Shown here: positions 1 to 39,611 of the stretch, piece by piece
Layout of the letters: each line of letters opens with the position of its first letter
How positions within the stretch are numbered: position 1 is the first letter of the stretch
Assembly: GCF_009765995.1 (NCBI RefSeq)
Contig: NZ_LMUI01000029.1
Span: 139,931-179,541 of the forward strand
Length of the DNA stretch: 39,611 bases
Origin: Methylocapsa sp. S129
Lineage (GTDB): Bacteria; Pseudomonadota; Alphaproteobacteria; Rhizobiales; Beijerinckiaceae
Direction: 5' to 3'
Made by a program: the position numbers and the translations under genes
The notes under the pieces: generated by a model
The model's input: only the letters and a program-made list of their open reading frames with translations
What the model was told of the DNA's origin: nothing
The model's database searches: none

Positions 1-153
1 CGCGCCTCGGACAGCGTTCTCATCGGGGAGGGGACGCCGATCGGGCTCATCCTGATGCCGATGATAGCCGTGAACCTGCAATTCGTGGATGACGCGGTCG
101 GTCGGAGATGAGGCGTGGAAAGGCTCGAAGTCGGTGTCCTGGTCGATCGCCAT
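1..153 (-). CDS. Probable DUF2493-family protein, N-terminal part only (runs off left edge)
   Basis: The minus strand starts ATG at 153 after a GGAGG box with seven bases of spacing and stays open for 51 codons to the window edge. The protein begins MAIDQDTDFEPFHASSP and continues HELQVHGYHRHQDEPDRRPL. This opening matches my memory of plasmid-borne proteins of alphaproteobacteria that carry a C-terminal DUF2493 (Rossmann-like, nucleotide-binding) domain. That domain itself lies outside the window, so the family call rests only on the N-terminus and on the neighbourhood, since such genes commonly lie next to toprim and strawberry-notch genes. It lies downstream of the truncated toprim gene on the same strand, after a 331-base gap. 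Function is unknown. Confidence 0.55.
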   Translation of the reverse strand, partial: MAIDQDTDFEPFHASSPTDRVIHELQVHGYHRHQDEPDRRPLPDENAVRGA

Positions 154-484
154 GGCGGCGCCTCCGTGGATGGCAGCCGCGCCCATCGCGGCCTTCGAGG
201 CGATCAGGCGGCGGACGGACCGAGCTTGCACCGCCAAGCGCAGCGCGGCGGCCGAAGCGGAGCGGAGGAGGGTAGGGAGGCCACTGTTTTGCTTCGCGAT
301 GCAAAGGCGGGCTTCGCCCGCCGGCGGAAAACAGTTGCCGACCGCCCTTGTCGGCCCGGCCCGTCTGACGCCCACTCGCCCTCCAGAAGGCCATGGGTGC
401 GGCTCTCATCATCCAGCGGAGCCATGCCGCCGGCCGATGGGCGGGACCACGGTCGCCGAATCCACCCTCTCCTTTCCGGCGCCG
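154..484. other. Gap without a gene, with a nested hairpin
   Basis: No convincing ORF is seen in either strand; the open frames here have the skewed composition of GC-rich non-coding DNA. The main structure is a perfect 7-base hairpin, GGCGGGC at 306-312 and GCCCGCC at 316-322 with loop TTC. It is nested inside an outer inverted repeat, ACTGTTTT at 282-289 and AAAACAGT at 328-335. On the minus strand this could be an mRNA end or spacer structure between the toprim fragment and the DUF2493-like gene. There is no clear T-run, so I do not call it a terminator. Confidence 0.5.
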
Positions 485-1350
485 TCAGGCCGCAAGCAGA
501 AAGCGTAAGGCATCCTGCGGGAGGAGTTGGTCCCTCAGAGACCCGCGGAGCTGCACGGGTCCGATGCGTCGAAGGTCTTCATTGAAGTCGCCAAGGCGCG
601 GCGACAGCGTCAGAACCTCGATCCCAGAGTCGCGGGCGCGGCGGCTCAACCGCTCCATACCGCGACGACCGGCGGGATCGGCGTCGACCGCAATATAGAG
701 CCGACCGAGCGAAGAAGGGAGCAGGAGCGCGGCAAGGTGATTCGCTGAGAGACCGGCGATCATCGGCATGCCTGGCATGACCATGCGCAGCGACATGATA
801 GTCTCGAGCCCTTCGCCGGCGGCGAGGACCGAGAGCGGCGCGTCGGTGTGCATTCCAAAGCGAACGCCCGATCCCAGAAGGTCACCCATCGCGCGGCGCG
901 GTGACGACACAGGCGCCTTCTCTCCAATATGGTGAGGATCGAGCCAGGTGCGGTGGACGCCCGTGACGCGTCCGGCGCGATCGGTGGCAGCGGCGATCAG
1001 AGCCGGGAATATTCGCGTGGGCGCCTCATCGTTCTCGCGATAATAGCAGCGCGGGTGAAAGCGAAGAGCGTCGGCGTCGACGACAACGGGATCGATGCCG
1101 CGATGCCTGAGATAGGCGTCGGCCAGCGTGCCGCCGATCGGCCGCGACATGGCAAATAGACGGCGCGCCGCCTCGGACGAGCCGTGCGGCGCCGGCGATG
1201 ATCGAGCAGGGGAAGGGGAGGGGACCTCCGGCAACGGCAGGCTCAGAAACGCGCGCGCCTCGTCCATCGCGTCGCGCACCGATGTCAGCCCGCGGTTGAG
1301 TGCGATCAGGTCGAGAAGGTCGCCGTGCTCGTCCGTGGCGGCGTCGGTCT
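485..1350 (-). pseudogene. Toprim-domain protein, 5'-truncated copy
   Basis: The C-terminal two thirds of a toprim (primase/topoisomerase fold) protein. Toprim marks are visible: the glutamate motif AAGEGLETIMS and the aspartate motif YIAVDADPAG. Reading upstream of the first usable start (1279), the frame stays homologous to the intact paralogue at 1481-2527: TDAATDEHGDLLDLI here against TDAASLEHGDLLDVI there. Homology ends at about 1350, inside the left arm of an inverted repeat (1343-1376). Roughly 60 N-terminal residues are missing, so the gene was cut by a rearrangement at that repeat. It could still give a short protein from the GTG at 1279, but without the N-terminal region. In related plasmids toprim genes of this type accompany the strawberry-notch gene, so this is probably the original copy, on the same strand as that gene. 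Confidence 0.75.
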
Positions 1351-1460
1351 TATGTGCAGTTGAACATAAGACCGACTATGTTGCGGCGAAGATTATGTTG
1401 CGGCCTGGCGCGGGGGCGCTGTCCCACAGCCGATTGGCAGTTTCTACGCAACATAACGCC
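1343..1460. repeat. Inverted-repeat core plus direct repeats, possible tyrosine-recombinase site
   Basis: A 13-base perfect inverted repeat, GTCGGTCTTATGT at 1343-1355 and ACATAAGACCGAC at 1364-1376, is separated by 8 bases. Right beside it are two direct copies of TATGTTGCGGC (1377-1387 and 1394-1404), and an inverted copy of the same word, CGCAACATAA, at 1447-1456. An inverted core with adjacent direct accessory motifs is the layout of complex resolution sites such as that used by TnpI of Tn4430. I see only the layout, not a sequence match. The truncated toprim gene breaks off inside the left arm, and the intact paralogue begins 20 bases after the last motif. Confidence 0.5.
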
Positions 1461-1480
1461 GTGCTGCGGGAGGTCGCGTG

Positions 1481-2527
1481 ATGGCCCGCGACGCTTCCGA
1501 ACTGGCCCGCCGCCTCGCCCAGAACGTCGAGGCGGTCTGCCGCCATTATCTGTCCAACGGCCGGCGGCAGGGCCGCTATTGGCTGGTGGGCGATGTTCGC
1601 AACACGCCCGGCCGGTCGATGTTCGTGCGGCTCAGCGGACCGGACTCCGGTCCCGGCACCGCCGGGCGCTGGACGGATGCGGCCTCGCTTGAACATGGTG
1701 ATCTGTTGGATGTCATCCGTGGAGCGCTCGGTCTTGTCGACTTCAAGGACGTTGCCGATGAGGCACGCCGCTTTCTGAGTCTGCCCAACCCGCCACCGAT
1801 CTCCTCGGCGGCGGCCCGACGCAATCCGGTCCCGCAAGGCTCACTGGAATCTGCGCGCCGATTGTTCGCTGCGTCGCGGCCCCTCGCGGGCACGCTGGCG
1901 GAGCGTTACTTGCACAGGCGGCATCTGACCGGGGTGGCCGGGCTTGCGTCCCTACGGTTTCATCCAAGCTGCTTCTACCGGCCGGAGGGGAGCGCCGAGA
2001 ACCTATCGTTTCCGGCGCTGATCGCTGCCATCACGGATCTTTCCGGCGCCATCACCGGCGTACATCGCACCTGGCTGGACCCGGCCGGCGGCAAAGCGCC
2101 GGTCGACGCCCCGCGACGGGCGATGGGCAATCTGCTCGGCCATGCGGTGCGTTTTGGGGCGGTCGATGATGTACTGGCCGCCGGTGAGGGCATCGAGACC
2201 GTGTTGTCAGTGCGCGAGATCTTGCCCGCCTTGCCGCTGGCGGCGGCACTTTCGTCCAATCATCTCGCCGCCATGCTATTTCCGGCAAGCTTACGCCTTC
2301 TCTATATCGTGCGCGATGCGGACCCGGCCGGTGACGCGGCGGTGGCGGCGCTGACGGCCCGGGCCGAGGGAGTCGGCATCGAGCCGCATGTGCTGTCGCC
2401 GCAGCTTGGCGATTTCAACAACGATCTCTGCCGCGCCGGCTTACTGGCGCTTCGCGCGAACCTGTTGTCGCAACTGCGGCCAGCGGAGGTCCAACGGTTT
2501 GCTGGACATCTGCTGCCGGTGGGCTGA
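1481..2527 (+). CDS. Toprim-domain protein (plasmid primase-like, DUF7146-type)
   Basis: A 348-residue protein. The N-terminal third contains the QGRYWLVGDVRN and RWTDAASLEHGDLLDVI segments typical of this family. The C-terminal half is a toprim domain with the AAGEGIETVL glutamate motif (about residue 230) and YIVRDADPAGD aspartate motif (about residue 275). Such proteins are thought to act on DNA or nucleotides in plasmid maintenance, but the reaction is not established. The start ATG at 1481 is preferred over the GTG at 1478 because GGGAGG at 1468-1473 lies seven bases before it. It is a paralogue of the truncated gene at 485-1350, in opposite orientation, with the recombination-like repeats between them. 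A hairpin follows the stop. Confidence 0.8.
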   Translation: MARDASELARRLAQNVEAVCRHYLSNGRRQGRYWLVGDVRNTPGRSMFVRLSGPDSGPGTAGRWTDAASLEHGDLLDVIRGALGLVDFKDVADEARRFLSLPNPPPISSAAARRNPVPQGSLESARRLFAASRPLAGTLAERYLHRRHLTGVAGLASLRFHPSCFYRPEGSAENLSFPALIAAITDLSGAITGVHRTWLDPAGGKAPVDAPRRAMGNLLGHAVRFGAVDDVLAAGEGIETVLSVREILPALPLAAALSSNHLAAMLFPASLRLLYIVRDADPAGDAAVAALTARAEGVGIEPHVLSPQLGDFNNDLCRAGLLALRANLLSQLRPAEVQRFAGHLLPVG

Positions 2528-2553
2528 ACCGAACTCGCGCTGCGTCGCGCGGA

Positions 2554-2576
2554 GGCACTCCTTACGTCGGAGTGCC
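2554..2576 (+). terminator. Hairpin after the toprim gene
   Basis: GGCACTCC at 2554-2561 pairs perfectly with GGAGTGCC at 2569-2576 across a 7-base loop, 27 bases after the toprim stop codon. There is no run of T after the stem, so it may be a weak or factor-dependent terminator. Confidence 0.4.
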
Positions 2577-2637
2577 CCAGCCCGCACAATTCAGAGCAGG
2601 AGTTATCGGCAACGAGCGCCGTAACATGACTCCTGAC

Positions 2638-3633
2638 TCACAAGGCGCTGAGGAAGGCCATCAAATCCTTGTCCTCCTTCCATGACCGACCGGGCTTTGG
2701 CTGACCGACTTCGCAAAGAGCTACGGCGTTGGCTTTCAGCGTGAGGTCTATTTCGGCATAGATATTGGTGGTGCTGATCGAGACATGGCCGAGCCAGGCG
2801 CGGATGGTGTTGATGTCTACGCCAGCGAGAACCAGGTGGCAGGCCGTTGTGTGCCGGATCACATGAGGGGTTATCGTTTTGTCAGCCAGTTCCGGCACCG
2901 CGGCCGCGTAACGCTCGATAAGGCGATAGACTCCGAACCGAGTAAAAGGCGTTCCGAGCCTGCTAACAAACACGGCGTCATCGGGAGAGCGATCGAGGAT
3001 CTCGTCTGCCAGCACTCGTTCGGTTTCCGACCACAATGGGCACTGACGCGTCTTGCCGCCCTTTCCATGCAGGGTGGCAAGGTCGTGACCGCCGTTCCCG
3101 CGCCCGATCTGCAGATCGCGTACTTTCAGTTCCGTGGCCTCGGAGACGCGCGCCCCAGTGTTGTAGAGAAAGAGCAGAAGCGCGTATTCGCGGCGGCCCC
3201 GCCTAGTCTTGCGGTCGGGCACGGCAAGCATGGCCTCCATTTCCGCCTTGGTCAGCCATCCGACTGGTGGCGGCATGGATTTCTTCGACGCGATAGCCCG
3301 GATATGGCCGCACCATTCGACAAGGGCCGGATCACGACTGCCGATGAAGCGGGCGAACGCCCGGATAGCGGCAAGCCGCTGATTGCGGGTCCGGGCAGAG
3401 CATCCGCGATCGTCTTCGAGATGTGTGAGGAACTGCAACACATGCCGAGAGGTGAGATCGCGCACAACCAGCCGGTCCACGGGCTTGCGCACCTTGCGGC
3501 TGACGAAGGGAAGCAGAAGACTGAAGGTGTCCCGGTAGCTCTTGCGAGTGTTCCGAGCCAGATTGCGCTCGGTGACAATATGTTCGGACAGGAAGCGCCG
3601 GAGCCATGGACCAAGGGTTACGACTTCAGACAT
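2638..3633 (-). CDS. Tyrosine recombinase, RitC of RIT-2
   Basis: A 331-residue phage-integrase-family recombinase. The N-terminal core-binding domain covers about residues 10-100 (RNTRKSYRDTFSLLLPFV). The catalytic domain has the expected residues: Arg in NTGARVSEATEL, Lys in HGKGGKTRQ, the HxxR box HVIRHTTA, His in WLGHVSISTTNIY and the nucleophile Tyr in the same motif. The ATG at 3633 is chosen because it overlaps the ritB stop (ATGTCTGA) and follows a GGGGAGA box; the longer frame starting at 3660 would overlap ritB more and lacks such a site. It is the third gene of the broken RIT-2 trio and appears intact. It is separated from ritA of its own element by the 3.4 kb RIT-1 insertion. Partner proteins would normally act together on the element ends. 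Confidence 0.88.
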   Translation of the reverse strand: MSEVVTLGPWLRRFLSEHIVTERNLARNTRKSYRDTFSLLLPFVSRKVRKPVDRLVVRDLTSRHVLQFLTHLEDDRGCSARTRNQRLAAIRAFARFIGSRDPALVEWCGHIRAIASKKSMPPPVGWLTKAEMEAMLAVPDRKTRRGRREYALLLFLYNTGARVSEATELKVRDLQIGRGNGGHDLATLHGKGGKTRQCPLWSETERVLADEILDRSPDDAVFVSRLGTPFTRFGVYRLIERYAAAVPELADKTITPHVIRHTTACHLVLAGVDINTIRAWLGHVSISTTNIYAEIDLTLKANAVALCEVGQPKPGRSWKEDKDLMAFLSAL

Positions 3634-3823
3634 GCTGGTCTCCCCCCGCATAACGCGCAAAGCGCAGCGATGCCTGCTGCAGAAGCTCCGGAGTCATCGT
3701 CAAATAGACCTTCGTGCCCTCCAGATCGGAATGGCCGAGGTAAGTGGAGAGCGCGGGCAACAACCGTTGCACGTCCGCGCCTCGACGATACCAGGCGGTC
3801 AGGTTGTGTACCGCGAAGCTATG
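3626..3823 (-). pseudogene. ritB of RIT-2, 3' fragment
   Basis: Reading the minus strand from 3823, the frame gives HSFAVHNLTAWYRRGADVQR, then LPALSTYLGHSDLEGTKVYL and ends DQHV at the stop 3626-3628. This is the C-terminal catalytic part of a RitB recombinase, with the LGH histidine and the VYL tyrosine. It continues exactly where the 5' fragment at 7270-7992 stops at the HxxR box (HDLRH). Joined, the two give about 305 residues, close to the 311 of RitB in RIT-1. The break is therefore the RIT-1 insertion and nothing of ritB seems to be lost. Confidence 0.88.
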
Positions 3824-3827
3824 TCGG

Positions 3828-3847
3828 TAATTCCGAATTCGGAATTA
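3828..3847. repeat. 20-base perfect palindrome at the ritA end of RIT-1
   Basis: TAATTCCGAATTCGGAATTA is its own reverse complement. It lies two bases after the target word TATGTC (3820-3825) and before ritA. The equivalent end of RIT-2 has TAATGCCGAATTCGGCATTA, also directly after TATGTC. The half site TAATTCCGA recurs, in variants, in the adjacent terminal repeat, suggesting several recombinase binding sites in a row. Confidence 0.85.
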
Positions 3848-3851
3848 GCGC

Positions 3852-3883
3852 CATAATTCCGAGTGCCGGATTATTCCGAGTGG
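3852..3883. repeat. Left 32-base terminal inverted repeat of RIT-1
   Basis: Bases 3852-3883 are the exact reverse complement of 7241-7272. The repeat contains two tandem copies of a 17-base word (14 of 17 identical in the right-hand copy) beginning CACTCGGAAT when read inward from the right end. A 125-base stretch between this repeat and ritA has no ORF and probably holds the ritA promoter. Confidence 0.88.
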
Positions 3884-4010
3884 TCTGTTTGTGATCGCTT
3901 GATGGTCCTTAATTTCAGAGACTTGGATAGGTCTTGATGATTGCCAGCTCGGCATTGCTCGGCTGTCTTCCATGAACGAGGATTTTCCTCGGCTCTAATG
4001 GAGACGAATG

Positions 4011-5249
4011 ATGACCGATCCTGACTGTGACGCGGCGACGTGGGTCAAGGCGTCCCGCGTTGGCCCGTTGGCAACCCACATCGATGCATTTGCGGCACGG
4101 CTCGGCGGCGAGGGTTACACGTCAACGACGGTGCGCGACAAATGCGAACTCGTGGCAAAACTGAGCGCTTGGCTTTATCGGCGCAATCTTTCACGGGATG
4201 CGCTCGACGAGGGTCACCTTAACCAGTTTCACGCAGATCGTCGCCGCCAAGGTCATGTGCGGCGCGGTGAGGTGGCGACCGGCCAGCAACTGCTCAGATA
4301 TCTACGTGACCTCGGTTGCGTTCGGAGCCTGCCGCCAGGACCTGATCCAACCCCTCTGGACAATCTGACGCGGGACTTCGGGCGTCACCTGAGTTCGGAG
4401 CGTGGCTTGTCACCTGCAACCTTGGGCAACTATCTACCAGTTGTTCGAAGATTTCTCACAGAGCGGTTTGACGGAAAGCCGATGCAGTTCGACGAACTGC
4501 GCCCGATCGACATTCAGCGTTTTGTTGTACGTCACGCTCAGACGGGAAGCCGTCGCAGCGCTCAATTGATGATCACCGCGTTGCGTTCGTTTCTGCGCTT
4601 TTTGCGACAACGAGGCGCGATTTCGATGGATCTCGCTGGCGCCGTGTCGGGGATAGCCGACTGGCGCCTGTCGCATCTGCCCAAGTCCATTCCGCCTGAA
4701 CAGGTTGAGCGGATGCTCGTGTCTTGTGATCGCAGCGTACCAGTCGGTGAACGCGACTATGCGATCTTGTTGCTTCTGGCGCGCCTCGGATTGCGCGCTG
4801 GAGAGGTCGTCGCCTTGACCTTGGACGATTTGGATTGGGAACGGGGCGAGATTCTCGTCCGCGGCAAGGGCCAGCGGCTTGTGCGATTGCCGCTGCCGAC
4901 GGACGTCGGCGCGGCGCTTGTCGACTATTTGCGTCACGCCCGTCCCCGCGGTTCGATACGACGGGTTTTCATCCGCATGCGCGCGCCGTTGCGCGGCCTG
5001 GCCGGCCCCTCCGCTATTGACTGCGTCGTCTGTCGCGCCCTCAAGCGCGCCGGTTTGAACCCATCGTTCAAAGGGGCCCACCTGCTGCGGCACTCCCTCG
5101 CCACCGATTTATTGCGTCGAGGCGCTTCGCTGACCGAGATCGGACAGCTCCTGCGTCATAGCCAGCCAACCACGACGCAAATCTACGCCAAGGTGGACAT
5201 CGCGGCGCTACGCACCCTTGGCCTTGCTTGGCCGGGAGCCGCCTCATGA
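4011..5249 (+). CDS. Tyrosine recombinase, RitA of RIT-1
   Basis: A 412-residue site-specific recombinase. It has an extra N-terminal helical part (about residues 15-110), a core-binding domain (about 115-205, GLSPATLGNYLPVVRRFL) and a catalytic domain (about 220-400). Catalytic residues are present: Arg in LGLRAGEVV, Lys in RGKGQRL, HLLRHSLA, His in LRHSQPTTTQ and Tyr in IYAKVD. The ATG at 4011 is six bases after GGAGA; the adjacent ATG at 4008 is the alternative. The stop overlaps ritB by four bases (ATGA), so the trio is translationally coupled. In RIT elements the three recombinases are thought to act together on the element ends. It is clearly different in sequence from RitA of RIT-2, so the two elements are different families rather than recent copies. 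Confidence 0.92.
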   Translation: MTDPDCDAATWVKASRVGPLATHIDAFAARLGGEGYTSTTVRDKCELVAKLSAWLYRRNLSRDALDEGHLNQFHADRRRQGHVRRGEVATGQQLLRYLRDLGCVRSLPPGPDPTPLDNLTRDFGRHLSSERGLSPATLGNYLPVVRRFLTERFDGKPMQFDELRPIDIQRFVVRHAQTGSRRSAQLMITALRSFLRFLRQRGAISMDLAGAVSGIADWRLSHLPKSIPPEQVERMLVSCDRSVPVGERDYAILLLLARLGLRAGEVVALTLDDLDWERGEILVRGKGQRLVRLPLPTDVGAALVDYLRHARPRGSIRRVFIRMRAPLRGLAGPSAIDCVVCRALKRAGLNPSFKGAHLLRHSLATDLLRRGASLTEIGQLLRHSQPTTTQIYAKVDIAALRTLGLAWPGAAS

Positions 5250-6181
5250 GCCCGCTGCGAAAGACGCTCGACGAATATCTGGCCATGCGTCGCGCCCTCG
5301 GGCACAAACTCTGTCGGGCCGGACACCTGTTGCAGCAGTTCGTCGCGTTCGCCGATCTGGCCGGCGCAACCTACGTCACCACCGATCTCGCGCTGGCATG
5401 GGTGAGCCAGCCTTGTGGGGCGGCGCTCGCTGAGAGAGCCGGTCGCTTGGGGATCGTGCGTCGCTTCGCGCAATACTGCGGCGCGCTCGACTCGCGAACC
5501 ATCGTGCCGCCGCACGGCCTGCTTCCCCATCGCTATCAGCGTCCGACGCCGTATATCTATCGTGATGAGGAGATCTCTCGCCTACTCGACGCGGCGCGGC
5601 AACTGTCCTCCTCAACCGGGTTGCGGCCTCATACCTACTCCACCCTCTTCGGCCTATACGCGGTGACCGGCATGCGATGCCGCGAACCGCTGCAACTCGA
5701 TCGCGATGACGTGGACTTGGTGAACGGCGTGCTGACGATCCGCGGCGCGAAGTTCGGCAAGTCCCGCTACGTCCCGCTGCACGTCTCCGCGCAATGCGCT
5801 TTGAACAGCTACGCAACGTGGCGGGATCGTTTGTGCCACTACCCCGCAAGCGCAAGCTTCTTTGTCTCTGATTGTGGGGGCCGCCTCACCGACGGGAGCG
5901 TCCGACGGACGTTCGTCCAATTATCTCACAAGATCGGCCTGCGAAGCGCCGGCGCCAGCCGAGGTCCACGCCTGCATGATCTCCGCCATCGAATGGCCGT
6001 CAACACGCTCCTCGCCTGGTATCGCGACGGCGTCGATGTCGAGCGACGTCTGCCTGAACTCTCGACTTATCTCGGCCATGCGCACATCACCGATACCTAC
6101 TGGTATCTCACGGCGACGCCAGAGCTGTTGCGGCAGGCGCTATTCCGCGTGGAGCCATCCGAGCGGGAGGCTTTGCCATGA
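5246..6181 (+). CDS. Tyrosine recombinase, RitB of RIT-1
   Basis: A 311-residue recombinase with all catalytic residues: Arg in TGMRCREPLQL, Lys in GAKFGKSRYV, HDLRHRMAV, His in YLGHAHITD and Tyr in TYWYLTAT. The start ATG at 5246 overlaps the ritA stop by four bases and follows CGGGAGC. The stop overlaps ritC by four bases. The N-terminal part (LDEYLAMRRALGHKLCRAG) is the conserved RitB opening. Its intact HDLRH box shows what the interrupted ritB of RIT-2 looked like at the insertion point. Confidence 0.92.
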   Translation: MSPLRKTLDEYLAMRRALGHKLCRAGHLLQQFVAFADLAGATYVTTDLALAWVSQPCGAALAERAGRLGIVRRFAQYCGALDSRTIVPPHGLLPHRYQRPTPYIYRDEEISRLLDAARQLSSSTGLRPHTYSTLFGLYAVTGMRCREPLQLDRDDVDLVNGVLTIRGAKFGKSRYVPLHVSAQCALNSYATWRDRLCHYPASASFFVSDCGGRLTDGSVRRTFVQLSHKIGLRSAGASRGPRLHDLRHRMAVNTLLAWYRDGVDVERRLPELSTYLGHAHITDTYWYLTATPELLRQALFRVEPSEREALP

Positions 6182-7176
6182 AAGCCGCCAATACATTCCC
6201 CACTCTGCTGGAGGCGTTCTTCATCGACCGTCTCATGCGGCAGCGACAGGTGAGCCCCCACACTCTCGCCAGCTACCGGGATACCTTCCGTTTGCTGCTG
6301 CAATATGCGCAACGACAGCTTGGCAAAGCGCCATCGGCCCTTCCGCTGCCCGATCTGGACACTCCGTTCCTCGGCGCCTTCCTCGATCATCTCGAACAGG
6401 AACGCGACAATAGCGCCCGCAGTCGCAACGTCCGCCTCGCCGCCATCCACTCTTTTTTCCGCTATGTGGCGCTGCACGCACCCGAGCACAGCGCCCTGGC
6501 GCAGCGCGTGCTCGCCATGCCGAGCAAGCGCTATCAACGGCGGCCGATCGACTTTCTAGCGCCCACCGAAGTGGCCGCTCTACTGGCGGCGCCCAACCTC
6601 GACACCTGGATCGGGCGTCGCGATCGAGCTTTGTTGCTGCTTGCCGTGCAGACCGGGCTACGCGCCTCCGAACTTCTCGGCTTGCGCTGTCACAACTTCG
6701 TGCTCGGGCCCAGCGCCCATGTGCAATGCCAGGGCAAGGGACGCAAAGTCCGCAACACGCCGCTACGCAAGGAAACCGCTACAGTGTTGCGCAACTGGTT
6801 CCAAGAGCACCATGGCCAGCCTTCAAGACCTGCCTTTCCGACAACCTCAGGCGGGGCATTGAGCCATGACGGCCTGCAATATCTGCTCAACAAGCACCTC
6901 GCCGTCGCCTGTCGTCAGTGCGCTTCATTGTCCGGCAAGCGCGTGACGCCCCACGTGCTCCGGCACACGCTGGCGATGAACCTGCTTCACCGCGGCGTCG
7001 ACCGTTCCGTGATCGCGCTTTGGCTGGGCCACGAGTCTATCGAGACGACATCTATCTATTTGCATGCCGATATGCAGCTCAAGGAAGCAGCGCTTGCCAA
7101 AACCCCGGCCACCGATGCGCACGCACGCCGATACCGACCCGATGATCACCTCCTGACCTTTCTCAGGAGCCTCTGA
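6178..7176 (+). CDS. Tyrosine recombinase, RitC of RIT-1
   Basis: A 332-residue recombinase. Core-binding domain at about residues 10-100 (RQVSPHTLASYRDTFRLLL), catalytic domain at about 115-330 with Arg in TGLRASELLGL, Lys in QGKGRKVRN, HVLRHTLAM, His in WLGHESIETT and Tyr in SIYLHAD. The start overlaps the ritB stop (ATGA) and follows GGGAGG at the right distance. It is the last gene of RIT-1; 64 non-coding bases separate its stop from the right terminal repeat. Confidence 0.92.
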   Translation: MKAANTFPTLLEAFFIDRLMRQRQVSPHTLASYRDTFRLLLQYAQRQLGKAPSALPLPDLDTPFLGAFLDHLEQERDNSARSRNVRLAAIHSFFRYVALHAPEHSALAQRVLAMPSKRYQRRPIDFLAPTEVAALLAAPNLDTWIGRRDRALLLLAVQTGLRASELLGLRCHNFVLGPSAHVQCQGKGRKVRNTPLRKETATVLRNWFQEHHGQPSRPAFPTTSGGALSHDGLQYLLNKHLAVACRQCASLSGKRVTPHVLRHTLAMNLLHRGVDRSVIALWLGHESIETTSIYLHADMQLKEAALAKTPATDAHARRYRPDDHLLTFLRSL

Positions 7177-7240
7177 TTATGACGATCCCCACACAGGCCA
7201 ACTTCAGAAAATCCGTGGGATCTCCACGCCATTTGGATCC

Positions 7241-7272
7241 CCACTCGGAATAATCCGGCACTCGGAATTATG
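7241..7272. repeat. Right 32-base terminal inverted repeat of RIT-1
   Basis: Exact reverse complement of 3852-3883. It reads as two tandem 17-base words, 7242-7258 and 7259-7275, both starting CACTCGGAAT and matching at 14 of 17 bases. The last bases (ATG, 7270-7272) are also part of the interrupted ritB, so element and target share a short overlap as expected for tyrosine recombinase crossover. Confidence 0.88.
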
Positions 7273-7992
7273 CCGAAGATCGTGCAGGCGGGCACCGCGC
7301 GTTCCTTTTGGACCTCGAATACCCAATTGTCGGGCGAGCCTGACGAAGACCACATGCACTCTTGTTGCCGTTGGCGCGCGCCCGGTGGTGACAACGAAGA
7401 GATCGTCGCTATCGCCGTCCCATTTTTCTCGAATGGCAAGATAGTCATCCAACGCGCGGCGTGTGCTGGAGTGGAGAGGCACGAGTCGACTCTTGTCGAA
7501 CTTGCCGGTTCTCAGAATGAGGCCGTCATCTGTCAGATCTCCGCGTTTAAGCGCCAATGCTTCGGAGATGCGGATGCCGGTCGCGGCCAATAGACCGAAT
7601 ATGTAATGATAGGTGTACGGGCTGATTGTCCCCTGCGGGGAGACCTCCAGCGCCGCCTGCATGATTGCGGTCACCTGATCCGGCCGCAATATGTGTGGGG
7701 CCGGACGCGGGCGCCTGCCTCGACCAAAAATGCCCGCAGGCAGTACCTCATGCCGAGCGTCCTCCGCGTTTAGGAAGAGAGAAAACCGGCGAACCGTGTC
7801 ACACCAGGTTCTTGCGCTGTTGGGCGTTGAGGCGGTCGCGCACCAGCTCCGAATGCGAACCGCGGTGATGTACCGATCGCCCAATGCTTCGGCGTGGGCC
7901 GCAAACAGTCCGAGAATGCGCTCCTGCTGATTAAAAGACAGACCAAGCTGCCGCTGCAGGGCCACATAGCGATCAACGTCTTGGTTCAGCAT
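7270..7992 (-). pseudogene. ritB of RIT-2, 5' fragment
   Basis: The first 241 codons of a RitB recombinase, start ATG at 7992, overlapping the ritA stop (7986-7988). The N-terminus is MLNQDVDRYVALQRQLG; the catalytic Arg lies in TGIRISEALAL and Lys in TGKFDKSRLV. The frame reaches the HxxR box (GARLHDLRH) and then runs into RIT-1 sequence, which adds 21 foreign codons (NSECRIIPSGDPNGV and on) before a stop at 7204. The catalytic His and Tyr are missing, so any product is inactive. The rest of the gene is at 3626-3823. Confidence 0.88.
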
Positions 7993-9518
7993 GACGCGAT
8001 CTCCGGCCAGGGCTGAACCACGCGTTGAAGCATCGTCGTATCGACCTTCGCGTAGATGGTTGTTGTGCTCCTATGGCTGTGCCGAAGTACAGTCCCAACC
8101 GCGTCGAGACTCGCGCCTGAGCGCAGCATGTTGGTACCAAGCGAGTGGCGAAACACATGCGAGCCGGTCGGCACATCATCGATGCCGGCGCGTGCCAGCA
8201 CGCGCGAGACAATGCCGGCGATCTCGGCTGACGACGAAAACGGCCGAAATGGCGCCTGGACACGCAGAAATACGCGATCTGTCGAGGCGGGCGGTCTGGC
8301 CTGGCGTAAGTAGGCCAGCAGCGCCTCTCCCACATCCTGCGGCAATGGCAACATGCTCGGACGTCGCCCCTTGCCTTTGACGCGAATCCGCCCATTTGCC
8401 CAATCCACGTCGGGTAAGCGTAAGGCCCAGACGTCGCCCGCGCGCAGGCCCAGTCGCGCCAAGAGAAGTATGATGGCCTTATCGCGAATCTCGACTGGCG
8501 TGGTTGTGTCACAAGACGCGATTATCCTCTCGATCGTCGCCTGTGGGGCGTGGCGGGGAAGCTTTATGCTGCGACGGCGCGCCGGGGGAACGACGTAGGA
8601 AAGTTCCGGACGGCATTCGCCGCGTGCGGATAGAAAGCGCAAATAGGCGCGCAACACCGTCACGGTCATCCGTACTGAAGAGCGTGATCGAGACTGCGGC
8701 TGCTTGAGCACGATGTCGCGCAACATGGCTGCATCGTAAGCTGCCGGATCGAGTGGCAGCTTCGAAAGCCATCGCGTTACTTCCTGGACGTAGCGGCGGA
8801 TTGTCCCCGCCGTGGCGCCGCGTTGCCGCTCAAGCCATGAGCGGAATGCCGTGATCCGGTGATCTTCTTGGACCCCAGAGACAATGGCCGGTTGAAGCAC
8901 GCCGCGAGCCCGGAGGAATCCGACGAAGCGGCGTGCGCCCCGGCGGCGATGCTTTTGTCCCGTTGGCTCCGCCAACTTCGCGCGCTTGCGCGTTATCGGA
9001 CACCGGCAGAGATGCCGGGCGAACCGCTCTATAACGTCATCGTCAATATCGCGCCCAAGTTGGCGTGAGAACCGCAGCCAGCACGAAAAATGCTCGGCTT
9101 CCGAGCAGTACCCGCGCCAGATGACCCGGCTGTATCCCTCGGTACTCAAGTCCTTGGCGTAGTCACCGAGGTGTGCGTCGATGCATCCCGCGCCACCCGC
9201 GACTGGGATATCACCTGCATCTTCAAGAAACCGCACGAGCCGGCGAGTGTGACTGAGATAGAGGTCCGTGGAGACTTGGTGCGCGCTGTATCGTGGGCAT
9301 CGGCATCGATGTCGCCGGAATCGCTGAACGATGGACTCGTCCACACTGCTGAGAGCGATTGCTCGTTTGTCGAGCCAGAAGAGAAAGTGACGCGCCGCGC
9401 TCTTATACTGCCTGCCGTCGCCGGTGAGCCCGTTCTTGGCAAGATGATCAAGGAATCGGACTGCGGGCGTGTAGTCCGGCGGGCGGCAATCACTGGAGGG
9501 GTAGAGGGATGCGGTCAA
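7986..9518 (-). CDS. Tyrosine recombinase, RitA of RIT-2 (long form)
   Basis: A 510-residue recombinase, about 100 residues longer than RitA of RIT-1. The extra length is at the N-terminus, where two helical SAM-like segments follow each other (about residues 15-110 and 115-210) before the usual core-binding domain. Catalytic residues: Arg in LGLRAGDVW, Lys in KGKGRRPS, HVFRHSLG, His in LRHSHRST and Tyr in TIYAKVD. I place the start at the TTG codon at 9518 because AAGGAG lies seven bases before it; the frame is open up to a TTG at 9566 that has no good site. The gene is intact and could still act together with RitC, but its RitB partner is broken. Confidence 0.88.
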   Translation of the reverse strand: MTASLYPSSDCRPPDYTPAVRFLDHLAKNGLTGDGRQYKSAARHFLFWLDKRAIALSSVDESIVQRFRRHRCRCPRYSAHQVSTDLYLSHTRRLVRFLEDAGDIPVAGGAGCIDAHLGDYAKDLSTEGYSRVIWRGYCSEAEHFSCWLRFSRQLGRDIDDDVIERFARHLCRCPITRKRAKLAEPTGQKHRRRGARRFVGFLRARGVLQPAIVSGVQEDHRITAFRSWLERQRGATAGTIRRYVQEVTRWLSKLPLDPAAYDAAMLRDIVLKQPQSRSRSSVRMTVTVLRAYLRFLSARGECRPELSYVVPPARRRSIKLPRHAPQATIERIIASCDTTTPVEIRDKAIILLLARLGLRAGDVWALRLPDVDWANGRIRVKGKGRRPSMLPLPQDVGEALLAYLRQARPPASTDRVFLRVQAPFRPFSSSAEIAGIVSRVLARAGIDDVPTGSHVFRHSLGTNMLRSGASLDAVGTVLRHSHRSTTTIYAKVDTTMLQRVVQPWPEIASC

Positions 9519-9580
9519 GTGGTAGCTCCTTCGTGTTGAGAGAAACGCGAGAGGGAGCTTAGCCAACCAGGAGAAATATT

Positions 9581-9670
9581 ATGCCGAGCAACAAACCCAA
9601 AAAACGCAGGAATAAGGGGCCAATCTGGCTGGATCACCCCATAACGACGGACGCCAGAGAATACGTGTAA
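9581..9670 (+). CDS. 29-residue basic peptide at the ritA end of RIT-2
   Basis: A short ORF reading MPSNKPKKRRNKGPIWLDHP and ending DAREYV. It has a textbook ribosome binding site (AGGAG at 9569-9573, seven bases before ATG), better than that of most genes here. It is divergent from ritA, whose start is 62 bases away, and its TAA stop is the first three bases of the 20-base palindrome. The basic KPKKRRNK stretch would suit DNA or RNA binding. I recognise no family. It may be a small regulator or accessory factor of the element, or chance; the strong ribosome site argues for the former. Confidence 0.45.
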   Translation: MPSNKPKKRRNKGPIWLDHPITTDAREYV

Positions 9671-9687
9671 TGCCGAATTCGGCATTA
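9668..9687. repeat. 20-base perfect palindrome at the ritA end of RIT-2
   Basis: TAATGCCGAATTCGGCATTA is its own reverse complement and shares the core CCGAATTCGG with the palindrome of RIT-1. On the minus strand it directly follows TATGTC (9688-9693), the last codons of the interrupted strawberry-notch gene, and it supplies the TAA that now ends that gene. Confidence 0.85.
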
Positions 9688-12228
9688 GACATACTCACGC
9701 GGCGTGATGTCGACTTGAATGTCCGTCCATTCCTCCGTCGGAATATCGGCGAGTCTTCGCTCCAGCAGCGCCTCGCCGGTCGAAACGATCTGGATCACTG
9801 AGGCGTGGCCGGCGGAAAGGTCGCTCTCAATCGAAGCGATCAGCGTCGGCGTCTTCATCGCTGTGATCAGGTGATTGAAGAAACGCTGCTTGCTCGATTC
9901 GAAAGCCGAGAGCGCCGCCGACATCGCCTGGCCGTTGAGCGTCCCGCGCTCGGAACGGATGTTCGACGCCTTCATCGCCTCCCTCAGATTATTGTGTATG
10001 ATCTGGAATGCGAGGGCATAGGCGTCGTAGATGCGGATCTGATCCGGCGTGAGTTGGTACTCGACGAGCTCGTATTCGACGCCTTCGTAGGAGAGCGACC
10101 GCGCGGCGTAGAGGCCGAGCGCCTTAAGATCTCGCGCCAGCACCTCCATGGCGGCGACGCCTCCTTCCTCGATGGCGGTGACGAACTCGGTGCGATTGGC
10201 GAAGGGAAAGTCGACGCCGCCCCACAGGCCAAGTCTTTGTGCATAGGCGAGGTTCTCGACGGTGGTCGCGCCGGTCGCCGAGACATAGAGGACGCGGGCG
10301 TCCGGCAGGGCGTGCTGCAGCCGCAGCCCAGCCTTGCCCTGCTGGGATGCGGCTTGATCGCCTCGTGCCGTCTTGCCGCCGGCGGCGTTGGCCATCGCAT
10401 GGGCTTCGTCGAACACGATGACGCCGTCGAAGTCCCGCCCCAGCCAATCGACGATCTGCTGGACCCGGCTCACCCTGCCCTCGCGCTCCTGCGAACGGAT
10501 GGTCGCATAGGTCGTGAAGAGGATGCCTTCCTCGAGCCGGATCGGCATGCCCTGACGGAAGCGCGAGAGCGGCGTGACCAGAAGCCGTTCCTGGCCGAGC
10601 GCGGACCAGTCACGCTGGGCGTCCTCGAGCAATTTATCCGACTTCGACACCCAGACGGCGCGACGACGGCCTCGCAGCCAATTGTCCAGCAACACGCCGG
10701 CGACCTGGCGACCCTTGCCGGCGCCGGTGCCGTCGCCAAGGAACCAGCCGCGGCGGAAACGCACCGAATTCTCGGCGTCGTCAGGCGCCGCGGAAACGAG
10801 GTCATAAGTGGCGTCGACCGTCCACGCGCCGTCGAGGTGGCCTGAATGCGCCTCTCCCGCATAGATGACGCTTTCGAGTTGGGCGTCGGAGAGGGGGCCG
10901 TCGGCGGCGGCATTTGCCGGAAGGAGCGGTCGATAACTCGGCTTCGGCGGCGCCACCGATGCCATGGCCGCCGATTGCACGAGCATCGTCGGATGCGGCC
11001 TGGCGTCCGGAATCCGGATGGATTGCAGAACGTAACCTTCGTAGATCGCGTCCGACAGCGATCCGCCGTTGACCGGCTTCCAATCGGCCGTCTCGTATTC
11101 GAGTTCGATCGCCGAAGGTTCGGCGCGCGGGGTAGGGGAGGGCGCGCGCGCTGATCGCGGACGCTGCGTAATGGGCGCCGCTCGGCGAACGGCGGGAGCG
11201 GGTATCGAAGTCGGTGCAACCGGCGCGCGGGCCGGCACGTCGGTCAGCACCCATTCGAGCAGAGTGGCGACATCGGCCGTCGCCCGCGGCGTCGGAAATC
11301 TCGCCGGGTTCTCGGCCGGCACCTTGTCGATCACCGTGAGCCGCGTCTCGATCGTCGTGCCGTGCGGCGCGTAGACCTTGCCGTCGATCGCGGCGGAAAA
11401 CACGACGCGCCCGCGTTCCTGGAGAGTGATGAAGGCCTCGCGCCATTGCGGCGCATCAGGCGAGAGCCCCGCGCCCGTGATGGCGACGAGGCGTCCGCCA
11501 TCCGCCAGTCGCGCAAAAGCCGACAAGATGTGCCGAAGGGCGGCGTCGCGGACCTTGCCATCGACATGCGCGGCGACGGAGAAGGGCGGGTTCATCAGCA
11601 CGACGCTCGGCCGGACGGCGCGATCGAGACGATCGTCGATTTGCGCCGCGTCGTGGCGCGTAACCGCGACTTCCGGGAACACCAGGCCGAGGAGATCGGC
11701 GCGAACGTCGGCGAGTTCGTTGAGCGCCAGGGTGACGCCATCCCGCTCGGTGAGAACCGCCAGCAGCCCCGTGCCAGCCGACGGCTCGAGGACAACGTCG
11801 CCCTGGACAAATGCACCCGCGGTCGCCGCGGCGAAGCCAAGACCGAGCGGCGTCGAGAACTGCTGATACGCTTGGCTCTCATCGGAGCGGCGCGTCTGCG
11901 TCGGCAGCAAGCCTGCGACGCGTGACAGCATGGCGAGGAGGCGCGCAGGCGTAGGAGCCTGGCGTCGCATCGCTGCGCCGTATCGCCGGAGAAAGAGGAC
12001 CTGCGCGACCTCGCAGGCCTCACAGCCGTCCTTCCATAGCCAAGCCCCTTCGGCGTCCGAGCCGCCGAAGGCCGCATCCATGGTGGAACGCAAAGCCGCG
12101 GCGCCGATAGCGCGACCGGCGGCCAGGGCGGGAAGGATCATCTCGGCGGCGCGCAGAATGCGCGGGGCCTTGTCAACAGTCGAGGGAGAGTTGGCGGCAG
12201 GGAGCGGCGCCGGAACGTGATGGTTCAT
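9685..12228 (-). pseudogene. Methyltransferase/helicase of strawberry-notch (DarB-like) type, 3'-truncated by RIT-2
   Basis: 847 residues remain of a protein normally about 1,300-1,500 long. An N-terminal DNA methyltransferase domain shows EPSAGTG (about residue 150) and the NPPF motif (about 212), as in adenine methyltransferases. The helicase part shows Walker A GDGTGAGKGRQ, the DEAH-type box VFDEAHAM and the motif III YVSATG. The frame ends DITPREYV and the stop codon lies inside the RIT-2 palindrome, so the C-terminal helicase domain is gone. Proteins with this fusion include phage P1 DarB, which protects incoming DNA from restriction; a similar role on a conjugative element is inference. 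The start ATG 12228 has only a weak GGA box; a GC hairpin lies upstream at 12287-12309. The protein may still be made but should lack helicase activity. Confidence 0.85.
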
Positions 12229-12286
12229 GATGCGGGATCCAGGAGAGCGAGTCGGAACGATCCGCCGGATGCTCTCTCTCGATCCC

Positions 12287-12309
12287 GGCCGGACCGTCCC
12301 TTTCCGGCC
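12287..12309 (-). repeat. Hairpin upstream of the strawberry-notch gene
   Basis: GGCCGGA at 12287-12293 pairs with TCCGGCC at 12303-12309. It lies between the small upstream gene and the strawberry-notch start and belongs to a series of similar leader hairpins in this gene block. Confidence 0.5.
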
Positions 12310-12324
12310 TGCCTCTCGCTCTTA

Positions 12325-12495
12325 TCAGGCCGCAGCCTTGACGCCGCGCCACCAGGCGTCGCGCTCCTCCGGCGTCGCGTTCGCCAGACGTAGCAAAAGA
12401 TCGCCGTGACGAGCGAGCGGCTCTCGTGGCCGACGACGGCCATCGTGCGGCTTTACCCCAATCAGGCTTGTGGCCCGATCAGCGGGAACTCTCAC
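12325..12495 (-). CDS. Small conserved-looking protein (56 residues)
   Basis: Start GTG at 12495 overlaps the stop of the preceding gene by four bases (GTGA), suggesting translational coupling. The protein reads MRVPADRATSLIGVKPHDGR and ends GDLLLRLANATPEERDAWWR followed by GVKAAA. The charged, tryptophan-containing C-terminus looks like a genuine protein and I have a faint memory of similar tails in plasmid proteins of alphaproteobacteria, but I cannot name a family. It lies in the same operon direction, just upstream of the strawberry-notch gene. Function unknown. Confidence 0.55.
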   Translation of the reverse strand: MRVPADRATSLIGVKPHDGRRRPREPLARHGDLLLRLANATPEERDAWWRGVKAAA

Positions 12496-13235
12496 GTGTG
12501 ATCGATCTGTCGCCGTTCAGCGGCGCGAATCGCCTGAATCGCGGCACGGAACTCGGCCGCGCCGCGCTCCTCGGCGAGGTCGCTATGGTCGACGACCGCG
12601 AGGCACGCGGCGCGGACGTCATCGGCCGTCACATCGGAGGCTGCGATCGTCGTCAGGTCTGGATCGGATTCGATAGCTACGGCAACCTGCTCGCTGACAG
12701 CCTCTTCGCTAAGACGAAGAAGCACATGCGCGCCGCCGACGATCGGAGCGGCGTCCGACGACAAGAAGTCCTCCAGAATATCGTTCGTCGACTTTCCCCT
12801 GACAGAATCGGCCGTGATCATCACCGCCATGCCGCCGAACCCATCCGGGCGCATCCGGCTGCAGGTGAAGGCCGAAACCGCTGTGACATGATCGAGGGTC
12901 GCCGAACGGCGAACGATGTCTTGGAAAATAAATTCCCACGACATGCCGCTGAGGTCGATTTCGATTGTTTCCTCGTCGACGGCGAGGCTCGCTAGCCGTT
13001 CCGAGACATAGTCGCTTGCGGTGCTCTGAAAGCCCGACGACGCCTCGATGGCTTCCCGCAACGCCGATGCTTCCAATTCAAAGCTGTCGCTGGGTCCGAT
13101 CGAGGTGAAGAAATAGACGCCGTCGCCATCGATCTCCGCCTCAAAGACCTGTCCGAGGATGAGGCGCTCGAGCGGCGTCATGTCGGCGTTCGGAATCGCC
13201 GGCTGTATGACGGTTGGAGTGAAATAGTCGGCCAT
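12492..13235 (-). CDS. Conserved plasmid protein of unknown function (247 residues)
   Basis: Starts ATG at 13235 after GGAGAG, reading MADYFTPTVIQPAIPNADMT. The longer open frame upstream of this start has a different composition and overlaps a decayed gene, so I reject it. The central part, MSWEFIFQDIVRRSATLDHV followed by SRMRPDGFGGMAVMITAD, is acidic and soluble with no membrane segment. I recall similar proteins in plasmid gene blocks with ParB-like and strawberry-notch genes, all without known function. A GC hairpin (13260-13277) lies just upstream of the ribosome site. It is coupled to the small downstream gene by GTGA overlap. Confidence 0.7.
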   Translation of the reverse strand: MADYFTPTVIQPAIPNADMTPLERLILGQVFEAEIDGDGVYFFTSIGPSDSFELEASALREAIEASSGFQSTASDYVSERLASLAVDEETIEIDLSGMSWEFIFQDIVRRSATLDHVTAVSAFTCSRMRPDGFGGMAVMITADSVRGKSTNDILEDFLSSDAAPIVGGAHVLLRLSEEAVSEQVAVAIESDPDLTTIAASDVTADDVRAACLAVVDHSDLAEERGAAEFRAAIQAIRAAERRQIDHT

Positions 13236-13259
13236 TGCGGTCTCTCCAGAATTGAAAAG

Positions 13260-13277
13260 CCCGGCGCTAAGGCCGGG
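13260..13277 (-). repeat. Leader hairpin of the 247-residue gene
   Basis: CCCGGC at 13260-13265 and GCCGGG at 13272-13277; on the minus strand the stem is followed by CTTTTC and then by GGAG of the next gene, so it could act as a weak terminator or attenuator. Confidence 0.55.
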
Positions 13278-13305
13278 TTTCTGAGGGGGAATGAGTAGAT
13301 GCGGT

Positions 13306-13500
13306 TCAAAGACGCCACGCTTGGACGATCTCCTACGCCTGACGATCGTGGACGAGCATGTCGCGCTAGAAGGCGTTACGACCATCGCGTTTTGACGGAT
13401 CGCGGCGCGCTTGGTTTGCGAGCTTGTTGGTGGCGGCGCGAACCAGGTCGCGCCAAGACGCCTAGACATGCACATCGAGACGGAGATGGGTCCCGTACAT
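13306..13500 (-). pseudogene. Small gene with three in-frame TAG codons
   Basis: From ATG 13500 the frame reads MYGTHLRLDVHV, TAG (13462-13464), ASWRDLVRAATNKLANQARR and on to GRNAF, TAG (13366-13368), RDMLVHDRQA, TAG (13333-13335), EIVQAWRL and TGA (13306-13308). The segments between stops look like one continuous helical, basic protein of about 64 residues: the pattern AFxRDML..HxxQAxEIV fits Tyr at the second stop and Gln at the third, each one base change from TAG. The start is two bases after the stop of the DUF6915-like gene and has GGAGA ten bases before it, so it was once part of the operon. Frame is kept throughout and all three stops are amber. Decay by point mutation is the simplest reading; suppression is possible but unsupported, since other genes here end in TAG. 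Confidence 0.6.
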
Positions 13501-13502
13501 GA

Positions 13503-13883
13503 TCAACCGGTCTCCGCGGAGGTTGATGAAGCAAACGCCGAGTCGATCTCCTTTTCGAGACGTTGCGCCCGACCCATCCATGGTTCCGGGCGCATGCAGC
13601 GCACCCAATCGGCAAACGACGGAATGAAGCCGAGGTCTTCGATCACATGCTGCTCGCCCACGCAGCGCGTCGGAATGATCCGGCCCGACGACAGCGTAAG
13701 AGTTGGACCGAAGATCGTCTCGGCCATAAAGATGCCCTCCGTGTGGTGTCGCAGGGCGCGATGGCGAAAGTCAGCGGTGATCCGCTTCGAAGCGTCGAAC
13801 CAGTTATGAACCGCCATACAGTCGTCGACGCTTCCGCCCCATTTCTTCACTGAGGAAAGTGCGTGATGGTAGGGATTAGCCAT
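13503..13883 (-). CDS. DUF6915-like protein
   Basis: A 126-residue protein beginning MANPYHHALSSVKKWGGSVD, with WFDASKRITADFRHRALRHH in the middle and PTRCVGEQHVIEDLG near residue 75. The combination of a WFD box, the FRHRALRHH helix and GEQHVxEDLG is what I recall as DUF6915, small soluble proteins of unknown function that are widespread on plasmids and integrative elements of alphaproteobacteria. The start follows GGGAGGAAGCC. The next gene (the amber-containing one) starts two bases after its stop; the gene before it (DUF6878-like) ends 11 bases upstream, so these are one transcription unit. Confidence 0.75.
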   Translation of the reverse strand: MANPYHHALSSVKKWGGSVDDCMAVHNWFDASKRITADFRHRALRHHTEGIFMAETIFGPTLTLSSGRIIPTRCVGEQHVIEDLGFIPSFADWVRCMRPEPWMGRAQRLEKEIDSAFASSTSAETG

Positions 13884-13894
13884 GGCTTCCTCCC

Positions 13895-14365
13895 TCAGAA
13901 TTCGTGGGAATAATTTACGGACGCTGTATAGCGTTCGTTGTAATCCAGGCGGATCGTCCGATCGGCGACGTCGAACGTGAACTCGCCATAGGCGCCATCA
14001 TTGTCCTCCCAGCCGTCATGCGCGCTGCCGAGGAAGTCGTAGATGAGCTTCTCGATCGCGTCGGCGAGAGACATTGACTGTCTTTGAGGTTCTCGTTCGC
14101 CCCAGATTGAGGTGGCGATCTCGACCGTGGCGGCGGGCAGGGTATCGACGGCGCCTTCGATCTCGAGACGTTCGATTTGGCCGCTGTCGCCGTAGCCATC
14201 GAAGGTGACAACGACGGTCGCGATCCCAGCGGCGTCGAGCGCGTCAAAGACGACGGTCTTGTTGTGGAGGTGAAGTTCGACGCAAAGGCGATGATGCGAA
14301 ATGCGATCGGACTTCCCGTCGTCTCCCGTTGCCACCATTGGATCGATATCCATTGGTTCTGTCAC
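13895..14365 (-). CDS. DUF6878-like protein
   Basis: A 156-residue acidic protein. Typical segments are VVVTFDGYGDSGQIERLEIE, the helix ADAIEKLIYDFLGSAHDGWE and the C-terminal GAYGEFTFDVADRTIRLDYN, which I recall as DUF6878. The start is GTG at 14365, six bases after AGGAG (14372-14376); the ATG at 14398 lies upstream of that site and is rejected. Function is not known. A leader hairpin (14387-14403) sits just upstream of the ribosome site, and the DUF6915-like gene follows after 11 bases. Confidence 0.75.
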   Translation of the reverse strand: MTEPMDIDPMVATGDDGKSDRISHHRLCVELHLHNKTVVFDALDAAGIATVVVTFDGYGDSGQIERLEIEGAVDTLPAATVEIATSIWGEREPQRQSMSLADAIEKLIYDFLGSAHDGWEDNDGAYGEFTFDVADRTIRLDYNERYTASVNYSHEF

Positions 14366-14386
14366 GACAATCTCCTGAAACATAAA

Positions 14387-14403
14387 GCCCGGCGACACCG
14401 GGC
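14387..14403 (-). repeat. Leader hairpin of the DUF6878-like gene
   Basis: GCCCGG at 14387-14392 and CCGGGC at 14398-14403, directly upstream of the AGGAG box on the minus strand. Same type as the hairpins before the neighbouring genes. Confidence 0.55.
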
Positions 14404-14452
14404 GAGGGAATGGAATGAGCGTCGATGGGCCGGACCCACCGACGCGACGTCG

Positions 14453-15088
14453 TCAGGGCGCAATCGGAACCGCGCGATATTCGATTGGCTGGCCGCCGAT
14501 GAAGGTCGGAACCAGCGCCCTCGCGCGGGCGCAAGCCGCCTCGGCGTCAGCGAGGGTTGGAAAGCGCATCGCCTGCTGGAGCGAGGAAGCGCATGTTCCC
14601 CACTTTACATCCCAGCCGCAGAGGTAATCCATCTCACCGTGATGATTGATGATGCGAGCGACGACATAAGATATCGACGCCTCGGACGACTCCTCGTCTG
14701 GATTGTTGGCGCCAATGAGGATCGCCTCCGCCTTCGCGATAGCGTCCCGCGCGCGCGGAGCCCAGAATTTCCGGTCCACCTCGTCGAGCGGGCGCTCGTG
14801 CGCAAAAATCTTCAGAAGTCCGAGCAACGTCTCGAAAAGGTCGACCTTGCGCTGGCCGGTCTCCTCAAATCGCGACGGGACGGCCTCAGCCCGACCGGAA
14901 TAGGCCGTTTCGCCGCGCCACGCGCCCGAGACATAGGCGTCGCCCGTGGCCTCATAGTCGCGCCTCTGGTCGTCCCAATCGTCGTCTTCGACAGCGAGGC
15001 GGCACGCCTGCTCGACGGTATCTGCCGCATAGGTTCGATGGCGAAAGAGGGGAAGGCGATAGGTGGTTTCGATCGTGAAGACTGGCAT
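14453..15088 (-). CDS. Conserved plasmid protein of unknown function (211 residues)
   Basis: Starts MPVFTIETTYRLPLFRHRTY. ATG 15088 is chosen over ATG 15094 because AGGAG lies seven bases before it and only one base before the other. The first 50 residues contain RHRTYAADTVEQACRLAVED, a pattern of small proteins with a YxAxTxExA helix. The later part has a helical segment (LFETLLGLLKIFAHERPLDE) and a Cys/Trp-containing stretch (YLCGWDVKWGTCASS). No membrane segment. I recognise no named domain; placement in the ParB/Sno gene block suggests a plasmid or element backbone role. Confidence 0.65.
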   Translation of the reverse strand: MPVFTIETTYRLPLFRHRTYAADTVEQACRLAVEDDDWDDQRRDYEATGDAYVSGAWRGETAYSGRAEAVPSRFEETGQRKVDLFETLLGLLKIFAHERPLDEVDRKFWAPRARDAIAKAEAILIGANNPDEESSEASISYVVARIINHHGEMDYLCGWDVKWGTCASSLQQAMRFPTLADAEAACARARALVPTFIGGQPIEYRAVPIAP

Positions 15089-15110
15089 CGTCATACTCCT
15101 GAAAATGAAT

Positions 15111-15134
15111 GAGCCCGGCGCGATGGCCGGGCTC
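15111..15134 (-). repeat. Leader hairpin of the 211-residue gene
   Basis: A perfect 9-base stem, GAGCCCGGC at 15111-15119 and GCCGGGCTC at 15126-15134, followed on the minus strand by ATTCATTTTC and AGGAG. The strongest of the leader hairpins in this block. Confidence 0.6.
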
Positions 15135-15158
15135 GTGGGAGTGGTTTTCGAGAGGGAG

Positions 15159-15533
15159 TCAGGCGGCTTGAACGGTTCTGGCCAAATCGCCAGTCACGGC
15201 GAGCACACGCTCGGCAAGCGCCGGGATGTCGTCGAGAAGCGACAGCGGCGTGAAATGATTGGCGCCGCCGGTATAGTCCCGCCGGCCACGACAGGTCCGA
15301 ATCAGAATCCCGGTGTTCGCGCGGGTGGCGGGCTGCGAGACATGCACGTAGACCTTTTCGTGATGCAGGATGACTTCGCCTGAGACGGCGATTCCACCTT
15401 GGTTGGAGCGAAGATCGAAGCTGCCGGCGGGTAGCCCCAACTCGGCTGCGAGTTTGCGCAAGCGGGCGCGGGCGGTCGCATGGAAGCGGCGCTTGCGCTC
15501 GAGTTCATACGAGCAGGTGGCGTACCAGTCCAT
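15159..15533 (-). CDS. Conserved plasmid protein of unknown function (124 residues)
   Basis: Starts MDWYATCSYELERKRRFHAT with ATG 15533 seven bases after GGGAGG. The start overlaps the preceding stop (TGATG), so the two genes are translationally coupled; the longer frame to 15656 is rejected for this reason. The N-terminus is a basic helix (RRFHATARARLRKLAAELGL), followed by a beta-rich part (GGIAVSGEVILHHEKVYVHV) and the RTCRGRRDYTGG segment. No named domain recognised. Confidence 0.65.
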   Translation of the reverse strand: MDWYATCSYELERKRRFHATARARLRKLAAELGLPAGSFDLRSNQGGIAVSGEVILHHEKVYVHVSQPATRANTGILIRTCRGRRDYTGGANHFTPLSLLDDIPALAERVLAVTGDLARTVQAA

Positions 15534-16036
15534 CACACCACCTCCCGCGTCGTCGTTGCGGAAGCCGGCGCTTCGGTTGCCGATGCGGCTTGTTTCTGGT
15601 TCGTATCGGCAGCCATCTCGATCCGTGCATGCGAATACCGATGGGCCTGAAGCCAAGCTTCCGCGCCGGTCCGGTCGTCGGCGAGATGAAGCAGCTCCAC
15701 CGTCTCGCCGAACGGCTCGACAATCCGGTACGACCCTGGGGGCGGAACGCCGATCACCTCGAAACGAAGATCGCTGTCAAGGTCATGCGTCCGGTGGACG
15801 ACGAGAACGACGACGCCGTTGCTGGCGAAATCGCCCTCGTGCAGGGTGATGGCCGCCGGGCTGGCGTAGGCGCCACGGACGAAGGGCGGTGATTTCCGGA
15901 CGAGTCGACCGACGCCATTCACTCGCTCCCAGGCCGCGACTTTCCTGGTGAACCGGGCCGGCGGCTTCGGTTTATCGTTGGAGAACCGGATGAGCGCGCC
16001 GAGCGGCGCGCTGTCGTAGATTGCTTTGACGGACAT
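15533..16036 (-). CDS. Conserved plasmid protein of unknown function (167 residues)
   Basis: Starts MSVKAIYDSAPLGALIRFSN after AGGAG seven bases before ATG 16036. The following FTRKVAAWERVNGVGRLVRK is a pattern I recall from plasmid proteins adjacent to ParB-like genes in alphaproteobacteria. The middle is beta-rich and ends in FEVIGVPPPGSYRIVEPFGE; the C-terminal 30 residues are low in complexity and rich in Ala and Thr. No membrane segment or signal. It lies between the ParB-like gene and the coupled 124-residue gene. Confidence 0.68.
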   Translation of the reverse strand: MSVKAIYDSAPLGALIRFSNDKPKPPARFTRKVAAWERVNGVGRLVRKSPPFVRGAYASPAAITLHEGDFASNGVVVLVVHRTHDLDSDLRFEVIGVPPPGSYRIVEPFGETVELLHLADDRTGAEAWLQAHRYSHARIEMAADTNQKQAASATEAPASATTTREVV

Positions 16037-16060
16037 GATGAAGCTCCTGAATCGACGAAA

Positions 16061-16078
16061 CCCGGCGCTGCGGCCGGG
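16061..16078 (-). repeat. Leader hairpin of the 167-residue gene
   Basis: CCCGGC at 16061-16066 and GCCGGG at 16073-16078; on the minus strand followed by TTTCGTCGATTC and AGGAG. It lies in the 102-base gap after the ParB-like stop and could end part of the parB transcripts. Confidence 0.55.
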
Positions 16079-16138
16079 TCTGTCGGGTGGATGGGAAGGG
16101 GAAAGACGAAGCGGCGCGGCCGCCCCGCCGGCGCGGAC

Positions 16139-18274
16139 CTATTCGGCCGCGAGGATGTGCGCGGGATCAGCGCTCGAACCCTCAGCGGCGCCCTCGTCGA
16201 ATTCGCCGTCAGCCGCGAGGAAAGCGGGAAGCACGTCGCCCTCGGCGTCGACGACGGCCCCAGCAGCGTTCGAAGGCGCGTCGACCTCGGAAGTGCGGAG
16301 CGGTTCTGGCAACCAGCCGGAGTCGCCGAGCAGGCGTTCGGCTTCGCTCGCCATATCGCTCTTTTTCAAGTGATCGATGAGCTGGGCGGAACGCTCGCCC
16401 TTCGCTTCGCGCACGGCTTCGAGGATCCGCGTCTTCGGAACACGACTGAGATAATTGTCGACCGTCGGGACCCAGCCGGCGGCAGCCATGTCGAGGGCGA
16501 TCGCACGCGCCAGATGATCAGCATGGGCCTGGCGGGCCTTGTTGCGGTTCCAGGGCTCATGGACTGCGTTGATCGAGAGCGCCGCGCAATGGGCGAATAG
16601 GGCCTGCCGACTGTCAGCGTCGAAGGCGGTGAGGGCCGTCCAGAGCTCGTCGGAATCCCTCGGCAGATGCTTTCGCCATTGCGCGTCGCGCTCAGCGATC
16701 GCTTTGGCCGACACGCTGTCCTTCAGTCCCGGCGCTTGGGCGGAAAAGCTTGCGCTCTTCGCGCTGATCTCCAGACAGGTGTCGGAGGTATAGCGATAGA
16801 ACGTGTTCAAGACGAGCACATGCAGCACCGCCAGGAAGGCCGTGTCGAAGTCGCTTCCTACGGCGTCGCGGAGCGCCAGCGTGCGGTGCGCGGTCAACTC
16901 CGTGACGAGGCGATCGGAGAGGGGGCGCAGGACGTCGTCCTCTTCAGATTCCGCTTCGGCGACTGCCGTTGCCGCCCGCTGGCCGTTGACCGTGATTTCT
17001 GGACGGGCAGGGGTGTCGGGACGGCTCGCGCCAGCGACGGCGACGTCGGCTTGGTTGTCGCCACCCTCGGAACCGGACTTGGAGGCGGGCTCGTCCTCAG
17101 GTCTAACAAAACCGCGCCCGATCTCAAGGTCGCCGTCCGGGTCGAGACTGACGAAGACGCCAGCGCGGGCGATCTCGTCTGGGTCGTAGCGCAGCGGGCG
17201 CTCTTCAAAAGCGGCGATCGCCGTCTCCAATTCCCCCAACCGCTCGTCGACCTCTTCAGGCAGTTCGGCCGCGCCATCATATTTTTCGTTCAGCGCTTCG
17301 AATTCGGCTTGGAGCGCCTGATAGCTCGCCTTCTCCTCCTCGCTCATGTCGATAGGCTCGCCGGCAAGACGTCGGAGGCCGTTGGTATGGCCGTATTTGA
17401 AGTCGGTCGCGACCGAGACCCATTTCCAGCCCTCCTTGGCGATCGTCTCCGCGGAAGCCTTGAGTTTCTGTTCGACCAGGCGATCGAGAAGGGCAGGGTC
17501 CTGCAGCCAGCTGCCCCGATCCTCGGTGAAAAGATCGCGCATCACGACGCCGCCGGCGGCCTCATAGACCTCGACACCGACGAATTGCGCGCGGCGATCG
17601 TCGACGCGAACCGCGCTCTCCGTCAGCAGCCGCCGGATGTAATACGGCTCCTTATTGTGGGAGCGCGCCAAGCTTTCCCACAACTGCTCCTGCCGGGCGT
17701 GGTCGGACGACACACTGAACGCCGTCAGTTGCTCCAATGTCATCTCCTCGGCCGCATAGACCTCAAGGAGCCTTTCCGACACCGTCGTGAGCCGCAGCCG
17801 TTGCTTCACGACGTTGACCGGCACAAAGAATCGTGCGGCGATCCCCTCCTCGCTGAGTCCCTGATCAAGCAATCTCTTGAAGCCGCGGAATTGATCCAGC
17901 GGATGGAGCGCCTGACGCTGCATGTTCTCGGCGAGCGAGTCCTCCTCAGCCGAAGCGTCGCTCTTGGCGCTCTTCATGATGCAGGGCACCGGCGCCGTCT
18001 TAGCGAGCCGCTTCTGCTTCACGAGCAGCTCGAGAGCGCGATAGCGGCGCCCGCCCGCCGGAACCTCAAACATGCCGGTCTCATCGCCCTCGGCATCGAC
18101 GACTGGGCGGACGTTGAGGCTCTGGATAAGCGAGCGGTTAGCGATATCTTCGGCCAATTCCTCGATCGACATGCCGTTTTTGATCCGGCGGACGTTCGAC
18201 TGGGACAGGACGAGCTTGTTGAAGGGGATGTCCCGGCTGCTGCTCAGGACTATTTTCTGGATGGCTGCAGGCAT
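16139..18274 (-). CDS. ParB/RepB/Spo0J-family protein, large plasmid type
   Basis: A 711-residue protein. The N-terminal ParB/sulfiredoxin-like nuclease domain (about residues 15-120) has LVLSQSNVRR, the NTP-binding box GGRRYRALELL and AENMQRQALHPLDQ. A helix-turn-helix follows (about 130-165, GLSEEGIAARFFVPVNVVKQ). The long C-terminal half is charged and poorly conserved, with an acidic linker and helical repeats. Classic ParB is about 300 residues; this size is typical of orphan ParB-like proteins on alphaproteobacterial plasmids, where no parA is adjacent. None is seen here, so a role in segregation is uncertain and another DNA-binding or CTP-dependent role is possible. Start ATG 18274 has GGAG eight bases before; ATG 18280 is too close to it. 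The upstream hairpin at 18297-18319 precedes the ribosome site. Confidence 0.85.
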   Translation of the reverse strand: MPAAIQKIVLSSSRDIPFNKLVLSQSNVRRIKNGMSIEELAEDIANRSLIQSLNVRPVVDAEGDETGMFEVPAGGRRYRALELLVKQKRLAKTAPVPCIMKSAKSDASAEEDSLAENMQRQALHPLDQFRGFKRLLDQGLSEEGIAARFFVPVNVVKQRLRLTTVSERLLEVYAAEEMTLEQLTAFSVSSDHARQEQLWESLARSHNKEPYYIRRLLTESAVRVDDRRAQFVGVEVYEAAGGVVMRDLFTEDRGSWLQDPALLDRLVEQKLKASAETIAKEGWKWVSVATDFKYGHTNGLRRLAGEPIDMSEEEKASYQALQAEFEALNEKYDGAAELPEEVDERLGELETAIAAFEERPLRYDPDEIARAGVFVSLDPDGDLEIGRGFVRPEDEPASKSGSEGGDNQADVAVAGASRPDTPARPEITVNGQRAATAVAEAESEEDDVLRPLSDRLVTELTAHRTLALRDAVGSDFDTAFLAVLHVLVLNTFYRYTSDTCLEISAKSASFSAQAPGLKDSVSAKAIAERDAQWRKHLPRDSDELWTALTAFDADSRQALFAHCAALSINAVHEPWNRNKARQAHADHLARAIALDMAAAGWVPTVDNYLSRVPKTRILEAVREAKGERSAQLIDHLKKSDMASEAERLLGDSGWLPEPLRTSEVDAPSNAAGAVVDAEGDVLPAFLAADGEFDEGAAEGSSADPAHILAAE

Positions 18275-18296
18275 TTCCATTTCTCCGCGACGGATG

Positions 18297-18319
18297 GGCC
18301 AGGAGCCACTCTCCTGGCC
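18297..18319 (-). repeat. Leader hairpin of the ParB-like gene
   Basis: Perfect 9-base stem GGCCAGGAG (18297-18305) and CTCCTGGCC (18311-18319) with a 5-base loop, ending just upstream of the ribosome site of the ParB-like gene. In the mRNA the stem itself contains a GGAG-like word, so it could compete with or mask translation signals. Confidence 0.6.
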
Positions 18320-18686
18320 TCCCGATCCGTCACGAAAATTCCAGCCTCTCTTTCACTCTCCTGGTTTGGCGGCGCCGCGGGCAGCGGTCTTGGGTCGGAT
18401 TGCCACGAGGCGCAGCCACCCCTCTGGCGGCGCAACACATGTCGTGGCGGTCAACCCCCGAACCGCGACGTTGCATTTCGACGCGCGCGGCGGGAGGGTG
18501 GCTCCGTTCGCTCACGGCGCAGGCGCGATTGTCTATCGAGATATGCGATACTTTGAGATTTTGAATTGATGTTGCCTTTCCTTGTCGTGACGTTGATAGG
18601 ACTGTCGCCATGAAAATGGTTCGCCACGCGTATCGGCACGCCGATGCCGCGCGCGCCAAGTATTTGAATATTTGTTGAGAGGTTCG
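18320..18686. other. Divergent intergenic region between parB-like and HU-like genes
   Basis: No gene is seen. The region must hold the promoters of the ParB-like block (minus) and of the HU-like gene (plus). The stretch 18540-18685 is less GC-rich than its surroundings, including TATTTGAATATTTG at 18661-18674 just before the HU-like ribosome site, as expected for a promoter. I cannot fix the -35 and -10 boxes. Confidence 0.4.
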
Positions 18687-19028
18687 ATGGAGTCGAAATT
18701 GGTTTCTCCCCGCGCACGGGCCGTAACGCGCGACGATCTCGCCTCAGCCGTCTATGGACGGGTAGGCGCTTCTAGGGCGGAAGCTCACGCGCTGGTGGAC
18801 ATGATGTTAGCAGAGATTGTTGACACGTTGAGTCGTGGCGAGAACGTCAAACTTTCCTCTTTTGGCGCTTTCTTCGTGCGGTCGAAGAGCGAACGCATCG
18901 GACGCAATCCGAAGACGGGAGTCGAAGCGCCGATCGCGGCTCGGCGCGTCGTGGTTTTCAAAGCTTCGAAAATCCTCGGCGGCCGGCTGAACGGTCCAGT
19001 CCTGGTCGATGAGCCTCTGGGCATATGA
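18687..19028 (+). CDS. HU/IHF-family DNA-bending protein
   Basis: A 113-residue protein of the bacterial histone-like family, closest in pattern to IHF alpha. The body has [20 protein letters not shown], the GRNPKTG turn that inserts into the minor groove, and a final [15 protein letters not shown]. Usual length is 90-110; it has a 15-residue N-terminal extension before the first helix. ATG 18687 follows AGAGG; an in-frame TTG at 18672 is rejected. It bends DNA and helps recombination, replication and partition complexes. It is divergent from the ParB-like gene, so it probably belongs to the same element and may be an element-specific copy of IHF. Confidence 0.88.
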
Positions 19029-19308
19029 GGAATTTGCGCAAACGTAGAAGAAAATCCTGCGCAGCGCATTGATCAGGATAGCAATGACATCCAAACGCCA
19101 TTTATCGTGACAACCCGGAGCCGTGATCCCGCCATGGCTCGCGGCTCATGTAACTGAGGCAGATTATCCGCCCCGTTGGCCTTCCCGTTTTTCACCTTTT
19201 GGACCCTTTACGCTCTCAGGAAGGAAATCCGTTATCTTCTGGCGCGCCAGTCTTTTCAAGAACTTATCGAAAATCTCCGTTTGAGAGAGGTCTTGCTAAA
19301 ACGGTTTT
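19029..19308. other. Gap without a gene
   Basis: No ORF or clear signal is supported in these 280 bases between the HU-like gene and the convergent hydrolase pseudogene. There is no obvious intrinsic terminator for either. Confidence 0.4.
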
Positions 19309-20150
19309 TCAAACGGCTTTCGCTGGCGGGTAATTTCGGATGTTAATGCAAGCTGCTTCGCAGGAATGACCCGGCCCGGGCGCCATAGCGAAGACCGCCC
19401 GGACGCGTTCGTCGCGATAGGACTTGCCGGCCTCGCAAAGGCGTCGCCGGAAATCGGAATCGGCGGTCAGGCACGCTAACATCTTTTGGCGCATCTCGGA
19501 AGCTGGCGGCGGCGGTTTGCACGACGCGTCGGCCGCGGGCGAGCGGCAGAACGCCTCGAGCTGCGCCGGATTGGCGACGCCGCCGGCGATCGCGATGACG
19601 GTGGCGCCGCCGAGCGAATGGCCGGCGGCGCCGATACGCGTGGGATCGATCTGGCTGCGAAAAATTTTATCGTCGAGCATCGCGTTGATGACGGCGCTGA
19701 GATCGACGGCTCGCAACCACCACAGCGATAGGCCATCGATCGTGTAATCCTCGAGTGCGTTATTGCCGGGATGGTTGACTGCGACGACGACGAAGCCGCG
19801 CGCCGCGAGCGCCGTGCCGAGCCAAGCGAGTTGGGACGCCGTGCTGCCGTTGCCGTGGGACAGGAGATGAGCGGACGCTGGGCCCCCGCCGCCGGCGCCG
19901 CATCGCGCGCGGCGCTGCCGGTGCTGATCAATGGCGCGATGGACGGCCCGATCCATTGCGGTTCCTCGCGCGCGCCCTCTGCGGCTGGTTACCAGATTAT
20001 CACCCGGAGCGCATGGGTCTGGGCGCCGCGCCAATCGTAAGCCTCGGCTAGGACAAAATCGCGCGTCGTGACGCCGACCTTGAAGACAGCGTCGGCGCGC
20101 GCGTCCGTCGCTAATGCGAAGAGGATAAGCGACAGCGCCAACCACCTCAT
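19309..20150 (-). pseudogene. Secreted alpha/beta hydrolase (dienelactone hydrolase-like), decayed
   Basis: Start ATG 20150 after TGGAG; signal peptide MRWLALSLILFALATDARAD. The frame continues VGVTTRDFVLAEAYDWRGAQ to RVIIW, then TAA, where Tyr is expected (YPA), then carries on in the same frame (REEPQWIGPSIAPLISTGSA) to QRPLI. There one base is missing (about 19866), and the sequence continues in the next frame as LLSHGNGSTASQLAWLGTAL. The nucleophile elbow GHSLGG is intact, and the protein ends at 19309 (PPAKAV). So the gene carries one ochre codon and one single-base deletion and should make no active enzyme. The product would have been a periplasmic esterase/lipase-like hydrolase of about 275 residues. 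Confidence 0.8.
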
Positions 20151-20229
20151 CCGACAGGCTCCAGATGACTCATCTAAAGGTGCAATAGATGCAGGTGATG
20201 ACTGCTCCCAACAGGGTTTCGTGGAGCGG

Positions 20230-20628
20230 TTATTCGCCGTCGTCATCCTCCCGGCTGGGCGGCGGGACCATGCCGTCAAGACCGCGCAGCAAGTCTTCCT
20301 CCGTCATGCGGTCGAACGCGGGGTCGGCGTTGGCGTCGGTCGGGGCGATGAACGCGCCACTCGCCACGCTCGGCACTTCGTCAGGTTCGGGCTCGTCGAC
20401 CTCGACCTGCTTTTGCAGCGAATGAATGAGATCTTCCCTCAAGTCGCCTGGGATGAGATGAGATTCGGCGATCTCGCGCAAGGCAATGACCGTGTTCTTG
20501 TCGTTGTCCCGGGGCACTGAAGGATGCGAGCCGGCGGCGATCGCCCTGGCCCGGTGACTGGCCATCAAGACCAGATCGAAGCGATTGGTGATTTTGTCGA
20601 CACAATCTTCGATGGTGACACGTGCCAT
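20230..20628 (-). CDS. rpoZ: RNA polymerase omega subunit
   Basis: A 132-residue omega subunit. [20 protein letters not shown] is the conserved N-terminus, [19 protein letters not shown] binds the beta' subunit, and [15 protein letters not shown] is the second conserved block. The C-terminus with [18 protein letters not shown] and the [11 protein letters not shown] helix is typical of alphaproteobacterial omega, which is longer than that of E. coli. Start ATG 20628 follows AAGAG. Chromosomal rpoZ in this order usually sits near spoT/relA and acpS; none is here. The surroundings are small ORFs, repeats and decayed genes, so this may be an additional copy. A 28-codon ORF precedes it. Confidence 0.9.
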
Positions 20629-20660
20629 TGCAGCTCTTTATGCGGAGACTTTCCGCCATT

Positions 20661-20747
20661 TCACTTCATCTCTTCGACGACGCGCCGAGATTCGAGGTTC
20701 ACCGTCACATCTTCGGCATGCAGGACCCGAGTCAGCTCATCTATCAC
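20661..20747 (-). CDS. Possible 28-residue peptide or gene remnant upstream of rpoZ
   Basis: From GTG 20747 the frame reads MIDELTRVLHAEDVTVNLES and ends RRVVEEMK, stop at 20661. A purine-rich GAGGGGAG box precedes the start by five bases. The sequence is a well-formed amphipathic helix-strand unit. A one-or-two-base shift at the stop would extend it with WRKVSA, so it might be the tail of a longer, frameshifted gene. It ends 33 bases before rpoZ and could be coupled to it. Low confidence. Confidence 0.35.
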   Translation of the reverse strand: MIDELTRVLHAEDVTVNLESRRVVEEMK

Positions 20748-20781
20748 GCGGGCTCCCCTCAATTGTGGCGTCCTGGGCGTC

Positions 20782-20973
20782 CCCCGCAGGGGCCGGGCTG
20801 TCGTGAACGGAGCCGAACCCGTCTCCGCCCTGCCGGGCCTTCATCCGTGACGCAACATCAAACGAACCCCTCGCCGGGGGTGGTCGGGGCCCGCGTCCCG
20901 CCGGCGGCGGCGCTTTGCTGACGCTCCACGGCTACCCTTTTAGCCGGTCTCGGGGCTGGCGAATTGTCCTCGC
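20782..20973. repeat. Dispersed repeat, copy A (full)
   Basis: About 190 bases that recur at 23691-23880 with the same order of blocks: GGGCTGTCGTGA, GTCTCCGC, then GGTGGTCGGG, CCGCGTCCCGCC, GCTCCACGGCTACCCTTTTA and CCGGTCTCGG. The 3' third recurs at 24532-24579 and a diverged 5' third at about 25695-25790. No ORF is conserved between the copies; the length and spacing suggest a non-autonomous repeat. Confidence 0.65.
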
Positions 20974-21341
20974 GCCATCGTCGCTGCGGGCCATACGCCC
21001 TCTTCTTGTGAAGAGCGGCCCGCAAGGGCGGCCCGAGCGCTATCTCAAGCCGTCTTTGTTCACACTTCTGGACGCGCAGGGCTGACCGCCCCACCCTGTT
21101 CTGCGGTGCCTGATTTGCATTTGGATCGTTCGAACCACAAGTTGAGGGTCCCTGCCCTATCTTCGTCAGCACAGGCGATGCCACGACCGTGAACGCTCGC
21201 GGTGCAACCGCTTCAATAAGCCTGGCGTTTTCCAGCGTGCCGCCTGCGTCGCGTTCCGCAAGGTCGGGGGACGCGCGGCGCTCATAGCCCCAAATATCGG
21301 ACCAAAGCCGCTTCAGACGCGAAGCCAAAATGGGATGGACG
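20974..21341. other. Gap without a recognisable gene
   Basis: A minus-strand frame is open through 21451-20858 but it includes repeat copy A and its translation shows no domain-like pattern, so I do not call a gene. No RNA gene or terminator is evident. Confidence 0.35.
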
Positions 21342-21566
21342 ATGAACAATAGCAGCATGGGCGCACAGCTCGCAATTTTCCTCCGCAGCAATGAGGCTCG
21401 GCCGTATTGTGATGAATGCCTGCTTGAGGAAATCCCCGGCGCCCACATCACCGATGTGGGCAGGGCATCGGCGATGCTGCGGGAAGGCCCTGACTTCTTG
21501 TTCGAGGGGGCTGGCGCATGCGCGCGTTGCGCTCAAAAGAAGCCGTTGACCATGGCTGTGGCCTGA
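21342..21566 (+). CDS. Small protein with two CxxC pairs (possible zinc binding)
   Basis: A 74-residue protein starting MNNSSMGAQLAIFLRSNEAR, continuing PYCDECLLEEIPGAHITDVG and ending with CARCAQKK. YCDEC and CARC, about 45 residues apart, form two CxxC knuckles that could bind one zinc ion. Two other ATG codons (21330, 21357) are possible starts and none has a strong ribosome site. Small Rhizobiales proteins of this type are common but have no known role. Confidence 0.5.
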   Translation: MNNSSMGAQLAIFLRSNEARPYCDECLLEEIPGAHITDVGRASAMLREGPDFLFEGAGACARCAQKKPLTMAVA

Positions 21567-21670
21567 GGATGGCGAGGATCTGACGTGAGATTAATGACGG
21601 CGTGCGCCACGCCGACTGAATTGCGAACCCGTGGACCGCAATTCCGACCGCGCCGCGACGAAAAGCCATC

Positions 21671-21892
21671 GTGGTTGAATGGCATGCATATTACTTCGAC
21701 GGCTTCGACGAAAAATCGGCGCCCGCGCGAATGACGACGATCCGAGCGGGGAGTGAGGATGAGGCTGGGAGGATCGCGATAGCGCAGATGGGACGTTGTC
21801 TGCGAGTTCACGTCACGCGCTCGATCTCGAGCGCGGGTTCATCCGATTTTGCCAATTGCGGAACACGTTCGACCCCGTTACGGCAAGCTTGA
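21671..21892 (+). CDS. Possible small protein, perhaps frameshifted at the end
   Basis: From GTG 21671 the frame gives VVEWHAYYFDGFDEKSAPAR and SEDEAGRIAIAQMGRCLRVH. The opening WHAYYFD and the central helix with EDEAGRIAIAQM resemble a common type of 60-70 residue Rhizobiales protein. The last 25 residues (RSISSAGSSDFANCGTRSTP) are low in complexity, which may mean that the original reading frame was lost near 21820. No strong ribosome site is seen. Confidence 0.35.
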   Translation: MVEWHAYYFDGFDEKSAPARMTTIRAGSEDEAGRIAIAQMGRCLRVHVTRSISSAGSSDFANCGTRSTPLRQA

Positions 21893-22027
21893 AACACTCG
21901 GGATCGAAATTACAGAAGACAGCGGGATCAGGCCGCGGATAGCGCAATGAGCACGGGCAGCTTGAATCCTCTCAACTAGGTTGATTCCGAGCCTTTCGCT
22001 TTGCCTTCCCGGCTGTATTTGTTTGCA

Positions 22028-22046
22028 GGCAGCGAATTGCGCTGCC
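22028..22046. repeat. Hairpin 1 of a structured non-coding stretch
   Basis: GGCAGCG at 22028-22034 and CGCTGCC at 22040-22046 with loop AATTG. It lies in the gene-less stretch 21893-22338, upstream of two terminator-like hairpins on the same strand. Confidence 0.5.
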
Positions 22047-22086
22047 ACCTTTCGAGCGTCGGTCCCGCGGCCGTCGCTTGAGTTAA

Positions 22087-22129
22087 GGCGGTCGCGACGA
22101 GCCCCCGCTCCGCGACCGCCGCCTTTTTC
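22087..22129 (+). terminator. Intrinsic terminator
   Basis: A perfect 10-base stem, GGCGGTCGCG at 22087-22096 and CGCGACCGCC at 22111-22120, followed by GCCTTTTTC. This is a strong Rho-independent terminator for plus-strand transcription. The nearest upstream plus ORF ends at 21892, so it may end that transcript or an unannotated small RNA. Confidence 0.75.
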
Positions 22130-22267
22130 AAGTTTCCTCTGCGATTGCCGCGAACATGGAATACGGGCCTCTGGCTGAATTGTTGCGCCATCGAGCGGAA
22201 CCTTCGTCCAGGCGGCCCATTACAGCAGTGCTGCGATGTTGTGCCCCCCAGCCCCGTCGCGGTCATT

Positions 22268-22312
22268 GGGCTGCCCGGTGAGCATCCCCCCGCTCCCGGC
22301 GGCCCTCTTTTT
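22268..22312 (+). terminator. Second intrinsic terminator
   Basis: GGGCTGCC at 22268-22275 pairs with GGCGGCCC at 22298-22305 (one G-T pair), with inner pairing of GAGC and GCTC, followed by TCTTTTT. It lies 27 bases before the next small ORF, only about 140 bases after the first terminator, which suggests a short transcript between the two. Confidence 0.65.
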
Positions 22313-22338
22313 GCGATGGATTCTGATATCTACGCGCA

Positions 22339-22470
22339 ATGAACCGCCGCCGTGATCCGATCGAAGATACTCGCCAGTGGCGGATAACTTACGCCCTCGC
22401 TTGCGTCGCGTTCAGTCTCGCGCTGCTGGTCATCGGCCTGCTGGCGCGCCGGCTCGGCATCGCGGGATAG
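22339..22470 (+). CDS. Small single-span membrane protein (43 residues)
   Basis: Reads MNRRRDPIEDTRQWRITYAL then ACVAFSLALLVIGLLARRLG and ends IAG. One hydrophobic helix of about 20 residues flanked by Arg residues, with a charged N-terminus, is the usual form of small inner-membrane proteins. No clear ribosome site is seen. Stop codon is TAG. Confidence 0.45.
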   Translation: MNRRRDPIEDTRQWRITYALACVAFSLALLVIGLLARRLGIAG

Positions 22471-22534
22471 GTGCCGGCTGCAATCTGCGTGACATGCATG
22501 CGTTGCCGATCACGTCGGGGGCGGGCGCTCGCCT

Positions 22535-22753
22535 TTAGGTCCGGGGGGCATCAGGTTTTCCATATGATTTGATAGCAAGATTAATGCTGTTGATGGCGTC
22601 TTGGAGAAGAGCAGCCTGCACTACGGCGCTAAAGATGCCGGGGTCAATCGGACTATCGCTGATACCAAAACCGCCAATTTGCAATCTATCCCTATGCCGG
22701 ATCAGCCCTGCTCGCGCGTCGCGAAGTCGGCCCAAAAAGTCATCGCCGGACAT
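22535..22753 (-). CDS. Small protein of unknown function (72 residues)
   Basis: Starts MSGDDFLGRLRDARAGLIRH with ATG 22753, seven bases after GGAG; the upstream frame to 22894 is rejected because it lacks a site. A central GGFGISDSPIDPGIFSAVVQ links two helices. No family recognised. It is convergent with the small membrane protein gene. Confidence 0.5.
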   Translation of the reverse strand: MSGDDFLGRLRDARAGLIRHRDRLQIGGFGISDSPIDPGIFSAVVQAALLQDAINSINLAIKSYGKPDAPRT

Positions 22754-22866
22754 TTGTCCGCTCCATGCTTCCTGCCCAGTATAGCACGGGAGATCGGGAG
22801 GGCGTGAGACCCTCCGACCGAAGACCCTCCGCCGAATATTGACGTTCAGATACGAGCGGTCGATAA

Positions 22867-23190
22867 ATGAATCCTGCGGTCGGCCGGCATCCAATGTGGG
22901 TCAATGCGATGAGTCTTCGTTTGTTCGGGCCTTCTCAGGGTGAAATTGACGAAATCGCTCACGATTTGATCGTGCGCCACGGGCTTGATGCGTATGACGA
23001 AGCGGTCCACTTATCCGAGGCCGTGCGTCTTCTCCCCCGATCGGTGCGGCAGAGAAAAATGTATCGACTGGCGGCGGTCCAGATCGAACAATCGTTCGAA
23101 ACGGCGCGGAAGAGGCTTGGCCAGAAGCTAGCCGGCGAAACGCGCACGGCACTGACTACAGCCGCGATACCGTCCCCCGCCTCACGCTGA
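22867..23190 (+). CDS. Small helical protein of unknown function (up to 107 residues)
   Basis: The well-formed part begins MSLRLFGPSQGEIDEIAHDL (ATG 22909) and continues with LDAYDEAVHLSEAVRLLPRS and SFETARKRLGQKL. This reads as two or three helices, a pattern common among small Rhizobiales proteins. Either ATG 22867 or ATG 22909 may be the start; neither has a clear ribosome site. Function unknown. Confidence 0.5.
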   Translation: MNPAVGRHPMWVNAMSLRLFGPSQGEIDEIAHDLIVRHGLDAYDEAVHLSEAVRLLPRSVRQRKMYRLAAVQIEQSFETARKRLGQKLAGETRTALTTAAIPSPASR

Positions 23191-23261
23191 GGCGCTGGCG
23201 GCTATTGCCGCCGGGATGAGCCTATGCAAGCTTCAGCATCCTGCAACGGCGGGGTCGGTCC

Positions 23262-23501
23262 ATGGTCGGCTGGTCGATAGAAGACGCGCTCGCAATGGAA
23301 CGACGCCATATCCTGGAGGGCGAGAGGCGGATCGCACGGCAAGAGGCACTCGCGGCGGACCTCGATCGGAGAGGTTACGATCAACTCGCGTTCGAGGCCA
23401 ACGATCTGCTGCGCATTCTGCGCGAAACTCACGAGCATTCGAGGGCGCGCGTTGGCGCGTTGGTAGGTTGCTTAACCAAACGTCGGCCAACGCCGACGTA
23501 G
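23262..23501 (+). CDS. Small helical protein of unknown function (79 residues)
   Basis: Reads MVGWSIEDALAMERRHILEG followed by RIARQEALAADLDRRGYDQL and LRILRETHEHSRARV. The charged helices of the form RHIxEGExRIxRQ..L are found in many short Rhizobiales proteins without known function. It follows the 107-residue gene on the same strand after 71 bases. Confidence 0.55.
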   Translation: MVGWSIEDALAMERRHILEGERRIARQEALAADLDRRGYDQLAFEANDLLRILRETHEHSRARVGALVGCLTKRRPTPT

Positions 23502-23690
23502 CGTCGGCGCCCTGAAGCTTAGCGAATCGAAATTCTGGAAGGCGACGGAATCGGGCTCCGTAGAACACGATCAGCTCGAATTCCGTCAAATAGGTGGATT
23601 CGCGCTACCGCGCCGCCCGGACGCGGCTTCTTCTTCAAATCAAATCAGGTTCTGCAAGCGGCTGAAGCCGAGAGTCTGCGATGGCGCCGC

Positions 23691-23880
23691 CCTGCAGGGC
23701 CCGGGCTGTCGTGATCGGAGCCGCGCGTGCGTCTCCGCTCTGCTGGGCATCCATCCCAGACGCACATCAAACGCGCCCTTCGCCGGAGGTGGTCGGGTCC
23801 CGCGTCCCGCCTGCTGCGGCGCTATGCTCTTGCTCCACGGCTACCCTTTTAACCGGTCTCGGCGCTGGAGAATGTCCTGG
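23691..23880. repeat. Dispersed repeat, copy B (full)
   Basis: Same block order as copy A at 20782-20973, in the same orientation, with about three quarters of bases alike by eye. It includes GCTCCACGGCTACCCTTTTA, identical in both copies. It lies in the 537-base gap between the small helical gene and the response regulator. Confidence 0.65.
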
Positions 23881-23913
23881 CGGTTCGAGAAGCGACGAAA
23901 ATAAAGCCAGACG

Positions 23914-23958
23914 TTGGAACCAATGTCGAAATCACACGTCCACGGGCGTTGGTTCCAA
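23914..23958 (+). promoter_or_regulatory. Inverted repeat and possible EcfG-type promoter before the response regulator
   Basis: TTGGAACCAA (23914-23923) and TTGGTTCCAA (23949-23958) are exact reverse complements, 25 bases apart. The first contains GGAAC followed after 16 bases by CGTC, close to the alphaproteobacterial general stress sigma factor pattern GGAAC-N16/17-CGTT. The response regulator start is 81 bases downstream. The match is partial and I give it low weight. Confidence 0.3.
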
Positions 23959-24038
23959 TCCGGGTTCGCGCGAGTTCGTCGCCCCACGCCGCAAGAACGT
24001 GCCAGCGCCGGCGGAAGTGAACCGATTTGCCCAACTTT

Positions 24039-24398
24039 ATGAAGAGAGTTGTCGTCCTCGTCGTTGAGGACGAACCGTTTCTGCGCATGGTCGCGGTCGA
24101 TCTGGTGGAGGAAGCAGGCTTCGAGGCGGTCCAAGCCGCGAATGCCGATCAGGCAGTAAGAATTCTGGAGGCGCGCGTCGATATTCGGATCGTCTTTACC
24201 GACATCGATATGCCCGGTTCAATGGACGGCATGAAGCTCGCCATGGCCATCCGGGGGCGGTGGCCTCCGATCGAGGTCATTCTCATGTCGGGGCTCTACA
24301 ATATCGAGAAGGACGCACTTCCGGAACGCAGCGTGTTTTTTCGCAAGCCTTATAACCACAACGAGATCATTGCGACGATCCAGCGAATGGCGGCCTAG
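24039..24398 (+). CDS. Single-domain response regulator
   Basis: A 119-residue receiver domain with no output domain. The acidic pocket is VVEDEP (residues 9-13), the phosphorylated Asp is in FTDIDMPG (residue 55), the switch Ser is in MSGL and the conserved Lys in FRKPY. Start ATG (MKRVVVLVVEDE) is preferred over the TTG at 24027. Single-domain regulators of this type in alphaproteobacteria act in phosphorelays, motility or the general stress response. There is no histidine kinase next to it. Stop codon is TAG. Confidence 0.88.
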   Translation: MKRVVVLVVEDEPFLRMVAVDLVEEAGFEAVQAANADQAVRILEARVDIRIVFTDIDMPGSMDGMKLAMAIRGRWPPIEVILMSGLYNIEKDALPERSVFFRKPYNHNEIIATIQRMAA

Positions 24399-24531
24399 CT
24401 GTCGGCGCTCCTGCCTGCTTTTGCGCAGCCCTCGATTGAGCGGTCGAAATATCAGGCGGCGCGTGGAGGTTGTGTACTAATGGTGGCCCCAGCGATTGAT
24501 ATCGTGAGACCGGTAGGGCTGTTGACGCTCC

Positions 24532-24579
24532 CCGTCCCGCCTGCGGCGGCGCTATGCTGACGCTCCACGGCTACCCTGT
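24532..24579. repeat. Dispersed repeat, copy C (3' third only), overlapping a gene end
   Basis: Contains CGTCCCGCCTGCGGCGGCGC and GCTCCACGGCTACCC, matching the 3' part of copies A and B. It covers the last codons and stop of the EamA transporter, so insertion of the repeat apparently changed the C-terminus of that protein. Confidence 0.6.
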
Positions 24580-25463
24580 TTGTTAGCCGCTACGATCTTC
24601 CGCACCGGTTTCGTCATCGCGGCCACACCGATCACCACGCAGCCCAGGCCGATCCATGCCGTCGAGGTCAAGGTTTCGCCGAGAAAAATAACGCCCAGCG
24701 CGACGCCGATCGGCACCCGCAAGTAGGCTTGGGCAGTTGTACCGACCGATCCCAGTGTCATGATCAGCCGGAAATAGATCACGAAGGCCAGCGCGGTGGA
24801 GAATACCGCAAGACCGGCGAGAGCCAGCATCGACGTCGTTGACGGCGCAAGCGTCCACGGCCGGTCCACTACGAGGCATGCAGGAATCAGGATCGCCGCG
24901 CCACAGAGCAGCGAGCCCACCGCCGGCGCCATCGGATCGAGACCCCTAAAGCCGCGGCTGAAGATAGCGCCCCCGGCATAGCAAAGGGCTGCAGTCACGG
25001 TGGCGATCTCGGCTGCTAGGTGCGCGCCCGCGTCGGCCAGCGCCCGCACGCCGACGATCAGGCAGATGCCGGCCATCCCAGCCACAACGCCGAATAGTTT
25101 CCGCGAACTCAGCGTCTCGTGGCGCGCGATTGCGAGCGTCAGGAAGAAAGTTAAGATCGGTGAGGTCGAATTGAGAATGGTCGCAAGCCCCGCGTCGAGC
25201 GAACGCTCGCCCCAGGCGATCAAGGTCCAGGGGATCACGCTGTTGAGGCAGGCCTGAATCACGAAACGTCGCCAGGTCGCGGCGTCTTTCGGCAGCCGCA
25301 GCCCGCGGCAGCGCATGACGGCAAGCAATAACACGCCCGCGATCAGTGTACGCGCCGCGATCAAGGTGATCGGCGGGACGGTGGCTACGCCAAGCTTGAT
25401 AAAGCTATACGATGCGCCCCACAGCGTCGCGAGCAGCAAGAGCAGCGCCAACTCAACCGCCAT
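24552..25463 (-). CDS. DMT-superfamily permease (EamA family)
   Basis: A 303-residue membrane protein with about ten hydrophobic helices and two EamA repeats. The first opens ELALLLLLATLWGASYSFIK (about residues 3-22, typical WGxxF/Y box), the second near ATVTAALCYAGGAIFSRGF. Such proteins export or exchange small metabolites; the substrate cannot be told. ATG 25463 is the start (MAVELALLL); the longer frame to 25658 has non-membrane composition. The last ten residues (KQGSRGASA and stop) are encoded by repeat copy C, so the original C-terminus was replaced. It is on the opposite strand from the response regulator. Confidence 0.82.
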   Translation of the reverse strand: MAVELALLLLLATLWGASYSFIKLGVATVPPITLIAARTLIAGVLLLAVMRCRGLRLPKDAATWRRFVIQACLNSVIPWTLIAWGERSLDAGLATILNSTSPILTFFLTLAIARHETLSSRKLFGVVAGMAGICLIVGVRALADAGAHLAAEIATVTAALCYAGGAIFSRGFRGLDPMAPAVGSLLCGAAILIPACLVVDRPWTLAPSTTSMLALAGLAVFSTALAFVIYFRLIMTLGSVGTTAQAYLRVPIGVALGVIFLGETLTSTAWIGLGCVVIGVAAMTKPVRKIVAANKQGSRGASA

Positions 25464-25694
25464 GTCAGGATTTCGCAGGCGAGATCGCTCCACGTTCGGG
25501 ATTCCGATCCTCGAGTGTTGGAGCCGCACGCTACCATGGCGGGATATCGTGATGTTTCGCCACGGACCGAAGTGTCCTTGGCGCAGAGCACTCAGGAAGA
25601 TTTCCGCGAGATATATCCGTTGGCGGGATCGTCGGTGAACCGCCAGCGCGATTCCCAACAGCGTGCCGGAGCGAGGCGCTAAGTAGGGTCCGAC

Positions 25695-25790
25695 AACGCC
25701 CCTGCCGGGGCCGCGGCGTCGTGAACCGAACCCGCCGAGGAAGCGGTTTCGGCCCCGGCGGACTTCCGTCGCTGACGCAGATTCTCCTCG
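25695..25790. repeat. Dispersed repeat, copy D (diverged 5' part)
   Basis: Blocks GGGGCCG, GTCGTGAAC, GAACCCG and CTGACGCAGA follow in the same order as in the 5' half of copy A, with more differences. Lies in the otherwise gene-less stretch 25464-26056. Confidence 0.4.
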
Positions 25791-25854
25791 CGGGTTGCAT
25801 AGAGCGTTTGACGGGTTAAATGACGGGCTGCACTCGATCCGACGCGGAAGTAGT

Positions 25855-25867
25855 GGGTCAGTTTGAA
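25855..25867. repeat. Left arm of a 13-base inverted repeat around the oxidoreductase gene
   Basis: GGGTCAGTTTGAA at 25855-25867 is the exact reverse complement of TTCAAACTGACCC at 27118-27130. The two arms enclose only the gene at 26057-27103. Beyond the arm, 25868-26056 has no recognisable gene. Confidence 0.5.
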
Positions 25868-26056
25868 TTTCGGCCGGGTTGACGGGGCCGTGCGAAACCC
25901 CATAATTCTAGGTACGACAGAGCCCTCTTTCGAAGCGCGGTTAGTACAAACAGCAGACGTTGACGGCATGATGCAGAAGAGGGTCGACAGCGTATGGTCG
26001 ACTAGCATAAGGAGTGCTAGCCTTTTCATCCGAGTTCATCTGCCAAAGGCCCTTTT

Positions 26057-27103
26057 ATGAGCGTCGTCCACGGCACCGCCGCAAAAGACCGAGCGCGTCT
26101 CAGGCCCAGGGTCATGATCTACGGGGTCGGGTACTACGGTATGGAGGCTGTGCGCATTCTCGTAAAAAATGGCTGGCCAATCGTTGCGGCGGTGAACCGG
26201 GCAGGTCCCAAGATCGGCGAGGATCTAGGGCGGCTCGCCGGGCTGAACGAAGACTTGGGAGTCGTCGTACAGGACTGTGAAACCGTCGACTACGCGACCA
26301 TGGATGCAGACATCGCGTTGGTTGTGCAAACCGAGAGGCTGAGCCTCAACTTTGCCGCTTATCAACGCCTCTTGGGAGCCGGCATCAATGTCATCTGCCA
26401 CGGCTCAGAGTCATATTTTCCGCAAGGCGCCGATCCCGACTTAGCCGAAAAGATCGATGCCTTGGCCAAGAGGAACGCTGTTACATTCACCGGGACTGGC
26501 ATTTGGGACTTCTCCCGCATCTGGGCGGGAATGCTGATTGCGGGGCCGTGCACCGAGCTTCGCTCGCTCACGCATTGCAGCTTGACCAACGCAGAGCTGG
26601 CGAACGAGCGCATGATGCGTGCCTATGGCGTTGACATGACGCAAGCCGAGTTTTTGGAAAAGGTAACCAAGGTGCCCGGCCAATTAGGAGAGCTCTACAA
26701 AGGCATACCGGCGCATGTGATGCATGCGCTTGGCTTCACCATCAAAAACGTGACCGAGCTGCGCGAGCCGGTACTTTCCGATCAACCGATGTGGTGTCGT
26801 ATCCTCAATAGGTTTTTGGACCCCGGCACCTCGCTCGGTCTTCGGATCACCGCGTCGGTCGAAACCGTAGAAGGGCCTACGGCAAGCGCGCACATTGAAC
26901 TGCGTCTCCTGGCGGAAGGCGAGTCCGAAAACATGACGTGGGCCGTTGATGGAAGGCCACCATCCAAAATCCGGATCGACCGCGCCGATGGCGTACACAC
27001 CTCGGCAGCCTGTATGGTGAACCGCATTCCAGATGTAATAGCTGCTCCGCCAGGGATAAGGTTGATCTCTCAGTTTGGTCCACTGCGACCGTCGCTGAAG
27101 TAA
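26057..27103 (+). CDS. NAD(P)-dependent oxidoreductase, 2,4-diaminopentanoate dehydrogenase-like
   Basis: A 348-residue protein. The N-terminal Rossmann fold has MIYGVGYYGMEAVRILVKNG (GxGxxG, about residues 21-40) and, later, DIALVVQTERLS. The second half is of the dihydrodipicolinate-reductase-like type with VICHGSESYFP, GTGIWDFSRIWAGML and the substrate domain PGQLGELYKGIPAHVMHALG. This arrangement fits the 2,4-diaminopentanoate dehydrogenase/amine dehydrogenase family, which deaminates amino acid breakdown products; the true substrate is not known. Start ATG 26057 follows AAAGG by seven bases. No pathway genes are next to it, and a 13-base inverted repeat flanks it, so it may have been carried in. 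Confidence 0.7.
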   Translation: MSVVHGTAAKDRARLRPRVMIYGVGYYGMEAVRILVKNGWPIVAAVNRAGPKIGEDLGRLAGLNEDLGVVVQDCETVDYATMDADIALVVQTERLSLNFAAYQRLLGAGINVICHGSESYFPQGADPDLAEKIDALAKRNAVTFTGTGIWDFSRIWAGMLIAGPCTELRSLTHCSLTNAELANERMMRAYGVDMTQAEFLEKVTKVPGQLGELYKGIPAHVMHALGFTIKNVTELREPVLSDQPMWCRILNRFLDPGTSLGLRITASVETVEGPTASAHIELRLLAEGESENMTWAVDGRPPSKIRIDRADGVHTSAACMVNRIPDVIAAPPGIRLISQFGPLRPSLK

Positions 27104-27117
27104 ACGCCATCGCGGAT

Positions 27118-27130
27118 TTCAAACTGACCC
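27118..27130. repeat. Right arm of the 13-base inverted repeat
   Basis: TTCAAACTGACCC, the exact reverse complement of 25855-25867, 15 bases after the stop of the oxidoreductase gene. Confidence 0.5.
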
Positions 27131-27276
27131 TGTACCGACGCGGACATGCGATTGACGGGGTTAGAAAAGTCATTTCAATTTGGCATGTCGATCGGCTTCG
27201 CGTTGCAACGCCGATTTGCGGGTGGACCGCCGCAAGCTCCTGATCGCTCCGACCCGCAACGCCGCCTGAGAGTTCA

Positions 27277-27621
27277 ATGTTCGAAGCGGATCCGACGCCA
27301 GCCCAGCAGATCGAGCGACTTGAGGCGCAGATCGACGAGTTGCGAGAGGCGATCCGGCACAGCCGCAGGCTCGTCGTAGCAGGACGCGCGTGCGCCTCCG
27401 CCGGCGCAGCGTTGCTTATCTGCTTGGTGCTCGGTCTGGCGACCGTCACGCCGGTTCAAATGATCGTCGGCATAGCCCTTGGGCTTGGTGGGCTGGTCCT
27501 GATGGGCAGCAGCGTAGGCAGCACCAAGCAGTTGGAGCTTTCCCTGAAGCAGACGGAGGATGAAAGGAACGCGGCGATCGACGCCCTGGAATTCGTCGAT
27601 CTCGGAGACGGGGCCCGCTGA
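27277..27621 (+). CDS. Small membrane protein with N-terminal coiled coil (114 residues)
   Basis: MFEADPTPAQQIERLEAQID and the following residues form a charged coiled-coil helix (about 8-30). Two hydrophobic helices follow: GAALLICLVLGLATVTP (about 43-59) and VGIALGLGGLVLMGSSVG (about 64-81). The tail is helical and charged (QLELSLKQTEDERNAAIDAL). This is a form I recall from many Rhizobiales small proteins of unknown function. No neighbour suggests a role. Confidence 0.7.
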   Translation: MFEADPTPAQQIERLEAQIDELREAIRHSRRLVVAGRACASAGAALLICLVLGLATVTPVQMIVGIALGLGGLVLMGSSVGSTKQLELSLKQTEDERNAAIDALEFVDLGDGAR

Positions 27622-27714
27622 TTTCGCGTCGGATCCGAGCGTTTGGCGCTGCGCATCGCTGCCCGGAGGCAACGGCCGCATTCGACCTAACTCGGATGTT
27701 CGGCCTCACGGCGC

Positions 27715-28272
27715 TTAGCGTCCGGCCAGCACCCCGGCGACGACGTCTCGCGCGTAGAGCAGGACGGATTTGTGCTCCTCCGCCGAGACCTCGACGAAGC
27801 CTAGTCCTCGGAGCAGGAAAATTCCCTCAACGGCAAGCAGGGCGTGACGAACGCGATAGGCGGCGCCGGAATCAGACAGGAGCGGATCAAGCAGCGCGCG
27901 ATAATACCGTCGTGCTGGCTCCATCATATCGGGGGCGTGCACCAACGCGGTTACGAGAAAAGCCGCCTTGCGCGTCACAGCGTCGTCCTCATCGAGCGCT
28001 TCGTCAATGTGGGCTAGAACCAATTCGAAAGGCTCAACCGGCCTGCCGCCAAGCCGCTGGCGCACCGCTTCTTGAAAGCGCGTTATTTCCCGCTCTAACG
28101 CCGCGCGGACCAATCCATCCTTGGTCGGGAAGCTGTAGACGAGACCGCCCTTGCTGATCCTCGCACGCTCGGCGACGGCATCGAGCGTGAAATTTCGCCC
28201 TCCGGATTCGAGGATCACACGCTCGGCGGCATCCAGAATCCGATCCCGATCAATCTCCTTTTTCCGCGTCAA
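27715..28272 (-). CDS. TetR-family repressor of the adjacent exporter
   Basis: A 185-residue regulator. The N-terminal TetR helix-turn-helix is DRDRILDAAERVILESGG and FTLDAVAERARISKGGLVYS (about residues 8-50), followed by a ligand domain. I place the start at TTG 28272 (MTRKKEIDR) after AGAGG. The ATG at 28308 would put one of the two operator palindromes inside the coding region and add 12 residues not expected in the family. The gene is divergent from the Bcr/CflA exporter, with two palindromic operators between them (28293-28304, 28319-28330), so it should repress both genes and respond to a substrate of the pump. Confidence 0.88.
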   Translation of the reverse strand: MTRKKEIDRDRILDAAERVILESGGRNFTLDAVAERARISKGGLVYSFPTKDGLVRAALEREITRFQEAVRQRLGGRPVEPFELVLAHIDEALDEDDAVTRKAAFLVTALVHAPDMMEPARRYYRALLDPLLSDSGAAYRVRHALLAVEGIFLLRGLGFVEVSAEEHKSVLLYARDVVAGVLAGR

Positions 28273-28292
28273 ACCTAGCCTCTTGCTTTTCC

Positions 28293-28330
28293 GACTGATC
28301 AGTCGCATAACTATTTCCGACTGGTCAGTC
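28293..28330. promoter_or_regulatory. Two TetR operator palindromes
   Basis: GACTGATCAGTC (28293-28304, perfect palindrome) and GACTGGTCAGTC (28319-28330, one central change) are 26 bases apart centre to centre, in the gap between the divergent tetR and exporter genes. Two similar palindromes in phase are typical of TetR-type repressor binding. Confidence 0.8.
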
Positions 28331-28389
28331 TGATTACCACGTCGATGCGCGCCGTGGAAGCTGGCCTCTCAATTTGACGCGAGGACTGC

Positions 28390-29631
28390 ATGAATTCCGA
28401 CGGACACCGCACCCGCACCCTGCCGCTGATTGTGGTTCTGGGAATCATCACCGCCTTCGATGCGATGGCGATCGACCTGTATCTGCCGGGCTTCCGCGAC
28501 ATCGGACGTTCTCTCGGGGCAAACCCCGGCGCGATGCAGACATCGCTCTCCGTGTTCGTCGGCGGAGCCGCTATCGGACAACTTTTCTACGGACCCGTGA
28601 GCGATCGGTTCGGCCGACGCGGACCGCTCGCATTCGGAATATTGCTGTTTGTTCTGGCGTCGGTCCTCGCGGCTCTTTCGCAGAACATGGCGATGTTCAT
28701 GGTCGCAAGAGCGCTTCAGGGCCTTGGCGCGGCAGCCGGGCTGGTCATTCCACGAGCGATTATCACCGATCGCTATCAAGGACGCGAGGTAGCGAAACTG
28801 TTTTCGGCATTGTTACAGGTCATGATGGTGGCGCCGATCGTTGCGCCGCCCATTGGCGGGCTTTTGGTCGCCGCGATGGGGTGGCAGGCGATTTTCTGGT
28901 TCCTCGCGCTCTTTGGCGCTGCGTCGCTCGTGGCTCTGCTCAAGATCGTGCCAGAGACGCTGGAATCCTCACGCCGTGCGACTGCGGGCCTGCGGGTCAC
29001 CTTGCTCGACTATGCGGGCCTTTTCAGGCACGGCAGGCTCGCGTGGCTGACCCTTTCAAGCGCTTTCGCCATGGCGGGGCTGTTTGCCTATATCGGCTCA
29101 TCGTCGTTCGTGTTCGTCGATCATTTCGGCCTACCGCCGGCAATTTACAGCCTCGTGCTCGCCGGCATTGCCATCGGGATGGTGATTGGCGGCCAGATCA
29201 ATGTGCTGCTGTTGAACCGCTGGACGGAACCCCAGATTCTGGTTTTTGGACTCCTGCTTCACGTCGCCTGCTGCGTCGCGCTCCTTATCGCCACCATTGT
29301 CATGGGGGCCGGAGTCACCGTGGCCGGCGCCTTGATTTTCCTTGCCATGGCGAGCCTGATGCTCGTGATCGGCAATGGCTTCGCGCTCGTCATGAAATGC
29401 GCGCCCATGAGCCAGGCCGGCTCTGTCTCGTCGCTGCTGGGGGTCCTGCAATACGCCTTCGCCGGCGCGGTAGGCGCAGCTTTGGCGCTCGCGTTTGACG
29501 CCACCCTTACCCCCTTCATTACGGCAATGCTGCTGTGTGCCGTCGGTGCGCTTGCCGCCTTTGTCGTCGCAACGAGACTGACCGCAGAAACGGCCACGCC
29601 GTTCGAGGACAGGACAGCTGAATACCCCTAA
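28390..29631 (+). CDS. MFS exporter, Bcr/CflA drug resistance family
   Basis: A 413-residue inner membrane protein with 12 predicted helices. The Bcr/CflA signature is visible: AFDAMAIDLYLPGFRDIGRS in helix 1, motif A GPVSDRFGRRGPLAFG between helices 2 and 3, and ALQGLGAAAGLVIPRAIITD in helix 4. The family exports drugs such as bicyclomycin and chloramphenicol-like compounds and sometimes cysteine; the substrate here is unknown. Start ATG 28390 follows GAGGA. Expression is probably controlled by the divergent TetR protein. Confidence 0.9.
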   Translation: MNSDGHRTRTLPLIVVLGIITAFDAMAIDLYLPGFRDIGRSLGANPGAMQTSLSVFVGGAAIGQLFYGPVSDRFGRRGPLAFGILLFVLASVLAALSQNMAMFMVARALQGLGAAAGLVIPRAIITDRYQGREVAKLFSALLQVMMVAPIVAPPIGGLLVAAMGWQAIFWFLALFGAASLVALLKIVPETLESSRRATAGLRVTLLDYAGLFRHGRLAWLTLSSAFAMAGLFAYIGSSSFVFVDHFGLPPAIYSLVLAGIAIGMVIGGQINVLLLNRWTEPQILVFGLLLHVACCVALLIATIVMGAGVTVAGALIFLAMASLMLVIGNGFALVMKCAPMSQAGSVSSLLGVLQYAFAGAVGAALALAFDATLTPFITAMLLCAVGALAAFVVATRLTAETATPFEDRTAEYP

Positions 29632-29907
29632 CCCTTGCAAATCGTAACGAGGCTCCGGGCGAACAGTGCGATGAGGCAGTAGACTTCGGGGCCGTCCCGG
29701 CGCGCACTGATCGCCAGGGGCGTTGCGACGGCTGGCCTCGCCCTAATCGCGCCAGCGCTCGGGGCATCTCTGAGCTATCTCAATCGCGCTTGGCGTCGCG
29801 AAACTCTCTTTCGAACAGCCCCTCTCCTCTCCGCCATTGCAGCGAGAACCGCCGAGAACGGGGGCCGGCAAGATGCCCCCGTCCTGTTTTCGTAACCTCG
29901 GCCGGAA
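29632..29907. other. Gap between convergent genes
   Basis: No convincing gene. A plus-strand frame (29633-29895) is open except for one TAG and contains SRRALIARGVATAGLALIAP, which resembles a twin-arginine signal, but it has no ribosome site and no further domain. I see no terminator hairpin with a T-run. Confidence 0.35.
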
Positions 29908-30897
29908 TTATTTATAATCGCGCGACCAAAGATTTGGGATGTCCTTGACCGTAGCAGGCGTTACAACGCGCCCTTTCGCGAGGCAACCATCAGGCCCGCA
30001 CTTCGGATCCTCTTTCTTCGCTATTGCAATGATAACCCTGACCGCCTCCTGGGCTTGCGAATAAGCATCCCAGGTGGTCGACACATCGATGTAGCCGCCT
30101 TCCATCGGCTTTACGGCCGCTGAGAGGAGATCTTGGGTCGCCAGCCACATATGCTTCGGCTGCCCGGTTGGCGCCCAGCGGTCCGCCTTCTCGAGAGCGG
30201 CTTGTATGGAGGGGAAGGCGAAGTCGCTGGCCGCGAATACGCAGTTGGCCTCAGGTTTCGCGTTCAGCGCATTGGTCAATCCTGAGAGGAACAGCTCTGG
30301 ATTCCAGTTGGTCGGAACCTGCAAGATTGTCTCGTATTGTCCTGTCGCCTTGCCGACTTCGTTCCAGGCTTGACTGCGATGTACCGCGTTGATGTCGGTG
30401 AGCATGCCCTGGAGTTCGATGCACTTCCCGTGAACACCAGCCTTTTTCAGGATTTCGGCAAAGGCTTCGCCGGTCGTTTTGGCTTCATCATAGCTGTCTC
30501 CGCCGACATGAGCTGTCGGCTTTCCGCTCGTGGAGCCCCGATCGAAGGTTATGAACGGGATCCCCGCTTCCCTGGCTGCCTTGATCGAGGTTCCGATCGC
30601 GCCGGAGTCGAAAGCGCGCGCAATGATGACGTCGACGCCCCGCGTGATCAGATCGTCGATATTGGCGGCCTGACGCGCCGGGTCGGCGTTGGCGACGTTG
30701 ATTGTCCATTCGAAGTCGAAGCCCGCGGCCTTCCCCTGCTTTTCACCCTCGGATTTTAGAAAATCCTGCCAGGCAGTCTCAAGCGAGGATTCCTTGGTGT
30801 CGAGAGAGAAGCCCACTTTCAGGGGCTTCAGGGCGTCCGCCTGCGCCGCGCTGATAAGGCACAGTGCGAGACAAGAAGTCAGCATGTAACGTTTCAT
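29908..30897 (-). CDS. Sugar ABC transporter, periplasmic binding protein (RbsB-like)
   Basis: A 329-residue protein with signal peptide MKRYMLTSCLALCLISAAQA. The mature part is a type-1 periplasmic binding protein: KPLKVGFSLDTKESSLETAW at the start, ANIDDLITRGVDVIIARAFD, and AHVGGDSYDEAKTTGEAFAE. It captures a sugar or polyol in the periplasm for the ABC importer. It is the last gene of the minus-strand operon, after permease 1 (gap 69 bases). Start 30897 follows GAGAGGA. The substrate cannot be inferred beyond a ribose/inositol/erythritol-like pentose or polyol. Confidence 0.9.
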   Translation of the reverse strand: MKRYMLTSCLALCLISAAQADALKPLKVGFSLDTKESSLETAWQDFLKSEGEKQGKAAGFDFEWTINVANADPARQAANIDDLITRGVDVIIARAFDSGAIGTSIKAAREAGIPFITFDRGSTSGKPTAHVGGDSYDEAKTTGEAFAEILKKAGVHGKCIELQGMLTDINAVHRSQAWNEVGKATGQYETILQVPTNWNPELFLSGLTNALNAKPEANCVFAASDFAFPSIQAALEKADRWAPTGQPKHMWLATQDLLSAAVKPMEGGYIDVSTTWDAYSQAQEAVRVIIAIAKKEDPKCGPDGCLAKGRVVTPATVKDIPNLWSRDYK

Positions 30898-30966
30898 AGC
30901 AGTTTCCTCTCTGTAGTTGACTTGGGCTTTTCGAACGCTTCGGTCAGGCGGGTCACTCCTTGGGAT

Positions 30967-31932
30967 TCAAAGTCTTCGTCTCATTGAATACCGCCCGCTT
31001 TTCAGCGCATCCGCATACATTGCTGCGAAGATCACGGCGCCGCCGATAAGCCTATATGAATAGGGATCGGCGCCGAGATTGGTGAGCCCGTCGCGGATCA
31101 TCTCAAAGATGAAGGCGCCGGGAATGATGCTGAAGAGAATCGCGCCGCGGCCGCCAAGCAGGCTGATCCCGCCGACGACCACGACGGCAAGCGCTGTGAA
31201 CTCCAGTCCGCTCCCAAGGAATGGGCTGACGGCTCCGTTCTGGATTGTGGTGAGGATTCCGCCGACGGACGCGAGCGCGCCGGCGAGAACGAAGCTGAAA
31301 AAGCCGATGCGGTCGACGGGGAGTCCGACCTTCCGTGCGACCGCTATATCGTTGCCCATCGCCATGATCTGGCGTCCGAATGCGGTTTTGGTCTGTAGCA
31401 GATGCACGAGAACGAGAACGACGAGCATCACGAAGATGTCGAGGGGGATCGGCCCCAGCCTGGTATTGCCGAGGAAGCGGATCGGCGGCGGCAGTTGCAC
31501 CAGCAACGCGTCCGTAAGGGCGAGCGCCATTCCCCTATAAGCAATCATCGTGCTCAGCGTCGCAATCAGGGAGTTAACCTTGAGCACAACAACGATGAAT
31601 CCGTTGACCGCGCCGAGCAATGCGCCGCAGCAAACGACGATGATCGCCGCGAGCACCGGATTGAGTTCGCCCTGGTTCATCAATAGGGCGCCGATCGCGC
31701 AGGACAGAAAGGCAGTCGATCCGACGGAAATATCAAGCCGGCCCGACATCACCACCAGCGCCAATCCGGAAGCTGTGATCGCAAGCGGATCCATCGCGCT
31801 GAAAATATTGAGGATATTGTCGAGCTGAAAAAAATGCTGCGTGGCCAACGAGAAGAATATGAAAATGATCGCGAACACGACGAAGAAGCCGTGTTGAAGC
31901 GGAAAATCGGAGGTTTTTCCTCTGGCGGTCAC
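30967..31932 (-). CDS. Sugar ABC transporter permease (RbsC-like), second
   Basis: A 321-residue membrane protein of the ribose-type permease family, with about nine to ten helices. The family signature is the region LALVVMSGRLDISVGSTAFL near residue 55 and ALAVVVVGGISLLGGRGAIL near residue 245. It overlaps the ATPase gene by four bases (ATGA), showing coupling. Together with the permease at 33443-34411 it forms a heterodimeric channel, since ribose-type systems often have two permeases. Confidence 0.9.
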   Translation of the reverse strand: MTARGKTSDFPLQHGFFVVFAIIFIFFSLATQHFFQLDNILNIFSAMDPLAITASGLALVVMSGRLDISVGSTAFLSCAIGALLMNQGELNPVLAAIIVVCCGALLGAVNGFIVVVLKVNSLIATLSTMIAYRGMALALTDALLVQLPPPIRFLGNTRLGPIPLDIFVMLVVLVLVHLLQTKTAFGRQIMAMGNDIAVARKVGLPVDRIGFFSFVLAGALASVGGILTTIQNGAVSPFLGSGLEFTALAVVVVGGISLLGGRGAILFSIIPGAFIFEMIRDGLTNLGADPYSYRLIGGAVIFAAMYADALKSGRYSMRRRL

Positions 31933-33446
31933 GAGGCGACCTCAAGGTCATTGTCGATCATCGCGATCGATCCCATCAGCGCGCTCGCGCCGGCGGAGCC
32001 CGGCAGTTCGTCGATCAGTCGGCCGCGACTGATGATGAGATAACGGTCACAGACCCGCATCAACTCCTGAAGCTCGGACGAGACCAATAGGACGCTGCAT
32101 CCCTGCTCCGCCAGTTCGACGACAAGTCGCATGATTTCGGTCTTGGCGCTGATGTCGAGGCCGCGGGTCGGCTCGTCCAGAAGGAACAGGCGTGGGCTGG
32201 TCGCGAGCCACTTCCCGAACACGACCTTTTGCTGATTGCCGCCACTCAGGGTGGCGACGATCTGCTCCCGGCCGGAGGCCTTGATCTTCAGGCGGTCGAT
32301 CATAGCGTCTGCCAGCGCATTCTGGCGGCCGCGATCGATAAGGCGCCATTTGTTGAGTAGCGACTTCAGGTTGGGAAGGGCAATATTGTCGGAAATAGAG
32401 AGCGGCAGATGGACGCCCTCCCCGCGCCGGTCCTCCGTGATCATGCCGACATGGGCGTGCAGCCGTTCGGGCGCGATGGGCGCGAGAGTGCGGCCGTCGC
32501 GCCATGAGATTGTCCCGCCGTCGATGGGATCGAGACCCACCAGGGCGCGCAACAGCTCGGTCCGTCCCGAACCGAGCAGTCCCCAAAGGCCAACGATCTC
32601 GCCGCTGCGGATTTCGAAATCCACATCCCGCAACACGCCGTCGCGCCGCAATCCCGTCACGGCGATCAGAGGCTCGCCCACAGCTTCGATTGGCGCACGG
32701 ATGCGCCCTTCGTTTTCGGCTACGCCCAGCATCAGATGAACGACCTTGGCCGGATCGACCTCGGATATCGGCGACGACCATACTGTCTCGCCGTTGCGCA
32801 TGACGGTGACGCGCTCACAGATCGAGAAAATCTCGTCAAGGAAATGGGTGATGTAGATGATGACGACACCGTCGGTCTTCAGTCCCCGGATGACGTTGAA
32901 AAGCCGCTGTCGCTCCGGGCCGGTCAGGGATGAAGTAGGCTCGTCGAAAATGATGACCTTTGCCTTGTGCCGCAGCGCCCGCGCGATTTCGATCAATTGC
33001 TGATCGCCGATGCTGAGCTGTTCGACGCGCGTCTCCGGAGGGATCGAACAACCGAGACGAGCGAGCAAGGCCTCGGACTGGCGCGCCATTTCCCTCGTAC
33101 GGATGAACGGTCCCGACGATGGCAAGCTGTCGATAAAGATGTTCTCCGCTACCGTCAGTGTGGGAAGCATCGTCAATTCCTGGTGGACGAAGGCGACGCC
33201 TTGTTGCGCAGCTTGCCGAGGCGAACGGATGACAGTTTCGGCGCCGTCGAGAACGATGCGGCCTCTGTCGCTGGCGACGACGCCGCCGAGTATGTTCATC
33301 AGGGTCGATTTGCCGGCGCCGTTGGCGCCCATGACGGCCGTCGCCTCGCCGCCGCGCGCCTCCAGGCTCGCTCCCCGGAGCGCCGCGATCCCGGCGAAGG
33401 CTTTCGAAATCCCCTCCATGCGTAGCGACGTTTGCTGCGCGTTCAT
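31929..33446 (-). CDS. Sugar ABC transporter ATP-binding protein with two ABC domains (RbsA/MglA-like)
   Basis: A 505-residue ATPase with two fused nucleotide-binding domains. Domain 1 has Walker A GANGAGKST (about residue 40), signature LSIGDQQLIEIARAL and Walker B IIFDEPTSSL. Domain 2 has a degenerate P-loop GLLGSGRTE (about residue 290), signature LSGGNQQKVVFGKW and FLLDEPTRGLD. The weak second P-loop is typical of this family. It energises the importer. The start overlaps the stop of the upstream permease (ATGA, 33443-33446). Confidence 0.92.
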   Translation of the reverse strand: MNAQQTSLRMEGISKAFAGIAALRGASLEARGGEATAVMGANGAGKSTLMNILGGVVASDRGRIVLDGAETVIRSPRQAAQQGVAFVHQELTMLPTLTVAENIFIDSLPSSGPFIRTREMARQSEALLARLGCSIPPETRVEQLSIGDQQLIEIARALRHKAKVIIFDEPTSSLTGPERQRLFNVIRGLKTDGVVIIYITHFLDEIFSICERVTVMRNGETVWSSPISEVDPAKVVHLMLGVAENEGRIRAPIEAVGEPLIAVTGLRRDGVLRDVDFEIRSGEIVGLWGLLGSGRTELLRALVGLDPIDGGTISWRDGRTLAPIAPERLHAHVGMITEDRRGEGVHLPLSISDNIALPNLKSLLNKWRLIDRGRQNALADAMIDRLKIKASGREQIVATLSGGNQQKVVFGKWLATSPRLFLLDEPTRGLDISAKTEIMRLVVELAEQGCSVLLVSSELQELMRVCDRYLIISRGRLIDELPGSAGASALMGSIAMIDNDLEVAS

Positions 33447-34411
33447 CGCTTGGTCTCTTTGCGGCCGTCGATGGCGACGAATGCGATAATGACCGCGCCT
33501 TTGACGATAAGGCTTAGATAGTAGGACACGCCGATGAGGTTCATCGCGTTCGATAGAATAGTGATCAACAACGCGCCAAACAGCGCGCCGGGGACCCGGC
33601 CGGAACCGCCATAGATGCTTACGCCGCCGACGACGCAGGCCGACACAATGTCGAGCACCACCCCGTCGTTGCCCATATTGGCGGAGGCTGAGCCGAGGCG
33701 CGCGGTGAGCAGAATGGCCGTCAGTCCAGCCATCAGACCTGAAAACACGTAGCTGGCGAGAATGACGCGCCCGATCGGAATTCGGGCGACCCGCGCCGCC
33801 CGATCATTGATCCCCACCGCATAGGCCCAGCGGCCGGCGACGGATGAACGCATCAGCATCGCGACCAACCCGGCAAGAACAGCCACGACGAGCACGGTAA
33901 CGGGAACGCCGAGAAGCGGTCTCGCGTCGAAGAAATCGATGAACGTATCGGGTAATTGCGAGATACTGAGCGAATTCGTCACCCAGACTGATGCGCCGGA
34001 CACCACGGTCATCGTCGCCAGCGTGACGACAAAAGGAATCATTTTGAGGCGCGCGACGGCGAAGCCGTTGACCAGACCAATCAGCAAGCCGGCCGCGATC
34101 ATGATGAGGGCCCCAACCGCCCAATCGCCCGTCGCCTTCATGTAAAGCGCGCCTAGCACAGCGCCCATCGCCGTGTTGGCCGGCAGCGACAGATCGATGC
34201 CGCCAACGATCATCACGACGGTCATGCCGATCGCCAGAAGGCCCAACAAAGACACTTGAAGCAGCACATTGATGATGTTGTGATAGCGAAAGAAATTGGG
34301 CGCATAGACGCCGATCGCGACCAATGTGGCGATCATCAGCACGGCGGACACAACGCGCTGTCGCGAGGGCCATGCGAACAGAGGCGCCGGCGCAATCTGC
34401 GTCACGGCCAT
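33443..34411 (-). CDS. Sugar ABC transporter permease (RbsC-like), first
   Basis: A 322-residue ribose-type permease, first gene of the importer operon. The characteristic stretch GMTVVMIVGGIDLSLPANTA lies at about residue 65, followed by IGLVNGFAVARLKMIPFVVT and the C-terminal CVVGGVSIYGGSGRVPGALF. Its promoter region (34412-34553) contains a LacI-type operator at 34498-34510, so expression is probably switched by the adjacent LacI regulator. Confidence 0.9.
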   Translation of the reverse strand: MAVTQIAPAPLFAWPSRQRVVSAVLMIATLVAIGVYAPNFFRYHNIINVLLQVSLLGLLAIGMTVVMIVGGIDLSLPANTAMGAVLGALYMKATGDWAVGALIMIAAGLLIGLVNGFAVARLKMIPFVVTLATMTVVSGASVWVTNSLSISQLPDTFIDFFDARPLLGVPVTVLVVAVLAGLVAMLMRSSVAGRWAYAVGINDRAARVARIPIGRVILASYVFSGLMAGLTAILLTARLGSASANMGNDGVVLDIVSACVVGGVSIYGGSGRVPGALFGALLITILSNAMNLIGVSYYLSLIVKGAVIIAFVAIDGRKETKR

Positions 34412-34497
34412 ATGCCTGCTCCCGGCCGAGCATTTCTGTGCTCGTTCATCTTGACTAGTCTCCTCCTCCCGCGCCTACCGCTGTAGCGAAGGCCATT

Positions 34498-34510
34498 ATG
34501 AAACGTTATA
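34498..34510. promoter_or_regulatory. LacI-family operator before the importer operon
   Basis: ATGAAACGTTATA, with core AACGTT, is identical to the word at 36394-36406 in front of lacI. It lies 87 bases before the first permease start and 44 bases after the end of the SDR gene. The AACGTT centre fits the TGAAACG half sites of LacI/PurR-type regulators. Confidence 0.7.
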
Positions 34511-34553
34511 TGGCGGAGCATACATCTTCGAATGCTCCGCGTATCGACCGGCG

Positions 34554-35345
34554 TCAGTCCGGCAGCACGACGCCGAGGCGCGCCATCAGGCCGCCGTCGA
34601 CTTTAAATTCGGCGCCGGTACAGAAGCTCGCCCGGTCGCTCGCGAGAAACGCGACGACCTCCGCCACCTCTTCGGGGCGCCCGACCCGACCAAGAGGCTG
34701 CGCCTTGCCCCATTCCCTGATAATCTCGTCTTCGCGTCCAGGGGCGGTTTCCGCGGCCGAGAACCGCGTCATCGGCGCATCGATGCAGCCGGGGCAGACA
34801 GCGTTCGCGCGAATGCTGGCAAAACCGAAGTCGACGGCGATCGACCGGGTCAGAGCGAGCATGCCGCCTTTGGACGTGGCGTAGGCGGCGACGCGCGCTT
34901 GATTGGCAAGCGCCTGCACCGAGCTCACGTTCACGATCGACCCGCGGGCCGCCTTCACCATATGCGGCAGCGCGTGATGACAAGCGAGATAGGTCCCGCG
35001 GAGATTGACGCCCATTACATAGTCCCACTCTGCGGGTTCCATTGAGGCGACCGTTCCGTAAGGTTGTACCGCCGCGTTGTTGATCAGCACGTCGATCGAG
35101 CCCAGAATCTCCATCGATCGCCTGATGGCGTCGGCGACCTCCGCCTTGACGCTGATATTAGCGACGATCGCCGCGGCGTTGAGCTTTTCCGTCCGCAAGG
35201 TCTCCTCGGCATGTTGAAGCAATTCCCGATCATGGCCTATCAGGATCACCTATCCGCCGCGCTGGGCGATCAGCCGCGCGCAAGCCAATCCGATGCCGCG
35301 GCCGCCACCGGTGATAACTGCGCTTTTACCCACGAACTCGCTCAT
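34554..35345 (-). pseudogene. Short-chain dehydrogenase/reductase with an in-frame TAG
   Basis: Start ATG 35345 overlaps the lacI stop (ATGA). The frame reads MSEFVGKSAVITGGGRGIGL (TGxxxGIG cofactor box) to IAQRGG, then TAG (35250-35252), then [20 protein letters not shown] without any shift. Later motifs are intact: VLINNAAV (NNAG), Ser of NVSSVQAL, and the catalytic YATSKGGM (YxxxK). The family enzyme is a 260-residue cytoplasmic sugar or polyol dehydrogenase using NAD(P). The TAG removes the cofactor part from the catalytic part; a restart at the GTG right after it would give a protein without the cofactor box. Only one base change is needed to repair it (for example Gln CAG), so it is a very recent loss or a suppressed codon. 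Confidence 0.82.
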
Positions 35346-36370
35346 ATCGCCCCCAGTTTTTTGCCGGACTCCGCGCGCGCCGCGGTGGACCGGCGGATTA
35401 TGAGCTGGCCGGCCGCGCGAATATGCGGGTTTGCGATCGGTCGCCCGCTGATTTGATGAGACATGAGGCGCCAGGCCTCCACGGCAATCTGATCCACCGG
35501 CTGGTGGATTGCGCTCACCGCCGGCTGAAGCAGCTTTAGCCATTCGAAATCGTCAAAGGCCAGAAGGGACATCTCATGGGGGACCTCGACGCGGCAGTTC
35601 TGCAGCGCCCCGACGGCCCCGAGAGTCACTAGGTTGTTGGAGGTGAACAGCGCGGTCGGCCGCTCGCCTTCACGAAACAGACCTTCGAGCGAAATGCGAG
35701 CTTCCTCAACGGTCATTCCGACGATTCTGACATCGGCGTTGCCTTTGGCCTCACTCATGGCTCGCTCGAATCCGGCGATACGCTCGTGCGTATTCCAGAG
35801 CCGCGGCGTGTTCACGGCGAGGGCGATATGTCGGTGGCCAAGCGATAGAAGATATCTCGCGCCTTGATAGGCCGCGTCGAAATTGTCGGTGGCGACGCTT
35901 GGGTACGGGTCCTCGGCCGCAATGCGATCGACGATCACACACGGCATGTCGGAGCCAATTGCCGAGGCGAGCATGTCCGAGCCATCCAGAGAAGGGATGA
36001 CAATCATGCCGTCGACTTGTCTTTCCTTGATTACGTCGATACGTTCGCGCGCCCGCTGCGGCTCCTCTCCCGTCGTCACGATCATGACGGTGTATCCGCC
36101 GGCCGACGCGAGATTTTCCAACTTCTCGACAAGCGTTGCGTAGAACGTGTTCAGAATGTCGGGAACGATGATGCCGATCGTATGGCTCTGTCGGCTTCGC
36201 AGGCTCGCGGCGATCCGATTGCGCTGATAGTTCAAACGTCCACAGGCCGCGAGAACGCGCTCGCGCAGCTCTTTGGCGACGGTGGAATCGCCCCTCAAAA
36301 CTTTGGACACGGTGCCGAGCGAGACTGAGGCCTCGGTCGCAACGTCGTTCATCGTCGGCTTGGCGCGCAT
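35342..36370 (-). CDS. LacI-family transcriptional regulator
   Basis: A 342-residue regulator. The N-terminal helix-turn-helix is NDVATEASVSLGTVSKVLRG (about residues 6-26) and the hinge NRIAASLRSRQSHTIGIIVP follows. The ligand domain is a periplasmic-binding-like fold (NLASAGGYTVMIVTTGEEPQ and later FTSNNLVTLGAVGAL). Start ATG 36370 is used; GTG codons at 36376 and 36379 are alternatives. The same operator word is found in front of this gene and of the sugar importer, so it probably controls itself, the coupled SDR gene and the importer in response to the imported sugar. Confidence 0.9.
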   Translation of the reverse strand: MRAKPTMNDVATEASVSLGTVSKVLRGDSTVAKELRERVLAACGRLNYQRNRIAASLRSRQSHTIGIIVPDILNTFYATLVEKLENLASAGGYTVMIVTTGEEPQRARERIDVIKERQVDGMIVIPSLDGSDMLASAIGSDMPCVIVDRIAAEDPYPSVATDNFDAAYQGARYLLSLGHRHIALAVNTPRLWNTHERIAGFERAMSEAKGNADVRIVGMTVEEARISLEGLFREGERPTALFTSNNLVTLGAVGALQNCRVEVPHEMSLLAFDDFEWLKLLQPAVSAIHQPVDQIAVEAWRLMSHQISGRPIANPHIRAAGQLIIRRSTAARAESGKKLGAI

Positions 36371-36393
36371 CCCCACCACGTTTGCTGTTTATG

Positions 36394-36406
36394 ATGAAAC
36401 GTTATA
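36394..36406. promoter_or_regulatory. LacI-family operator before lacI
   Basis: ATGAAACGTTATA, identical to the word at 34498-34510. It is 24 bases upstream of the lacI start, a position suited to autorepression. Confidence 0.7.
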
Positions 36407-36456
36407 CAGACACATTACCGCGCCGTCGTTCGGAGTCAATATCCTCTTTGCTGCGA

Positions 36457-37266
36457 GGGCGATATCACGTTAACTCGATGGGGCGGCTTCGGATGATATT
36501 GACTGGCGTATGGTCCTTCGTCCCGTCAGCTACAAACGCCACCGATTTCCCCCTGAGATCATCGCACGTGCCGTCTGGCTGTATTTTCGATTTCTCTTGA
36601 GTCTGCGTCTGGTCGAAGAAATGCTGGTTGAGCGCGGCATTGTCGTATCCTACGAAACCATTCGACGCTGGGCGATCAAATTCGGCGCCGACTACGTCCG
36701 TCGCATGAAGCGTAAAGCGCCCAGCCGCCATGATATCTGGCATCTCGACGAGGTTGTGGTCTCCATCAATGGCGAGAGACGCTATCTTTGGCGCGCTGTC
36801 GATCAGGAGGGATATGTCCTCGACGAAATCGTGCAAATCCACCGGAACGCAAAGGCCGCGCGGCGATTGCTGACGCGGCTCTTGCGGAAGCAAGGACGTC
36901 CGCCGAAGCGGATCATAACCGACAAACTCGGCTCCTACGCCGCCGCCAAGCGTATGGTCATGCCGAAGGTCGAACACCGCTCCCACAAAGGGGTTGAACA
37001 ATCGGGCGGAGAATTTTCACGTGCCAGTCAGAAAACGGGAGCGGATGATGCGGGGCTTTCGATCCTGGCCTGGGTTACAGCGGTTCGTCTCGACCCTCTC
37101 CGCCGTCCGCAATCATTTCGTTTCGCCCCGTTCCCATCGCTCCGCCCTATCTACCCACCTTCATCGTCTGAGTGCGATGGCGGAGTGGAAATCCGTCACT
37201 CTCGCTGCCTGAAAATCGATCGCGACCGAACCGTTGCATCCATCGCAAGTTAGCGCGACATCGCCC
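36457..37266 (+). mobile_element. IS6-family insertion sequence, copy 1 (810 bases)
   Basis: The ends are imperfect inverted repeats. The left end begins GGGCGATATCACGTTAACT and the right end, reverse-complemented, begins GGGCGATGTCGCGCTAACTT. An 810-base length and a single transposase fit IS6. No 8-base target duplication is seen (TGCTGCGA on the left, GCCGAGCT on the right), so the flanks were rearranged or the copy arose by cointegrate formation. The end sequence recurs inverted at 39517-39611, where a second copy begins. Confidence 0.82.
36510..37212 (+). pseudogene. IS6-family transposase, frameshifted
   Basis: MVLRPVSYKRHRFPPEIIAR opens the IS6 transposase, and the first DDE residues are in WHLDEVVVSI and IITDKLGSY. 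At GGGG (36990-36993) the frame shifts: an extra G puts the rest out of frame. In the next frame the protein continues LNNRAENFHVPVRKRERMMR, with the catalytic Glu in NRAENF, and ends AEWKSVTLAA at 37212. Without the extra base it would be 233 residues, the usual IS6 length. It is therefore inactive unless frameshifting occurs at the G run; IS6 elements are not known to use this. Confidence 0.85.
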
Positions 37267-37643
37267 GCCGAGCTGCTCGCGCTCTGGCTCGCCGACGCTC
37301 TCCTCGCCACCCGCCTGCGCTGGACTCTCGCCGTTCCGCTGCTCGCCGTTCCGATCCTGCATCCCAGCTTGAAGATCGGGACCGAGGGCCGGCGACCGCG
37401 TCCGGGCGAGGCCGACTGGCCGCGGCTGTGCTGCCTCGCCTACGCCCGCGCCGCGGCGGCGGCCTGCGATCTCGGCGCCGATTTCGCCCGCCGCGCCGAG
37501 AAGCTGAACAGCGTCGCGCCAAACTGCGCGCCAAGGGCGCCGGCGCCGTGATTGTCGCTCTGCTCGACGATGACGCGCTGACCGCCGCCGGCGACGCGGG
37601 CGGCGTGAGCGAGCGCGCCCTTCGACGGCTGTTCGACATTTGA
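37267..37643 (+). pseudogene. DUF1403-family gene remnant
   Basis: Directly at the IS6 end the frame reads AELLALWLADALLATRLRWT and HPSLKIGTEGRRPRPGEADW, then CCLAYARAAAAACDLGADFA, to RRAEKLNSVAP. Near 37519 one base is missing and the text continues in the next frame as KLRAKGAGAVIVALLDDDAL and SERALRRLFD before a stop at 37643. This is the C-terminal part of a DUF1403 protein, common on alphaproteobacterial plasmids and of unknown function. The N-terminal half is lost at the IS6 junction and the last residues are also altered. Confidence 0.72.
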
Positions 37644-37753
37644 CTCGCCCACCTCTCGTGCAAATAGTGGCGAAAAGCGATGACGGGCCTCCCTTCGCCC
37701 GCCGACCGCGACGTGAGCGAGGTCAGGCATTAGAGAGGGGGGTGATTGTGACG

Positions 37754-37775
37754 GCCGCCGGTTCACGCCGGCGGC
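37754..37775 (+). terminator. Terminator-like hairpin
   Basis: GCCGCCGG at 37754-37761 pairs with CCGGCGGC at 37768-37775 across a 6-base loop, followed by TGTTTCGT. The gap 37644-37934 holds nothing else I can support. Confidence 0.5.
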
Positions 37776-37934
37776 TGTTTCGTCGCTGCCCGCTTGCCGA
37801 CGACAAGCATTCCCCGTTGCGCGACGAGGCGCGCCGAAGGGCAACTCGACCTCCAAAGCTCAGGGCTGGCTAGAAATTGCGGCGACTATGTCCAAACTCT
37901 TCGGCACCGCGCCCCGCGATCGAACGAGCGCCCA

Positions 37935-38279
37935 TCAAATGGCCGGATGGACTCTCTTGCCGCTGCTGGTTTTCCCCCACACCATGATTTTTTGGTCAGG
38001 GAATTGCGTCTTCGCTTTCGCGAATGCGGTGCGAGCTACGCGCTCGTCGACGTTGATCGCCAGCACTTCTCCGGGCAATCCCATGCCATCCAGAGTTTCG
38101 ATTTGAAAACTTACAATCGCCTCGGTGGTGAGAGGGGAGATGAGCCTGCCGCGACAGCCTCGGAGGGCGGTCAAGGTAATATTAACGGATTTTGGCGTCA
38201 GCCTCCCGCCCCCGCCTCCGCGTGACAACGCCGTGAGCTTCTCCTCAAGCTTGCGAACGTCTTCCTCTACCCAACGCAT
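37935..38279 (-). CDS. Protein of unknown function (114 residues)
   Basis: Starts MRWVEEDVRKLEEKLTALSR (ATG 38279) after a GGGGAGGGG purine box. The first 20 residues are a charged coiled-coil-like helix. A glycine run (RGGGGGR) follows, then a mixed part, SVNITLTALRGCRGRLISPL and QIETLDGMGLPGEVLAINVD, ending in SSGKRVHPAI. No domain recognised and no membrane segment. The longer frame to 38438 is rejected because it lacks a ribosome site. Confidence 0.5.
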   Translation of the reverse strand: MRWVEEDVRKLEEKLTALSRGGGGGRLTPKSVNITLTALRGCRGRLISPLTTEAIVSFQIETLDGMGLPGEVLAINVDERVARTAFAKAKTQFPDQKIMVWGKTSSGKRVHPAI

Positions 38280-38528
38280 CTCCCCTCCCCAAGCGATCGC
38301 AGACGACAGCGTTATCCGGGAATCCTTCCTGCCGGCCGCCAAAGCGGCCAGGGTAGGCGCGGGAGATTGGCTCACGGTGCGTCCGGGTACCCCGTCAGCA
38401 TGCGTTCTGCTTCGCGGAGCTTCATTGACATAAATCAACTCGACATCGGACCTTATGGCGCATGATCACAAAATCGGCGCGGAAGGCCCAAGCGCCGCCG
38501 GCAAGCTCGTGAAGCGATCGTGGCGCTC
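38280..38528. other. Gap without a recognisable gene
   Basis: Short frames exist on both strands but none has a ribosome site and a protein-like composition together. Confidence 0.35.
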
Positions 38529-38738
38529 TCAGGTCAGAGAGCGTGATGGCGCCTTGGCGGGGCGTTCGGCCGCATATTGCCAGAACGGCCTCACCTGATG
38601 GCGATCGGGAAGCACCAGCATGGCCGCGCGCACCTGGCCAAGAGTCGCGATCGTGCGGCCGTCCTTAAGTTTGATCAGGGTCGCGAGCTTGCGGGACCAA
38701 GGCGTGACCGCGTCTGCCGCATCGGGCGCTAAATCAAT
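38529..38738 (-). pseudogene. Remnant homologous to the neighbouring 125-residue protein
   Basis: The frame reads PWSRKLATLIKLKDGRTIAT, LGQVRAAMLVLPDRHQVRPF and WQYAAERPAKAP, stop at 38529. It aligns with the gene just upstream: IVLNDGREIVTLNDARTVIR there against IKLKDGRTIATLGQVRAAML here. No normal start codon is available in frame before the homologous part, so it is either a remnant of a tandem copy or read through a shift from the upstream gene, whose stop overlaps its beginning. Confidence 0.5.
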
Positions 38739-39106
38739 CCCTCGGCCTTAAGGGCGCGCCGCAAATTCGCGACGGTTTCACCTATGGGACCATCGGACGT
38801 GGCGGCTTCCAGCAAGAGGCCGCCTGTGTAGAGCCATACGTCATTGTTCTGGGTCTGCGCCGGCAGAGATCGGATTACCGTCCGCGCGTCATTGAGGGTC
38901 ACAATTTCGCGGCCGTCGTTGAGGACGATCGGGACGGTGAGGTGACGGGCCCAGGGCATGCGGCAGCGTAGCAGATATGCGGCCTTGCGCAGCCAGAGTT
39001 CTTTTGATTGGCGCTGTGGCGGCGGTTTTCGTCTCACCACGTCGGGCGCTCTGCCGCTTCGTCTCCGGCGCGTCGAAATGATGGGAGCGTTGTTCGGCTT
39101 GGGCAT
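38729..39106 (-). CDS. Small basic protein of unknown function (125 residues)
   Basis: ATG 39106 (MPKPNNAPIISTRRRRSG) follows AAGGAG by six bases. The first 45 residues are very basic (RRRRSGRAPDVVRRKPPPQR). The compact C-terminal part contains VPIVLNDGREIVTLNDARTV and is repeated in the remnant downstream. I have seen similar small tails with DGRxIxTLxxAR in Rhizobiales proteins of unknown function. It ends at 38729 where the remnant begins. Confidence 0.55.
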   Translation of the reverse strand: MPKPNNAPIISTRRRRSGRAPDVVRRKPPPQRQSKELWLRKAAYLLRCRMPWARHLTVPIVLNDGREIVTLNDARTVIRSLPAQTQNNDVWLYTGGLLLEAATSDGPIGETVANLRRALKAEGLI

Positions 39107-39135
39107 GCGCGGCTCCTTGGCTCGCATGGTGCGGC

Positions 39136-39402
39136 TCAAGATCGACAGACGCGGCCCTTAGCCTGCGAATTGTGGGGGGCCGCCCGAGCGTCGCCGGAAT
39201 CGCTCCGCCAAATGCTCCACATGAGCAGCGATAGCCAAATGACGCTCGCGAACGCTCCAAGAATGGCAACCGACACGGTCAATCCAGTTGCGGCGCCGAC
39301 ATCAATCTTTCCGAACGCCCGCCCAGTGTTGAGGACGGACGTGGAGAGCGCGAAAATGAATACCGTATCGCGGGAACGGCGGTCGCGAAGGTTCAGTTTC
39401 AT
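39136..39402 (-). CDS. Small membrane protein of unknown function (88 residues)
   Basis: Starts MKLNLRDRRSRDTVFIFALS, with two hydrophobic helices: about residues 13-27 and TVSVAILGAFASVIWLSLLM (about 43-62), then a charged tail. ATG 39402 is chosen after GGAATC; the frame to 39459 has no site. The next gene follows on the same strand after 29 bases. Confidence 0.5.
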   Translation of the reverse strand: MKLNLRDRRSRDTVFIFALSTSVLNTGRAFGKIDVGAATGLTVSVAILGAFASVIWLSLLMWSIWRSDSGDARAAPHNSQAKGRVCRS

Positions 39403-39516
39403 GAGTCGATTCCGATGTTCTATGCCCAGTATCGCAAGGTTACGGTCTGGCGCGATCACGGTCCGTGTTCGAGTGGCCCGCGCTCAAAGGCGCCCCGGAC
39501 TGAAGGTGCGAGCGCA

Positions 39517-39611
39517 GGGCGATGTCACGCTAACTTGCGATGGATGCAACGGTTCGGTCGCGATCGATTTTCAGGCAGCGAGAGTGACGGATTTCCACTC
39601 CGCCATCGCAC
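39517..39611 (-). mobile_element. IS6-family element, copy 2 (tip only, runs off right edge)
   Basis: From 39517 (GGGCGATGTCACGCTAACTT) onward the sequence is the reverse complement of the right end of copy 1 (37172-37266), nearly identical. The two copies are inverted and flank 37267-39516 (about 2.25 kb), giving the outline of a composite element, though the inner segment contains remnants. Confidence 0.8.
39571..39611 (-). CDS. IS6 transposase, C-terminal end (partial)
   Basis: The last codons of the transposase, AMAEWKSVTLAA and stop (39571-39573), identical to copy 1. The rest is outside the window, so whether this copy also has the frameshift is not visible. Confidence 0.75.
   Translation of the reverse strand, partial: AMAEWKSVTLAA

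Follow-up and report, generated by a model that had tools for sequence, protein, structure and literature searches.

RIT elements with a probable landing site in the conserved active-site codons of other recombinases

For a clade of Recombinase-in-Trio (RIT) elements, the landing site appears to be the conserved sequence that encodes the catalytic box II of other recombinases. One member of this clade, RIT-1, lies in the 39,611-nucleotide stretch of the Methylocapsa sp. S129 contig NZ_LMUI01000029.1 that was analyzed here (hereafter, the window). RIT elements are ∼3.5 kb long and consist of overlapping ritA, ritB and ritC tyrosine recombinase genes, with inverted repeats that overlap a palindromic sequence (Van Houdt et al. 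2012, PMC3414803). The choice of the target by these elements and the need for three recombinases are an open question in those parts of the literature that were available (PMC3414803, PMC10214605).

The description of RIT-1 in an earlier note on this DNA, as three intact, overlapping recombinase genes on the plus strand, holds. The element comprises ritA (4008..5249, 413 aa), ritB (5246..6181, with the ATG at 5246 within the overlap with the ritA stop codon) and ritC (6178..7176, 332 aa), all three with a PF00589 match, adjacent, in the same direction and joined by ATGA overlaps at 5246-5249 and 6178-6181. RitA, RitB and RitC belong to separate families, each with its own catalytic box (HLLRH, HDLRH and HVLRH, respectively), and the order ritA-ritB-ritC is unchanged in the relatives of RIT-1. 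The terminal inverted repeats, ∼28-34 bp in RIT elements, are here 35 nt long and 97% complementary (left repeat on the ritA side, 3849..3883, plus strand; right repeat on the ritC side, 7241..7275, minus strand). RIT-1 shares the trio of overlapping genes, the inverted repeats and the palindrome with the RIT elements as these are described in the available text of PMC3414803. The 20-bp palindrome, TAATTCCGAATTCGGAATTA (3828..3847), which is missing from the earlier account, is located between the left end of RIT-1 and the downstream piece of the interrupted gene, on the host C-terminal side. A 32-nt part of the left repeat occurs in three copies in the same genome, all exact, in a search that allowed up to three mismatches, and no full-length match to RIT-1 was found among 149 related genomes.

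RIT-1 is inserted in a minus-strand ritB at the HDLRH box, as originally proposed, directly after its codons: the reading frame runs through RLHDLRH into the right repeat from ∼7270, where this repeat abuts the box, and beyond the left end, the minus-strand piece 3826-3626 reads RHSFAV and on to the stop codon. The earlier note took the two pieces for one ritB, and the whole for one RIT inside another (‘RIT-2'). The pieces indeed lie on one strand, in order, and sum up to the usual RitB length, as nesting of this kind would have it, but they come from two RitB subfamilies, which the note itself had named as the outcome that would defeat its model. The N-terminal piece (7270..7992, minus strand, 241 aa, with the PF00589 match stopping at profile position 134) is 68% identical to the RitB of a Methylocystis RIT vs 34% (over partial length) to that of an Aminobacter RIT, whereas for the C-terminal piece (3626..3826, minus strand), the respective values are 45% and 87%. 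The adjacent genes show the same two affinities: RitA next to the N-terminal piece (7986..9566, minus strand, start codon uncertain) is 60% identical to the Methylocystis protein vs 30% (over partial length) to the Aminobacter one, and RitC next to the C-terminal piece (2638..3639, minus strand) is 89% identical to the Aminobacter protein vs 38% to the Methylocystis one. Because the flanking ritB pieces come from different subfamilies, ‘RIT-2' is, on these similarities, two half elements connected via RIT-1, and a single RIT nested in a single other RIT is highly improbable. The note had also staked its model on the existence of intact relatives of RIT-2; uninterrupted relatives of both half elements were found.

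The outer limits of the assembly of elements, originally put at 2597-9693, have to be revised as well. On the left, the toprim-associated RIT, to which the C-terminal piece and ritC belong, continues to a RIT-like end at ∼1346, where a palindrome followed by a bipartite repeat (1346..1373) is interpreted as its outer end; this end interrupts a toprim gene (485-1345, minus strand), and another, toprim/DUF7146 gene (1478..2527, plus strand) lies within the apparent limits of the element. On the right, the strawberry-notch-type RIT, which contributes the N-terminal piece and ritA, has at its outer end a palindrome (9668..9687) that falls on the REYV codons in a gene of the strawberry-notch type; the N-terminal part of this gene (AAA_34; 9685..12228, minus strand) terminates at REYV.

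The front half of the toprim-associated RIT, that is, ritA and the N-terminal part of ritB of the same type, is found on another contig of the same genome (C33), together with the front part of the interrupted toprim gene, which further counts against nesting of one RIT in one other. On C33, a second RIT-1 end likewise abuts HDLRH. Both toprim-type ritB halves in this genome are attached to the ritA end of RIT-1, an arrangement impossible from a single insertion, so that a rearrangement or mis-assembly must be added. The window would then combine two insertions of the clade, one in the strawberry-notch-type RIT and one in the toprim-associated RIT, which either swapped their C-terminal sides at the common palindrome and core, or were joined by the assembler. 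An assembly error, whereby the wrong flank was reached through one of two near-identical copies of RIT-1, is possible although somewhat doubtful. It fits the facts that C33 terminates 87 bp into RIT-1, that the assembly consists of 62 contigs with a repeat of 3.4 kb, and that the genome yielded no C-terminal partners for the strawberry-notch-type RIT, in a search in which the ritB partner was not queried alone. However, two N sides at one locus (L040, L041 and L047) and two C sides at one locus (L058 and L069) are found in other records, L069 being a complete plasmid, and a similar arrangement with a related trio is present on the plasmid pHG1. The sole match in the genome to a strawberry-notch C-terminal half is in a separate, uninterrupted frame of 1465 aa. 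For the half that the strawberry-notch-type RIT lacks, a ritC on contig C56 was considered and not accepted, because the match is 5'-truncated and the surrounding 13 kb contain no further rit match. A search for a strain of the same species with the empty site found none.

The target preference can be gleaned from a survey of 58 readable junctions with flanks of at least 60 bp, from the window, C33 and relatives of RIT-1, including two pairs of near-copies (L048/L049 and L071/L108). The junction falls at the box II codons in 57 of the 58. The N and C labels were assigned by a script that used the palindrome, so the side of the palindrome is tested only by the coding content of the flank. The outward reading starts with R-H-x-F or a variant in all 26 palindrome-bearing junctions (the variants being RQ in L036, SH in L056 and Trp replacing Phe in the outer RIT of L035). 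Among the 32 junctions that lack the palindrome, 31 terminate in the HDLRH box or a variant form of it. The exception is the ritA end of L070, which does not lie at a recombinase box. Most of the hosts encode RitB of other RIT lineages, and some are integron-integrase-like or Xer-like genes. A match to a Rit reference at E ≤ 1e-3 was obtained for 50 of 57 host fragments, with RitB as the best match in 44 of these. Among 10 fragments of less clear hosts, PF00589 was detected in eight, three N pieces ending at profile position 134 and five C pieces beginning at position 133 or 134; no Pfam recombinase was found in two motif-bearing C-side flanks (L036 and the ritC end of L058), and on the N side, the three flanks that match no Rit reference are short (13, 34 and 39 aa).

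RitA proteins with at least 57% identity group in one branch (95/98), apart from the RitAs of the hosts, which are scattered over several other branches of the RIT tree; RIT-1 itself belongs to the box II-targeting clade as defined here, with insertions directly after the box II codons in the window and on C33. A Mesorhizobium plasmid carries three copies of the element. In two of these, L071 and L108, the flanks are 99.4-100% identical and the element is inverted, with the palindrome flipped yet still on the C side; in the third, L109, the element is 99.86% identical and the host gene is different. Such copies in different host genes imply that relatives of RIT-1 have probably moved recently. 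The distribution of the junctions and of the host branches, the second insertion in the same genome and the three copies on one plasmid lend strong support to the earlier suggestion that the HxxR-encoding DNA is itself a target of RIT insertion; dozens of junctions at the same codons rule out chance as the cause. A terminal pattern drawn from the surveyed loci was found in 21 of the 23 genomes or records behind these loci (reversed control, 0) and had no match in overlapping sets of 384 and 397 other genomes. These scans, of the class and the phylum, recovered no further members of the clade and serve only as a specificity control; a scan of viral contigs found none.

The consensus drawn from the target, on the N side about CAYGAYNTNMGNCAT and on the C side about MGNCAYNNNTTYGC, is a motif in DNA, and therefore, it is DNA that is recognized. 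Accordingly, a rival explanation holds that the target is a short DNA word (the core and a few arm bases) common in recombinase genes and that recombinases are not sought as such, to which the L070 junction outside any recombinase box would also conform. This is rather unlikely, given that the junctions are nearly all found in recombinase genes, which belong to different families and have varied codons, and that the length of the motif seems sufficient to restrict it largely to DNA coding for box II.

Under the preferred scenario, the clade would integrate into tyrosine recombinase genes, mostly ritB of other RITs, in the DNA that encodes box II, which reads HxLRH or a variant and is followed by xFA. 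The element is found in either orientation relative to the host gene, which points to an attachment site that is circular and symmetric, with nMGNCA (M = A or C) as the putative 6-bp core. The element would circularize, bringing the palindrome between the two terminal repeats within a single large symmetric site with two such cores, either of which could be exchanged with the target core, the choice setting the orientation and the host gene being split. The predicted target core spans the final base of the codon that precedes Arg, the Arg codon itself and the CA of the His codon. In several insertions, the core bases on the N side are not those on the C side (CGGCA vs CGACA in the window). The ∼20-bp palindrome is carried by the element, on the host C-terminal side; the possibility that it is host DNA or a target duplication was rejected because it accompanies the element, with the same center, in both orientations (L071, L108 and L109), and is absent from six uninterrupted RitB sites. 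As one explanation, the box II-targeting clade, circularization with core exchange, and exchange or mis-assembly in the window make up, judging by sequence, a very probable scenario. With the target expressed as a DNA motif, the attachment site predicted down to the single base, and both the orientation and the palindrome placement derived from one rule, the mechanism becomes testable. No earlier description of a box II target turned up in a literature search, the coverage of which excludes key RIT papers. RIT elements are reportedly also the subject of Ricker et al. 2013 and Van Houdt et al. 2009.

The RitBs of the clade itself contain Leu or Met in 29 of 29 cases at the position where the targets have Phe (25 of 26); in RIT-1, the box reads HDLRHRMA, with Met. 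This is consistent with self-avoidance, and the change is perhaps a single ancestral event; the three deeper relatives (L054-L056) have Phe at this position. Whether this is a dedicated recombinase-hunting lineage that lands in the catalytic codons of rival recombinase genes, chiefly the ritB of other RITs, and so breaks them, its own ritB escaping by the replacement of Phe after box II, is close to an even call, and we entertain it tentatively. If true, inter-element conflict would be written into the active-site coding sequence.

Conserved recombination sites or catalytic codons of other genes are the targets of the Tn5053/Tn402 ‘res-site hunters' and of homing introns and inteins. These use other enzymes, whereas the target of RIT-1 is the coding sequence of its own enzyme class, and this would clearly exemplify predation among mobile elements via the conserved active-site code of that class. 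Published RIT sites, in the text available, include radC, an IS66 tnpA and the transposase gene of a Tn6049-like transposon, and differ from the sites of the RIT-1 clade in that no lineage at box II codons of recombinase genes is among them. Tn554 and the strand-biased circularizing integrative elements resemble RIT-1 in having tyrosine recombinases and target specificity, and in these, a 6-bp sequence travels from the donor to the new site, but their gene sets are different (PMC10214605, in the part available); the palindrome-centered symmetric site with insertion in either orientation is proposed here for RITs only. The clade also offers an explanation for broken ritB genes, some broken integron integrase genes and RIT tangles, such as the ‘maze' on pHG1 of Cupriavidus necator H16, which is named without an explanation of the target in the available text of PMC2864759. 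On this plasmid, a trio, the RitA of which is 44.6% identical to that of RIT-1, lies between two inverted ritC-like pieces, each ending in PHTLRH, that is, at the same box as the RIT-1 insertions, but in ritC.

RIT-1 is, as the earlier note had it, an intact Recombinase-In-Trio (RIT) element at 4008-7176 on the plus strand; a 35-bp inverted repeat bounds it at 3849-3883 on the left and at 7241-7275 on the right. The cut that this note placed at the HDLRH catalytic codons (box II) of a ritB gene is real as well: the minus-strand RitB reads ...RLHDLRH and passes directly into the right repeat, and a piece that begins with RHSFAV and stays open to a stop, as a RitB C-terminus, lies on the other side, separated from the left repeat by a 20-bp palindrome. 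The RIT-1 repeat occurs three times in its own genome, twice in the contig of the window and once on another contig, C33, which starts with 87 bp of the left end of RIT-1 (99% identity), followed directly by another RitB at ...RLHDLRH; with C33, this genome has two junctions at these codons. Of 149 related genomes, 11 have matches to RIT-1, all of them short or partial. The window also has a 95-bp inverted repeat (98.9% identical) at 37172-37266 and 39517-39611, its second copy being at the end of the contig.

A scan of genome contigs with the RIT-1 RitA yielded 33 loci (L numbers); without the seven of at most 41% identity (L060-L066), 26 remained, 19 with at least one junction having 60 bp of flank and seven without (L038, L039, L042, L054, L055, L057 and L059, where the repeat was not recognised or the flank was too short). 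The junction table was completed with five plasmid matches of at least 60%, out of 11 such records, seven of the eight stretches that hold additional copies (all but L115, which shares its contig with L067), the window and C33. The repeat pattern located 63 ends; five had flanks shorter than 60 bp and were left out, and the 58 junctions that remain include four from RITs outside the core clade to which RIT-1 belongs (two each in L035 and L056) as well as near-copies (L048/L049; L071/L108). Flanks with the palindrome were labelled by script as C sides (host gene after the junction), and those without it that end in the box II motif as N sides; these labels depend on palindrome and motif, so that only the coding content of each flank serves as an independent test. 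All 26 palindrome-bearing flanks encode, when read outward, R-H-x-F or a variant of it (L036 has RQ, L056 has SH, and the outer RIT of L035 has Trp in place of Phe), and 31 of the 32 flanks without the palindrome end in box II, mostly HDLRH, otherwise HDFRH, HDMRH, HTLRH, YDLRH (L050) or QDFRH (L041), the exception being the ritA end of L070. The palindrome was not seen at six uninterrupted RitB sites. At the third position of the His codon, 27 of 29 unique N sides have T (the pattern allowed T or C), compared with 13 C, 12 T and one A among the 26 unique C sides, an indication that the exchange stops short of this base. The repeat pattern, used as a specificity control, was derived from the loci themselves and is not independent of them; among the 23 genomes or records from which the loci come, it matches 21 (all but those of L052 and L057) and its reversed form none, and two overlapping sets of 385 and 398 genomes gave no match except in the window's own genome.

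The interrupted genes are mostly recombinase genes of other RITs: against 17 Rit references, 50 of 57 host fragments have a match, with a RitB as the best one in 44, including the N side of L056, an integron integrase by NCBIfam; the C side of L072 matches a RitC, but only past its initial 69 residues. No match to these references was found for seven fragments: both of the outer host in L035, the C side of L036, both of L047, the ritC end of L058 and the N side of L109 (13 aa). Eight of ten fragments tested by Pfam match PF00589 (L047 N only below the cut-off), and those of L036 C and the L058 ritC end do not; the matching N pieces stop at profile position 134, as does the N piece of the window, and the C pieces begin at 133 or 134. 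The hosts are Xer-like in L052 and L067 and integron-integrase-like in L056 and L058 (ritA end), all below curated cut-offs, as expected of pieces. In L056 (2792-6867), a deeper RIT-1 relative breaks the integron-integrase-like gene at HTLRH, and L035 (6282-13607) holds a three-deep nest, an integrase-like gene (WHDLRH) with a RIT whose ritB contains a core-clade RIT.

RitAs of at least 57% identity group in a single branch (95/98, 28 rows), with all host RitAs in the tree outside it. The clade's own full-length RitBs (29, picked by hand, near-copies included) all have Leu or Met two residues downstream of box II, compared with Phe in 25 of the 26 unique target C sides (L036, L056, the L058 ritC end and the outer host of L035 included) and Trp in one. 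This pattern fits self-avoidance; the deeper relatives L054-L056 have Phe, and Leu/Met may instead reflect one ancestral change.

Insertion occurs in both orientations. Where a core-clade insertion has a single N and a single C side (tally from the junction table and plasmid copies), the C side adjoins the ritA end in 10 cases (window, L035, L036, L037, L045, L048, L050, L053, L071, L109) and the ritC end in six (L044, L046, L052, L068, L072, L108). Two N sides occur in three loci (L040, L041, L047) and two C sides in two others (L058, L069), an outcome that would be expected of recombination between copies already inserted. In L071 and L108, on one Mesorhizobium plasmid, the flanks are 99.4-100% identical, with the element inverted and the palindrome flipped; L109 has a 99.86% identical element in another host gene. 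Several host RITs of other lineages, judged by eye, have a similar plan, a repeat plus one palindrome.

RITs of plasmid pHG1 (L073) are described as a maze in PMC2864759. The trio there at 13434-16608, as read from the sequence, is flanked on both sides by ritC-like pieces ending in PHTLRH. This trio is related to RIT-1, and the RIT pieces around it (10345-19678) are inverted relative to each other, each interrupted at that box of a ritC-like gene. RITs are known, with radC and transposase genes named as sites, and recombinase box II was not mentioned as a target in the partial literature covered, the main RIT papers being outside its scope; priority for box II targeting is not certain.

The single host element, RIT-2, assumed in the earlier note gives way to two. 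The window's RitA and RitB N piece are 60% and 68% identical to a RIT of Methylocystis plasmids (ritA is annotated in pieces in one of the two, L074), compared with 30% and 34% (partial alignments only) to Aminobacter; for the RitB C piece and RitC, identity is 87% and 89% to the toprim-associated RIT of Aminobacter and 84% and 87% to that of Mesorhizobium, compared with 45% and 38% to Methylocystis. Judged by these identities, the host of RIT-1 is a hybrid of two RIT types, named for the associated toprim and strawberry-notch-type genes. The RitA and RitB N piece of C33 are 80% and 82% identical to Aminobacter, that is, of the toprim-associated type. As read from the sequence, the front part of a toprim gene on C33 leads into a RIT-like repeat, and the rear part of such a gene is in the window, together with a palindrome and a repeat near 1346; because the types match and the outer ends agree, C33 and the window's left part look like halves of one toprim-associated element. 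The toprim-type N and C pieces are each on a ritA end and the strawberry-notch-type N piece is on a ritC end, and one exchange between two insertions, at the common palindrome and core, would yield all three junctions. Mis-assembly is the rival source of the hybrid; C-terminal partners of the strawberry-notch-type RIT were not found in the assembly.

The toprim-associated RIT (window 1346-2640 with L007 1-3300) apparently has toprim/DUF7146 genes inside its limits and breaks another toprim gene, so that it appears to carry relatives of the gene that it breaks. The Methylocystis-plasmid RIT, like that of the window, adjoins a gene broken at its REYV codons. At these codons of strawberry-notch-type genes lies a different RIT lineage, in the two Methylocystis plasmids (L074 and L075, both at 5813-9585) and in the window (9668-9687), with another conserved coding motif as its target.
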